DNA of 64,000 bases from Undaria pinnatifida (taxonomy: Eukaryota; Sar; Phaeophyceae; Laminariales; Alariaceae), in NCBI GenBank assembly GCA_012845835.1, contig JABAKD010000005.1:345075-409074 (forward strand), given 5' to 3'. The notes under the pieces were generated by a model. The model was not told where the DNA came from, did no database searches, and worked only from the letters and a program-made list of their open reading frames with translations. Positions within the stretch are counted from its first letter, which is position 1. Each line of letters starts with the position of its first letter. A program made the position numbers and the translations under genes. Of the stretch, positions 1 through 64,000 are shown one piece after another.

Positions 1-2932
1 AAAGCAGTAACGGCCGAGCGGAAAAGCCCCGGTGCGATGTACCGGAAGGAGTTGGTTTCAAAAATCGGTACGAAGCTGAGTTGACCAATTGGCGTCGCGG
101 ATCGAGGTCAACAATCTAGGTGTATCATGCTGTACCGCACGGTGGCGCGGCATGGGTGGGGTATACCGCTTTCTATAGTCTGCCCATTTCAAAAGGAGCA
201 ACGCGGGCGATAAGTTCTATATCACACAAAACGCGCGAACCTCCCCCGAGAACACATAGCCGGCACCGCGTATGTTGCGGTCATCGAGGATACAGCAGTA
301 GGGGTCACCTTGGTTTTTCGCGGCGGTAGATCGTGGTGATTTGCGCGAGTGACCCCCTTGTTTCTTTCTGGCCTTTATATTCTATGCTTGCTTAATTGGC
401 TTGCTTATTAAAATTGCTAGCTGGATCCGCAGTCAAGTGTTACGCTGTACGGCGCCTAAAATTTGGCCTGACGTATTTTTTTCCGTGAGGTACAGAGCCC
501 CTCTCGCGAGTATGGTACGATATGATAGGGTGCGATAGGATATAATCGGGTATGATGACTCAAACCTGGTAGCGAAATGGGGGTATCCCCCACACCCCTC
601 ACACCGCGGCCTTGGTCAGGGTCAAGCATCACCGACCAGTCCAAGCGAGTATATCTTGAGAACAGGGCTCAAGGCAAGGCGAGATATGGTATGTGAGCGT
701 CTCCGGTTTGTTGAAGTGCCATAAACGTTTTGCAGGGGATGATCGGCAGCTGAAAAACGACGTCTCGTCTGCAATGTTCACATTTTGCAAATATTATGCT
801 AGCGTTAGCCCTTGCCATCCTTACTGATGATTGCCAACTTACCCTTTCCCGTTGTATCGTATATGGTATGATATATGTTCACGTATACTATGATATATGT
901 GTCAGGTTTTGCTTCTGCCCAAGGGGAGACACAATCTCCAGCCGGCGAATCTACGACGCCATTGCGGCCGGGTGCATACCGGTTATCACAACTACAGAGG
1001 TGGAAGCCCTCCCATTCAGAGGGTGAGCACATAGCCAGGCTGCATGTACCTGCATTTCCCTTTTGTTATCGAAAATCTTACGCTTGCTGGCGTGACGACA
1101 CATGACCCTTGAAACATTTCGCGGCAACGAATAAAGGCTGCGGTAGGAGAGGTTACCTCCACTGAAATTAAGACGAGCGAACTTAACAGCAGTGGCGTAC
1201 TTTGCGGAACACGAGAGCACCAAGGCTCAACACTTGCAAAGTAATGGGGTAGTCACTTACGCCAGTGGCCGCGAGTCACTCAAAGAAAGGGGAATTTTAA
1301 GTGCCTCATAATAGTACAATCTTAGGGTAGTCTGTGTCAACGGCAGAGCACGCCAAGCTACAGTGACACTGTAGTCATGGTTTGGATGCCCAGGCAAACA
1401 TTACCACGGAGATCGGCCGTCCGTTTCCGAGGTTGCTCTGGTGAGGAGGACCACTCACAAGAGACACCGGGCAGGTAAGGGCCATCCCACGTTTTGGGAG
1501 TGCAGCAGATTCGGAGGATTTTCTGAGCTCCTCCTCCTAACATGAGGATCTGAATATTATCAACATCATCATCACCAACATCATCATCGCTAACATCATC
1601 ATCATCAACATCATCATCATCACCGTCGTCTTCATCATCATCATCATCAACATCATCATCGTCGTCATCATAATCATCACCCGAAACATGACTTGGAAGG
1701 CATTCGTTCGCGCTCCCCGACCACAAGCGTGGTTGCCCAATTAATGCCCTGTCAATTCCCTATGAGTAGTCCTCAAACAAATCGTACTCGTACAAGCGTT
1801 CGACAAACAAAAACGAAGGTAGCCCCTCAGTTGAAGAGATCAGCCCCTAACGACACTCACATTCACAGTAACATTCACATTCACATTCACAGCAACATTC
1901 ACATTACCGCACAGGTTCGTGGGGTCCAAAACGTGCAACCCCGGCCGCACCATAGAGGGATGACTCCTGTGTACTCCTATATACACCTATAGAGTGGGAT
2001 GATTCAAACAACACGTATCTGCATCAAAACAGAAAGTGCAACCCCGTGAATAGGCACATAAATTAGACGTACAATGTTGTGAAGGTCGACGACCTTGAGC
2101 AAGTCCTCATTCGAACACTCGGGTGGGCCACAAACGTTTGGCCTCAAAGTAGCACGATTAGTACGATCACGATAACGATAACCTGCGGTGTCGTGGCATG
2201 CGTCCGCAATCCTCGGTGGGCGTCGCTGGCGTTATCGCCAGGCATCGATTATCGAAGGCAAACACATCACTGGAACGGTCTCACTGAGGTAGAATTTACC
2301 GGCTACCGCTGTAGGGAGTTCTATGTATTTTGGGCAGTGAATGCGAGTGAAATTGCCGGCACGCGCTGAGGGAGGCGGACGACACGGGTGACTACGGTGT
2401 GTCAACAATATCTTCGAGCTTGCTGGAGCCTCCTGCGATTTCAGCTGGGATAATCAAAGCGACAACAAATATATGAAGGGGTCGTCTCGCGCCAGGTAGG
2501 GTATCTGCTCAGGCGGTACCATGGAGACCTACTTGGGCATGACCCAACCTGTTCAGAAATTTCACCGGGGTGCACGACAGGTAGGACAAGACGTTCCTCT
2601 CAAACATAAAACACTACTTCGAGGTGTATGGTACAACAACCAACCCTCCAGACTATATTTCGAGTGATAATTTCGATCAGGTTTTAAAATATGTGTCCCC
2701 TAAGCGGCATGTCGGTCATTGACATTTTTTTTACAAATCCACAAACGTTGACCGGGAACTTTGGTTTCAACGATCGTTCGTGCTTATTGACATTGTTCTA
2801 ATTTGTTGTAAATGACATCATCGCTCCCTCCAGAACTGGGCTGGACTACTCGGAATTCTCCGTGATAGCAGCAGAAGGAAGCCTCAGCACGGTGGAGGGG
2901 GTCAAGGCCCTCGTGAAAGATCTCTCTTCCAG
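1..2932 (+). CDS. Exostosin-like glycosyltransferase (GT47), 3' exons, 5' end outside window
   Basis: Seen: four exons fit together in phase: <1-67, 736-775, 906-1022 and 2834-2932. Exon 906-1022 encodes FCFCPRGDTISSRRIYDAI followed by AAGCIPVI and EALPF, the C-terminal GT47 signature (P-G-D-x-x-S-x-R-x-x-D-A-x-x-x-G-C-I-P-V). Exon 2834-2932 continues with TGLDYSEFSV, the usual next block. Junctions use gtacga, gttcac, gtgagc and gtgaca donors and AG acceptors, and phases 1, 2 and 2 join without a stop. Known: GT47 enzymes are Golgi type-II membrane glycosyltransferases; the family includes heparan-type exostosins and plant wall enzymes. The N-terminal anchor and donor-site half lie upstream of the window, and the final exon is uncertain. 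Exons 1-67 and 736-775 rest on phase and family fit only. Introns hold a TIR element (286-619) and ATC and CATTCA microsatellites. Substrate cannot be read from the sequence. Confidence 0.72.
286..619. mobile_element. Degenerate MITE copy A (in GT47 intron)
   Basis: This copy is related to the elements at 4331-4600 and 6705-7112. It shares the GCGCGAGTGACCCCCTTGTT block, the GAGGTACAGAGCCCCTC block, a GGGGGTATCCCCC block and the end CGCGGCCTTGGTC. The left end is decayed. It has no coding capacity and lies inside the 68-735 intron. Confidence 0.5.
1556..1684 (+). repeat. ATC trinucleotide microsatellite
   Basis: About 130 bp of imperfect ATC/CAT repeats with CATCATCAACATCATC interruptions. 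It lies in the intron 1023-2833. The poly-Asp reading frame on the minus strand is a by-product of the repeat. Confidence 0.9.
1855..1906 (+). repeat. CATTCA hexanucleotide repeat
   Basis: Short array of ACTCACATTCACAGTAACATT-type units (CATTCA core, about eight copies) in the same intron. Confidence 0.75.
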
Positions 2933-3799
2933 GTGACATATATGTTGACATGAATACGCGCTTTATTAAAAGCGAATGCGAGTTTCGTGGTTGCGCCAAG
3001 CCAGGACCTGAAAGTTGGAGCCGTTATGAGATGGCTGATGCCGGAGGTTAAATCAGGGATTCGTAACACCGCTCACAGGCTGGTGGGCACATCGATAATG
3101 CCGCAAGCCGGTCAAACGTGGTACACGCTCCGTAGAACCGCAGCCGGCAAATTATAACCCTCAAGTTCCAAACTATGGGGTCGCGGGGCATGTAGGAGTT
3201 TCTAGTGTATACGGAGGAGGCGTTTTCCATGAGAGGAAACCAAAACAACGTTCGAAGCCACAAGGTTTGCGCGAACCACATGCAATTTCGATACCGCTGA
3301 GAACCTTGTGCTGGCACCACGTATCACTTTTGTAGATGAGCGCGGCGTGCGACGCTGACCAAGACTCATCTGTAAGACTCTCGAACTTTCTGTCTCGTTG
3401 TGATAAGAGCGACGCATGAAGCTGATCTTAGCAACGATGTGGCCAACCGAAATTCTGTAGTTGTTGTACAGTAGGATACGCTCGTTGTAAAGTAAGAAAT
3501 TTGGCGTATAGACAATACCAGGGTATATCGATTTCACATCATCGGAGGACCGATATAGTTTGTGCCTTCACTGATTGGTAGGTTAGGCTCCCCGATCTGT
3601 TGATTAAATGGGCTACAGCACTGCGCCAATTGGACGCCGGACGGTCTGAAGTGCTTAGCACTGTTTAGTGAACTGGGTGGGTGCTGCCCAGATTCTGGCC
3701 AGACTATGATGGCAATGACAATGGATGTAGGATCTACTTCGCCTAGATCGTATCCTGCCCGTTGGATGTGTATATATTTTAACATGTACCGTACGCGGC

Positions 3800-3943
3800 G
3801 TGAACAGATCGGATGAGCAACTGGCACCGCTCCGCGAAGGTCTCGCGCGGGGCAGATCCTCGACCATTTACGGCATGACTTCGGGACCAGCTCTTGCTGA
3901 CATGACACCTTTCCACGATACGGCATCAAGATTCCTGGAAGAG
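3800..3943 (+). other. Possible last exon of the GT47 gene
   Basis: An open stretch encodes LREGLARGRSSTIYGMTSGP followed by an acidic helix-like tail and a gtacgc donor-like site at 3944. The position and the aromatic-Y-G pattern resemble the C-terminal end of algal exostosin-like proteins. The acceptor site is not clear and the frame stays open past the donor, so this is a weak candidate. Confidence 0.25.
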
Positions 3944-3969
3944 GTACGCGTTAGGGGATGTAAGCTTTC

Positions 3970-4018
3970 CACACACACCACACACACTACCACACGCACC
4001 ACCACACACACCACCGGT
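3970..4018 (+). repeat. CAC/ACCAC-rich microsatellite
   Basis: Imperfect ACACACCACACACACTACC-type repeat of about 50 bp. No gene signal. Confidence 0.75.
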
Positions 4019-4330
4019 CTTTTGGTGAGCAAGGATGCCCACAGCAAACGTGGACAGCTGTTGTACTCAAGGGAGTATAGGGTACACCCTCCCTCGAATA
4101 GCGAGTCTACGTCAAACCCGACATATATTTTGGTATCCTTCCAGAGGGATGATATTGTATCCTAGAAAGCGATTAAATACACTTCGAATTGAATCTATAA
4201 GCCTAACGCCAACCTCAACACATCAACCAGTATACAGCAGGGGCTAGCACTTTCGGATCGTTCACGACGTGCCTCAATCATTTTCTCGGATCCGTGATAG
4301 CAACCTCCATACACAACCGATATGGACTCT

Positions 4331-4600
4331 GACCCAGGCTACGGTAGGGGGGTCCCCTTTTCGGCCTTTTATTTCAGTGGCGAGGGGTCACTCGCGCGAG
4401 TAACCCCTTTGTTCCTATGCGATCTTACGTTTTCTTCATGTTTTACATTGACGAAGTTAATCCGCAATGCAAAGGTGATCTAAGCTGCGCCAAAACAAGT
4501 GCCTAAATCATCTTCATCCGTGGGGTACAGAGCCACTCGTGCGAGTGGCTCAAACACATCGGTGAAAATGGGGGTACCCCCCCTACCGTAGCCTTGGTCC
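4331..4600. mobile_element. MITE copy B with terminal inverted repeats
   Basis: The left end GGCTACGGTAGGGGGGT (4338-4354) has a near-perfect inverted partner at 4576-4592 (ACCCCCCCTACCGTAGCC on the plus strand), and the inverted repeat continues outward toward GACC/GGTC. The 270-bp body has no ORF. It contains two palindromes, TCACTCGCGCGAGTAAC near 4387 and CCACTCGTGCGAGTGG near 4533. The size and TIRs fit a non-autonomous DNA transposon. The superfamily cannot be set because a clean TSD is not visible. Confidence 0.7.
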
Positions 4601-6704
4601 TCTAAAGTCTAGTGGGTTTAGATTGGATATTGTGTGTCGATGCCGGCGGGCAGGATCCACAACAAACCAACGGGCGATACAATTTTTTGGAGATCACACA
4701 TTTTTCCTTTCGGTCGCTGTGTGTGCGTGTGGGCATACGTTGTGTGAGTTGTCCGCCCTTTCCCTTGTGTGACGCACGATTGATTTCTAGTATTTTGTGT
4801 CTCGCCCACATACATACATGACTCTGACGGCTGCCAGTGATGGCCAGTGATATCCAGTGATGATTCTCTGTTAACAACCACAGTTGTACACAACATCCCA
4901 GACGTATACTTGTAGTTTCCTCTAGCGTCCTAAACGTACAGGCGAAGCGGTCAAGACAGGCAGAATCTTGGCTGTACCTGGTAATGCCTTTGAGCCTCCT
5001 CACATGAAGAGCTCAATACCTTGTACCTTGTACCTTCATCAACAATTACCTCTAAGTAATACATTGAGTCCGACCCCCATTGCGAAGTCTTGCACTATTG
5101 ATGCATGACAGGAATTTACTTCATCGTAATCTAAATCACAAACGGGGTTTCAACGATATTTTGGTTTACCTTAGTCATTTGTAAGGATCTGGTACTGATT
5201 AGAAACATACCGTCAAGGCAGGAACCAGCAATCAATGTCCTGGTCAAAAGGTGGTGTGGATGCATCCCTGTCGCAGCATGCATTCTAGTGTGATGTTGTC
5301 GTATGTTTCCCTATATGACCCCGTCCAATGGCTCCGTCCGCGATTCAACCATGTTCGGATCCGTCAACCCTCAGGTGCACAACATGTCTGCTAGTGAGAA
5401 CAAGTGGAATTGCCCTTCGTCTGAGATCAGTGAGAGCATGCTGTCTCCGAGAACTCAGGCCACGTTCCCCCCTACGGGGAAGAGCAGGTTTGCAACACGG
5501 TTAAGGCGACCGCTTTCCTTTAGTGCCTGACTGCACCAACGTCTCATCCGCGTTCTTGATTTAGCGTCTCAAGCGTTTTTTGGTTTTGACGTTTTCAACA
5601 CTTTGGTGCTTCTGGCAGTTACAATGTGCACCGCCATGGACACCGTTCATAAGCTGCCTCGCTAGTCTAGGGTGAAGATCTCATTTTAAGTTTCATGTGA
5701 GGTATTTAACCACTTAAGCCCGTGGCCTCGACTTGATTGTAACCGTTACAGTAGTACCGTAGCCATGGTAGCCGCATGTGTCTTCTTGTGGTGTACCGAA
5801 CCATGTATATCCGCGTAGTGATTGTAATCCAAGACCGGCTTTGTCACCATCTGTTCGAAACGTTGGGAGGTAACCTTCTACCGCGGACGTGAGAACCCAC
5901 GCAGGCTCGACGCACTGTCAAAAGTTTTTGTCAGCTGTCTTTAGCTTCCCCTCGACATTGCGGAAACAGAACGCGGGCGACACTCGTTACGATAGGTACG
6001 AAGTTTGGTCCGGTCGAGTGCTAAGAACAATAAGAACTTGCTTTGCCCATGGAAGGGGTTCCTAACCCTGACCTCATCACACATCACGCCCACCCAATAT
6101 CGTTGGAACACCGTACCATTCTAACGATGCGTACCTAGGCCGCGATTTTTTTCTGTGTTTCCAAATCCATTGCTTTTATCGAAATCCGCTTTTTTTGCTA
6201 GGTATAGGGCTCCTCAAGCAAGTACACACACCGCGAAATATATGTGCACCCATGCCCTGGCGTGCGTCAGCCCTCACGTGTCAACGGCGTTCCGCCACGC
6301 GTCAAGTCAACCTATGCATGCCTTGAGTTCTGCGAACCGGGAAGTTTTATAGTATGCATTGGCCCTCACTTATCTGCTGCCTCCCGGGCCCATTTTATTG
6401 CCAACGCCCTGGAATGACGGCTCGCGCACGGTGCGCCTTCTCAAAACAGAAACCTGTGGCTCCACCAATCGGAAACCATCGTGAACGTGGAGCACTCTCT
6501 GCTCTTCTGTGCCCCGCCAAACACCGGCTCACTACAGTTCAGAATGCTCGCGAAACGCATAAAGGTGTGTCTACGTTCGATGTGTGCCAACACATGTGGG
6601 TGTGTCGACCCACAATGCGTGCAAGCGCGTGCGCGCGAAGGGGCGTGTCGATTAGTTGCTAGTGTAGAGTATACAAACCCGGTATTGCATTTTGTTGAAA
6701 GAAG
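4601..6704. other. Non-coding stretch, no recognisable gene
   Basis: No supported gene is seen here. A 75-codon frame at 5303-5530 (+) and its complement contain several stops and match nothing I recognise. Around 6170-6230 a GGTATAGGGCTCCTCAAGCA segment resembles the inner block of the MITE family, and a similar one lies at about 9525-9560 inside the sulfotransferase intron. These may be very old copies. Confidence 0.4.
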
Positions 6705-7112
6705 TGACCAAGACGACGGTAGCAGGTCCCTTTTGTTCACTTCGGGCCTAGTTTTTCAGTGGCTCGGGCCACTCGCGCGAGTTACCCGTCTGCTCCTTAT
6801 GGATCTCTACCACCAGGTTTGGTGCTTGCTGCAACACCTGCTGTAACACCCGCTGTAACACCCGCTGTGAGACCTGCTATAACGCCTTGAATATAATGGA
6901 GTAAAAGAAATCTGCAATGGCATGGCAAGCGACATACGCTGCGGCAAAAAACGTGCCTGAAGTATTTTTCGTCCCCGATATAGATTGAATGGTAGTATAA
7001 TCTATGGTATGGTATGGAAAGGTATGGTATGGTATGGTATGGTATGATAGCGCTAACCATGTGGTGACAATGGGAGTATGATAACAAACTACAATATCGT
7101 CGCCTTGGTCAC
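6705..7112. mobile_element. MITE copy C, expanded inside
   Basis: The ends GTGACCAAGACGACG (6705) and CGTCGCCTTGGTCAC (7112 side) are inverted repeats. It carries the family palindrome CCACTCGCGCGAGTTACC at 6769-6786. The element is longer than copy B because it contains internal (CTGTAACACC)n and (GGTAT)n expansions around 6835-6870 and 7005-7045. Confidence 0.65.
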
Positions 7113-8044
7113 GTAGAGGTGCAACACTGGTGTTGAGGTGGGCGAAGGCATGGGGTGCGGGCATTATTAACGCGCACAAATGCATGGATTAGTGTTTGTT
7201 GTTAATGTGCACAAACACATGGAGGTATGCTTATTGTTGTCGGTGTGAACAGCAACGGCCCGACTTACCAGACCAGGAAAGTTCGTCCCGAGAAGACGCG
7301 CGTGCAAGAAGATCGATACTTGGCGTGTGATGCTTAAATTTCTCACCTTGTGCTATCTTCCTTGCACGGACGGCCGCCGAAACCTTTAGTCTCCATATGC
7401 TACCCATGTGACCGCGGAAACGGGTCCCCAGCAAGCGCATGCTATGATAGGGACAAGACCTTACTCTTACGAGTACTCTCGCTTGGATAGCGCTCTCCCC
7501 TTCCCAGCACCAGGGTTTCAGAAAAGGTGTAAGCAAAACAGGACAAACAATCTCATAGGCTAGGAATCTATCAGGTATACCCAACATAGTGTAAAGTACA
7601 TGTCGAATTCGCAGATGCTGCGTAGTCCCTCACTTAAGGAGCGCGGTGACTGAAAAATGCGTACGTTCAAGAGCACAATACTTACTGCAGCATGGTTTCG
7701 GCTTGAAACAAGCTGCCGGGAACCATTGGTGTGGCATGGTGGCTTCGATCGGTACACATGCGTTATCGGCGTACGATGCACGAACTTCACTGCGAACTTC
7801 TGCGCGAAGCTCCCTACGCTTTCTCTTTACACGTAGCACGCGTACAGTCTCGGTCAGTATCTAACATGCCCAACCTTTGACACACTTACAGAGCGTATTT
7901 CTGTCGCTAAAAACTCGTGCTGCAAGAATTTATGTCCATCTTCAACTTCTATGAGTCGATTGAGGTTTGGGGAGTATAGTATACGAATATCGATCGACGG
8001 CGTACACAAACCAAATCAACACTGGGTTTCTGTCATCTCGAGAA
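7113..8044. other. Intergenic or 5' region of the sulfotransferase gene
   Basis: No exon can be supported here. Upstream exons of the sulfotransferase may exist but are not recognisable, and no promoter motif stands out. Confidence 0.3.
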
Positions 8045-8184
8045 GGGTCCTTATTTGTAACTATGGCGAAACTTCAAAAATCGTGCTCGGTTAGTAGCAA
8101 GTCCACGTCGATCCTATCCGCCATTTTCTCTCGTGTTGATAACCTGCCCTTCTGCGTCGCCCGTACAACGTGTAAAACGCACTG
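8045..8184 (+). other. Candidate 5' PAPS-binding segment of the sulfotransferase, out of frame
   Basis: The segment encodes SCSVSSKSTSILSAIF, which has the K-x-T-S-x-L spacing of a sulfotransferase 5' phosphosulfate-binding loop. It lies directly upstream of the main sulfotransferase frame but is offset from it: a TGA at 8183-8185 ends this frame, while the downstream frame opens at 8176. No intron of plausible length fits the gap. A one-base indel, whether real or an assembly error, would explain it. Confidence 0.4.
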
Positions 8185-11100
8185 AAGGGAGTGGATCACT
8201 GGCAGGTTTCGAACGTGCCGTCGTTACTGTTTGATGTGGTGGAATCTAAACTTCCCGTCTTGGACTTGAGCAATGCTCCGTTGATGAACAAAATCTACAA
8301 GGACAACGGCAGTGGTTGGATCAAGATTGGGGTCGTCCGGGACCCGGTGACGCGGCTGCTATCGGCATACCTCGACCTCGTTCAAACGTGGCAAAACATC
8401 GAAAATAAGTCCCCAACCGACATATACGGCCAGCACCAACCGCATCGCGGACTGTCTATCGCCGACACATTAGAATGGTTCGACATCATCAGACGCCACC
8501 GGGATTTGAAGGGGGATGAAACCAAACAGCACATAGAATCCAGAGGCAAGGAACACATCATCTCACGGTCTCTGGTGAAGGATAACGATGACCGGGGAGA
8601 GAGCGACGAGGCGTCACGACGGTTACAGGAGGCAGCCGGACGTAAGATTCCTACCTTTAAGGAGCTGCTTGATGTGCTGGATGTCCATCTATGGAAGGCT
8701 CCGTTGGCGTTCAGACCCGTTTCGGGTCAATGCGGGATGGGACTGTCGTCTTTCGACACCATCATCCCCTTCGAGACACTGCAGGTATGTAATATAGTCT
8801 ACAGCACTCGAATACGGGCGCTGCAACTACATGCCAGAGAATATCTCCGACGAATGTTGTTTCGCAAATTTTCACTTGAATTAATTACGGCCAAAGGGGT
8901 AGAGTACCCCCAATTTTTTTCCGAGGAGCACAACTACTTGAGCAGTTCGTAGGCGGCGCAGTGGGCGATGTGGTGATGCGTGAAAACTAGACACTTGAAA
9001 GGGGATATGGTCGCGGCTGGCACAAGTGGCACTGTGCCGCTGAAATAACCGGCCAAACAAGGCTTTTTTCCTGCCGCAAGGTTAGGGTTGATGTTCGATC
9101 GCCCACCCTCATCTACTCATCTTACACTAACCACCGGAGCGTACTTGGACAATGCCTAAAGTGACTCGAGTACACCCCTGCCGTATCCGTAACCTCGGTA
9201 TTTGGTCATGATCATCATGATCAGCCTCATTATATCATAATCTACTGTGGGGATGCAAGACGACACTACGCCATCCTAAACGTGACGAACACGGTCCGAT
9301 CGCAGACATGGTCCAATGGCAGACATGGTTATGGTCAGCTGGACACATCATACGCAGTTGTTGGGTATCAGCGTTTGGCTGAAACGTTATCCGTATCACG
9401 GGGTTTCTTTGTCTACAATCGTTGCAACTCGACTCTTTTTTACCAGCATTTCCGTCTTGTACATATACGTAGGCAACGGGGCTATTCATCGGACAGCACG
9501 AAATCGAAATCAGTTTTCGGGCGTCGTATAGAGCTCCTCAAGGGGGAAGCCTCGAAGAAAAGATTATGCACCTTTAGCGTAGCATGCGTCGCTGCCCGCC
9601 CATCTGTGCAACGCCAACGGTGCATGTGCCATTCCATGGTCTCCAGGGAAACAACGCAGCATTGCATTCCAGGTACACCGCGGACAACACAGCATTGCAT
9701 GTACCGGGTGTTGACATAAAACGCACACAGCACACCCAGTGCACACATGACATACGGCGCATGCATCACATGCAACAAGTAAATCACATAGAACCCACAC
9801 ATTGTATAAATAGATACCGCACATGCAACGCGTATAAACTTATGTGTAAGTACAATATGCCCAGGTTTGGTTTTAGCATGGTGTTCTCCTGCGGCCGAAG
9901 CTTTTCCCATGGCTTCGGCAGCGGAACAGGTAAGAGGGCCGTGGGCAGATTACGGCGCATGTGTGGATATCGGCCGAGCTGCGTGGGGGTGCTCTGAGGT
10001 GTCAAATCGCTGAGGATTAGAGCTAGGATTAAGGTGGTACCTATGTTCGGGCTCGCTGACGCGATCAGGTGCATATACAACGCCGCGGTTGTTCAGTCCG
10101 TTTTATAAACGAGCCCGTTCCTCCCTCACATTATTATATCATTCACTCGGCTCTGTCGCCCGTTATAATCGTCGTTCCAGTACCAAGTATGTTTTACCCT
10201 CTCTGCTGTCTGCTACGATGCGCAGGTTTACGTACAACGAAAAGCAGAGCAACAAAAGCAGCATCAGCAACCGCAGGAACACGCCTTTTGAACATCATAT
10301 GTGTCTGTTACACCTAGCCCCGTGACTTACGCTGCGTAACTGACACAGAGCTTGTAACGCACTCGCCTGACAAAATGTCTCTCTCTACCCGTCTACCCGG
10401 GAGATTCGCACCTAGCTACCATTTGTCGCGTTGTAATTGTGGTTCATACGCTGCATCCGGCGGGAAGTCTCACCGAGAAAGACCCACGCAGAACGGCCCA
10501 TACTGCCGCCTGCCTCGTTTGGTCGTGTCGCGCAGGCTCTATAGAAAATAGCGTTTGTCCCGTATTGTGAAAGTATAAACTCCACCACATTATTGCTCTT
10601 GTCGCTATCTTGGTGTTGCTGTTTTTAGTGGTCGCTCAAACTCGGTACTACTTGCCTTATACTTGCCGCAGTCACGGCACAACAGCCGCCGTGCTGTTCT
10701 GTCTCTCGGTAGTCACAGCCGCAGACGATGGTTTGCGTGTATTTGTATCTTTGTGCTCACTTGATTGTACCAGGTGTGCGTGTGTGTATCTGTTGCCGTC
10801 ACAATAGTTTATACATATTGGAGGAGAGGCACAGCACCAGCAGCGGTAGAACGCCAGCCGTGCTTCAAACTACTTCCTTAGTGTCTGTAGTGACGGTGCA
10901 TGAGCATATGGTTGGTGGACAGCGGTAGGTCGAACCACGACAACAAATGAGGCCCCTTTGTACCACAGCGAAGCATCTGACCCGAAACGTGCTCCCATAC
11001 CGTGGGAGGACTCCCCACCTCGACAGACATTCCCTGCCTGTAAGTACCGATGACGAGGCATAACCACCAGCAACATGCATACGCACTTTCGATGAACTTG

Positions 11101-11518
11101 TTACACCGTTCTACAGGAAACGTCAACAATGGTGTTCAAGTCTTTGCCCGGCGACATCTGGCGTAATTTCGGGCAGTCGGGGTGGGGTCCTCACGGCAAG
11201 CACGCTTTCATGGAATTTGACTACGGAACCGTCGCGCGCCACTACCCATACGTTGAAATAAACACTGATGGATTGGTCTCAAACAAGGCTATTGAACCAG
11301 ACCTCCCCGAGTACGAAGAAGGGCAAAACAATGCCGCCCCGACGATCTCCCCCCGCGCCCAAGAGCTGTTCTCGGATGGATCGTGCGGGTGGGCCGAGTT
11401 CTACACTGATCTGAAGATGCTTGACTCTGTCGGTCGCTTGTACGGCGACGACTACGAGTTGTTCGGGTGGTATGATCTCCAGCCGTGGCGGGAGAGACTT
11501 GAACTATGCTTACATTGA
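8176..11518 (+). CDS. Carbohydrate (polysaccharide) sulfotransferase, two exons
   Basis: Seen: exon 8176-8784 encodes GVVRDPVTRLLSAYLDLVQ, the 3' phosphate-binding signature of carbohydrate sulfotransferases (R and S contact the PAPS 3' phosphate). It ends at CTGCAG with a gtatgt donor. The last exon, 11117-11518, follows a ttctacag acceptor in phase 0 and encodes IWRNFGQSGWGPHGK and the terminal YGDDYELFGWYDLQPW, a typical family C-terminus, before TGA. Joined, FETLQ runs straight into ETSTMVFKSLP. Known: these enzymes transfer sulfate from PAPS to sugar hydroxyls, usually as Golgi type-II proteins; algae use them for sulfated wall polysaccharides. The 5' PAPS loop seems to lie just upstream in another frame, and no signal anchor is visible. 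The copy may therefore be a pseudogene or lack an unseen first exon. It lies next to a GT47 gene on the same strand. Confidence 0.7.
8785..11116 (+). other. Large intron of the sulfotransferase gene
   Basis: Donor gtatgt at 8785 and acceptor ctacag ending at 11116, phase 0, 2332 nt. Inside are only short frames, a run of CAC/ACAC-rich sequence near 9690-9790 and short repeats. I recognise no coding exon, and the protein reads smoothly across the junction without one. Confidence 0.6.
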
Positions 11519-13493
11519 CCGGGGATATCCCGCGTGAAATATGCAAGCCTTGATGATTTGATGGTAAAAGGGTTGAATGCTTTTGAACGAACAATTTCTG
11601 ACGGTACGGCATTGCGGAACCCCCCAAAATGAAATGGGTTGCAAAAACTATGTGCTTTTCGTCGTACACCTCGGCCAAGGGATTGGTTTCGCTGGTTGTA
11701 GTTCTGCTTTAGGTTGAAGCCAGTTGGTTTCGACGTGTATAGCCCCCGCCAGGTGGATATGGTTTTCAGAGCATCCATGCAGTAGCAATAGGTAATGATC
11801 GACCACATTCGGGGCCCTGGCGTGAGCCACTGCTTTGGGAAGCCTTGAATAGTGGGCGTGAGTCGGTCAATGGCGGGTTGTTAGCTGCTTGGAATGGTTC
11901 GCGCGGGCGTGTTTGCCGTGTTCCTCTACTGCGGCGTGAAAACGTTGTTAGGGAGAGTGAGGCGGTCCTGACGGATGAAGGCGCTGGAGCTGGAAACGCC
12001 TTTTGCAGTATGGGATGGAGTCGAAAGAGAGATCGAGAGTGGTGCCTCTTGGATTATCGAATCATTAACCAAACGGCTGGGGGTCGCCGTTTGTCTTATC
12101 TCATCGGCAATCAAATCGGTGACAGCAAAGTCAAAAATTGTGAGCGTTCGCTTGTTCTACCCTATCTCTGTAAATGCTCGCGACGACAGGAAAAAATACA
12201 GAAGGAATCGCGGCCTGTTGCGCAGATACATTAAGAAAATGCGAGAATGGCCAAGTTGCGCCAAATCTGGTGGTGTCGTTTTGCGGCGGGGGCGAGATCG
12301 ATTTGTCGCAGCAGTGACTTCGGCATTTTCTAGAAAAAACAGTGGAACATACGGTTGCTGGTTTGGGAAGGGAGGAAGTTGAAACGGTCGGAAAGGTTGT
12401 AACAGGCGAACCGAGACTAAACAGTTTCAGAAGCTGATCCCATCAAAACAGCAATGGCTGCGGCAGTCCATGGCGGCGCCCCCTCTCTGGCTACCTCCCC
12501 CACACTGAGCTCGAAAATGGACCAGGCAATATCGAAAAGGGGCTGTTTAGATAGCAAGCTGATTCTTGACAGTCTGGTTTGACAGCTTAACTACAAGCCA
12601 TTCACCGACGAGCCATGTCCGCCGACAGTGAATGTGAAGTATAGCTGCCATCGGCAGGAACCCAGAAGCCTTCCCGGCTTTTGAGCCTGACTCGCCAGAC
12701 AGCCCTTTCCGTGTTGTGTTTCTGGGTTTCGTTTGCTCATTTTCCGGTCGCCCCAATTGAGCGCGGTATGTATTATGATGTATTTTATTTTGCAAATATA
12801 CTGGTGGCATAGGCGATATGAATGGTACTTATGGATGATAGCACTTGGGCCTTTCGTGGTCGCGTCAACAAATATCTCACATGTCTGATGCTATCCAATA
12901 TCACGTACCAGTCCTCCGATCCCCTTGCCGCCTCGGTAAGGCATGCTGCGAGGCATGCCGTAGCAGGCTTGTAGCGGGTGGGGGGGATCTTTCTGGCGGG
13001 TGTAAGGCCGGTCTCACCCTCAATGAGTGAAACCTTCTTGCTGCTGCGTGTGGCCGCGAGCCTTGGGCGTGGCGGAAGAGTTGGGTCGTACGTGGTGCGT
13101 TAGGCATGGTCACTTACATTCGCGCGTCGTTTTCGGCAGCAGCGGCGGAGCAGCAATGCTTAATTGGGATGCTCGTGTGCGGAGGCAGGCGCCACCACGA
13201 GCCACACTACGGCGCAGTCTTGGTTCGAGTGGAGGGAACTGCGCCGGCAGGAGGCTGGATTCGACGAAGAAGGAGGAGGGCGACTGAGCGTTGACGGTCG
13301 GGGAAGAGACGGATTGAACTCTCCCTGAACGAGAAATTTTGTTTTCCGCATCAGCACCGCAAGCTGCGAGGAGCATTTTGTTTTGTGGGGCGGGGGAGAA
13401 GGGCAACCGATTGGAATTGAGCGTCAACGCGAGCAAGTGCAAATTCACGGGCAGAGTGGGCTAAAACGATAAGGTGGCCATGGAGAACCTGTT
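11519..13493. other. 3' flank of the sulfotransferase and unassigned GC-richer DNA
   Basis: This region probably contains the 3' UTR. Overlapping frames at 11845-12234 and 11975-12382 (+) are both open but resemble nothing I recognise. The stretch 12850-13450 is richer in G and C than its surroundings, which fits old transposon DNA, but no domain is visible. Confidence 0.35.
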
Positions 13494-13802
13494 TGTTGAT
13501 CCCAACGAAGCGTAGAGGGCTTACCCGTCGAGCTGACGTTAGTGGGGTAGTGGAGTCACCGGTACCAAGACAAGTAAAAGACACAAATATATAGATATAT
13601 ATTACGTTGCTCCTCGCCAAGGTACATCGTCGAGAGAAGACTCACTCGGTAGAAGAAGCACGAGGAGGAGTGGCGGCGAAATACCTAAAATTATTCCACC
13701 ATCCCGATATATCGCTACGATGTAGCCAACTTTTTACTGGAAACCCCTACACAATACTCAACCGTCATAATATCCGCATCATATTCAAGCATACAATCAA
13801 CA
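13494..13802. repeat. Solo or orphan LTR, TGTTGAT...ATCAACA type
   Basis: A 309-bp segment begins TGTTGATCCC and ends ATCAACA (inverted ends). It is a clear relative of 35156-35524: shared blocks include ACGAAGCGTAG, TAGTGGGGTAGTGGAGTCAC, GAGTGGCGGCGAAAT and GCTACGATGTAGCCAACT. No matching flanking duplication is visible, so it is old or rearranged. Orientation is not certain because the ends are symmetric. Confidence 0.65.
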
Positions 13803-14585
13803 GCCTCCCTGCGTCGTAAATGATACGGTATGATGCTGTATTGTCATATCGTCAGGATAGAACGATTCAATAAAAAATACAGTCAATCATTATCCTCCTA
13901 GTACTACTGTGACAAAAAAGATTGCAGCACCATAGTCCTTGACAAGTATTATATAAATCTAGAGGTACAATTCAGGGACAGTATCCAACATCAATCTTCA
14001 AGAATCTAAGATCTAAGTCGTAAAATACTAAGCCCGGAAACAAAAACCCAAATCCGAAATCCAGACCGAAAGCTCAAATCTGACATTTGAATTCCGAAAA
14101 TCCTAAAACTCAGCCTTCCTTATAAAAGTGTTGTCAGCTCCATAGAACAGGCGTGCCAACAAGTGTGATCGGACAGCAGTCTCAAAACCTAATTTCGAAT
14201 TAGACAAACGCCTCCCGGCTGGGTACATACTAAAAATCCATTCAGATTCCAATTGATCAAATCCAGAGCAAAATAATGTCATACGAGACAACGCAATTGT
14301 GAGAAAGTAATATTTCAAAATTCAAAAAACAGTTACTCGCCTCCATAACTACCATGCACTCTCTGAAGGACTGAAATCCAGCTGATATAAGCAGAATAAT
14401 CCGTCAAAAAACAATTCAAATAATCTCGCCAAAACGTTAGTCGTCCTCGGGTTCAGACGTATCAAACTTGTCGAGTTTGAGACCTTTCTCTTACTTGACG
14501 TGCCATAATCCTCTCGAGTGGTCAAGCGAATCCTTCCCCGCACAAGCGGTAACAGGTGGGCGTGACCCATCATTGCAGGAAGAAA
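13803..14585. other. AT-rich decayed DNA
   Basis: No supported gene. Minus-strand frames at 14103-14318 and 14349-14573 are isolated and match no domain I recognise. The position between an LTR and a copia remnant suggests decayed retrotransposon sequence. Confidence 0.35.
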
Positions 14586-14676
14586 GCTAAACGATTCGGC
14601 TCAGCTGGGTCTCATTACGTGGTCAGTTGTGAAAACCATAAACTGATTGCGCAGGGATGACCCCGGGTAGTTTACC
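14586..14676 (+). repeat. Extra copy of the LINE 5' segment
   Basis: CTAAACGATTCGGCTCAGCTG through GACCCCGGGTAGTTTACCAAA repeats, with about 90% identity, the sequence that opens the LINE at 14712-14803. It lies outside the left target-site duplication, so it was already in the target or reflects a complex insertion. Confidence 0.7.
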
Positions 14677-14817
14677 AAAAACCGTTGCCGTCCCCAAGTC
14701 CCAAAAAATAACATCTAAACGATTTGACTCAGCTGGGTCTCATTACGGGACTAGTTGAGAAAACCATAAACAGATTACGCAGGGATGACCCCGGGTAGTC
14801 TACCAAACGCAGAACAT

Positions 14818-16690
14818 CAAGGACGAGGAAGTTCGATTGCAGCGGGATAGTGCCCTCATCCGCGAGCGGTGGATGAGGTGGTTTCACAAACTTCTCAACA
14901 CCAAGTCGCCGACCCTTGATCCGAGCACTGTGGACAAGCTTGAGCAGTGGGCCCCGTGCAGACCACTGGACGATGTCCCGTCGAGGTACCAAGTAGAGGA
15001 GGCGATCCGTGCGTTGGCGAACCGAAAGGCGGTAGGGCTCGATGGTCTCCCGGCCGAGCTCTTGAAGGTTTGGCCGACGAAGGACAACTGAACACCCTCG
15101 AAACCTTCCACGATATTATCGTCGCTGTGTGGGGGGGGGATGGCGTACCGCAACAATGGAAAGATGCAACGATTAAGGTGCTTCATAAAAACAAAGATCG
15201 GACTAAGTGTGGCAATTTTCGTGGCATCTCCCTCGTGGCTGACGCCGGCAAAGTACTCCTTTAAGTCATCGCGGGTCGCCGGAGTGACTATCGCGAACGC
15301 GAAAACATTGTGCCGGAGAACAGTGTGGGTTCAGACCCCAACGCTCGACGGTTGACATGATGTTCGTAGTATAACGACTGCAGGAACTGGCGCAGAAGAA
15401 GGACACCCCCTTACACATGCGCTTTATCGACATCACCAAACATACGATTCCGTCGACCGAACCCTTCTGTGGGATGTTCTTGCTCGTTTTGGCCACCGAG
15501 AATGCTCGCCGTCATCCGCCAATTCCACGACGGTAAGCAAGCATGCGTGCATCTGGATGATGGAGAGTGCTCGGATAAGTTCGACGTGGGGCAAGGTCTT
15601 AGGCAAGGATGCGTGCTCGCGCTGCTGTGTTTTTCACGGCGGTACTGCGTGTGGCCGAGAAGCGCTTCCTTGCCGATGCAGCCATCACGGACAACATGGT
15701 GCAGCTCCAACGAAAGGAGGAAGGCAAGGAGAAGGGCACTTCACGCACAGCCAAAGTCGACGGACGGAGGGGGAAAGAGGGGATGGAGGTGCAGAGATTG
15801 TGGGGTATGCTGTACGCGGACGATGCGGGCATCGTTTCGCGATCATCAGAAGAACTGGAGAGGATGGTGACGGTGATCGTGACTGCGTGCTCGTCATTCG
15901 GGCTTACAGGATCCGAGGCAAGAACAGAGATAGTGTGCCTGGAAACCAATAGCGGTGGGAAGGTGTCCCTCACATTCAATGCAGCCGGCCAGGTATACAA
16001 ACATACAATCGAGTTTGTGTACTTGGGCGGGGCTATCACCGCAGACAGAGACCTTAGCATTGAAATAACGCGGCGTCTTCAAAGGGCCTGGGCCTGCTTC
16101 CAGTGGTACAAGATGAAAATATATAATCGCCCGGGTGTGCGCTTACGGTTGAAAGTGCGGTTGCTGAAAGCTGAGGTGGTCGAGACACGTTTTCACGATT
16201 GCATGACGTGGAGCCCGAAGAAGCGTGACTATGACAGGCTACGACGGGTTCACCGCTCCATCTCCTCCAATGCCTTGCATAACGGAAACGGAAGCGCGGC
16301 GACCACACCCTATCGTACGCCGACGTTCTTGCCAAGACAGATTCTGAGAGCGTAAAAGCGATAGTGCGCAAACGGAGGATATTGTTTGCTGGATTCGTAG
16401 CACGTATGGGAGAGGAGCGTGTGCCACAGAGGGTGATGTTTGGGGAGTTTGTTGGGGGTAAGGGCTACTCAGGGGGCATGAGAAAGACCGGACGGCTCCT
16501 CTGAAAGATGATATGTCGGTCTTTGGAATGAAATTCAAAGGATGGCGAAAGGCTGCTTAGAAGGCTGGCAGATGGTTTCGACGAGAAGAGGAGGGAGATG
16601 AATTGTTCATGCGGAATTGGTATTAAACGGAGAGACGCAAAGTCGCAGAGCGACGCGCAAAGGCTGCGGCAGCGCCATCCACCGTTGGCA
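14818..16690 (+). pseudogene. LINE reverse transcriptase, frameshifted
   Basis: Seen in order: an NIKDEEVRLQRDSALIRERW-type start, [20 protein letters not shown] (about 15008-15067), [31 protein letters not shown], a [18 protein letters not shown]-like block, [10 protein letters not shown] (about 15590-15620), the catalytic [11 protein letters not shown] (YADD box, about 15808-15840), VYKHTIEFVYLGGAI and TWSPKKRDYDRLRR. Known: these are blocks of the RVT_1 domain of non-LTR elements with the usual C-terminal extension. The blocks fall in different frames (breaks near 15090, 15265, 15450 and 15600), and further stops follow 16355. It is a dead copy, and its weakly open frames suggest moderate age. 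Confidence 0.85.
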
Positions 16691-16961
16691 TCTCTACGCG
16701 GCCGGGGGGACGGGGGAGGGGGAAAGGGGGGAAAAGGGGGGGGGAGAAGGTGGGGGTCATGCCGAAGAGACTGTAGTCTGGGTTTGGCCATCATCGTCTT
16801 GAAAGTTATGGGCCTTCTAATGGCGGTCGCAAGAAAGCATAAGACCGCCCTGACTTTTTCGCCATGTTGCGCTCTCTCCCCAGTGCCATTGATGATGCAA
16901 TTGATACCCCCTATGAGCCCAATGCCGTCTTTAGCCAGTTCCTAGGGTCTGCTAGTATGAC

Positions 16962-17175
16962 ATCTTTCTTTCTTTTCTTTTTCTTTTTGTTCTTTTCTTC
17001 TCTTTTCCTTGCCTTGCTTCCTCTTCTTGTCTTGTTTTTACCTGCTTTTCTTGTCTTTTAATTTTATTTTCTTTCTTTTTTCATTTTTTGTTGTTGTTTC
17101 GCTTTCTTTTCTTTTCTTTCCTTTCCTTTATCTTTTTTTCTTTGCTTTGTTTATTTTTTCCTTTTTTTTTCATCC
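16962..17175 (+). repeat. Pyrimidine-rich tract in the LINE 3' region
   Basis: About 210 bp almost entirely of T and C on the plus strand (TTTCTTTTC units). It lies between the end of the LINE ORF and the (CAA)n tail. Confidence 0.85.
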
Positions 17176-17504
17176 AGTTGACTTGCGTCTGTCGTGCGTA
17201 TGCGTCGTGATAGACTTTACGTGTAATATATTCGTGGTAGTCTTTCTTGGATGGCAAGCGGTATAGTCGATTTCTCCAGGCGTCAGTAATGAGACGTATG
17301 CACCGGTATTGACCTGGCACATCGTAGACTGACTCCCGATTTCATTTTCAAATATTTCTGGTCGAGGCATGAATAGCGTCAGCTGTGATATATGCGTGTA
17401 CCATGTTGGGCTGTTTGTGTTTCCCTGGGGTATTTCTCATCTCCAGAGTGACTGGAGCCTGTCCTGTGACCACGAACTTGGTAATGCGAGTTAATGTGAG
17501 AACA

Positions 17505-17558
17505 ACCACAACAACAACAACAAACACAACAACAACAACAAACACAACAACAACAATC
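17505..17558 (+). repeat. (CAA)n / (ACAA)n 3' tail of the LINE
   Basis: ACAACAACAACAAACACAAC-type microsatellite directly before the right target-site duplication. It is preceded by CCTGTGACCACGAACTTGG, which also precedes a similar tail at 41739-41880. Confidence 0.85.
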
Positions 17559-17647
17559 AAAAACCGTTGCCGTCCCCAAGTTCCAAAAACCTCAAACTTC
17601 CTGCTCAAATATAATTGTTCAACAGTAGAAACAGGGAACCTAGCGTA

Positions 17648-17962
17648 CTAAATCATGAGATATTCTACCATTCCCCAAACATCAAATGTTCCATCACAAA
17701 ATCTCGGTGAAAGCGAAAGTACCAACTGCAGTCTCCAGTGTGCCTTCCTCAGTGAATTCGTGTTCCTAGACACCGCTCTCACTGCGTTCGCAATGTCCGG
17801 ACGTGTCTGGTTAGCAAGCCACATCAAGCATCCGACCAGCTCGCGATAAAGGCCAGTCTGTTTGAGACCGTCCTCGAGCGGGTTTGTCCTACCCGAACTA
17901 ACGCATATATCACCATTCACCGCGAACCCCGCAAAAATATATAAAATCCCGCAATAGGTCAC
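17648..17962 (-). pseudogene. Ty1/copia pol remnant (RT to RNase H connection)
   Basis: The minus strand encodes LYRELVGCLMWLANQTRPDI and then ANAVRAVSRNTNSLRKAHW, the block between RT and RNase H in copia polyproteins. The RNase H that should follow is missing because a LINE was inserted just beyond (target duplication 17559-17588). The upstream RT is also absent. No LTRs of its own can be assigned. Confidence 0.75.
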
Positions 17963-18606
17963 TATATTTCAGACTTGACTCGACAACTGTTTGATGCCGG
18001 TATAGCACGAATTCAACCGCGTGTTTCTTGCTGTTTCAGAGTACCGATAGATCAATGCGCAAACGCCTCGCAACGCGTGATGAGGTTGTCATGTTGAGGG
18101 TCAAGTTATTCCGCATGTTCCTTCCCGGAAGAGCGACATGTAGTATCACACTGTTGCAACGAGTGTTAGACCATGCTGCTACTTGGTAAGCTACCGTGAT
18201 AAAGAAATAACGATCCTTTAAACTGTTCTGCAACCTTGATTAAAACGCGTATATATAGGATACGGTTTCAGGTGAACTCCATAACGAACGCAGGAATGTT
18301 GACTATCTTCGTTTGTACTCAAAATGCTCGTATACTACGTACCTGGTACATGAAATGTTTGTGCACCTAACTGTGAACTATAAAAACCTTATAATCTACC
18401 CCATTCCCCCTGCTCAATATTTTTTGTCCGGCATACAGCAGACACCGCTTACTACAACACTCTGCACACGCACACGATAAGGGCGAGGGGGGTTGAGGGG
18501 GCGATCTAACAAAAGGAGGCTTGAACATGATCAAAATCCTATCATCAATCATTGTCAAGCAAAGCATGTCAGACTAAATTATCATATTCATGATACAGTA
18601 GGCACA
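17963..18606. other. Decayed DNA upstream of gypsy element 1
   Basis: No gene or repeat that I can name. A minus-strand frame at 18036-18233 has no recognisable domain. Confidence 0.3.
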
Positions 18607-18610
18607 ACCG

Positions 18611-18879
18611 TGAAAAAATACGGCCTCGAAAGGCCTGTAAGTATCCGAATTCGACATCATCTGGATGAGTTTCGTATGATAAGGTTGGCGTTTTATGTTC
18701 GGGAAAGTTAGGAAGTAGGTCGGAGGCACGTGCCTCCGATCTTACAAGCTATCCCGGACTCTGGGGGAAACGAATAAAGCTACGTCTCTACTAAGGACAA
18801 GAAAGTGAGTACTCTCCAAGGACCTGCTCAATTGGCAGACCTGCAGGGGGCACTCTGCGTCCCCACCTATAACATGACA
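18611..18879 (+). repeat. 5' LTR of gypsy element 1
   Basis: Begins TGAAAAAATACGGCC (original TGTTAAGATACG in the other copies) and ends AACATGACA. It contains the 20-bp perfect palindrome TCGGAGGCACGTGCCTCCGA at 18720-18739 with a CACGTG core, and a polyadenylation-type signal AATAAA near 18774. The 269-bp length equals the other two copies. Confidence 0.88.
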
Positions 18880-20429
18880 TGTGGCGTCGACGACCTCGAT
18901 ATGCTTATGTAGCGGCGTTTCTCTGATCTCTCCGATGTTTGTTTTCGTAGCGATTTTGCTTTTGCTTTCCATCGAACCCACAACCCCTGTTCCTTCTCGG
19001 GTGGCTTCTCAATGGAGGGAGCCCCCTTCCTCCCACAACGGCGACAACAACAGCAGTGCGATGGCAGGGGCCCCTCCTGTTGGTCGCCGGGCACGTACCA
19101 CAATGACGACACCTTCCAAGTACGTGCGGACGACACTGCTCTGCCGAGCACACTCCTCGTCTCGGATTTAGGTCCCTCCTGTTGGTAGCTGGGCATGCAC
19201 CACACAGACGATACCTTCCGAGTTCGTGCGGACGACACTGCTCTTCGGAGTACACTCCTCGTCCCGGCCTTTAGTCGCACCAGTTCACCACCAGTTGGTC
19301 ATAGACCACTCCGTAGTGAAACTGCCCGAGCCCCACCCATCAGACTTGTTTGCTCCGCGCTCTGCCAGCATGTTGCACAGCACATCTCCGCGAGTTGCCA
19401 GCACAAGCCCCAAGATCGGCCATCGACTTGTACTTTTTTTGCGCTTCGGGGCTCTGAGGCATATATGCACGACACGCCACGGACAAGCATACTTGAATCA
19501 ACCCTTTGAATGACCATCGACGATGACTTCGCTTGCTGGGAGAGCCCATCGACCAGCATACACCTTTGCTGTCGGAGCCAGACCGCCCTTCGCGGAACAC
19601 CCTTGGACTACGGGTGCCATGCTCTAGGAGCTCATGTCGGGGCTCCTTCCTTGTGATCCTACCTGGGAAGGAACAGGCGGTGCTGTTGGAATGTTTGGGC
19701 TTTTTCGTTTGGCGAATTTTCCAGTACACGCATTATCGTATGAATTTCAGTACATACGTCGATCCGTCTTGCGCGTCGGACAAATTGCTGCTCCCTTTCT
19801 GCCGAAAATAGTACAGCTACTAATTTGACGCAGCTCGGACCCCTCTCCGATCTTTCTCGATCAACAGCGTTCCACTACTGTGCGTCACGTAGCTTCAACC
19901 ACCATTATGTTTGCAGAGGTACCAACTACGGCGCAGCATAATGGGCTCGCTGTCAATGCATGCCATTTACCGCCGGATTCTCTGCTGTAGAATTCACTGT
20001 ACAGCAGCCAAGTCGCCTACTTTGCTCCTGCCCATCAACCACATGGCTCGACCCTTCACTGCCCCAGCGTCCACAGGTACAGCACCGCAGCTCTGACACC
20101 CTCCACTGCTGTGCGAGTGCTCCTTGCAAGTTCGATTCGATAGTTTTTTTTTCGTCCTGGCCCCCCGTGACTAGAACTCGAATCTAGTGAACGCTGAAAC
20201 TCTGTGCTGGGTTTTTTGGGCAAGGCTGTTGGCGTGTGCGATGCCCTATATTCCACCATTCATGGGTACGCGGGGACTATAATACCACTTTTTGTGTGGG
20301 CACAGCTGCGACCGTGCGGCACTCTGCAATGCTGTCAACGTAACTGTCCCTTTATCGGTGGGAGTGGGTACGGAATTTTCTTCCAGCTGTCCGGGCGTTA
20401 GGCCGTCTTCCTGGCGGTACATGTGCTGC

Positions 20430-20590
20430 CCCTCCACAATGCTGCTAGAATAAATGCTGCAAAAAAACATTACAGGGTTCTACAACGCTGCTAGGATAAA
20501 TGCTGCAAATTTTTTTACAGGGTTCCACGATGCTGCTGGGATAAATCCTGCAATTTGTTTTGTAGCTGCCACGACGGATACTGTCAGTTG
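20430..20590 (+). repeat. Leader repeat a, about 55-bp units
   Basis: Three copies of a unit containing GCTGCTAGGATAAATGCTGC followed by a T-rich run and ACAGGGTTCCACGA. Related array in element 2 at about 62680-62890. Confidence 0.8.
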
Positions 20591-21039
20591 CAATAAGGTT
20601 CACAGTTGGCGGAGATGCTGAGCACTATACTACTGTAGGCGTAAACGCTACCTTTTTGCTGCTGTCGGTACATGTGTTGCCCTTCACGATAATGCTAGCG
20701 CCTACGCTGGAATTTTTTTCTTCTTATCTGCACATAATCGGACAGCTACTGCCCGTTACAGAGCGCTTACTACAGTTCGCGGAGATACTGCGCTTCACGG
20801 GTTTTAATAGTGCAGTGGGGACCAGCCTGTTTGATGCGGTACCTTTGGGGGCAAACAGCCTTGCTATTCGACTGTGGGCGTACTCATCTTTTCTACAGCT
20901 GGTGTTGGTACTACACTACCCATCTTGGTGCGGTTGAAATTGCCGTTACCTGTTAACACAGCAGAGATACTGCAGCAATCAGTACTACTGTAGGCGCGAC
21001 CGTCCCCCTTTAGTGCGGTCGGGGGTAACTACCTTGTTC

Positions 21040-21420
21040 GGGGGGTTATACTGCCCGCTTTTTATACGGTTGGTGCGCGAACCTATACGGCTGTCCTACC
21101 CCCCCCTACACTACTGTAGGGGGCGATGCTGCCCGTGTTTATACGGTTGGCTGCACGATCGTTCACTGTGCTACCCCCCCCCCTACACTACTGTTGGGGC
21201 AGATGCTGCCCATTTTTTTTACGGTTGGCTGCGCGATCGTTCACTGTGCTACCCCCCTCCCTACACTACTGTTGGGGCGGATGCTGCCCGTTTTTCATAT
21301 GGTTAGTGCGCTATCCTCTACAGTCATACCCCCCCTACACTACTGTGGGGGTAGATTCTGCCCGTGTTTTATACGGTCGGCGTGTTGGGCGACTCGTAGC
21401 CGTGCTTCCCCCCTACACTA
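21040..21420 (+). repeat. Leader repeat b, about 75-80-bp units
   Basis: About five copies with GATGCTGCCCGTTTTT, TACGGTTGG and a CCCCCCTACACTACTGT block. Related array in element 2 at about 61545-61880. Confidence 0.85.
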
Positions 21421-21960
21421 CACCTAGGGTAAATTCTGCCTGGTTTGGTGCGATGAGTGTCACCGCGTTGGGTGACCTTTCACTGTGCTACCCCCCTACA
21501 CTACACTTAGGTTAAACGCTCCCTGTTTTGCTGCGATGGGTGTCGGCGTGTTGGGCGACCCTTCACTGTGTTTCCACCCCTGCACTACACCTCGGTTAAA
21601 TGCTGCCTGTTTTGGTGCGACTAGTGTCGGCGTGTTGGGTGACCTTTCACTGTGCTACCCCCTTACACTACACTTAGGTTAATGCCGCCTATTTTGGTGC
21701 GATGAGTGTCGGCGTGTTGGGCGACCCTTCACTGTGCAACCCCCTACGCTACACCTAGGTTGAATGCTGCCTGTTTTAGTGCGATGAGTGTCGGCGTGGT
21801 GCGCGTCCCTTCACTGTACTACCCCCTACGCTACACCTAGGTTGAATGCTGCCTGTTTTGGTGCGATGAGCGTCGACGTGTTGGGCAAACCTTCATTGTG
21901 CTCCCCCCTACACTGCATCTGGGGTAAATGCTGCCTGTTTTGGTACGATGAGCGTGAGCG
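21420..21960 (+). repeat. Leader repeat c, about 82-bp units
   Basis: About seven copies with TGCTGCCTGTTTTGGTGCGA, GTGTCGGCGTGTTGGGCGAC, CCTTCACTGTGCTACCCCC and CTACACCTAGGTT. The same unit occurs in element 2, where the spacing between copies is exactly 82 bp. Confidence 0.88.
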
Positions 21961-22397
21961 TTTTGGGCGACGCTTTCCTGTGCTACCCCCCCGCCTAGAT
22001 TAAATGATGCCCATTCAAGTGCGATGGGTGCAGACGTACCTTTACTGTGATGCACCCCCTGCACTGCGGTTAGGGTCAGTGCTGCCCATTTTTGGCTGAT
22101 TTTACTGCGGTTCGTGCGGGCGTTACCCGTATACCCTACGGTCAGACTGGGCGCTGCTCTTATGTTGCTGTACTTGTTTTTATACGGGTAGTTGGCGTGG
22201 CTGCTACCATCACTAATGCTGCACGGAGTCGAGGCCCATGTCTTACTATTTGCTGAAACACAGATATACCGCTACTTGCAGCGGGGACACCAAAACAGTA
22301 CATCTGCCTCCATAGCTTCTTTACGCGTCGTTCCCATCCCGCCACCTTCCCCCACACCCCCTCCTTCCGCTGTTCTCCATACAGACAACAAGCAACA

Positions 22398-24945
22398 TGT
22401 CTACCTGTGAGGAAGCGGGCTACTCCGGACAGGCTGAGGTCTTCCACGCACCTCAACCTGGATGCCCACGAGACAGGGAGAGCTCGCTCGAGATCCCCCG
22501 ACTCGGGACGGGGGAAACCACCGGAGGCGGGTTCCGGTGACGAGACAGAAGACGGAGCACCGTACCTCCACCCGGACCCACCAATCAAGAGGGTTGACTG
22601 TTCGGTTCGCGCTGAGAAGAAGACGGACCAACCCTCACCGGACTCGGGGGCGTCTTGACGCCAGCTCTCGCCAGCCCCGGGAAAGCTCCACCAACTAACC
22701 CCCCGCGCTCGACAGCGCACCACCGCCGCCATCTGGGCTCTCCGCGCTCGACAGAGCGCCACCCCCAGGGCTCCCGGGACCGAGGCGCCCATGTCGCCCC
22801 CTTTGACTGGGCATACGCGGCGGCGCGCCCGCGGCGGCGCGGGCCCAGCTGGCGCTCGACGACGCTAACCAGACGATAGCACGTCGACGTCGGTTTTACG
22901 ACGATATCGAGCAGGCGAAGACCTCTGCGCGGGAGGCGTCCCTGGTAGCAAGGAGGGCGCAACAAGCCCTCGCCTAATCAGTTACGTCGGCTGCGGCGGG
23001 AGCTACGGCGGCCCTTTTGCCTTCGTCGCGCCCGCAGGGTGTCGCATCCCATCGACCACGACCCGGGAACGACGCCTTCTTCAAATGCATCGTCGCGTGC
23101 ATGGCGTCTGCACCGAGGGTAGACTTCTCCTCAGCGTTGGCGACCGCGGCGGTGGTGGAAACGGCCTGGGCCCTCCTTCTGTCAGAGAGGCCGGCGTCGC
23201 GGCAAGCGGACGTCCTCAGTGAAAGCGGCCTGGGCTCGCGAGGGTTGTGCGCCCTATGGTGGACGAGAGAGGGCCGCCCCGACCCTTGCCCTTGTCAAGG
23301 CCCTGCTGATAGCCCACGACGAGGACCCCGACCCTGTCTTTTGGCCGAACCCCGGAGGAAGAGTTGTCAGAACGAAACCGGGGTAAACAGCGACGCAGCG
23401 ACAGTCGCGACTGCGGGGACCGAAACCGTCGAGGTGGCGGCAGAAATAGTGGGGGTGGCGACCACCACCCACCGCCACGGGGGTGACAGCGGGGGTGGGG
23501 GCGGGAGAGGCGCATCGGATGCTGGCGTGGCTGAGGGCGCCGATGAGGGGGCAACTTTGGTCCAACAACCAGAGCAGTGGCCGCAGCTCTGGTGGAGAAT
23601 AGCGCGAGAGGAACGTTCAACGTGGGACTGCTCACCAACCTCCTCCCGCTCGTCTTCGTTCTCGAGCACGGACGACCACAGCGAGGCGGCCGTGATAGTA
23701 GGCAAGAGGTGTCGAGAGCCAATGCAGGAGGAGCACTTGTGCCTGAGGCTTTCACCCTCCTGTTGCGTCTGCTGATGACGCACTTCGACGGGGTAGACAC
23801 GGAGGAGAGCTACACTAAGTTGCATACTTTTGGAATGTGTAACGTCTTGCCTTTGTCTGATTTCAGTGCGGAGGTTCGCGTACTTGTGCCGACCGCTACG
23901 GGGAGGGAGCGTGTTTTGTCTCCGGGGACAGATGTGGTGTTGAAGATGGTTCGGGTGGCGTCGAATGAGCAATTTCCAGCTTTCCTGCCTGCGTTGTACG
24001 CTGGTTCGAAGGCAACGGACCCGCGGCCATACGCCTCGTTGGATGCTATGTAGCAGGCTTTTGGTGGTTCGGGTGGCGTCGAATGAGCAATTTCCAGCTT
24101 TCCTGCCTGCGTTGTACGCTGGTTCGAAGGCAACGGACCCGCGGCCATACGCCTCGTTGGATGCTATGTAGCAGGCTTTTAGTGAGTAATAAGACACCTG
24201 GCGTCAACGGCGAAATATTTTTTTTCTCTCCCTGTTTCTTCGACGGGAGCGCGGTCATCCGCCCCGTCGGGGCCCCGGCCCGCCGATCATGGGCGCGGCC
24301 AGGGCCGAGTGCCGTCCCAGTCGCTTTCGTGGCAGACGGGATCGAGCCATCATTCAACTGTCATGCCCATCGACGATTCATCTAACCCATAGTTTGACCA
24401 CACATCGAACTGCTGGCCACTAGAAGAGCATCACTATGCAGAATTTTTCGCCGTTAAGGCCTCGTTTAAGACAGACGATCCTCCTCTTTGGAGCGGCCTC
24501 CTTTCACCTCGCGCTAATGCCCTCCGAGAAAACCGGGGGCTTTGCCTCAACTGCCACGAAGACAACCATTCCTATAAGCATTGTAGGCTTCCTTTCAATA
24601 CTGCGAGTGGCTGGTTGAACCCTGAACTTGGCCAAGTTGGCGACGATGACGCACAGCAACGTTGACCAACACGCATGGTCTGCTACCGCCGAGACGACAA
24701 ATCCTCCCTCCCGAACAACCACAAAAAAAATCGTCGCCATCTTTCAAATCAATCGTCGCCATCTTCAAGGATCAGGGCCAGGTAAACTGTCACAACGATA
24801 CCACATACACGTCGGATCACCATGGTGGTATCCTGCGCTCGCCCGCCTCTTCTGCCCACGCTCCTGCTCCTGGAATGCGCTTTGGAGCCACCCACAACCC
24901 GGGCGAAAATACATTCGCGCGCAAACCTGGCACATTTTGTAACGT
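22398..24945 (+). pseudogene. gag of gypsy element 1, frameshifted
   Basis: Starts MSTCEEAGYSGQ at 22398, matching MSTGDDAGCSG of element 2. After several frame changes it encodes RPGNDAFFKCIVACMASAPR (about 23070-23130) and, at 23757-24050, a capsid-like stretch with EAFTLLLRLLMTHFDGVDT and DPRPYASLDAM. The zinc knuckle CLNCHEDNHSYKHC (CX2CX4HX4C) lies at 24543-24584 in another frame. Known: gag forms the particle shell and its CCHC knuckle binds RNA. A TAG at 24050 replaces the TGG of element 2, and a 118-bp tandem duplication (24064-24183) breaks the frame. Not functional. Confidence 0.75.
23946..24183 (+). repeat. 118-bp tandem duplication in gag
   Basis: GGTTCGGGTGGCGTCGAATG at 23948 recurs at 24066, and the whole 118-bp unit is essentially identical. 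The length is not a multiple of three, so it shifts the gag frame. High identity means it arose recently. Confidence 0.92.
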
Positions 24946-26613
24946 TAATCGACAGCTCGACGGCGGTACGGCACCGTCGATAACACTGTCGGGGAGGTAC
25001 CTATTTTGGTTTCAGAGGATGCTCGTGTTTTGTTGCTAGCCTGTCCAGCAACGCAGCACAGATTGCCTGTGTCAAGAGCCCACGGGCTCTACGCCGTCTG
25101 CGGACGATTCTCACGGCGTAGTACCGGCGGCGGGAACTAGCGCTTCGACCGTGGTCTCCCTCAGCCAGGTAATTTTTTTTTTTTTTTTTTTTCGACATGG
25201 AGATCGCGCGCTTTCAGCGTCGTTCTCCTCGGTCATGGTTTGAGTTCAGCGACGGGAACCGCGCTTCCAGCGCCGTTCCCCTCAGCCGCGGCATACACTC
25301 AGCAATGGGGGTACGCGCTTCAAACGCCGCCCCCATCAACGATGGCACGGGAGCCTGCGCTTTGCGCGCTCCCGCGTCGCGTAACAATATAGCTGCGGCA
25401 ACGGCGCGTCGCCTTTTTACGCGTATGTGTTCATCCCCTCCTCTCCCTGACCAGGCGGTGGCAGTCGGTTTGAGGTGTGGGACGGTCGACCCTCGAAACA
25501 CTGTTTTGTGACCACGAAGTGGCGGTCGATTTGAGGTGTGGAAAGGCCAACACTAAAACACCGAGATCTTTTGCGAGGCTCGATCCGGTGTTTGCTCGCG
25601 ATAACAGCGGGCGCTCTGCCCTTTTTTCCATCAAGGAGGAGTCGACAATATTAGCTACCTCGTCTCCCTTCCCCAAGAGACATAACGGAAAAGATCCTCC
25701 TCGGGTAAAAATATTATTGCCTTGCCCGAGCCCCGCTCCAGAAAACGCCCACAGGGTCTGCGGACCCTGCTTCGTCTTTTAACACGCTAACCCACGTGTT
25801 TCAGGCTACGTCTGCCCCAGTGGCACAGGAAGAAGATCCGACACTACTCGACGGGCCAGTGGTGATGCCACGGCCTCCAGACTGATCAGCTGGACGCTAT
25901 TCCCGTAAATTTACGGAAGAATCGCGCCTCTCTTCGAGCAGAAACAGCTTAGAGCTCCTGCCCCTTCGGGCGCAGTTAGAGCTGTTTTCTTGCAATTATA
26001 CTGTATTGAGCGAAGAGGCCACGACGCGAGAAACCGTGGGTTCGGCCTCGCGTCGTGCTCCCGAGGCCTGGTGTTCCTGTGGGGGACACTACAGGCCCAA
26101 AGAGCCGAGGACTGGTGTTCCCAGACGGGGACATTGCAAACCCAAATGCCAAACGAGGCTACCGATGTGTTGGCACCGTCGGTGTTGGACTCTTTTTTGG
26201 GTGCCGCGAGGGCGGCTTGTTTCGAGTTTCCGCCAGCGAGCGAGGAGGACCCGAGGCGAGAAACCCCGGGTTCGGACTCGCAACTTGCTCCCGAGGCCTG
26301 GTGCTCTCGCAAGGGGATATTGCAGGCCAAAATAACCGAGGAGTGGTGTTCCCAGCAGGGGACATTGCAGACCCACCGAAATGTCCAACGAGGCTACCGA
26401 CGGGTTGGCATCGTCGGTTTTTGCCATTTTTCTGGCGCAGTTCGAGCGGATTCTCGCGCTTTTCCGCCAACGATCGAAGAAAGACCCGAGGCGAGATACC
26501 ACGGGTTCGGATTCGCGTCGTGCTCCCGAGGCCTGGTGGTTCCGTATGGGGACATTGCAGACCCAAATTCCAACACGGCTTTTGACCCTTCTCTTTAATA
26601 CTCCACAGACAAA
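24946..26613 (+). other. gag to NADAR spacer of element 1
   Basis: Partly coding in the ancestor: blocks such as LVSEDARVLLLACPATQHRL (about 25008-25067) have a counterpart in element 2 near 56830-56930, and a DLRCGKAN block at about 25531-25554 matches one near 56440-56480. It also holds a T17 run (25179-25195) and degenerate direct repeats at 25197-25345. I recognise no domain. Confidence 0.5.
26040..26575 (+). repeat. About 232-bp tandem repeat, 2.3 copies
   Basis: GTGCTCCCGAGGCCTGGTG-type blocks recur at about 26057, 26288 and 26521, each followed by GGGGACATTGCAGACCCAAA-type sequence. Element 2 has a single copy at about 55850-55990, so the array expanded only in element 1. Confidence 0.85.
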
Positions 26614-27120
26614 GTGGTTTTATTCTGGCAGCCCCAATCCTATTTTCCACCGTGGTTCCCTTCGTCGTTTGCCGTGGACGACGTGCCATATTCTTGCGCG
26701 GAGCAGCACATGATGGCTGAAAAGACCAAGCTTTTCCAAGACCATCGAGCAGTGGGACTCATCATGTCGTCGCCTAGTCCAAGCATACGCAAACGCATCG
26801 GTTGAGGCGTGCACAACATTGACTCCGGTGTTGGGGGCAGGGAGAAGCAAAACGCCGTGTTATCTGGCACCTACGCCAAATTCACGCAGATTCGAGCCAT
26901 AAAAAAGTCACCTTTGGAGCTCTGACAACAGGCTTCTGGCTGAATTCAGTCCTCTGGACCCAGTGTGGGGCATTGGTCTCCGGACGGATGGTCCCAGGGC
27001 CAACAACCCATGCCAGGGGAGAGGAAAAACTTGCTCGGAGAAGCACTTTCTGCCGTTCGCGAAGCTATTCGCGACAATGAGACCGGGTCGGCGCACCCGG
27101 CCTCCCCTAGTCGGTTCCGC
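26614..27120 (+). pseudogene. NADAR/YbiA-like domain in gypsy element 1
   Basis: Seen: one frame gives PPWFPSSFAVDDVPYSCAEQ, HMMAEKTKLFQ, VGLIMSSPSPSIRKRIG, a TGA at 26803-26805, then AVLSGTYAKFTQ. After a frame change follow LAEFSPLDPVWGIGL (about 26939-26982) and RGKNLLGEALSAVREAIRD (about 27023-27079). This is the full NADAR pattern: fsNf-P-s-F-vdgv-Y-c-aEq-MMaeKa-lF, a-Kf-Q-p, lvE-sp-D-vWGIGl, gkN-LG-aLm-vR. Known: NADAR proteins act on ADP-ribose-linked N-glycosidic bonds (YbiA in riboflavin metabolism; some remove ADP-ribose from guanine in DNA), and the Glu of the EQ-MM-K motif and the Trp of WGIG are conserved. The TGA corresponds to a CGA in element 2. It lies between gag and protease. 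No toxin partner is nearby. Confidence 0.8.
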
Positions 27121-27267
27121 ACCTGCACTGCGAATGCAAGAACCAAGAAATCTCGTCTGCGCCGCAATCGGGCGGTTAACAGCGGCCAGCGCTCGCAAAA
27201 CTTCCCTCTCGACGTTTCCGACCGATTTTTCGGGCGCGTTGGTCAATTAAAAGCCGTGGAGGTTTAG

Positions 27268-27377
27268 AGATAAGTTCTGGCGTCGGCCCTGACCTTACGC
27301 TGTCAGAACACGGCCCCTGTTTCGTCAAGGGTACTGTGACGCTGGACGGCGTTTCGCTCACTATGAAAATCGCATAA
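27268..27377 (+). pseudogene. Start of protease region, cut by deletion
   Basis: LSEHGPCFVKGTVTLDGVSL followed by TMKIA matches the first 25 residues or so of the element 2 pol frame (LPEHGSCLIGGTVTLDAVSF). It then passes without a gap into RNase H sequence. The protease active site and all of RT are missing. Confidence 0.8.
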
Positions 27378-27690
27378 TCAATCGAGCAACGCTAGACTGG
27401 GACAGGCATTGAAGTCCTCTAGATTTGGGGACCGGCAGCATTGGTTGGGCTCCAAAACGCCTCCGAGGGTACTGTGGGGAACAAAGTTTCGCATATCCTC
27501 CGGCCACAAGACACAGGAGAGCACTGGCAAAGGGAGGACCCTCAAAGCACGAGTCCAGCGGTAGCTTGAGTTAGTCACCGCGTTCGATTGCACATTCGAG
27601 TACGGCAAAGGCAACGCTTGCTTTCTGTCTCGCTTGCCGGGGCCTGCCACAAAACACAACCGCAATGGTTCGACGAGTCTCACCCCTGTT
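27378..27690 (+). pseudogene. RNase H C-terminal part of element 1
   Basis: Reads SRATLDWDRH, stop (TGA for TGG), SPLDLGTGSIGWAPKRLRGY, then in another frame GTKFRISSGHKTQESTGK and TAFDCTFEYGKGNACFLSRL. This matches the RNase H end of element 2 (52700-52985). The first catalytic Asp block (VYCDACIYGFG) was lost in the deletion. Confidence 0.78.
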
Positions 27691-28590
27691 GAGGATGGTG
27701 GCATTTACCTCGTAAGGGCTTGCGGGCTGTACACTCCTTCCTCTCCGATTCCGGCTGTCGGCTTGGGTAGGCTAATGCCCCGCACCGAAAGTAATGCCTT
27801 GGGTGGGCTTCCTCTCACTCTTGCCGACTTTTGCGTTTTTCGCACAAACGAGCCACGTATGAGGCTTGACGACCTTCCTACTCCTTCCAGGAGATTCGTC
27901 GCTCGTGTTTCTGCATCCACCGCCACCGTCGATAGCACGCCCGGCCGAGGCGGGAGCTCGCGTACAGCCGACTACGATTTCGCTTCGGTTTTTGCTGTAC
28001 CCACCGTGACCAACGAGGACTCCGCCAAAGCCCCGGCTACCACGACATCATGGCCCAACCGACTCCTTCCCGGATCTCGGTATGAGGGACTAACCAAGTC
28101 GAGCCCACGGACCTGATCGCGCCCGTGACGACCTCGCCTGGATCTCCGGCGCCCCAGACGATGACGCCTTTTGCGGACCACATCTCCACTCGGACGCGCC
28201 GGCGTTCAGCAACAGCAGCTGGTAAAGCACCGCCTGCTGTCGACTATGGCTTCGGGCCCGGCGGGGTTCCCCAGCCATCGTCCAGACGAGTTACAGCTCG
28301 GCCGCGAGCCCGACGGCTGCGGCCCCTACTCTTGCCGACCCGCCGGCTCGCGCGGTACCACTTCCGTCCGACCACGACCACGCAGAGCCTTTGGGAACTC
28401 CGCTCCTACGGATTACGCCTCCTCCTGGTGATACGCCGGCTACACTTACAAGATCGGATGCCCTCGGCGACGCTGCTGAATTGCGGTTTGTGGATATTCG
28501 CATGCCGATTGGAAGCGCGAAAAATACTCAGAACCGACGTGCCACGGCACGATACGTTACATCTCTATCGGCCGGTCGTCGGCCCTGCCA
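27634..28590 (+). pseudogene. Linker between RNase H and integrase (element 1)
   Basis: Frame 27634-28116 encodes PATKHNRNGSTSLTPVEDGG and LPLTLADFCVF, collinear with element 2 (52480-52700). The following Pro/Ser/Thr-rich part (27860-28590) is frameshifted. Low-complexity linkers at this place are usual in gypsy polyproteins. No catalytic domain. Confidence 0.65.
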
Positions 28591-28599
28591 CCCGACGTC

Positions 28600-29475
28600 T
28601 TGGCATGCTACCCCCCGCCCAAGCACCCCTCTCTCTCAGACACCCAGGAGCTGGTGGGTAAGGGTCGACTACATACAACCGACCACGACATCGTCCTACT
28701 CGTCCGTAACCCGACACTCCAGCCAACAAGCTCTGACATACCGAACTCTGTGGGGCGAGCTGCTTGCTTGCTAAACGACGAGCCAGTTCGCATCTACGTT
28801 CCCCTGCTCATGAGCCATTGGATCATGCAAGCTTGTCACTCGTCGGCCTCTTGTCACCTTGGCACCACGCGCACGTTGCGCCTGCTGGAGCATTTTTTTT
28901 GGTGGATTGGCATGAGCGTATGAAACCGGTGGTCGCTTCGCCACTGCTTCAAGTGCCAAGCGCGGAAAACCCCACGGCTAACTGTCCACTGGCCCATCAT
29001 CACAATGCCTCTGCCGGAAGGTCCAGGTATCGCCGTCAGTGTTGACTGCTTCGGCCCCTTTCCGGTCACACCACGAGGCAACACGTACATGCTGCTGTTC
29101 ACCGATCACTTCAGTCGTCGGGCCGACATGCTCCCCGTCACTGCCGCTGAGTTCACCCCGGGGGGTACAGCCAATATCCTGGTGAACCAATACATCCCCT
29201 TGTGGGGGTGCCCGCGCACCATACTCTCGGACAACAGACTCAAGTTCTGCTCCAACCTTTCACAAGCTGTATATCAGCTGTTGGGTGTGCACAAGCTTGC
29301 TACAAGCTCCTATCATCCCAACTGTAACGGGGGCGTTGAGCGGGTAGATTACACTATAGCACAAATGCTGGCTATGGTCGTCAACGAGCAAACACGACGA
29401 TTGGGACTTGCATCTGCCCCACGTAGAATTCGCTTACAACAACTCCGTCAGCGCGGCGACGGGTCTGACGTCTGA
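28600..29475 (+). pseudogene. Integrase of element 1 (HHCC plus catalytic core)
   Basis: One frame with a single TGA (28921-28923, TGC in element 2). The N-terminal zinc domain is visible: ACHSSASCHLGTTRTLRLLE, FFWWIGM, then HCFKCQARK. The core has the catalytic Asp in AVSVDCFGPFPVTPRGNTY, the second in TILSDNRLKFCSNL (Gly after DN replaced by Arg) and the Glu in YHPNCNGGVERV. Known: retroviral-type integrase inserts the cDNA using the D-D-E triad. A frameshift near 29400 separates the rest of the polyprotein. Confidence 0.85.
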
Positions 29476-30664
29476 CGGGGTCCACATGGGCAGACTCCCA
29501 CGGCCCACCATGACGGTTTTCGACCGCACTTGTGTTGTGGGACACCAGAGACTGGCCCGGGACCACCTGGCGTATTGCGACTTGGCCACCGACCGGCAAA
29601 AGCGCGCGAACGACATTGTCCGCGCACACCACGCCCTCACCGTTTCCCGTGTTAACCGCAGAAACTCCGCCCTCGCCGACGCGCTGCGTCCAGCACCTAA
29701 CTCCACTGTAGGTGGTTGGGCATGGGTATACAATTCTGCCTCTGCCATCCGCCAGGGTGTGAAGGCGAACACCGACGCCAAGGTACTCGAGTCCAAACTC
29801 GCGCTTAACTGGACGGGCCCGTACAAGATCCTGGCCGTCGGTCAAAGCTCCGCCGCCGAGACCCCGCACGGCTCGCCGCTCGGGAACAACCTCCTCTATT
29901 CGGATCTCCCTTCCGACCTGCCCGGGTCGGGCGCTCGTTGGCGTGTGGCCATCGAGCGCTGCAAACCCTGTGCCAACCCCCACGACAGCGGGGACATGCC
30001 CAAATACCTACCGGCGGGACTGACACAGTACGTGCTCAACAAATTTTCCAAGAAGTCCCCGCCGTACCACGTCAGTCAAGACGACGTTTCGACTCCCCAC
30101 CAACGACTGGAGGTGGAGCTGATCACTGGTCATCAGTCGGTACGGGGGCGAGGTGGCGTCATCGCGGTGCTATACAAGACGCATTGGACGCGACTCTCCG
30201 ATCCTTCCTGGGAGCGGGAAATGGACCTCCACCTCTCCCGCTCCCACATCTTGCGTTGTTGGACCGGAACCCCGGGCCATCACCGCCAAACCAACCGCCT
30301 CTACCGCCGAATGCGGATAGGGGCGGCACAGCGTGAGCTTTCCCGCAACATCGGAGAACGTTCCCTAGCGCCGGGCTACGCCTGTGTTCCCTGCAATGAT
30401 TGGCTCCGTCGCTACCACGACACAGTACTCCCTAAGGGATCCCACTTTTGGTACAAGGGAGACAATGGGTTATGGTGGCTTGGAAAAATCAGCGCGAGCA
30501 CTACCGAGGATAAGGTATACCTGGTCCGCTTTCTGGACGACCCGGGACCGATTAAACTTCATCTTCCCCCGGCGCGCTACACGACTTCGGCCGGAGCCGT
30601 ACGAGGCTCTTGGTGCTTGCAAGTTCACATCGCCAGTGCGTTTTCTCGTTGGAATCCAAGGTAA
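29408..30664 (+). CDS. Integrase C-terminal region with chromodomain-like and WWLGK modules
   Basis: An open 418-codon stretch, the longest intact frame of element 1. Residues 1-60 finish the integrase core (HLPHVEFAYNNSVSAATGLT). Residues about 130-140 carry LNWTGPYKILAVG, the GPF/Y-type integrase end. Residues about 230-285 (ELITGHQSVRGRGGVIAVLY, SWEREMDLHLSRSHILRCW) fit a chromodomain, which in chromoviruses guides insertion to marked chromatin. Residues about 345-395 (HFWYKGDNGLWWLGKISAST, VYLVRFLDDPGPIKL) look like a small Tudor/Agenet-like barrel; this last call is inference. The ATG is internal to the ancestral polyprotein, so translation from it is unlikely. Confidence 0.75.
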   Translation: MHLPHVEFAYNNSVSAATGLTSDGVHMGRLPRPTMTVFDRTCVVGHQRLARDHLAYCDLATDRQKRANDIVRAHHALTVSRVNRRNSALADALRPAPNSTVGGWAWVYNSASAIRQGVKANTDAKVLESKLALNWTGPYKILAVGQSSAAETPHGSPLGNNLLYSDLPSDLPGSGARWRVAIERCKPCANPHDSGDMPKYLPAGLTQYVLNKFSKKSPPYHVSQDDVSTPHQRLEVELITGHQSVRGRGGVIAVLYKTHWTRLSDPSWEREMDLHLSRSHILRCWTGTPGHHRQTNRLYRRMRIGAAQRELSRNIGERSLAPGYACVPCNDWLRRYHDTVLPKGSHFWYKGDNGLWWLGKISASTTEDKVYLVRFLDDPGPIKLHLPPARYTTSAGAVRGSWCLQVHIASAFSRWNPR

Positions 30665-31544
30665 CCTAGACGAATCTCGAGGCGAGTCCGTGGCCAGTTG
30701 ACGTTCACGCCGACACCGCTTCTGGATAGATCTTCAATTTTGGGGTTATGAGTTTTGAGTCATTGTCTTTGGGTTATTCGTAGTGTCCTGAGAGTCTTCG
30801 TCGGTTTTTGGGGCAAATCTTCCATTAATTTTTCTTTCTGTCCTGCCGAACCCCCTGCTCAGTGCCGGGTCAGGGTTCGGGTAAAACGCCGCTATCAAAT
30901 TCGCAGGGCTATCGCTTATCCGTCATTATTCAATTTCACCCTACCGACGCCCTCCTCAGCCCAGAGCCGGGGGGCGACCAGGGTACCCTGTTCGCGCATA
31001 ACGTGGTACAGGGCTATGTACGGGTCTGTGTGCCATCTTTTATGTTTTGTGTGTTGCATTTGTTCTACTTTGTTTTTTTCGTTTAAACACTTCCTCCCCT
31101 AGCGGGGCTGTAGGTGTTGCCACCTTCCATCCCGGGTATTTGTCGTTTCCTCGTCTAACCCCCCGCCTTGCCGACGGCCTGCGGGAGGTTTTTCGCATGA
31201 CTTCTACCTTGTGTTAGCGCCTGTGTTCCCCTCCATATCGACGAGGGCTCGCCTCGCCATAGTATATTTTCTGTGGTTGGTTTGCCGTAGAGCCTTTTCT
31301 GCCCCCCCCCCGCCACACCGGTGGCATGCGGCATGTTTTTGATGGGTGACGTTTGCCTTGTTGTAGGGTCTGCGTTTCTTTCTACCGCTTTTCTTCACGT
31401 GTTCCTGGCTCCATAGCCAGACGGTTAGAAGTGTGGGAGTGGGTTTTGAGGAGCTGCACCTTCGACTCATGGTCTAGTTCGTAGAACCGAAGTTTCCCAT
31501 AATCTCCCATGTTTCTGCATATGCGACTCATCAGGGTAGGCTAG
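30665..31544 (+). other. 3' UTR of gypsy element 1
   Basis: Runs from the pol stop to the 3' LTR. It includes an open frame 30755-31102 (115 codons) that differs by one residue from the matching frame in element 2 (49230-49577). A G/C-rich run lies at 31302-31330. The segment from about 30430 to 31175 is almost identical between the two elements. Confidence 0.65.
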
Positions 31545-31813
31545 TGTTAAGATACGACCTCGAAAGGCCTGAAAGCATCCGAATTTGAGATTATTTGGAT
31601 GGGTGTCGTATGATAAGGTTGGCGTTTTATAGTTGGGAAAGTTAGGAAGTAGATCCGAGGCACGTGCCTCCGATCTCAGAGGCTATACCGGACTTTGGTG
31701 GGAACGAATAAAGCTACGTCTCTACGAAGGAAAATAAAGTGAGTACTCTCCGAGGACCTGCTCAATTGACAGACCTGCAGGGGGCACTCTGTGTCCTCAC
31801 CTTTCACTTCACA
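31545..31813 (+). repeat. 3' LTR of gypsy element 1
   Basis: TGTTAAGATACG start, CACTTCACA end, 269 bp. Carries the GAGGCACGTGCCTC palindrome core and AATAAAGCTACGTCTCTACG. Followed by the ACCG target duplication. Clearly diverged from the 5' LTR, so the insertion is not recent. Confidence 0.9.
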
Positions 31814-31817
31814 ACCG

Positions 31818-32109
31818 GGACAAGATCAGGGTGGAATCTTGAGTTTAACGAGAAAAACACATCCTGATTATGCCAACACATATTGCATCATAATACGTGA
31901 GTAATACTCGTACTATTTATTTTTTTATTATATGATACTATATTTCTTCACTAGCGGTTTCTTGATTTCGTGTACCGTACTATGCTAGATCGCTGTTAAG
32001 GTTGACAACCAGCTATTCTGGAAGTAGCCCTTATTGTATAAGACAAACCTAACTGCCACGTATGTTGTCATCATCTCTCGTGCGTACCCGATGTAATACA
32101 TTTATCCTC
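31818..32109. other. AT-rich spacer
   Basis: No gene or repeat seen. Confidence 0.3.
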
Positions 32110-32590
32110 TCAAAATAATGTATAGTTTCCAGGCACATATTGAGCTGCCCCCCCCGCCCCACCCCCCCCCCGCCCCAACCCCCCCCCCCCCCCCCCCCCC
32201 GCCCCCAATAAAATACTGGTGCCAAAACCGTCAGATTTATCCCCTGGAAAGGATTTATAGCTTACATGCACAAATTGCCCCCTCCCCCCCCCCCCCCCCC
32301 CCTCCCCCAAACCCGCTCGCTTTTGATCAAAACCAGGCCCCCTTTTCCTTCACAGCTGTCAAATTTTGTCCCCCTCAGAAACGGGTTTTATAGTTTCCGC
32401 GCACAGACTGACTAAAATCATCCTGTTGACCCTGATAGCTACACTGTAGTGGTAAGGGGAGTCGCCGACCTATATCCTTAATGAGGACACACAACTCGTA
32501 ATGCGCGCGATCGGAGTATCACACACAGCTTGCAAAGATGAGTTTCGACGAAATCTTCGATCTCACAGCTGGAGTGTATTTTCATTTATT
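32110..32590 (+). repeat. C-rich dispersed repeat complex, copy 1
   Basis: Long C tracts (32148-32208, 32281-32306) are followed by a unique-looking block of about 235 bp (32350-32585) beginning CACAGCTGTCAAATTTTG and ending CACAGCTGGAGTGTATTTTC. The same block occurs at about 42768-43000 and 46752-46980 in the same orientation. It has no coding capacity, and the poly-Pro frames are by-products. Confidence 0.8.
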
Positions 32591-34080
32591 ATAATACTAC
32601 TGGTATTAACAATACCCGTCATCATCTCCAGGCCGTACCATAAATATAATACTACTGGTATTAACCATACCCCTACAGCCTTCGGCCGTCACCAGTTTAT
32701 CTGTAAAACCGGATGACGTACGATATCGTACCAGGATTTTTTTTTGTTAGCAAAATACACGGCACACAACCGAAATCGAATAATTGTGATTCGGAGATGG
32801 CGAATTCGTTCTCAATTCCTTCCCTCTTTGGTGCGTGAGGGAAAATGGTAGATTGAAAATGAACCAAAGTACCAAACTGCTGTACATACTATACGACAGA
32901 CAGAAAATACAGCTGTCGCAAGCAAGCGCTAGCTACTGCTGACATCATCTAATATCAACCCGCTGAGAATCCTGCATCCTGCGCCTACCTGTTGATCAGC
33001 AGACCTATCATACCACAAGCAGTCACGTTTGCCGGTGGGTAGGGCTGGAGGGGCTAGGGATCAGGCACAAGCATTTACCCTGCCTGTCCCTCTCCCCAAG
33101 CTACTCTGTCCTCTGCTACGATTTAACGCGAAAAGCAACGTCTTGACTGCAAAGATGAGAAAGAAAATGATCGTCTCAGCCTCAAATATAACCATGTCAT
33201 CGCTGCGTAAGTCAACTACTGCTGCTGCTGTATAGTTACCAGTATCATATGTCGCGACAGCAGTTCACATGATGCATTTTCACACGGCAAACTTCCACTA
33301 CCTGCTGTATTACTCTAGAATCAAGACAGCCCAGACAGAAACAATTGTTGATAAGATAACCTGTGGTTGTTGCCTTAGCCTGGGGCAAACGGTGGGAAGG
33401 ATTCTCCACCCGGGTGTCCACGCCTTCCACACCCAGCGTCACCCACACCAACCAGCCAACTTGTGCCGACCCCAACCCGGGCCCACACATAAACGGGCTC
33501 AGCAGCCGGCGCTCCCACGGAGCACGATAGATACTGCTCGTAATTTAGTTTCACAACCAAATTCTCGAGCAATCTCTTCTCCCCCGTCTCAAACTGCTCC
33601 TGCCGACCCTACGGCTGCTGCTGTGCAGTGCGCTCGCTCCCAGTCCCAAGCATTGGGAATACGAGCTGTGACGTCCAAACACGGTGTGGTGCCGCCGGAG
33701 GCTGCAGCTGCTGCTGCAGCTTCAATTGCAGCTGCAAGAGCTCCTCCTGCTCTCCCCCTTCGTCTCTAATTCCACCATAAAATTTTTCTCCGTCTTGAAC
33801 CTGCTGCTGCTGCTGCTGCGGCGGCGGCGGCGTCTGCTGCTGAGCAGTGCTCTCACTCCCAGTCTCAAGTACTGGGATTACGATCTGTGTTTCACATCTG
33901 GCCACGCCCGCTCCCCTCTCTAGTACCTGAGACGGCTGAGAAATATATCGCATTTGCTCCAGTCGTAGAGAGAAGCTTGAGGGCTCGAGGAGAAGTTGCG
34001 AGTACTCGCGAGTTATGAGTTCGCTTTCCTCAATGCGACCTTCGATTCTATAGAACTCGTGCCGTCCTGCCGAAATCTGG
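32591..34080. other. Unassigned DNA with duplicated CTG-rich block
   Basis: Contains a short direct repeat (ATAATACTACTGGTATTAAC at 32590 and about 32647) and a duplicated block at about 33627-33690 and 33845-33900 (CAGTGCTCTCACTCCCAGTC type), with CTG/CGG repeats between them (33700-33730, 33802-33845). No gene supported. Confidence 0.4.
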
Positions 34081-34082
34081 TA

Positions 34083-34827
34083 CAGTCGTCCCCGATTTAA
34101 AGACACTCTTCTGAAGGAAACTCCCCGCTATAAAGACACATTTTTTTCCCAGAACATGGTGCCCCGCAGATGTACAATAATAAGCGGGGGGTACCTTTTC
34201 CACTTTGCGGCCCCCCCCCAAATTTGTTTGCTGGGGCAGCACACTGCTGTATAACATCGGCAGCGGTCTGCTGCAGCCCGCGCTACCGCGTGTGGGTATG
34301 GAGAGATTAACCCTAACCCTAACCTAGGTAACTTGCGTGTATCGTATCAGAGCTAGTTCCAACGAACTGAAGTGTCTCAGGTGTGTTCGCGATATCTCGG
34401 GCATGATGTTCACCGTGAGGATAACGCCTTGACAATAAGAAAAGCCTGCAACAACACCAGCGCACTGCCGTACACATTACAGCAAGAACCTGCATCAACA
34501 ACAGCGCACTGCCATACACATTACAATAGGTCGTGCTGCACTCCTTCCCGCGTTTCGGTGGTGGAGGGAAATTCAAAATGTGTAAGGTATTGGAGTGTAC
34601 TACAGCAGAGTAGTGTTGCGGCCTTTCAAATCACGTGTTGTAGTTTTTGAGCAACACAGTTTCGTGGTCGCATTCCTGCTTCAAATGCGCGTATTTTGAC
34701 ATATGTTACCCCTCCATTGGCCCCGGGGACGGTGAGTTAGTGGCCCCGGAATCCTAAAGACACTTCCCCGCGTTGAAGACACCCCCCCAAAAAAAAACGC
34801 GGTGTGTCTTCAAAGCGGGGTCGACTG
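34083..34827. mobile_element. Mariner/pogo-like TIR element flanked by TA
   Basis: The left end CAGTCGTCCCCGATTTAAAG plus ACAC and the right end (reverse complement CAGTCGACCCCGCTTTGAAG plus ACAC) are inverted repeats, each next to a TA dinucleotide (34081-34082, 34828-34829). TA duplication with CAGT ends is typical of the Tc1/mariner group. Inner partial copies of the end (CCCCGCTATAAAGACACA at about 34118, CCCCGCGTTGAAGACAC at about 34767) form sub-terminal repeats. At 745 bp with no transposase, it is non-autonomous. Confidence 0.72.
34308..34325 (+). repeat. Very short telomere-like repeat
   Basis: AACCCTAACCCTAACC, two to three units of CCCTAA inside the mariner-like element. Too short to mark a former chromosome end. 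Confidence 0.5.
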
Positions 34828-34829
34828 TA

Positions 34830-35155
34830 TATGGTCCAAAAACCATAACGGAAACCACCCTCGATTTTATTTTCAAGTTGGTCCCGTATTGCGAGCAGCT
34901 CTTCTTCCAGCTCCCGCATCTTGGTCCGCTGAGAGCTTCCCGCTCTCTGCCAATGTCTTCACGTCCACAAAGCCTACTTTTACCTCGCCCTCAGGCATGG
35001 TTCAAATAAGGCACCCAGCTCGCGCCCTTTCACAGGAAGTGCTGTTTTTGTGATATTTCCAGCTAGCGCTCTTCCGCAGAAGAGCCCACGTCACTCAACA
35101 CGCTTTGCTTCGAACAGGGAAAGAACAGCGTACGGTACGCGATAATTATCGTGTT
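34830..35155. other. Spacer with a minus-strand coiled-coil-like frame
   Basis: The minus strand at about 34850-34919 encodes MRELEEELLAIRDQLENKIE, a short charged helix, but the frame ends inside the mariner-like element and nothing recognisable precedes it. It may be the end of an interrupted gene or chance. Confidence 0.25.
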
Positions 35156-35524
35156 TGTTGATCCCGACGAAGCGTAGATGGCTTACCCGTTGAGCTGACA
35201 ATAGTGGGGTAGTGGAGTCACCGGTATGAAGACAAGTAAAAGACGTACAAACGGCTGACGTCCTTGAAATAGTTTTATAAAACATAGTCTATAGACTCTT
35301 ACGTTGCTCCTCACGCCCTTTTGAAGGCACATCGTGGAGGGGAGAAAACTCACTTGGTAGAAGGAGCACAACGAGGAGTGGCGGCGAAATGCCCAAAATC
35401 ATTCCACCATCCCGATTTACCGCTACGATGTAGCCAACTCATCACTGGAAACCCCTACAATACTCAACGAGCTATACTCAACCGTCATCATATCCGCATC
35501 ATATTCCAGTATACAGATCCACCA
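35156..35524. repeat. Orphan LTR, relative of 13494-13802
   Basis: Starts TGTTGATCCCGACGAAGCG and ends near ATCCACCA. 369 bp, longer than the 13.5-kb copy because of an extra block (GTACAAACGGCTGACGTCC region) and a repeat of CTCAACGAGCTATACTCAAC. No internal element is attached on either side. Confidence 0.65.
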
Positions 35525-35806
35525 CTCGCACGCACGCCATCATCACGAGAGCAGAAATCGTCTATTTTCAGGGTTTTTTTACGAGGCAGTAGTAGTACAA
35601 TATGTCACGTACCTCACTGCTTTTTGTAGAGTTAGTAGAGTTGTATACCCTTCATGGGGAACGACCCCGCGCGATTTTCCATTTTCAGGCACGGGCGCCG
35701 TCGGTCAGAGATGCGCTGCAACCTGTCAGATAACTCGGAAAGACGGGGCGATCATTGATATGTTGTATAGTGGTCTTTGGTTCGATTGACATTTTTTCAC
35801 TGCGTG

Positions 35807-36310
35807 TGTGGAGTAGGTTGGTACGTGTGGCGCCCCGGTGGTGGTGTAGGTGGAGGATAAAGGTGGCGTAATAGCCGGTGATCGGTAAACTACAAACTAC
35901 TAACTAAGGCGGGTGTGATAACCCGATTTACCCGGTACGTGTGTGGTGAAGCGTGATAGCTCAGGTGTGATAACCCGGAAATGGGACTCGGAACTGTGGC
36001 GTGGTAGCCGGGATGTAAATACACAGGCGTGGTAGCCGTGCAGTGGTGAAGGCGTGATAGCCCTTGCAATATAGATGGGGCGTGGTAGCCCTTGGCGTGG
36101 TAGCCGTAGAAGAGACACAGAGAAGACACAAGGAGAGGCAAATATGGAGTCGAAAATGGAGTGATATTATTCGGGCACATAAAAACCCACAACACAAAAT
36201 CCCGTTGTGGAGATCCATCCCACACATATACGAAACCCCCAAAATTCTCCGATCCATCTTTTCGACGGATTCTCGTTTGCAATCTGACAATGGAGTGAGT
36301 ACGTCCAACA
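35807..36310 (-). repeat. 3' LTR of the copia element
   Basis: On the minus strand it begins TGTTGGACGTACTCACTCC and ends in CA. It contains about nine degenerate copies of GGCGTGGTAGCC / GTGTGATAACCC between 35850 and 36110. Confidence 0.9.
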
Positions 36311-36619
36311 GCCCCCCTACTCGCAACATTGTCATGTTTTATCCAGACTACCCTTTTAAAACGTACATTCCCAGATACCAAAATACTGCAGAGTTTTTCT
36401 TTACTCAAGTCCAGAAAACAAAAAATGTTGCATTTGCAAAAACACTCAAATCCGTTCTCATCACATCCATGACCATTAAAACTCAAACACTATTCAGTAT
36501 TTTCCAACGATCAATTTGGATGCAAGTCCTTGAACCCTCATAACGATACATCAGAAAACAAAAAAAAGATACATGTAAGAAATAGAAAATCAGAAATCAA
36601 GCACTATCCGAGAGAGAAA
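36311..36619. other. 3' UTR of the copia element
   Basis: Lies between the RNase H stop and the polypurine tract next to the 3' LTR. No independent gene seen; plus-strand frames are shadows. Confidence 0.5.
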
Positions 36620-37378
36620 TCACGTCAAGTTCATCACTATCCCCCGGTGGAATTCAAACTCCCTCTCAGGTATCGCCATGGTGAGGAAGTCAGCATGCTG
36701 GTACTGCGACGCTACGTGGATAATTTCGACCTCCTTCCTTTCTACCAGTTCCCTCAAAAAGTGATCCCTCGCGTCAATGTGCTTCGAGTTCGAGTTCGAA
36801 ATCGGGTGCTTTGCGATTTGGATGGCACCCTCATTATCCTCATACATGGCAATACATGGCATCCTTGCCTTCGGCAACATAAAACACCCAACCTGCCTCC
36901 AAAATAAAATATCCTTCCCCATGTCCGACATAGCCACATACTCCGCCTGAGTAGTCGAGAGAGTCACACACTTCTGCGTCTTGGAGTACCAGGAAATAGG
37001 TCCCCCCTCACACATCACTACCCCCCCCGACACGCTTCTCCTGTCCGTACTGCGCGAAGCATAGTCGGCATCTGCGAACGAAATCAAACTAATCCCCGTC
37101 AACGTCCCCTTCTGAAAGGAAATCCCAAAATAACTCGTCCTCATTGCATATCCTAGTATACTACGTACCGCTTTCCAGTGGATCAGCTTGGGCGCACTGC
37201 AATACTTTACTACTGCCCTCACTGAATTCGCGATATTCGGCCTGGTCAACAAGGCAATCCACAAAAGCGCACCGATCAACTCTCGGAAAGGAAACAGAAG
37301 ATTCGGCTCGTCAACATCAAAATCCCAAAGCCTCCATGTTGTAAGAAATCGGGATAGCGTTGCCCCATTCCACACCAT
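36620..37378 (-). CDS. Copia RNase H with end of RT
   Basis: An open 252-codon frame, intact to its stop. It contains FRELIGALLWIALLTRPNIA (RT to RNase H connection), SFADADYASRSTDRRSVSGG (first Asp), TLSTTQAEYVAMSDMGKDIL (Glu), AMYEDNEGAIQIAKHP (Asp) and KHIDARDHFLRELV (final Asp). Known: this is the retroviral-type RNase H of copia pol, which removes the RNA strand of the RNA-DNA hybrid. Just upstream, in another frame (about 37330-37440), SQQTYTEDLGEKYGVEW is the last piece of RT. The ATG at the frame start is incidental; originally it was part of a polyprotein. Confidence 0.88.
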   Translation of the reverse strand: MVWNGATLSRFLTTWRLWDFDVDEPNLLFPFRELIGALLWIALLTRPNIANSVRAVVKYCSAPKLIHWKAVRSILGYAMRTSYFGISFQKGTLTGISLISFADADYASRSTDRRSVSGGVVMCEGGPISWYSKTQKCVTLSTTQAEYVAMSDMGKDILFWRQVGCFMLPKARMPCIAMYEDNEGAIQIAKHPISNSNSKHIDARDHFLRELVERKEVEIIHVASQYQHADFLTMAIPEREFEFHRGIVMNLT

Positions 37379-37420
37379 ACTTCTCTCCCAAATCTTCCGT
37401 GTACGTCTGTTGCGAAATAG

Positions 37421-40400
37421 TCAACCTCCTTGCCTCCCTGTCTCTCTCGTAATAGCAACCCGATTACTACTTGAGCTCGCCCAACGACTTAACTGGAACG
37501 AAAGCGGCAATCCCCGCCCCGACAGCCCAAGCGACCCATAGCTACCCCCGCTCTCCTCCCCGCCCTTGGTATCGTATGGCGGTGCACCTTTGCTCTCCTC
37601 CACGCCCCCCGACCCCGCATGCTGCTTGCCTCCGCCCCCCAGCTCACCAGATCCGTGCCCCTGCAGGAGCACCCGTTTCGCGTTCAGGGCCCGCCGGTTG
37701 GCCAGCAGCGACAGCAGCACATCCTCCCCCGCATGAGATAGGAGCCTCACCCCATGGTCGAACGACGTCGCCTCCGGCAGCGGCGTAGAGACCGCTTCTT
37801 CCGGCACGCCTGAAAGCTGACGGCCCTCCGACCTGGTCCTTCCCGACACGCGCTCGCCGCCCCTCTCGCCCAGCATCCTCGTTGCATGTGGGGTGAGCGG
37901 AGTCGAATATCCTGCGGCGACCGGCGGCGGCTGCCCCCTTTTGTACGTCCGCGGGGCCTGTGTCGCCGCCGGTGACGGCGATGACGATGTCGTCGAGCCG
38001 GCGTCCTCGATGGAAGAGAATGACCACTCCGGCATCGGCGAACATGCGGCAGGCGGTGTGAGAGCGCTGGGCGAGTGCGCAGGCGGCGGACCGGCAGCAG
38101 CGGGCAAAATAGCAACCGGTCCGGGCGGCGGCGAGGTGTGAGCGCTGGGTGAGTGCGCGGACGGCGGTGATGACGATCGCAGCGGTGGTGGCGGCCAGGT
38201 GGCTGCTGCAGGCGGTGTACCTGCAGTAGCAGGCGGGTTCGAGCAAGTGGTGTGAGTGCTGGGTGAGTGCGCGGGCGGCGGACCGGCAGCGGCAGGCGGC
38301 ATACCAGACGGTCCGGTCATCGGCGAGGTGTGAGCGCTGGGTGAGTGCGCGGACGACGGTGATGACGATCGCAGCGGTGGTGGCGGCCAGGTGGCTGCTG
38401 CAGGCGGTGTACCTGCAGTAGCAGGCGGGGTCGAGCAAGTGGTGTGAGTGCTGGGTGAGTGCGCGGGCGGCGGACCGGCAGCGGCAGGCGGCATACCAGA
38501 CGGTCCGGTCATCCGCGAGGTGTGAGCGCTGGGTGAGTGCGCGGACGACGGACCGGCAGCGGCAGGCGGCATAGCAGTCGGTCCGGGTGGTGGCGAGGTG
38601 TGAGCGCTGGGTGAGTGCGCGGGCGGCGGACCGGCAGCGGCGGGCGGCATAGCAGTCGGTCCGGGTGGCGGCGAGGTGTGAGCGCTGGGTGAGTGCGCGG
38701 GCAGCGGAGATGCAACGGTGGGCGGCATACCAGTCGGTCCGGGCAGCGGCGAAGTGTGAGCGCTGGGTGAGTGTGCGGGCAGCGGACCGGCAGCGGCGGG
38801 CGGCGTCGAGGCAATCTCGAATGACACCCCCGGAGGCGTGGGCGGTGCTGGCGCGGAAGGGGCAGCACTGAATCCCCCCCCCCCGACTGTGGCAGCGGCG
38901 CCCATGTAACGTTGAGTCGGATGGTGTAGAGGGAGTTGTTCGCCGATCTCCGAATGAAGCGGAGCCTTCCCGCCTATTTTCACACTACGTGCGATGAAGA
39001 GCTGCAGGGGAGCTCCGCTGGCGTGAGCTGCGCCGGGAGCCGGAGAAAAGAGAGTTGTAGTAGCAGAGGTAGACGTGGCAGGAGACGTGCCCTCTTGCTG
39101 TTGTTGGAACTGCTGCTGCTGCTCGGGGGTCCCCGACTCCGCCGTCGGTGGTGGTGACCAGTGCCTCGCTGCTGCCCCCCACCCCGAGTACCCCATGTAT
39201 TCGTTCTCGTAGGGATAATCTGCTGCAAAAGCGTGCCGCGGTGCGTTGGGAAATTTTCCAGGCGGCAAATTAGGCGAAAGATTCGGCGGCGAATTAGACG
39301 AAAAATTAGGCGGTTGTACCTGCCCGAATCCCTCGCCCCTGCCTCGGCCGCGCCCGCCCAAAGGATGATTCCAGTTCTCGTGGCCATGTCCTCCGGGGTA
39401 GGTGTTCGCATACCCGCCAGTCCCGGTTCCGTGTCCTGGCGGCGGCGTTCTCTGCTGCTCCGGCGGGTGGCCCCGACTCCAACGCGCACCCGAGTCGTTG
39501 GGGTACGGTTGATGGTAGGTGTTCGCATACCCCCCAGGCCCGGGTCCGTGTCCTGGCGGCGGCGTTCTCTGCTGCTCCGGCGGGTGGCCCCGACTCCAAC
39601 GCGCACCCGAGTCGTTTGGGTACGGTTGCTGTCGATACTTACCTTCCGCCCCGCTACCTCCTCCGCGTCCGGCGTACGGCCCGAGTCCCCGCGACTGCAG
39701 GTATTCGTGGAAATCACCGTAGTATCTGTCGAATTCTCGACGCATGACGATGCATTCGGGGGTGTTGTGGCCTTGCCCCTCGCCGTGGAGCGCGCAGTAG
39801 GTGTACGTTCGGTCGCGCTCTCCATACCCCCGATCACCAGCATTCCTCCCACCCCGGTCGCCCCAACCTACGCCGGCTGCGGTCAGGGCATGCCTTGTCT
39901 CCTCTTTCTCTTCTCCTGATCTCCCATTGCGCTCCAGCTCGTGGGCAGCTCTCCTGAGCAAATCTTCCATGGTACGACTCGAAAGATCGGGAAGGAGAAG
40001 CACGTGGTCACTACAGAGCTTAAAAGATGGTAGCATTCTACGGGCAATATTTTTGCACATAGATGCGTCTGGTCGCTTCTCTCCGTATGATTCCAACTTC
40101 ATCCTAATGGCCTTTGCCCTACCGTAAAATGACATGATGCTCTCTCCCTCCTTCTGCCTCAGTTCGTTCCATTCATCCTCTACTATCTCCCTCTCATGTT
40201 CACTCTTGACAGCGTAGTGAGACTCAAACACCCTCCACGCTTGTTGGGGTGACCCCGCAGCAAAAATCATTTCTTGGACTGGTTGGGCTGTGATTTTTGC
40301 AATAAGTTGTGACCATAGCTTGAGCGACTTATCTACTCTCTCCTTCCCAAAGTAACTCCTGAGTCGTGACAGGTCTACATCCGGAACCCCCACTGGTATC

Positions 40401-40849
40401 GATTCTCCCCTCAATACGTCCATCAACCCTTCAGCCGAGACCCAGGAAAGAACAGAACCTCGGAAAACACGGAAAGCTGATCCAACACTTTGCCCGCTCT
40501 CAAACTTTCCAGACCAAGCAAGCATTTCATTTTTCTGACGGATTTCTATGGGTCTAGACTCGTACGTGCCTGCTGTTGGGGCGGTTGGCCCTCTCCCGTT
40601 GGTCGTCTGCAGTACTTGGCGAAGGGCGTTGGCTAGGTCCGCGATCATGTTCAATGAAGTTGCTGATGGAGCTGCCGCTGCTGTTGTTTCATGATGTTGT
40701 GCATTGGCGGGGAAGGACTCGCGTCCGTCTCCTCCATGGTGTTGTGCATTGGCGGAGGAGGACTCGCGTCCCTCTCCCCCGTTGCCTACTCCCGTGGGAG
40801 GGGTGCTCAACCTTTCCCCCGACGAAGGTCTTGTGTCGGTTCTCCTCAT
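37421..40849 (-). CDS. Copia gag fused to proline-rich linker, 1142 residues
   Basis: Residues 1-60 contain a short internal repeat (ESSSANAQHHGG, ESFPANAQHHET). Residues about 70-320 are copia gag (gag_2/UBN2 type): KSLKLWSQLIAKITAQPVQE, AWRVFESHYAV, LRQKEGESIMSFYGRAKAIR. A zinc-knuckle-like YCALHGEGQGHNTPEC follows at about 350. Residues about 400-500 contain a duplicated RWSRGHPPEQQRTPPPGHG unit. Residues about 640-950 are Pro/Ala/Ser/His tandem repeats (HSPSAHTSPPPGP). The end (about 1010-1120) resembles the integrase-RT linker of copia polyproteins. Protease and integrase, which should lie in the middle, are deleted, yet the frame is open throughout 3.4 kb. Translation would give a gag-like RNA-binding protein with a disordered tail. 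Confidence 0.8.
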   Translation of the reverse strand: MRRTDTRPSSGERLSTPPTGVGNGGEGRESSSANAQHHGGDGRESFPANAQHHETTAAAAPSATSLNMIADLANALRQVLQTTNGRGPTAPTAGTYESRPIEIRQKNEMLAWSGKFESGQSVGSAFRVFRGSVLSWVSAEGLMDVLRGESIPVGVPDVDLSRLRSYFGKERVDKSLKLWSQLIAKITAQPVQEMIFAAGSPQQAWRVFESHYAVKSEHEREIVEDEWNELRQKEGESIMSFYGRAKAIRMKLESYGEKRPDASMCKNIARRMLPSFKLCSDHVLLLPDLSSRTMEDLLRRAAHELERNGRSGEEKEETRHALTAAGVGWGDRGGRNAGDRGYGERDRTYTYCALHGEGQGHNTPECIVMRREFDRYYGDFHEYLQSRGLGPYAGRGGGSGAEGKYRQQPYPNDSGARWSRGHPPEQQRTPPPGHGPGPGGYANTYHQPYPNDSGARWSRGHPPEQQRTPPPGHGTGTGGYANTYPGGHGHENWNHPLGGRGRGRGEGFGQVQPPNFSSNSPPNLSPNLPPGKFPNAPRHAFAADYPYENEYMGYSGWGAAARHWSPPPTAESGTPEQQQQFQQQQEGTSPATSTSATTTLFSPAPGAAHASGAPLQLFIARSVKIGGKAPLHSEIGEQLPLHHPTQRYMGAAATVGGGGFSAAPSAPAPPTPPGVSFEIASTPPAAAGPLPAHSPSAHTSPLPGPTGMPPTVASPLPAHSPSAHTSPPPGPTAMPPAAAGPPPAHSPSAHTSPPPGPTAMPPAAAGPSSAHSPSAHTSRMTGPSGMPPAAAGPPPAHSPSTHTTCSTPPATAGTPPAAATWPPPPLRSSSPSSAHSPSAHTSPMTGPSGMPPAAAGPPPAHSPSTHTTCSNPPATAGTPPAAATWPPPPLRSSSPPSAHSPSAHTSPPPGPVAILPAAAGPPPAHSPSALTPPAACSPMPEWSFSSIEDAGSTTSSSPSPAATQAPRTYKRGQPPPVAAGYSTPLTPHATRMLGERGGERVSGRTRSEGRQLSGVPEEAVSTPLPEATSFDHGVRLLSHAGEDVLLSLLANRRALNAKRVLLQGHGSGELGGGGKQHAGSGGVEESKGAPPYDTKGGEESGGSYGSLGLSGRGLPLSFQLSRWASSSSNRVAITRETGRQGG
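38100..38830 (-). repeat. Proline-rich coding minisatellite
   Basis: Tandem DNA repeats of GCGCTGGGTGAGTGCGCGGG (plus strand) with GGACCGGCAGCGGCGGGCGG, about 72-bp units, grouped into a larger near-identical duplication of about 190 bp (38120-38300 and 38310-38495). All repeats keep the reading frame. Confidence 0.85.
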
Positions 40850-40903
40850 TGGCGCTTAGCAACGCACAACCCACTCGTTCGTTGAAGATCGTTCACGCTA
40901 GCG

Positions 40904-41407
40904 TGTGGAGTAGGTTGGTACGTGTGGCGCCCCGGTGGTGGTGTAGGTGGAGGATAAAGGTGGCGTAATAGCCGGTGATCGGTAAACTACAAACTACTAA
41001 CTAAGGCGGGTGTGATAACCCGATTTACCCGGTACGTGTGTGGTGAAGCGTGATAGCTCAGGTGTGGTAACCCGGAAATGGAACTCGGAACTGTGGCGTG
41101 GTAGCCGGGATGTAAATACACAGGCGTGGTAGCCGTGCAGTGGTGAAGGCGTGATAACCCTTGCAATATAGATGGGGCGTGGTAGCCCTTGGCGTGGTAG
41201 CCGTAGAAGAGACACAGAGAAGACACAAGGAGAGGCAAATATAGAGTCGAAAATGGAGTGATATTATTCGGGCACATAAAAACCCACAACACAAAATCCC
41301 GTTGTGGAGATCCATCCCACACATATACGAAACCCCCAAAATTCTCCGATCCATCTTTTCGACGGATTCTCGTTTGCAATCTGACAATGGAGTGAGTACG
41401 TCCAACA
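40904..41407 (-). repeat. 5' LTR of the copia element
   Basis: 504 bp, same length as the 3' LTR, with about four A/G differences from it (around 41059, 41080, 41156 and 41242). Gag begins 55 bp inside the element from this LTR. Confidence 0.9.
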
Positions 41408-42339
41408 GCATGCCCGCGGGTCGTCACTCTGACAGCACTCCAGACAGCAGGCGCGTTCGTCTATACTCACGATTACCGTGCGGTTCGTACGGTGCAGGCA
41501 GCCCAACCGCTGTAGTTTGTAGCCTCGAGTTGGTTAGTTGTGGGGACGGGGGAACTCTATGCTGTAGTTGAGTGGATACCCGCGGCCATGTGAGTTCAGT
41601 TTGCCCATTTGACCTTTTCGCTTGTGCGCCTTCTCCCGTATCGTGCGTTTTTAGGCGGGAAAACGTAGTATTTCCCTGACGAATTTTGATATCATTTCAT
41701 TTGTTTTTTCGGATATTCCTAGAGCTCCAGTACCTCTCTGTGACCACGGACCCTAGATGCTTGACAAAAGAGTAAATGTGAGGCAACAACAGCAACAACG
41801 ACACAACAACAGCAACAAAAACAACAACAACAACAACAACAGCAACAAAAAAAAAACAACAACAACAACAACAGCAACAACCAGGTAGAAGAAGGGTGGG
41901 ACTGAGGAGCTTGCCAGACGCCTTCAAATGGTCAAACCCCTAAGTGAATTATACATATAGTAATAGTATGCATTACTGGCCGGTGGGAGTAATTTAAAAT
42001 TCGTGTAATAGACTAGACTAGACTAAACTAGACTATATTTTATTCATATTGTTTTTGACCTTGCTTGGAGAGTAGTCTAAAGCGTAAATAAATGCCGTTC
42101 CGATGTAAATCGAATGTCCTTCCATAAAACAGCAGTAGAACCTAATTAATGTGAAGTCCAATAATGGCACGACCATGCAGTGGCATCTTCCGCGAACCAT
42201 TTGCCCATTTTATTGTTTTCTGTTGTGCCTTGCTTCTCACCTGGTACCAGGTATCAAGACGATTTCTTATCTGTTTCTTTTTCGTGCCTTGCTTCCCACA
42301 GGTGAAAAATCGTCACCAACGTCATATATATATACCTAA
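41408..42339. other. Flank with a second LINE 3' tail
   Basis: No gene supported. At 41739-41880, CTGTGACCACGGACCCTAGA leads into a (CAA)n/(CAACAG)n tract, as at the 3' end of the LINE at 14707-17558; probably a severely 5'-truncated LINE (+). A (GACTA)n run lies at 42010-42035. Confidence 0.5.
41739..41882 (+). repeat. (CAA)n microsatellite tail, LINE 3' end
   Basis: AACAACAACAACAACAGCAAC-type repeat preceded by TCTGTGACCACGGAC and GTAAATGTGAGG, similar in order to the tail at 17450-17558. Confidence 0.7.
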
Positions 42340-43010
42340 AATCAAATTCTGCCAGAGTAAGAAACACTACCAGGCAGCTGATATCACCTCGTTATCTTTC
42401 TAGCCATCCATGCCGTTGCTCCAAGTCATCCCCCCCCCTCCCCCCCCCCGCTCCCTCTTGTGTGAACACCCCACCTAAAATCAAATTATGATGAGTAATA
42501 AACACTACCAGGCACTTGATATCACCTCATCCATGCCGTAGCTCCAATTCCCCCCCCCCTCCCCCCCCGGCAAACGCCCTCTCCTTCCCCACCACCCGAA
42601 CCATCGCCTAGACCTAGCACCACGTGTACAGCCAAACCTCACATCTACTATGCGACCTAAAGCTTGAAAGCCCCCCCTCCGCCCCCCACCCCTTCAAACA
42701 CTCCACCCTTTCCTCACTAGTTGCCCGACTTGCTTACAGGATGCACTTGATAACCCGACGCATTCCCTTTCACAGCTGTCAGATTTTGTGCAAAAACGGG
42801 TAATATAGTTTCCGCGCACATATTGACTAACATCACTCTGTTGACCCTGGTGCAAACTACACTGCAGTTTCAAGGGGAGTCGCTGACCTATTTCCTTAAT
42901 GAGGACACACAACTCGTAATACGCGCGATCGGAGTATCACACACAGCCTGCAAAGATGAGTTTCGACAAAATCTTCGATCTCATAGCTGGAGTGTATTTT
43001 TCAGTTTTTT
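42340..43010 (+). repeat. C-rich dispersed repeat complex, copy 2
   Basis: Two tandem blocks with CAAATTCTGCCAGAGTAAGA / AACACTACCAGGCA / GATATCACCTC, each followed by C tracts (42428-42449, 42549-42567), then the CACAGCTGTCAGATTTTGTG to CATAGCTGGAGTGTATTTTT block (42771-43001) shared with copies 1 and 3. Confidence 0.8.
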
Positions 43011-43104
43011 AATACTCCGGAGTATATATTAAGTACCAGGTACGTACACATTTCTGTCATTTCATTGTCTACTCTGCCTACATAGTGAGGGGGGTGTAAA
43101 GGCC

Positions 43105-43180
43105 CGTCGCCTCGGTGGCGTATCAGGTTATTATTCTCGAGCCTGGTATATTTCAGTCTCGTTAGTTCGAATCGCCCCGA
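43105..43180 (+). other. tRNA-like sequence, possible SINE head
   Basis: TGGCGTATCAGG (43116-43127) fits a pol III A box and AGTTCGAATCG (43164-43174) a B box at tRNA-like spacing. CTCGG (43111) and CCGAG (43176) could pair as a partial acceptor stem, but the T-stem does not pair. Not a functional tRNA; a degenerate tRNA or SINE head is possible. Confidence 0.35.
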
Positions 43181-43927
43181 GTGCATACTCGTATAAATTT
43201 GTGGGGACTTTTTCGTGTGTACAAATTGACTTGCAGAAAGCGCGAGAGCGTGAATTGGCAACACTCGATAAAAAATCGACGACCAGTTGGATTGTTGAAC
43301 CCTATGATGCGCGGTAAAAATTGAAGGCAACGACCGGGGGAGGGAAGAGACGATACCTGTGACCACGGCTTGTCCAGAAGCTGGAAAGTAGATTGTGTGA
43401 AGAAAAAAAAACATATACGATGTACCACGTACAGGTATCGATACCAATTCTCCGCTATATATATATATGCCGTTCTCTGGGGGCACTATAAACCATTGCA
43501 CAAAAGCATAAACAACGTTACTGTCAGTGGTCAACGCATTCATGCGCAAACAGTTAATGTCCTGGTGTGTCATTAGACTAGTCTATAGCTGGACAACCCC
43601 AATATTATCGCACATTATACAAGTATGGTTGGATACACGGTCGTGGCAGCCCAGCTGTGACTCCTGGTGTGGGCATACCTTGAGTAAGCTCGACGAACTC
43701 AAAACTGTTTTGGACGCGGACAGAGGTGGTGGATGGATAACATAATAAAAGATACCTCCACAGCCGCCCTCGCGGTCGAACACGAATCCGCGCTGGTGGT
43801 GTGCTCGATCTAAACGTCGACTAACACACAAGATATACACAAGGGAAGAAATATAAATTAAATTAGATACAGCCGAGCTGTGGGATAATGTTCTTGGATT
43901 ATTTTCACACAGGCATCTGTAATTTAA
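43181..43927. other. Unassigned DNA
   Basis: No supported gene. A short TA run at 43457-43468 is the only simple repeat. Confidence 0.3.
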
Positions 43928-43978
43928 GGCTTAGTTTGGGCAAAGCTATTGGTTAACCTTTTGCAAGTGGTCAAACGG

Positions 43979-44979
43979 TAGGGCTGTGAGTTGGCTGACT
44001 ATTAGTTGCCAGCTAGTTATTAGCTGGCTAGTTTAGTTAGTTAGTTGCGGCGGTGCCAACTATCCAACTATTTTTGGGTTTTGGGTTTCCTTGCTTGTAG
44101 GAAGGCTTGTTTGGTACGGGGTGCGTAGTTCTCGGCGTCCCCAAGCAGTACCAGCGTACCAGCACGCACAGAGAGAGGTCTTCCACAACAACTCATGGCG
44201 CATCAACCCATCGCCATCGACGGTGCCGGTGCCGATGGCAGAGCCGAGGGTGCCGGCACCGCTGAGCCTGGCCTGTCGACGGACCATGGCGGTGATGGAG
44301 CGTCAGACGAAGAAGTGACTGCTGTACCGAGCGCTCCTCCGAAATCGAGTGCACGCGACAAGGCAGCGGTTCGCTACCGCGTACAGACAACTGTGATGGC
44401 GGGACTTTGTCCCAGACGTGCTATTTATTAATGTAATAATACAAGTATGTCTCTCTCATGAGTGTGTCAACTGGATGATGAGCACCTCTGGCTCGGGTGT
44501 TTGAGCGATGCTCGCCCTGAGCTGTGTGTCGATCCCAGGCTATTTTGTGTCCTATTTTTAGTTTGTACTGGTGATGTGCTACTGCCTGCTGCGCGAGTAT
44601 GTACGTATGTACCATATACGTTTATGGCATCTCTTTAATATCCGACAAACTGAGACGAATTTTAGAAATATACCTGTTTCGTGATCAAAACCAGAGATAA
44701 ACTTGGCCCATTTATCATGCTTCTTGTGTGTAAAATGAAGGCAAATAGCGTAATTTTTGCCTCCGGCGGCGCCTTCAGCGGGATCCTCCGGAGGCGCCTC
44801 CGGCGGGCCCTCCGGGGGCGCCTCCAGCGGGGCCCCCTCGGCCGGGGGGGGCTTTTTTGGCTCGCTTCGCTCGCCTAACTTTAGTCGACTAGTTGGCTGG
44901 CTAACTAAAGTTAGTTAGTTGGCTGGCTTCGCCAGCCAACTAATAACTAGGCGGAAACTCCAGCCAACTCACAGCCCTA
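43979..44979. mobile_element. hAT-like element, 1001 bp, perfect 19-bp TIRs
   Basis: TAGGGCTGTGAGTTGGCTG at 43979-43997 and its exact reverse complement at 44961-44979, flanked by the 8-bp direct repeat TCAAACGG (43971-43978, 44980-44987). An 8-bp duplication with TAGGG ends is diagnostic for hAT-type elements. AGTTAGTTAGTTG and GGCTGGCT sub-terminal motifs occur at both ends. The inside has an N-terminal-like frame (44195-44431) and a GC-rich CCTCCGG/GGCGCC hairpin region (44759-44855), but no transposase core. Perfect TIRs and TSD imply recent movement with a transposase supplied in trans. Confidence 0.88.
44195..44431 (+). pseudogene. Short frame inside the hAT-like element
   Basis: 78 codons starting MAHQPIAIDGAGADGRAEGA, acidic and Gly/Ala-rich, stopping shortly after RYRVQTTVMAGLCPR. 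It could be the start of a deleted transposase gene. No DNA-binding (BED) or catalytic motif visible. Confidence 0.3.
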
Positions 44980-44987
44980 TCAAACGG

Positions 44988-45864
44988 ACTAATACCGCAC
45001 CAATACCTTCAACAAATGGCGTCGTCGACAGACCATGGGAATTTTGAGTCGTGGGTTCGAATCCCACATCCACCGTAACAAACTTTTTCAAACTTTCCCC
45101 ATGCAGCATGTCGAACTTGAAAAATACTCTCCCCGGTATACCCAGGAAATAATACTACTTGGATATTGACTGGTTCGCCTGTCTATCCGGCCGACCCGCT
45201 ATCCCGCCGTTTCAGGGGGGGGAGAAGTGTTATAAAGCTTAGGTTGGGTAAGCTATTGGTTAACTTTTTGCAAGTGGTTAAATGAACTACTACCTCACTA
45301 ATTCCTCAACACTTGCCACTCCTCATTATTGATACGGAGAGACTTCGTCCCTCGCTGTCGCTTCGATCCAAGTGAGTGCTTTTCGATACGATTCCAGCAT
45401 TTGATTTTCTTTGCCCTTCCGATATCAGACACTCGTGCCTAACAGTCTTTCCGAATTTCGGTGCGACATTTACAGCTCGATGGCTGTTGGTTGATGGCTG
45501 CCTTGCTAGCGCAGGTTGGTAATTGCTCGCAACGATGTTTGTTTTTGCGCTTTCGACTTGAATTATGGCAGAGGGACAGAAAATATTGAATGCTGTCCAA
45601 CCCCCTTCCCCCCACCCACTCTCCTCAAGTCTGCTGCAGCTTATCGTGGCAGATTTGCGTGCCGTTGCTGTTAACCTACCGTAACAGCTACTAGTTATAA
45701 GAGTTGGAGCATTTCTAAAACATTCTAATGCTACCGTTTGCCCTCACTCGATTCAAGGGGTCGTGACACAGGCATATCCGAAAATGGACCTGATCTTGGT
45801 TGTTTGCCACGTCAGATATATATTCTTTTTTTTTTCCGCGCAGGTTGTTCAAACGCCCCACTTA
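44988..45864. other. Spacer with SINE-like fragment
   Basis: Besides the T-arm and the second partial SINE copy (45238-45290), nothing recognisable. Confidence 0.3.
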
Positions 45865-46985
45865 CAATCGAAATCGGCCAGAGTAATATACACTTCTACG
45901 CAGTTGATATCACGTCATTATCTTTCTAACCATCCATGACGTAGTTTCCATTCTCCCCCCCCCCCCCCCCCTCAAGCCCCCCCTCCAACGCCCCCTCCTT
46001 TCCCACCACCCGCACGATCGCCTAGACTTAGCACCACGCGTATAACAAGCCCCTTCATATCTTTGATCTCACAGCCGAAGTGTATTTGAATGTTATATGT
46101 GACCTAAACCTCTTAACAACCCTCCCCCCCCCCCCCCCCCCCCCCCCGGCTCTTTTCTTCTCTTTTTTCTCGCCCTTCCTTGCTCAAACGCCCAACCGAA
46201 TATCGAAATCCGCCAGAGTAATAAACACTTCCACGCACTGGATATCACCTCATTATCTTTCTAGAGCCATCCATGCCGCTGCTTCCCAACCCTTCCTTCT
46301 TCCCCACCACCGGCACCATCGCCTAGACCTAGCACCACCCGTATAGCAAGCCCCTACATCTATGCCATCTAAACCCGTTTCCTTCCCCCACCCCCTCCCC
46401 TCCCCACTTCCCCCCCCCCCTCCCCCACCCCCCACCTCCCCTCCCCCCCATCCCACCCGACCCCCACCCCCTCGAACACTCCGCTCTCTACTCACTGGTT
46501 GAACGACTTACGGGATATACATGATAAACTTGTGCATTCTTTCGAAAAACGTCACATTTATCCCCTTGAAAGAATGTATAGTTTCCACGAACAAATTGAC
46601 CTGCCCCAGCCGTCTCCTCCCCCCCCTCCCCCCCTCCCGCCCCCCTTGTGATCAAAATCAGGCCCCCACGTCCTTCAAAACTCCGCCCTCCCCTCACCGG
46701 ATATTCGACTTACTTACAGGATTCACTTGATAAACTGATGCATTTCCTTCCACAGCTGTCAAATTTTGCCCCCCTCAGAAACGGGTTTTGTAGTTTCCGC
46801 GCACAGACTAACATCACGCTGTTGACCCTGATAGCTACACGGTAGTTGCAAGGGGAGTCGCCGACCTATATCCTTAATGAGGACACACAACCCGTAATAC
46901 GCGCGATCGGGGTATCACACACAGTTTGCAAAGGTGAGTTTCGACGAAGTACTCGATCACAGCTGGAGCGTGTCTTCATTTTTTA
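45865..46985 (+). repeat. C-rich dispersed repeat complex, copy 3
   Basis: At least two units of ATCGAAATCSGCCAGAGTAA / TGATATCACSTCATTATCTT / TCTAACCATCCATG blocks (45868-45950, 46199-46280) alternate with C tracts (45955-45972, 46125-46147, 46395-46470, 46618-46645). ATGTATAGTTTCCACGAACA (46574) follows, then the shared block 46752-46980. Related to 32110-32590 and 42340-43010. Confidence 0.8.
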
Positions 46986-47207
46986 AAATGTAGATAAATT
47001 TATTATGTGAATGTTCCCATTCGGAATGCGGGTAACGTGAAATCCCGGGGGCTGAAGGCGCCGGTGAACTACGTAAAAATAGGTCTCCACCTAACTATCG
47101 TGATGGTGTTACGCGTACTCACATAGATGGACCCCACTGCTCTTCTTAGAGGAAACGTGTGGCAAGAGCTAGTGCTTTGCTCCCAAAGAAAGAATAGTAG
47201 TAAAAAA

Positions 47208-47622
47208 AGTGTTAGTGTTAGTGTTAGTGTTAGTGTTAGTGTTAGTGTTAGTGTTAGTGTTAGTGTTAGTGATAGTGTTAGTGTTAGTGTTAGTGTTAGT
47301 GTTAGTGTTAGTGTTGGTGTTAGTGTTAGTGTTAGTGTTAGTGTTAGTGTTAGTGTTAGTGTTAGTGTTAGTGTTAGTGTTAGTGTTAGTGTTAGTGTTA
47401 GTGTTAGTGTTAGTGTTAGTGTTAGTGTTAGTGTTAGTGTTAGTGTTAGTGTAAGTGTAAGTGTTAGTGCTAGTGCTAGTGTTAGTGTTATTGTTAGTGT
47501 TAGTGTTAGTGTTAGTGTTAGTGCTAGTGTTAGTGTTAGTGTTAGTGTTAGTGTTAGTGTTAGTGTTGGTGTTAGTGTTAGTGTTAGTGTTAGTGTTAGT
47601 GTTAGTGTTAGTGTTAGTGTTA
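47208..47622 (+). repeat. (TTAGTG)n hexanucleotide array, about 69 units
   Basis: GTGTTAGTGTTAGTGTTAG for about 414 bp, with a few one-base variants (GATAGT, GTTGGT, GTAAGT, GCTAGT). The unit differs by one base from the telomeric repeat TTAGGG. The Ser-Val, Leu-Val and Thr-Asn frames across it are by-products. Confidence 0.95.
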
Positions 47623-47736
47623 GTAGTAGTCGTAGTAGTAGTAGTAGTAGTAGTAGCATTGGTAGTAGTGGTAGTAGTAGTAGTAGTAGCATTGGTAGTA
47701 GTGGTAGTAGTAGTAGTAGTAGTAGTGGTAGTAGTG

Positions 47737-47791
<55 letters not shown>

Positions 47792-47820
47792 AAGTAGTAG
47801 TAGTAGTAGTGGAAGTTTTA

Positions 47821-47856
<36 letters not shown>

Positions 47857-47871
47857 GAAGTAGTATTCATA
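47616..47871 (+). repeat. (TAG)n trinucleotide array
   Basis: About 255 bp of AGT repeats with GGT, CGT, GAAGT and CATTGGT interruptions, directly joined to the TTAGTG array. Confidence 0.95.
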
Positions 47872-48054
47872 AGCGTCAAGAGTGTGATAGCGGTGCGTGC
47901 ACGTTGCACTGATGTACGCGCAAGCAAATTTTTGATGGTCAGAGGATGCTGTGTACCATACGGAGATTAGTGCTAGTTGCTATATAGTACATCACGTCCA
48001 TGTGTTTGCACTTGGTGGTAATGGACAGGATTGACCAGCCAATATTAGTCGCTC

Positions 48055-48318
48055 TTAGACGTTGTGCAATAAGTTTTTGGTTGGCGGCAACATTTCTGTG
48101 TGTGTGGCGTACGTGACAAGATTTTCTATGTGATGGAGGTAGTGTTTAACGCTTTGTTTAGTACTGTGTTTGAAGGGAACTGAAACCTTGATGTTCTCCT
48201 CGTTAATCCCCGTAGAAAGTAGAGCTATATCAAAAGTGTTCCCGCCCGAACCCGCCATTTTTTTATGCATGTGGTCAGAAGTGTAAATGTGTATAATATG
48301 TGTGAACGATAACAGCAA
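48055..48318 (-). CDS. Small hypothetical ORF
   Basis: 87 codons. From the internal ATG the frame reads MAGSGGNTFDIALLSTGINE and continues with INEENIKVSVPFKH and KHYLHHIENLV. It has a normal amino-acid mix and no low complexity, unlike nearby frames, but no domain I recognise and no splice context. It lies between the TAG array and gypsy element 2. Could be chance. Confidence 0.25.
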   Translation of the reverse strand: MLLSFTHIIHIYTSDHMHKKMAGSGGNTFDIALLSTGINEENIKVSVPFKHSTKQSVKHYLHHIENLVTYATHTEMLPPTKNLLHNV

Positions 48319-48473
48319 CAGGTCTACAGAGTTTACAAGAAAATTTAGACCCGTTTAAACTTTTTGAAAGCTCAGACCCGATCCACCCAGCCAATCAGAC
48401 GGCGTCCTGGGCGGGTGGCAAACGCTGAAATAGAACCGTACCTGATTTTGACCATGGCAGCACCGTGTCTTTA

Positions 48474-48742
48474 TGTTAAGTTATGGGTAGGGACACCGAG
48501 TGCCCCCTGCAGGTCTGCCAATTGAACAGGTCCTCGGAGAGTACTCATTTTCGTTTCCTTGGTAAAGACGTATATATATTCCATTCCACCAGAGCCCCGG
48601 ATAGCTTTTGGGATCGGAGGCACGTGCCTCCGATATATTTCCTAACTTTCCCGACTATAAAACGCCAACCTTATCATACGAAACCCATCCAAATTATCTC
48701 AGTTTCGGATAATTACAGGCCTTTCGAGGCCGTATCTTAACA
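48474..48742 (-). repeat. 3' LTR of gypsy element 2
   Basis: 269 bp. On the minus strand it begins TGTTAAGATACGGCCTCG and ends ACTTAACA. Contains a 22-bp perfect palindrome at 48613-48634 with a CACGTG core. Length identical to both LTRs of element 1. Confidence 0.9.
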
Positions 48743-49664
48743 CTAGCCCACCCTGATGAGTCGCATATGCAGAAATATGGGAGATTCGGGGAAACTCCCT
48801 TTCTACAAACTAGACCATGAGTCGAAAATGCGGCTCCTCAAAATCCACTCCCACACCTCTAACCGTCTGGCTGTGGAGCCAGGAACACGCACAGAGAATC
48901 AGTTAAACGAAACGCAGACCCTACAACAAGGCACGTCACCCATGAAAAAACTGCCGCGTGCCGCCGGTGTGGCGGGGGGGACAAAAAAGGCTCTAGAACC
49001 TGCCGCATACCACCGGTGTGGCGGGGGGGGGCAGGAAAGGCTCTACGGCAAACCAACCACAGAAAATATTCTATGGCCAGGCGAGCCCTCGTCGATATGG
49101 AAGGAACACAGGCGCTAACGCAAGGGCGAAGTCATGCGAACAACCTCCCGCGGGTCATCGGCAAGGCGGGGGGTTAGACGAGGAAACGACAAATACCCGG
49201 GATGGAAGGTGGCAACACCTACAGCCCCGCTAGGGGAGGAAGTGTTTAGACGAAAAAAACAAAGTAGAACAAATACAACACACAAAACATAAAAGATGGC
49301 ACACAGACCCGTACATAGCCCTGTACCACGTTATGCGCGAACAGGGTACCCTGGTCGCCCCCCGGCTCTGGGCTGAGGAGGGCGTCGGTAGGGTGAAATT
49401 GAATAATGACGGATAAGCGATAGCCCTGCGAATTTGATAGCGGCGTTTTACCCGAACCCTGACCCGGCACTGAGCAGGGGGTTCGGCAGGACAGAAAGAA
49501 AAATTAATGGAAGATTTGCCCCAAAAACCGACGAAGACTCTCAGGACACTACGAATAACCCAAAGACAATGACTCAAAACTCATAACCCCAAAATTGAAG
49601 ATCTATCCAGAAGCGGTGTCGGCGTGAACGTCAACTGGCCACGGACTCGCCTCGAGATTCGTCT
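48743..49664 (-). other. 3' UTR of gypsy element 2
   Basis: Collinear with 30665-31544. Contains the 115-codon frame 49230-49577 and a local duplication of about 60 bp at 48955-49050 (CCGGTGTGGCGGGGGGG blocks) that is single in element 1. Confidence 0.65.
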
Positions 49665-49667
49665 AGG

Positions 49668-50784
49668 TTACCTCGGATTCCAACGAGAAAACGCACTGGC
49701 GATGTGAACTTGCAAGCACCAAGAGCCTCGTACGGCTCCGGCCGAAGTCGTGTAGCGCGCCGGGGGAAGATGAAGTTTAATCGGTCCCGGGTCGTCCAGA
49801 AAGCGGACCAGGTATACCTTATCCTCGGTAGTGCTCGCGCTGATTTTTCCAAGCCACCATAACCCATTGTCTCCCTTGTACCAAAAGTGGGATCTCTTAG
49901 GGAGTACTGTGTCGTGGTAGCGACGGAGCCAATCGGCGCAGGGAACACAGGCGTAGCCCGGCGCTAGGGAACGTTCTCCGTTGTTGCGGGAGAACTCACG
50001 CTGTGCCGCCCCTATCCGTATTCGGCGGTAGAGGTGATTGGTTTGGCGGTGCTGGTCCGGGGTTCCGGCCCAACAACGCAAGATGTGGGAGCGGGAGAGG
50101 TGGAGGTCCATTTCCCGCTCCCAGGAAGGCTCGGAGAGTCGCGTTCAATGCGTCTTGTATAGCACCGCGATGACGCCACCTCGCCCCCATGCCGACTGAT
50201 GACCAGTGATCAGCTCCACCACCAGCCGTTGGAGGGGAGTCGAAACGTCGTCTTGAGTGCCGTGGTACGGCGGGGACTTCTTGGAAAAATTATTGAGCAC
50301 GTGTCAGCCCCGCCGGTAGGTATTTGGGCATGTCCCCGCTGTCGTGAGGGTTGGCACAGGGTTTGCAGCGCTCGACGGCTACACGCCGACGAGCGTCCGT
50401 ACCGGGCAGGTCGGAAGGGAGATCCGAATAGAGGAGGTTGTTCTCGAGCAGCGAGCCGTGCGGGGTCTCGGCGGCGGAGCTTTAACCGACGGCCAGGACC
50501 TTGTACGGGCCCGTCCAGTTAAGCGCGAGTTTGGCCTCGAGTACCTTGGCGTCGGTGTTCGCCTCCACACCCTGGAGGATGGTAAAGGCAGAAATGTATA
50601 CACATGCCCAACCAGTTAGGTGCTGGACGCAGCGCGTCGGCGAGGGCGGAGTTTCTGCTGTCAACACGGGAAACGGTTCGGGCGTGGTGTGCGCGGACAA
50701 TGTCGTTCGCGCGCTTTTGCCGGTCGGTGGCCAAGTCGCAATAAGCCAGGTGGTCACGGGCCAGTCTCTAGTGTCCCACGACAC
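49668..50784 (-). pseudogene. Integrase C-terminus, chromodomain-like and WWLGK modules (element 2)
   Basis: Frame 49668-50111 encodes MDLHLSRSHILRCWAGTP and the terminal module GDNGLWWLGKISAST with VRFLDDPGPIKL. The preceding parts (50482-50784 and others) are in different frames: LALNWTGPYKVLAVG is at about 50482-50530. Frames break between 50110 and 50480, so the chromodomain is split. Confidence 0.75.
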
Positions 50785-51927
50785 AAGTGCGGTCGAAACC
50801 CGTCAGGGGGGTCCGTGGGAGTCTGCCCATGTGGACCCCGTCGGGCGCCAGACCCGTCGCCGCGCTGACGGAGTTGTTGTGAGCGAGTTCTACGTGGGGC
50901 AGATGCAAGTCCCAATCGTCTTGTCGCTCGTTGACGACCATAGCCAGCGTTTGTGCCATAGTGTGATTTACCCGCTCAACGCCCCCGTTACAGTTGGGAT
51001 GATAGGAGCTTGCAGCAAGCTTGTGCACACCCGACAGCTGATATACAGCTTGTGAAAGCTTGGAGCAGAACTTCAGTCCGTTGTTCGTGAGTATGGTGCG
51101 CGGGCACCCCCACAAGGGGATGTATTGGTTCACCAGGATATTGGCTGTACCCCGCGGGGTGAACTCAGCGGCAGTGACGGGGAACATGTCGGCCCGACGA
51201 TTAAAGCGATCGGTGAACAGCAGGATGTAGGTGTTGCCTCGTGGTGTGACCGGAAAGGGGCCGAAGCAGTCAACACTGACGGCGATACCTGGACCTTCCG
51301 GCAGAGGCATTGTGATGATGGGCCAGCGGACAGGGTTTTCCGCGCTTGGCACTTGAAGCAGTGGCGAAGCCACCACCGGTTGCATACGCTCATGCCAATC
51401 CACCAAAAAAAATGCTCCAGCAGGCGCAACGTGCGCGTGGTGCCAAGGTGACAAGACGCCTACGAGTGACAAGCTTGCATGATCCAATGGCTCATGAGCA
51501 GGGGAACGTAGATGCGAACTGGCTCGTCGTTTAGCAAGCAAGCAGCTCGCCCCACAGTGTTGGGTTCGTCAGATCTTGTTGGCGGGAGTGTCGGGTTACG
51601 GACGAGTAGGACGATGTCGTCGTCGGTTGTATGTAATCGACCCCTACCCACCAGCTCCTGGATGTCTGAGAGAGAGGGGCGCTTGGGCGAGGGGTAGCAT
51701 GCCAAGAAGTCAGGTGGCAGAGCCGACGGCCGGCCGATAGAGATATAACGTATTCTGGCGTGGCACGTCGGTTCTACGTGCTGTTCGCGCTTCCAATCGG
51801 CATGCGAATAACGCGCGACGGTATCCGCGAACCGCATTTCAACAGCGTCGTCGAGGGCATCCGACCTTGCAAGTGTAGCCGGCGTGTCACCAGGAGGAGG
51901 CGTAAGCCGTAGGAGCGGAGTTCCCAT
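50768..51927 (-). pseudogene. Integrase of element 2
   Basis: The zinc domain lies in frames 51460-51927 and 51130-51429: SHWIMQACHS, HFFWWIGMSVCNRWWLRHCF, KCQAR. The core lies in 50768-51541: VDCFGPFPVTPRGNTYILLF (first Asp), CPRTILTNNGLKFCSKL (second Asp replaced by Asn) and YHPNCNGGVERVNHTMAQ (Glu). A frameshift near 51450 separates the zinc domain from the core. The Asn substitution would abolish strand transfer even without the frameshift. Confidence 0.82.
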
Positions 51928-52483
51928 AGGCTCTGCGTGGTCGTGGTCAGACGGAAGTGGTACCGTGCGGGCCAGCGGGTCGGTAAGAGTAGGGGTCGCG
52001 GCGGCGGGCGGAGCATGCCGCGGCTGCCGGCTCGCGTCGGAGTTTTAACTCGCCTGGACGATGGCCGGGGGATCCCGCCGGGCCCGAAGCCATAGTTGAC
52101 AGCAGGGGGTGCCTTACCAGCTTCTGTTGCTGAACGCCGGCGCGTCCGAGTGGAGATGCGGTCTGAAAAAGGCGCCATCGACTGGGGCGCCGGAGATCCA
52201 GGCGAGGTTGGGACGGGCGCGGTCGGGCCCGTGGGATCGATTGAGTCAGTCCCTTGTACCGCGCTCCGGGAAGGAGTCGGGGTCGGGCCACCGATGTCGT
52301 GGCAGCCGGGGCTTCGGCGGAGTCCTCGTTGGCCACGGTGGGAACAGCAAAAACCAAAGCGAATTCGTAGTCGGCTGTACGCGAGCCCCCGCCTCGGCCG
52401 GGCGAGCTATCGACGGTATCGGTGGATGCAGAAACACGAGCGACAAATCTCCTGGAAGACGTAGGAAGGTCGTCAAGCCTCAT
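51928..52483 (-). pseudogene. RNase H-integrase linker (element 2)
   Basis: Starts MRLDDLPTSSRRFVARVSAS and continues Ser/Pro/Arg-rich (frame 51947-52483). Collinear with 27860-28590 of element 1. No catalytic domain; probably a flexible linker of the polyprotein. Confidence 0.65.
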
Positions 52484-53097
52484 GCGTGGCCCTTGTGTGC
52501 GAAAATCGCAAAATTCGGCAGGGTGAGAGGAAGCCCACCCAAGGCATTACTTTCAGTGGGGGGCATTAGCCCACCCAAGGCGACACCCGAAATCGGAGAG
52601 GAAGGAGTGTGCAGCCCGCAAGCCCTTGTGAAGTATATGCCACCATCCTTAACAGGGGTGAGACTTGTCGAACCATTGCGGTCGTGTTTCGTGGCAGGCT
52701 CCGGCAAACGAGACAGGAAGTCGGCGTTTCCGCTCGCGCTTCCTTTTCGGTATTTGATGGTGTAATCGAATGCGGTGAGGAACTCGAGCCATCTCTGGAC
52801 TCGCGCGTTGTGGTTCCCCACTTTGTCTATGCTTTCCAGAGCCTTATGGTCAGAGAACATTCGGAACTAGATGCCCCAAAGGTAGCCGCGGAGGCGCTTC
52901 AGAGCCCAGACGATGCTGCCAGCCTCCGACTCGAGAGGATTCCAATGCCTTTCCGAGTTGAGCGTAGCTCGGCTGATGTACGCGATGGGTCTTATGGAGC
53001 CGTCCGTTTGCTCCAGTTCGAGAGCGGCTCCAAACCCGTAGATGCAGGCATCGCAGTACACTGAATCGGGCGTGTGCCGTCGGCGACGGCGTCCCAA
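52484..53097 (-). pseudogene. RNase H of element 2
   Basis: Frame 52867-53097 encodes SVYCDACIYGFGAALELEQT (first Asp), PIAYISRATLNSERHWNPLE (Glu) and SIVWALKRLRGYLWGI. Frame 52480-52860 continues MFSDHKALESIDKVGNHNAR and YRKGSASGNADFLSRL (final Asp). A stop/frame break at 52861-52866 separates the halves. Known: the RNase H domain of gypsy pol. Confidence 0.82.
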
Positions 53098-53582
53098 TCA
53101 GGGAAAACGAGGACCGGCGGGCTCGTGAGCCCCGCCAAGATTCCTCTCACCAGCTTCTCCAAAGCAGGCGTAAAAGCACTTTACCCCCTTCCAAAGGAAC
53201 GCGTTAATCGGAAGAAGTCTCTTCGATAAGTCGAGCAAACAATTGCGGTAATAGTTGATACCACCCATGAATGCGCGCACCTGCTTAACGTCAGTAGGCA
53301 TCGGCATATTGGTCAATGCCGACACTTTTCCCGCATTTTTAGGCATAGGCCCGCTGGAGAAATGGAGTGGCCGAGAAAGTTCGCATCGGTAGCGCCCAAA
53401 CGCGCCTTTAAGGGGGAAAGCTTGAGGTTGTGCTTTCGAAGAATCGTCCGAATATGCGCTACCGGGTCGGAGTCGAACACGATGACATCGTCGAGGTGAG
53501 CTGCCACCTGTTTCAAGCTCTTGATCACCTCATTGATGACCTTGACGAACCACCCAGGCGAGGCGCTGCTGCCCTGAGGCAT
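53098..53582 (-). pseudogene. RT C-terminal half of element 2
   Basis: Frame 53313-53582 starts MPQGSSASPGWFVKVINEVI and holds the catalytic VAAHLDDVIVFDSD (a LDD form of the Y-x-D-D box) and NFLGHSISPAG. Frame 53098-53346 continues with VSALTNMPMPTDVKQVRAFM and GGINYYRNC (thumb/connection). Frames are shifted relative to each other near 53330. Confidence 0.82.
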
Positions 53583-53588
53583 AACAAG

Positions 53589-55121
53589 TCACTCATAAAG
53601 CCCCGTGGGTATGCAGAACGCTGTAAAGAGAACTGTGTCTTTTTGTGCCGTTATCTGGTGGAAAGAGGAAACCAAGTCGAACAGGGAAAACACCCGACCT
53701 GAGCCAAAGGAGTCCAGGACCTGGTCCACGCGGGGAATTTGCAGTTGGCTGAGCTTGATAATTTGGTTGAGCTTCTTGTAGGTCACCGTGATCCTTACAC
53801 CGCCAGATTGCTTAGGGATGGCCACCAGCGGGCTCGAGTACGGTGATGTCGAGTGCTGAATCTGCCCAGCCGCGAGGTACTGGTTAAGGGTCGCGTCCAC
53901 TTCTATGGCCAGTATAGGGTTTACGCGATGGGGCCGTGAAGTGACTGGAGCGCTGCCCTCCGGAACCGAGATTTCAAAGGTCGTTAGGGAGCATGACCCA
54001 TAATCCGTCTTCGAGGTGGAGAACAAGTCAGAAAAATCGCAGATCACATCCCCCAGTTGCTCAATGGTCGGGAGGTCCCAACCAGGGTCATTTAAGTCGA
54101 ACGTGATCTCCCGCAGATGCGGTGGGAGTCGGGCCCAGACGCGTATAAATGAAGAACGTTGGGCTGGGTTCAAACGTTTCATTAGCGTCGGCGAGGGCGG
54201 CGGCACGGCATGAGCTATCCCTTCCGCGTCCGTCAAGCTCACGGCCGCAGAGACCTGGCTGTCCGAAGTCTGACCAGGGTGGGGACCCGCAGCCATCATG
54301 GGGTGTTGCAAGGCACCCAGCGGGATGCGCAAACGTGGGGCGTCGGCGACCCCGACAAGGTTGCCTGGCTCGAGGTCCGCGACATCTGTTAAGGGAAGCA
54401 CCTGTTGTCCTGAAGCAACAAAGTGTTTCTTCCTCGAACGAATGTTCGGCTGCGGCACTATGTCGACAATATAGTGTCCTGTGAGCGCAGGAGAGCCGTT
54501 GCTACGCACCAAGTTGACCGCGAGCAGTTGGGGCTTGTCCGACAACATGACACCTGTAGTGCCATCATAGCGAAGGTGGAAAGGACCTTTCGATGGTGCG
54601 GGGTCGACGGCCTGAGCCGCTTCGCCTGCTGTGGCGTGGTAGGAAAACGTCAGCTCGCCCAAAACCCGATTATCGAGAGGACCAGGGGGCAGAGCGCGGT
54701 ACCAACGGGTGTTGAAGCGCATCCAACTGTCGCGGCCCAGCAAGACAGCGTGCTGCATGACCGATGGAGGAACCACGGATGCCCACACCGCGAGAGAGCA
54801 TGTCGGTTCATTTTCGTGAAAGAATCGAACGCTCAGACGAATGTGGGTCGCGCTCCGCAAAGGGGCGGATTCGCCAAAACCACCCCAGGAGCGAGGGCTG
54901 CTGGGCCGCTCGCACGCCGATGAGGCGGCGCCTACCGATAGCATACGATCCAACACGTCACGTCGGATGTAGGTTTGGGGGGAGCCAGTGTGAAGCAGCG
55001 CCGTACATCTGTAGGGCGCAATGGCGTCCCCTCCGCTATGTATTGCAATATCGGTAGTAAAAGAAACGGCGTCCAGCGTCACGGTACCCCCGATGAGGCA
55101 GGAGCCATGTTCTGGCAGCAC
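53589..55121 (-). CDS. Protease and N-terminal half of RT (element 2), 510 codons open
   Basis: Starts MLPEHGSCLIGGTVTLDAVS. Residues about 40-55 carry ALLHTGSPQTYIRRDVL, the retropepsin active-site loop with His in place of the catalytic Asp of D-T/S-G; the flap/partner region follows (VMQHAVLLGRDSWMRFN). Residues about 380-505 are RT: PHRVNPILAIEVDATLNQYL, GQIQHSTSPYSSPLVAIPKQ, VDQVLDSFGSGRVFSLFDLV (first catalytic Asp block), FTAFCIPTGLYE. It stops just before the MPQGSS block; a shift of a few bases would join them. Known role: particle maturation and cDNA synthesis. The ATG is internal to the polyprotein. Confidence 0.82.
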   Translation of the reverse strand: MLPEHGSCLIGGTVTLDAVSFTTDIAIHSGGDAIAPYRCTALLHTGSPQTYIRRDVLDRMLSVGAASSACERPSSPRSWGGFGESAPLRSATHIRLSVRFFHENEPTCSLAVWASVVPPSVMQHAVLLGRDSWMRFNTRWYRALPPGPLDNRVLGELTFSYHATAGEAAQAVDPAPSKGPFHLRYDGTTGVMLSDKPQLLAVNLVRSNGSPALTGHYIVDIVPQPNIRSRKKHFVASGQQVLPLTDVADLEPGNLVGVADAPRLRIPLGALQHPMMAAGPHPGQTSDSQVSAAVSLTDAEGIAHAVPPPSPTLMKRLNPAQRSSFIRVWARLPPHLREITFDLNDPGWDLPTIEQLGDVICDFSDLFSTSKTDYGSCSLTTFEISVPEGSAPVTSRPHRVNPILAIEVDATLNQYLAAGQIQHSTSPYSSPLVAIPKQSGGVRITVTYKKLNQIIKLSQLQIPRVDQVLDSFGSGRVFSLFDLVSSFHQITAQKDTVLFTAFCIPTGLYE

Positions 55122-55289
55122 GCCGAAACCTCCGGGCTTTGGTCGGCGGGTGTATCCGAAAAATAGGCCGAAGGAGGGCCTTGGTCAGCGCCGACCGCGG
55201 TTCCCAAGCGCGACTGCTGAGCGGACGAAATTTCGTGGATTCCAGCATTTCCGGTGGGGCTGCGGAATCGACGAGGGGAGGTCGGGTGT

Positions 55290-55735
55290 GGCGATCCGGC
55301 CTCGCTGTCGCGAATTGCTTCGTGAACGGCAGAGAGTGCCTCACCGGGAATTGTTTTTTCTCTCCACCTGTGTGGATCCTTGGCGTGGGGGTCGTCCGCC
55401 CGGAGACCTATACCCTACACTGTGTCTAGAGGACTGACCTTTGATAAAAACGTTTGTTGCCAGTGCTCGAAAGGTGAAGTTTCATGGCTGGGTTCTGCGT
55501 AAATTTGGCATAATTGCCAGATAACACGGCATTTCGCTTCTCCCTGTCCCAAACAGCGGTAGCAAAGTTCCGCACGCCTCGACCTACGCGTTTGTGTGTG
55601 CTGGGGTCAGACGATGACATGATGAGCGATCGTCTTTAAAAAGCCGAGACTTTTCAGCCATCATAAACTGCTCCTCGCAAGAACATGAGACGTCGTCGAC
55701 GACAAACGACGAAGGAGACCACTGCGAGAAAAAAG
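55290..55735 (-). pseudogene. NADAR/YbiA-like domain in gypsy element 2
   Basis: Moving down the minus strand: SQWSPSSFVVDDVSCSCEEQ, FMMAEKSRLFKDD (about 55628-55725), a one-base shift, then in frame 55426-55620 STHKRVGRGVRNF, VLSGNYAKFTQNPAMKLHLS, STGNKRF. A further shift leads to SPLDTV, TAG, GIGLRADDPHA (the Trp codon of the conserved WGIG is TAG) and GEALSAVHEAIRD at about 55295-55340. Order, motifs and place between gag and protease equal those in element 1 (26614-27120). The EEQFMMAEK glutamate is kept. Inactive as it stands. Confidence 0.8.
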
Positions 55736-56974
55736 GACGGCGGTTGCCATAACAGCATTACTTTGCCTGTAGAGTGTTCGAGGGAAGGGTCAAACGTCGA
55801 CGGTGGCAACCCGTCGGAGGCCGTGTTAGGCATATGAACCTGTAATGTCCCTGTCCGGGGTCACCAGTCTCCGGCACTTTGGGCCTGCAGCGTCCCCGTC
55901 TGGGCACGCCCGGCCTCGGGAGCACGGCGCGAGCCCGAACCCACTGGTGGTCGAGTCGTGGCTTTGTCGCTTTTTGGCGTAAAATCGCAAGGAACTGCTC
56001 TCACTGCACCCGAAAGGACAGGGGACTCGGAGCTGTTACTGCTTGACGAGCGGCGCGATTCTTTCGTATCTTCACGGGAATAGCGTCCAGCCGATCAGGG
56101 CTGGAGGCCGTGGCGTCACCACTGGCCCGTTGCGCAGTGTCGGATCTCTATCCTGTGCCACTGGGGAAGACGTAGCCTGGTTCACGTGGTTAAGCGTGTT
56201 TAAAGACGGAGCAGGGCCCGTAGACCCTGTGGGCGTCTTCGACAGCGGGGCTCGGGCAAGTGGAAATTATTTCCTCGCCAGAGGGGGCTTCTTCCCGTTA
56301 GCCATCTTGGAGGAGAGAGACAAGGTAGCTAAGCTTGTCGGCTCCTCCTTGATTAGAAAGAAAATAGAACGCCCGCTACTATCGCGACGAGACACCGGAT
56401 CAAATCTTGTAAAGATCTCGGTGTATATGGGTTGGCTTTCCCACACCTCAAACCAAACGCTGCTTTACGGTCAGGAAGAAGTGGAGACGAACTCGCTCGC
56501 GTATAAGGGCGAAGCGTCGTCGCCGCACTCTTCTTGCTGCGCGACGCGTGCCTGGGGGGGGCGTGCAAGGTGCAGGCTCCTGTGTCATGGTTGAGGGGGG
56601 CAGCGGTAGGGGCGCGCCCTCCATTGTCGAGTTTGAGCCACGGCAGGGGGTAACGGCGTTGGAAGCGCTGGTCCTCATTGCCGAACTTGGACCATGATCG
56701 AGGGGGGCGTCGCTGTGAGCGCGCACCCCCTTCGTAGAAAATGTAACCTGGCTGGGGGGGGTATGCTGGGAGCGTTGGTTCCCACCGCCGGTACTACGCC
56801 GTGAAAGTCGTCATCAGGCCACGTAGGAGCCCGTGGGCTCTGGACAGAAATAATTTGTGCCGCGCTACGTGTAAGGCAAACGACAGGCACTCGAGCATCT
56901 TGTGAAAGCAAAGGAAGTTTCCCCCACAGTGCCGTCGGCGTACGGGTCGGGTGTGCCGTTCCGCCGTCGCCCTG
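55736..56974 (-). other. gag to NADAR spacer of element 2
   Basis: Collinear with 24946-26613. Contains PDRKAAFGLRCGKANPYTPR (about 56440-56500), SRAHGLLRG-like blocks near 56810-56840 and one copy of the unit that is amplified in element 1 (55850-55990). Frames are broken; no domain recognised. Confidence 0.5.
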
Positions 56975-58156
56975 TCAGTTGCCAGTGCGAAAGGTAGCTG
57001 GTTGGCGCGTGTTGGGGTTTCCACTCGAATTGTGGGTTGCCCCGAAACGCTTCCCCGGAGCAGACACGGAAGCCGAGGAGGCTGGCGAGGGTGCAACAGC
57101 ACCATGTTGGCCGGGCGTGTATGTGCTGTTATAGTTACCGCTGTGGCTGTTTGTCTGTCCCTGGTCCCGTGGGTACCCTCGTGATTGGTTTGAACGATTT
57201 CGCTGATTTTTGTTGTACGTTTGCGTGCGAGAAGACCCTTCGTCGCGGCGGTAGCTGACCATACGTGCTTGCCACCGTTGGAAAACATCATCATCGCCGA
57301 GTTGGCCGAGTTCAGGGTTTAGACAGCCGCTGGCGTTGATAAAGGGATGCCTACAGTTGCGTAAGGAGTGAGTGTCATCGTGACAGTTGAGGCAATGATC
57401 CCTGTTTTCTCGGAGAGATGCGGCGCGGGCGGAAGGCGTAAGGAGGCCGCTCCAGACGGGAGGGTCGTTGGTATTAAATTCGGCACTAACAGCGAAACCT
57501 TCTGCATAGTGTTGCTCTTCTAATGGCCAGCAGTTGGACATTGTGCCGAGCCAGGGGTCGGTGGAATCAGCAATCGGCACGACAATGGGATTATGGCTCG
57601 AACCCGTCTGCCAAGAAGGCGACGGGGACGGCACTCGGCCCTGGACGCGCCCATGAACGGCGGGACGGGGCCCCGACGGGGCGGATGACCGCGATCTCGT
57701 CGAAGAAGCAGGTAGAGGAAAATGTTTTTCATCGTTGACGGCAGGTGTCTTATTGTGCGCCAAGTCACTAAAAACTTTCCACATGGCATCTAACGAGGCA
57801 TATGGCCGTGGGTCCGTAGACTTCGAGCCAGGGTACAACGTAGACATCAGCGTCGGAAACTGCTCGTTGACCGCGATCCTAACCACCTCCATCACCACAT
57901 CCGTCCGCGGAGACAAAACACGCTCACTCCCCGTGACTGCCAATACTAGCACACGGAACTCCCGACTGAAATCAGAAAAAGGCGTGCCGCTACACACTCC
58001 AAAAGTAGGCAACTTAGTGTAGCCTTCCCTCGTGTCGACCCGGTCGAGGTGCGTCACGAGCATGCGTAGCAGGAGGGTGAAAGCCTCGGGCCTAGATGCT
58101 CCTCCGTCCAACGCTCTCGACACCTGCCCAAAGAAATCGTCGATCAAAGTGGTCAT
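56975..58156 (-). CDS. gag C-terminal part with CCHC zinc knuckle (element 2)
   Basis: An open 393-codon frame. Residues 1-150 are capsid-like: TLIDDFFGQVSRALDGGASR, EAFTLLLRMLVTHLDRVDTR, DPRPYASLDAMWKVFSDLAH. Residues about 270-285 carry CLNCHDDTHSLRNC (CX2CX4HX4C), the nucleocapsid knuckle that binds RNA. Residues about 310-393 are Ser/Asn/Gln/Arg-rich and likely disordered. The frame is cut off from the gag N-terminus by a 251-bp duplication just upstream. The matching region of element 1 has a stop at the W of DAMW. Confidence 0.82.
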   Translation of the reverse strand: MTTLIDDFFGQVSRALDGGASRPEAFTLLLRMLVTHLDRVDTREGYTKLPTFGVCSGTPFSDFSREFRVLVLAVTGSERVLSPRTDVVMEVVRIAVNEQFPTLMSTLYPGSKSTDPRPYASLDAMWKVFSDLAHNKTPAVNDEKHFPLPASSTRSRSSAPSGPRPAVHGRVQGRVPSPSPSWQTGSSHNPIVVPIADSTDPWLGTMSNCWPLEEQHYAEGFAVSAEFNTNDPPVWSGLLTPSARAASLRENRDHCLNCHDDTHSLRNCRHPFINASGCLNPELGQLGDDDVFQRWQARMVSYRRDEGSSRTQTYNKNQRNRSNQSRGYPRDQGQTNSHSGNYNSTYTPGQHGAVAPSPASSASVSAPGKRFGATHNSSGNPNTRQPATFRTGN

Positions 58157-58506
58157 GCGGGCGGTCGTGGGCCTGTCAGGTGTTATGGCACGGTTGAATG
58201 CCAGACGGAGGGGGTGGATCCAACCGTGTACCCACGTGGGCGCACGTACGCCCTCGTAGGCAACTTAGTGTAGCCTTCCCTCGTGTCGACCCGGTCGAGG
58301 TGCGTCACGAGCATGCGTAGCAGGAGGGTGAAAGCCTCGGGCCTAGATGCTCCTCCGTCCAACGCTCTCGACACCTGCCCAAAGAAATCGTCGATCAAAG
58401 TGGTCATGCGGGCGGTCGTGGGCCTGTCAGGTGTTATGGCACGGTTGAATGCCAGACGGAGGGGGTGGATCCAACCGTGTACCCACGTGGGCGCACGTAC
58501 GCCCTC
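58005..58506 (-). repeat. Perfect 251-bp tandem duplication in gag
   Basis: GTAGGCAACTTAGTGTAGCC at 58005 recurs at 58256. The two 251-bp copies (58005-58255, 58256-58506) look identical, so the event is recent. 251 is not a multiple of three, so gag is frameshifted. Confidence 0.93.
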
Positions 58507-59224
58507 TTAAAACGGTCGTCACAGCCCATAAGTATGTCAGTCATTGCGGACCGAACCGAACGCGTGAGTTTCTGTGTGCCGTCAGACTTGTTCAAAGAGG
58601 CTGGGAACGGTAGCGCAGAAATGCGTGATACGTCCTTGTAGGAAAGCTTTACATAGGCACGCCTAACCGAGTCATCAAGCATGGATTTGGCTAGAGCCGG
58701 GGCGGTAGCAAGTTCGGCGGTACGCTCGCAGGCCAAAACCGACGAAGCAGGCTTGGTGCGGTCACTCGACGCAGTCAGTTTGCTCAGCCGTTCAGCGGAG
58801 GAGGCAATATTATCCACCAGGAAAGGAGTTTCTTGCCTCTTGCCGGCTACCACTGTCACCTCGCCGTGGTCCGTGTTCGAGCTCGAAGACGAGCGGAAGG
58901 AGGTTTACGAGCCGGCCCACGCTGAAGGCCCACGTGCGCTGTTTCGGCGTCTTCCGGTGCCTACTCCCGAGCTGCAACCGCCGCTCCGGTTGGTTCGGGC
59001 CTGGTTGTTCCCTTGGCGGCGCTGTGGGCAACCACCAGTACCCGACGCTCCTCCCGCGCTTCCACCACCCCCGCGGCGGTTGTGGTGGCCACCACCCCCA
59101 CCATTTTCCCCGTTTCCCCCACTCTGGCTGATGGGAAAACCCATGCTCAGGATCGGCTTGCTCGCGTGGGCCACCTCATGCGGCGGCCTTGGTTGCGCGG
59201 TGGCAGCGGATAAAGGAGAAGTCC
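58434..59224 (-). pseudogene. gag middle region (element 2)
   Basis: Frame 58434-58859 encodes SMLDDSVRRAYVKLSYKDVS, RSAMTDILMGCDDRFKRAYV and a helical capsid-like stretch. Frames 58810-59174 are Gly/Arg-rich (GGGGGHHNRRGGGGSAGGAS). Matches the Gly-rich segment of element 1 near 23440-23560. Broken into at least two frames. Confidence 0.65.
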
Positions 59225-59512
59225 CAGATGTTGATCATAATGTAGAAAAAAATATTGTATCATTGTCGCGTATTCGAGTACATAATCACCATCAAGCCAT
59301 GGGATGAGTCAACCCAGAGCTCAACATACCGTAGAAGGCATGTTTCCAGCGGGGTGACTGATATTCTGACAACACACCACCATCCAAAAGAAAACACACT
59401 CATTTCCCAATACCATATATCCTATATCGGTCGTACATACGTGAATCATGAATCTTGTGTCCGTAGATTCCAAACCTATACGGTCCATCGGCCAGGGTGC
59501 AAGTACTAGATA
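59225..59512. mobile_element. AT-rich insertion within gag of element 2
   Basis: About 290 bp with far lower GC than the flanking gag DNA and no counterpart in element 1, where the Gly-rich region is continuous. No ORF, and no clear inverted ends or target duplication visible. A small insertion of unknown type. Confidence 0.4.
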
Positions 59513-60562
59513 TTATACTGGCCGCCACCACCCCCGGAGTTACCACCTCCACGGTTGCGATCCCCCCGATCGCGGCTGCCACCGCGCCGCTGTTTGGTGG
59601 AGCGCCTTCCTTCCAGCGCTTCCTTTGGAGTCGGCCACAGGACTGGGTCAGGGGCGTCGTCGTGGGCCAATCTTAAGGCTTTGACCAAGGCGTGGGTAGG
59701 TGCTCGCCTCACCTGCGCGAAGGCGGACGAGTTGTCGCGGCGGGCCCAGACTGCTCCGACCGAAAGGTCTTCCGCCTTGAACAACGACCGTCGCTCTGAC
59801 GTTAGGAAGGCCGTGGCAGCTGCTACCACCGCCTCCGCTAGATGTGCCAAGAACTCGACCCTCGGCGTGGTAGCCATGTACTGAAGGCTGCCAGACATGA
59901 AAGTGTCGTCCCCGGGTCGTGTCTCTTGGGAGGCAACACCCAACGGGCGCGCCGGGGAAGGGGTAGCTCTCGCCGGAGTCGATGTAGCTGGAAGGGCAAC
60001 GCCGTGGCGTGCCCACTCTACCGCGCGGGACGCCTCGCGAGCAGCGGCCCTCGCCTGGTCGAGGGCTTGATCCTGGCGGTGTCGACGTTCGTCATCGTGC
60101 CGTCTGCGTTCCTCTCGCCGAAGCAGGGTCGCGTTGGCTTCGTCGAGAGCTCTTTGGGCCCGAGCGATTCAGACTCTGCGTCTGCGGGCCGGCATGGGAG
60201 TGCTGGTCTCCGTAGGTCTGGGGAAGGTGCTCTGTCAAGCGCGGAGTGGTCAGATGTCGGCGGTGGTGCTCTGAGGATAGCTGGTGATGCTCCCTCGAGG
60301 CCGGGGGTGTTTGGAGTCGTGATGTCTCCGCGCCCGGTAGGAGTTTTTCCATCCCGTCGACCTTCGAGTCCAGGCGGTCAGTCGGTGTGATGTGTTGTTG
60401 ACTCGTATTGGAGTCGCTATCGTCGTCAAGGTTCGCGGCCCGTCCTCCCCGTCTCGATTCGCGGGACCTCGAGCGTTCCCGTCCTTCTCCCCGGGCCTCC
60501 TGGACGGGGCGTGTGGAGGACCGCAGCCTGCCCGAGCAGCCCGCATCGTCACCGGTAGACAT
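59506..60562 (-). pseudogene. gag N-terminal region (element 2)
   Basis: Starts MSTGDDAGCSGRLRSSTRPV at 60562 (frame to 60092). Then, in another frame (59943-59506), ETRPGDDTFMSGSLQYMATT, FLTSERRSLFKAEDLSVGAV and ALVKALRLAHDDAPDPVLWP, ending in a Gly/Arg-rich tail. The start is supported by the identical position and opening MST of element 1. Arg/Ser-rich first 150 residues, probably disordered. Confidence 0.7.
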
Positions 60563-60964
60563 GGTGCTGGTAACGGGGTGGGGGGGGGGGGGGGGGGGTG
60601 GCGGGATGGGAACGACGCATCAAGAAGCTATGGAGGCAGATATATTGTTGTGGTGTCCCTGCTCTAAGTAGCGGTATATCCGTGTTTCAGCAAACAGCAA
60701 CATATGGGCCTCGACTCCGTCCAGCATCAGTGATGGTAGCAGCCACGTCAAATAGCCTCATAACAGGAGGACAGCGGTAAGATGGGTACCATCCACCAAA
60801 ACCGCAACACAAGAGCAGCGCTCAGTCTCACCGTAGGGTATATGGGTACGCCCGCACGGACCGTAGAAAAAACAGCCAAAAATGGGCAGCACTGACCCTA
60901 ACCGCAATGCCGGGGGTGTACAGTAAAGGCATTTCTGCCCCCAATGCACTTGAATAGGCATCAT

Positions 60965-61545
60965 TTAACCTAGGCGGGGGGGTAGCACAGGAAAGCGACG
61001 CCCAAAACGCTCACGCTTTTTGTACCAGAACAGGCAGCACTTACCCTAGGTGCAGTGTAGAGGATAGCACAATAAATGTTCGTCCAACACGCCGACGCTC
61101 ATCGTACCAAAACAGGCAGCATTTAACCTAGGTGTAGCGTAGAGGATAGCACAGTGAAGGGTCGCCCAACACGCCGACAATCATCGCACCAAAACAGGCA
61201 GCATTTAACCTAGGTATAGCGTGAAGGATAGCACAGTGAAGGGTCGCCCAACACGCGGACACTCATCGCACCAAAACAGACAGCATTTAATCTAGGTGCA
61301 GCGTAGGTGGTAGCACAGTGAAGGGTCGCCCAACACGCCTACAATCATCGCGCAAAAACAGGCAGCATTTAACCTAGGTGTAGTGTAGGGGGGGTAGCAC
61401 AGTGAAAGGTCACCCAACACGCCGGAACTCATTGCACCAAAACAGGCAGAATGTACCCTAGGTGTAGTGTAGGGGGGAAGCACAGCTACGAGTCGCCCAA
61501 CACGCTGACATTCATCGCACCAAAAAAGGCAGCATTTGCCCCAAC
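60965..61545 (-). repeat. Leader repeat c in element 2, 82-bp units
   Basis: About seven copies of GGCAGCATTTAACCTAGGTG / AGCACAGTGAAGGGTCGCCC / AACACGCCGACAATCATCGC blocks. Starts at 61115, 61197 and 61279 give an exact 82-bp period. Confidence 0.92.
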
Positions 61546-61880
61546 AGTAGTGTATGGGGGGGGTAGGACAGGAGAGCTTCGCGCACCAACCGCATAAAAA
61601 ACGGGCAGCATCTACATCAACAGTAGGGTTGGGGGGGGGTAGCGCAGTAAAGGATCGCGCAGGCAACCGAAAAAAAAGGGCAGCATCCACCCCAACAGTA
61701 GTGTAGGGGGTGTAGGACAGTAGAGGTTCACGCACCAACCGCATAAAATCCGGGCAGCATCTGCCCCAACAGTAGTGTAGGGGGGGGTAGCACAGTAGAA
61801 GATCGCGCCGCCAACCGTATGAAAAACGGGCAGCATCTGCCCAACAGTAGTGTAGGAGGGGGTAGCACAGTAGAGGGTTG
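61545..61880 (-). repeat. Leader repeat b in element 2, about 75-bp units
   Basis: Four to five copies of GGGCAGCATCTGCCCCAACA / GTAGTGTAGGGGGGGTA / CGCACCAACCGCATAAAA blocks. Confidence 0.88.
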
Positions 61881-62679
61881 TACATGTGCCAATCAGCAAA
61901 CAAGGTCAGTACAACTCTTGAAGAAAGTAGTTTCCCCGCCGACCGCACTAAAGGGGGACGGTCGCGCCTACACAGTAGCGCTGCTCGCTGCTGTGCCCAT
62001 AGGGTACCGGCAATACCAACTGCACAAAGATGGGCAGCATAACCTCCGAACAAAGTAGTTTCCCCACCGTCCGCACTACAGCGGGACAATCGAGCCTGCA
62101 GTAGTGCTGATTGCTGTAGTCTCACTGCCGTGTTAACAGGAAACCGCAATTCCAAGCGCACCAAGATGGGTAGTAAAGCGTACGAACAAGGCAGTTCCCC
62201 AACCGACTGCACGATAGAGGGACGATCGAGCCTACAGTAGCGCTGATTGCTGCAAGTAGCTCCTGTGACTACGGGTAACGACAACACCAACCGCCTCAAA
62301 AAGGGTGGTATAATACCAATACCAGCTGTACAAAAGGTGAGTACGCCCACAGCCGAATAGAAAGGCTATTTGCCCCCAAAGGTACCGCATCAAACGGGCT
62401 GATCCCCTCTTGCACTATTACAGCGGTAAAGCGCAGTATCTCCGCAAACTGTACTAAACGCTCTGTAACCGGCAGTAGCTGTCCGAACATGTGCAGAGAA
62501 GAAAAAATAAACGCCAGCATGGACCCTACGAAGCAACATCGTGAAGGGCAGCACATGTACCAACAGCAGCAGAAAGGCAGCGTTTACGCCTACAGTAGCG
62601 TAGTGCTCAGCGTCTCCGCCAACTGTTAACCGCATTGCAACGGACAGTACACGTCGTGACAGCTGCAAAACAACAAATT

Positions 62680-62895
62680 GCAGCATTTTTCCTACCAGCT
62701 TTGTGGAACCCTGTAATTTGTTTTTGCAGCATTTATCCTAGCAGCATCGTGGAACCCCGTAAAAATGTTTGCAGCATTAATCCTAGCAGCATTGTGGAGC
62801 CCCGTAAAAATGTTTGCAGCATTTATCCTACTTGTAGCAGCATTGTGGAACCCCGTGAAAACGTTTTGCAGCATTGTGGAGGGGCAGCACATGTA
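62680..62895 (-). repeat. Leader repeat a in element 2, about 55-bp units
   Basis: Four copies of TTTGCAGCATTTATCCTAGC / AGCATTGTGGAACCCCGT blocks. Confidence 0.85.
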
Positions 62896-64000
62896 TCGGC
62901 AGGAGGAAGACAACCTAACGCCCGGACAGCTGAAAAAAAATCCGCACCCACTCCGACCGCACTATAAAGGGACAGTTACGTTAACAGCAGTGCAGAGTGC
63001 CGCACTGTCGCAGCTTTGCCCACACAGAAAGTGGTATTAGTCCCCGCGTACCCATGAATGATGAAATATAGGGAGGGCATCGCACACGTCGACAGCCTTG
63101 CCCAAAAAAAGCCAGCACAGAGTTTCAGCGTTCTCTAGATTGATGTTCTAGTCACGGGGGAGCCAGGACGAAAATAACCTCTCGAATCGAACTTGCAAGA
63201 AGCACTCGCACAACAGCGGAGGGTGTCAGAGCTGCGTTGCTGTAACTGTGGACGCTGGGGCAGTGAAGGGTCGAGTTATGTAGTGGATGGGCAGGAGCAA
63301 AGTAGGCGGCTTGGCTGCTGTACAGTGACTTCTACAGCAGATAATTCGGCGGTATATGGCATGCATTGACAGCGAGCCCATTATGCTGCGCTGTAGTTGG
63401 TACCTCTGCAAACACGATGGTGATTGAAGCTACGTGACGCACAGTAGTGGAACTCCGTTGATCGAGAAAGATCGGAGAGGGGTCCGAGTTGCGTCAAATT
63501 AGCAGCTGTACTACTTCCGGCAGAAAGGGAGCAGCAGTTTGTCCGACGCGCAAGACGGATCGACGTATGTACTGAAACCCATACGATAACGCGTGTATTG
63601 GGAAATTCGGCAAGAAAAAGCCCAAACTTACCACGAGCACCGCCTGTTCCTTCCCAGGCAAGATCACAAGGAAGGAGCCCCGACATGAGCTCCTAGAGCA
63701 TGGCACCCGTAGTCCAAGGGTGTTCCGCGAAGGGCGGTCTGGCTCCGACAGCAAAAGTGTATGCTGGTCGATGGGCTCTCTTAGCAAGCGAAGTCCCCGT
63801 CGATGGTCATTCGAAGGGTTGATTCCAGTATGCTTGTCCGTGGCGTGTCGTGCATATATGCCTCAGAGCCCCGAAGCGCAAATAAAGTACAAGTCGATGG
63901 CCGATCTTGGGGCTTGTGCTGGTAACTCGTGGAGATGTGCTGTGCAACAAGCTGGCAGAGCGCGGAGCAAACAAGTCTGATGGGTGGTGCTTGGACAGCT

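Follow-up and report, generated by a model that had tools for sequence, protein, structure and literature searches.

The stretch of Undaria pinnatifida DNA that we analysed, hereafter the window (64,000 nucleotides), contains two copies of an LTR retrotransposon that carries a NADAR domain. Their parts are listed in Table 1. Copy 1 spans positions 18611-31813 and has the same 4 bp (ACCG) on both sides. Sequence comparison identified it as a decayed member of a non-autonomous subfamily of brown-algal Ty3/gypsy-type LTR retrotransposons. The integrase profile retrieved Ty3-G Pol (E 2.8e-35), and among the matches listed the integrase part had its named relatives in Ectocarpus. The two LTRs carry 35 differences over 269 sites (K2P 0.143), and the insertion is therefore probably old. 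The protease DTG, the reverse transcriptase (RT) and the start of RNase H have been lost in a deletion of about 2.07 kb. Imperfect repeats with a spacing of about 230 bp (26008-26568) overlap the Pol linker remnant.

Table 1. Parts of the two NADAR-bearing copies in the window, and position of the TGA between Gag and Pol in five related loci
Feature	Element	Position	Strand	Remark
5' LTR	copy 1	18611..18879	+	269 bp; ACCG directly before
Tandem array of 82-bp units, long 5' leader	copy 1	21041..22094	+	array in copy 2 as well
gag remnant, in several frames	copy 1	22263..24937	+	tblastn with Gag pieces of open relative
Gag zinc knuckle CLNCHEDNHSYKHC	copy 1	24543..24584	+	
Linker remnant, start of Pol	copy 1	25032..26376	+	comparison with open relative
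NADAR	copy 1	26602..27102	+	broken: one nonsense codon, two frameshifts
Remnant of pre-DTG protease region	copy 1	27264..27374	+	comparison with open relative
Deletion junction	copy 1	27363..27369	+	about 2.07 kb absent vs copy 2
RNase H remnant and next Pol stretch	copy 1	27377..28014	+	comparison with open relative
Integrase remnant (zinc finger, core) with flanking stretches	copy 1	28026..30118	+	Pfam; comparison with open relative
Tail after integrase: chromodomain-like, then Agenet/Tudor-like	copy 1	30104..30649	+	weak profile matches, in relatives only
3' LTR	copy 1	31545..31813	+	269 bp; ACCG directly after
gag	copy 2	56978..60680	-	comparison with open relative
Pol linker	copy 2	55774..56974	-	comparison with open relative
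NADAR, broken frame	copy 2	55283..55773	-	
Protease region	copy 2	54564..55279	-	HTG at open relative's DTG
RT and RNase H	copy 2	52328..54563	-	
Integrase with flanking stretches, and tail	copy 2	49683..52327	-	
3' LTR	copy 2	48473..48738	-	86% match to 5' LTR of copy 1
Gag-Pol TGA	L009	6846-6848		
Gag-Pol TGA	L010	3675-3677		
Gag-Pol TGA	L011	6084-6086		
Gag-Pol TGA	L012	6005-6007		
Gag-Pol TGA	L013	3848-3850		

A previous sequence-only reading of this DNA had claimed that the element encodes the full NADAR motif set downstream of the Gag zinc knuckle, and had suggested a Pfam search as a check. We found the motifs in the sequence, downstream of the knuckle. CAEQHMMAEK and YAKFTQ share a frame, SPLDPVWGIGL lies in another one, and KNLLGEALSAVR is back in the first; in GKNLLG, the leading G is read from another frame than the rest of the motif. 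Among the four pieces searched, 26599-26802 gave a significant match to Pfam NADAR (E 4.2e-9; 37.3 bits, over the curated cut-off of 35.1), 26903-27250 scored under this cut-off (E 0.0013, 19.4 bits), and the two remaining ones gave no NADAR match. All 167 residues of the NADAR of an open relative aligned to 26602-27102 with 58% identity (E 1.1e-54). Because the alignment covers the full length at this identity, a chance likeness to NADAR is excluded, and the alignment confirmed the region as a genuine NADAR domain. A search of PDB sequences with the NADAR piece of the window gave 0 matches.

Residues are designated here as in the solved NADAR of Phytophthora nicotianae, which we took to be chain 8bau, the residue spacing of which fits the published numbering once shifted by 2. 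The nonsense codon at 26803, equivalent to Arg79, is TGA in copy 1 and CGA in its sister copies. The frame shifts in an A-run near 26901-26906 and again near 27030; the TGA at 26923 reads as a stop solely through the A-run frameshift. The active site of copy 1 is not intact, the codon for R79 being TGA, that for W89 GGG, and the frame being broken. E125, the last-strand glutamate that marks the YbiA type, is encoded by GAA. The breaks in the frame and the active site, together with the RT deletion, rule out that copy 1 is itself functional, and the activity that the earlier reading had envisaged was not borne out for this copy.

Copy 2 (48473-64000, minus strand) is a fuller NADAR element than copy 1 and is frame-broken too. 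Its 5' LTR was not found within the 64-kb window. The 3' parts of the two copies (27369-31813 vs 52986-48474) are 89% alike, the gag-NADAR parts 65-78% and the 5' leaders 79-85%. This makes copy 1 look like a mosaic of sequences from two subfamilies, of the kind that template switching would produce.

We searched the genome (511,146,479 bases in 68 contigs) with the NADAR DNA of the window. This gave 819 first-look candidates, 40 of which were scored, one being the window itself. All 40 spanned the query (one from base 2) with at least 92% identity, and the other 39 copies were 92-96% identical to the window. We examined 17 of these 39 sisters. The junction that deletes the RT was crossed without a break in all 17, and the frame was lost before NLLG in all 17 as well (16 at -1 and one at -2). 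The A-run had the +1 length in 12 sisters, other out-of-frame lengths in three and was in frame in two. When the window copy was counted with the 17 sisters, the equivalent of W89 was Gly in 18/18, D130 was replaced by Asn in 8/18 and K50 by Asn in 3/18; the stop at R79 was confined to the window copy, and one other copy had a stop at E125. The gag region was in pieces in L087 and L088, the two sisters with an upstream region that we compared. We regard the group to which the window copy belongs as an amplified non-autonomous subfamily. As all 17 sisters share the deletion and the second frameshift, the shared lesions came first and the multiplication later, the copies presumably being spread by the enzymes of intact relatives. 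Copies with a broken NADAR did multiply, and the domain therefore need not act in cis. This multiplication also fits with NADAR being a neutral passenger throughout the lineage and in the course of being lost, as does the pooled pN/pS of the 18 copies, which amounted to 0.81 before the A-run and 0.73 over all codons up to NLLG (0.51 in the short stretch behind the A-run). The open relatives, described below, speak against this explanation.

A genome-wide search for NADAR yielded 1454 first-look candidates, of which 150 were scored, all 150 over the NADAR cut-off. Nine of these matches lie in open frames of 2473 codons, and five in open frames of 2371 codons. In the open relatives, the order of the predicted parts was shown to be Gag, in-frame TGA, linker, NADAR, protease (DTG), RT, RNase H, integrase and tail. 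We cut one of them, L009, into eight pieces for a Pfam search and found matches to NADAR (4.5e-52, 177 bits), RT (4.2e-25), RNase H (6.6e-31), the integrase zinc finger (1.7e-12) and the integrase core (3.9e-8); three pieces before NADAR, one behind it and the last piece gave no Pfam match. The protease, which had no Pfam protease match, was recognised by the motif ALLDTGSPQTF at residue 673, and the RT was also indicated by YLDD at residue 1171. NADAR lies 407 residues past the Gag stop and ahead of the DTG. Of the 274 sites of the L009 LTR pair, which spans 15.7 kb, 273 are identical, and GTAG flanks the copy on either side; L009 is, by these features, a young open copy.

The open relatives bore out the proposed location of NADAR, between the Gag and the protease of a Ty3/gypsy-type element. 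As to a position upstream of the protease, this part of the claim held for the open relatives, in which the protease is known by its DTG motif, but not for copy 1, from which the DTG is gone. The sequence-only reading had also considered that a lack of the domain in other family members would indicate a chance capture. Copy 1, taken alone, is frame-broken, as might be expected if a host or bacterial NADAR gene had landed by chance in or near one insertion. Yet NADAR occupies the same place in copy 2, in the open frames of 2473 and 2371 codons and in 17/17 sisters examined, which refutes a chance capture and leaves it with practically no probability.

A TGA was found right before the open Pol frame, in the frame of Gag and at the same place, in 5/5 loci compared (L009, L010 and L013 of family A; L011 and L012 of family B). 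Ahead of it, four of them have a Gag frame that is 498 to 1019 codons long, that of L009 being cut by the end of the locus, while no Gag frame of at least 250 codons was found ahead of the TGA of L012. This TGA is also present in copy 2 and in L087, and it is CGA in copy 1 and L088. Our guess is that an in-frame TGA in two deeply diverged families may be a readthrough signal. RNA folding behind the Gag stop gave z values of -1.35 and 0.68, indicating no special structure there.

Behind the integrase, nine of 30 rows had a match to the Chromo profile with an E of 1 or less (best 0.0016; none for the window row) and five of 30 had one to the Agenet profile (best 0.0096), all these matches being weak. 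It is on such weak profile matches that the tail is labelled chromodomain-like and Tudor-like. A conserved Agenet/Tudor-like stretch (WYKxxDGLWWLGKI...YxVRFLDDPGP) was observed behind the chromodomain-like one in the window (30104-30649) and in P0121, P0132 and P0152. Viral contigs were scanned with P0063, which gave 11 pattern matches, and with the integrase alignment, which gave 20; none of these matches was a relative.

We compared the two open families, A and B. A local (BLAST) alignment of their Pol proteins begins at NADAR (residue 403 in A, 315 in B) and extends onward from there. Counted per 50 residues, identity was 26-33% before NADAR, 40-56% within it, 26% and 40% in the two bins behind it, and 68-86% over most of RT/RNase H. 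The NADAR domains themselves were 49% identical, with saturated synonymous sites (pS 0.76, pN 0.37). The Ka/Ks comparison of NADAR that the earlier reading had suggested was made on stop-free copies, 58 of the 150 matches being selected as such, a choice that favours conservation, with 14 representatives for dN/dS. With L001 as the reference copy, dN/dS was 0.14, 0.18, 0.23, 0.23 and 0.24 against L058, L056, L032, L050 and L044, and 0.40, 0.46 and 0.46 against L051, L060 and L066. The values for other pairs of stop-free copies went up to 0.92-1.30, many of these copies lying in short frames, with post-insertion decay mixed into the ratio. These data support the view that NADAR shows signs of purifying selection. 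Because of the 49% identity at saturated synonymous sites and the dN/dS of 0.14-0.46, the domain would have been retained for long under constraint, and the same two observations make it very unlikely that NADAR is a neutral passenger.

Of the 11 side chains that PMC11543638 names as contacts of ADP-ribose, eight are invariant across four NADAR families (L001, L030, L058 and L059), compared to 37 of 139 other columns (p 0.003). When the test was restricted to the two families whose Pol frame is long and open, 9/11 contacts were invariant vs 72/150 of all columns (p 0.02). The contacts that vary are D86 and R93, which differ between families, and W133, which is Arg in L058. When the test was made on eight residues (without Y84, D86 and R93), p was 0.0009; it is weaker with all 11. 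As in the Phytophthora protein, E43, K50, K75, R79, W89, E125, D130 and W133 are kept in 54-58 of the 58 stop-free copies. In contrast, this protein is described as an orphan NADAR that does not belong to a retroelement, and the retroelement form has Phe at Y84 (58/58 copies) and a variable D86. Replacements in the active site of these 58 copies affected E43 in four, K50 in three, K75 in three and E125, the mark of the YbiA type, in two (kept in 56/58). Comparison of the sequences thus showed that two deeply diverged families with open frames retain a predicted NADAR with most of the ADP-ribose contacts. The frames of L058 and L059 are 515 and 600 codons long, and a long open Pol is found in two of the four families. 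L058 and L059 represent two further NADAR lineages in this genome, both of them distant from families A and B.

If NADAR served as a structural or RNA/DNA-binding part of Pol, devoid of catalysis, the flanking stretches could likewise vary more than NADAR itself, and changes of ligand contacts such as D86 and R93 could be tolerated. Such a role is nevertheless unlikely, since 8 of 11 ligand columns, including E43, K50 and E125, are invariant in four families, above other columns. Enzymatic activity is, in our opinion, probably the reason why NADAR is kept.

That standard gypsy elements have no such domain, as the sequence-only reading had it, is right in general; however, a Gypsy lineage that carries NADAR in the same layout, Gypsy-12_Ec32, is already in print for Ectocarpus (PMC12477816, available part; Genome Biology, 29 Sep 2025). 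Among the matches listed, this is the only report that we recognised on NADAR in LTR elements. The elements share their Ty3/gypsy type, a brown-algal host and NADAR, and those described here would belong to the same lineage. As far as the accessible text goes, a C-terminal chromodomain is reported for the Gypsy-12_Ec32 lineage, and the relatives studied here gave weak Chromo matches. The size of the host genome differs (200 Mb vs 511 Mb here). The same text places a Tudor domain in a different lineage from the chromodomain ones, and the matches listed, as far as their text was available, contained no report of a chromodomain and a Tudor domain in one element. A word search of the main text of PMC12477816 found neither 'readthrough' nor 'stop codon'. 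To the Ectocarpus report our analysis adds an amplified subfamily that is defective, two open families that are deeply diverged, tests of constraint on codons, the TGA that lies in frame between Gag and Pol, a reader-like stretch in addition to the first, a comparison of active sites, and the finding that one NADAR family groups with brown-algal stand-alone proteins and not with bacterial ones.

Other known systems are less close. The Tx1 LINEs of Crassostrea carry a NADAR in a retroelement, but this one is of the non-LTR type and the domain is in ORF1 (PMC12477816, available part). E. coli YbiA (2b3w) belongs to a common fold family (profile match E 5e-16) and is, unlike the retroelement NADAR, a bacterial protein. 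In its available part, PMC11543638 mentions that NADARs of bacteria and plants break down riboflavin intermediates, and it connects ybiA with swarming. The stand-alone NADARs of brown algae, P0241-P0244 (Pylaiella, Scytosiphon and two from Ectocarpus) and P0078 (from EukProt), are 209-252 residues long and lack Pol parts; P0241-P0244 and P0078 are presumably cellular. P0241-P0244 have a short C/H-rich N-terminal stretch, e.g. CELPGCSRPCFIEPNGHVHDYCGVTHA in P0243, which is possibly a zinc finger.

With respect to the origin of the domain, Pylaiella, Scytosiphon and Ectocarpus supplied the best named NADAR relatives among the matches listed. A careful tree, built on 52 rows, placed six rows of family A and its kin, together with Ectocarpus P0313, with P0241-P0244 and P0078 (96/89), and left family B and L059 apart from this group; the tree is unrooted, its bootstrap had not settled and the sample is one without other eukaryotic NADARs. 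In a quick tree of 112 rows, made without family B, family A grouped with the brown-algal proteins and P0078 (SH-aLRT 98). An AU test rejected neither a single retroelement clade (p 0.457) nor a grouping of retroelements and algal proteins together (p 0.542), the 'retroelement' label of P0322 and several protein rows being assigned by similarity. For the Ectocarpus lineage, PMC12477816 (available part) states that blastp matches outside Ectocarpus were mostly bacterial and suggests horizontal transfer. A derivation of the family A NADAR straight from bacteria is not favoured by our trees, in both of which the brown-algal protein is nearer. By this placement, a brown-algal gene is a nearer relative of the family A NADAR than the bacterial ones are.

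In Ty3/gypsy elements, Pol is packaged with RT and integrase. In the best explanation overall, which we hold with good confidence, copy 1 is a decayed copy of its subfamily and the NADAR of the open relatives would most likely be a Pol-packaged ADP-ribosyl hydrolase. NADAR would be made as part of Pol and enter the particle along with protease, RT and integrase, where it would take ADP-ribose, most plausibly linked to guanine, off the RNA or cDNA of the element; this role would have been lost in the subfamily of the window. All steps beyond the conserved active site are ones that we infer. Given the location in Pol and the packaging of Pol, the simplest mechanism is one in which the domain cleaves ADP-ribose off the nucleic acid of the element within the particle. 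According to the part of PMC11543638 available, NADARs use E43, K50, E125 and other residues to bind ADP-ribose, which they cleave off guanine. We assign the substrate class, guanine-linked ADP-ribose on the RNA or cDNA of the element, tentatively.

NADAR could instead have small NAD-derived molecules or ADP-ribosylated proteins as its substrates, and would then blunt a diffusible host alarm or a modification of Gag. The sequence favours no single substrate, and PMC9503650 (available part) attributes mostly soluble ADP-ribose derivatives to phage NADARs and macromolecular substrates to those of eukaryotic RNA viruses. On the other hand, all NADAR/YbiA proteins tested in PMC11125620, in its available part, hydrolysed guanosine-ADP-ribose, and the location in Pol puts the domain beside the nucleic acid of the element. 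We find this alternative conceivable and rather doubtful.

The removal of ADP-ribose by packaged NADAR may be part of a wider scheme, in which a de-ADP-ribosylase would shield RNA or cDNA from a host defence based on ADP-ribosylation, at least one family would have taken the domain from a brown-algal gene, and defective offshoots would be served in trans. This scheme as a whole is speculative and more of an unlikely than a likely one. If an ADP-ribose-removing enzyme was indeed kept for long in a retrotransposon polyprotein, hosts may expose such elements to ADP-ribosylation; if this is true, brown algae would be a place in which to seek ADP-ribosylation of nucleic acids as a defence against mobile DNA. 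The open copies and the crippled amplified subfamily provide a natural setting in which elements that have the enzyme can be compared with ones that lack it.

The window contains other repeats. A 507-bp direct repeat (35806-36312 and 40903-41409; 99.2% identical, starts 5.1 kb apart) resembles the LTR pair of another, young element, and there are two more tandem-repeat arrays, at 38052-38804 and 47207-47865.
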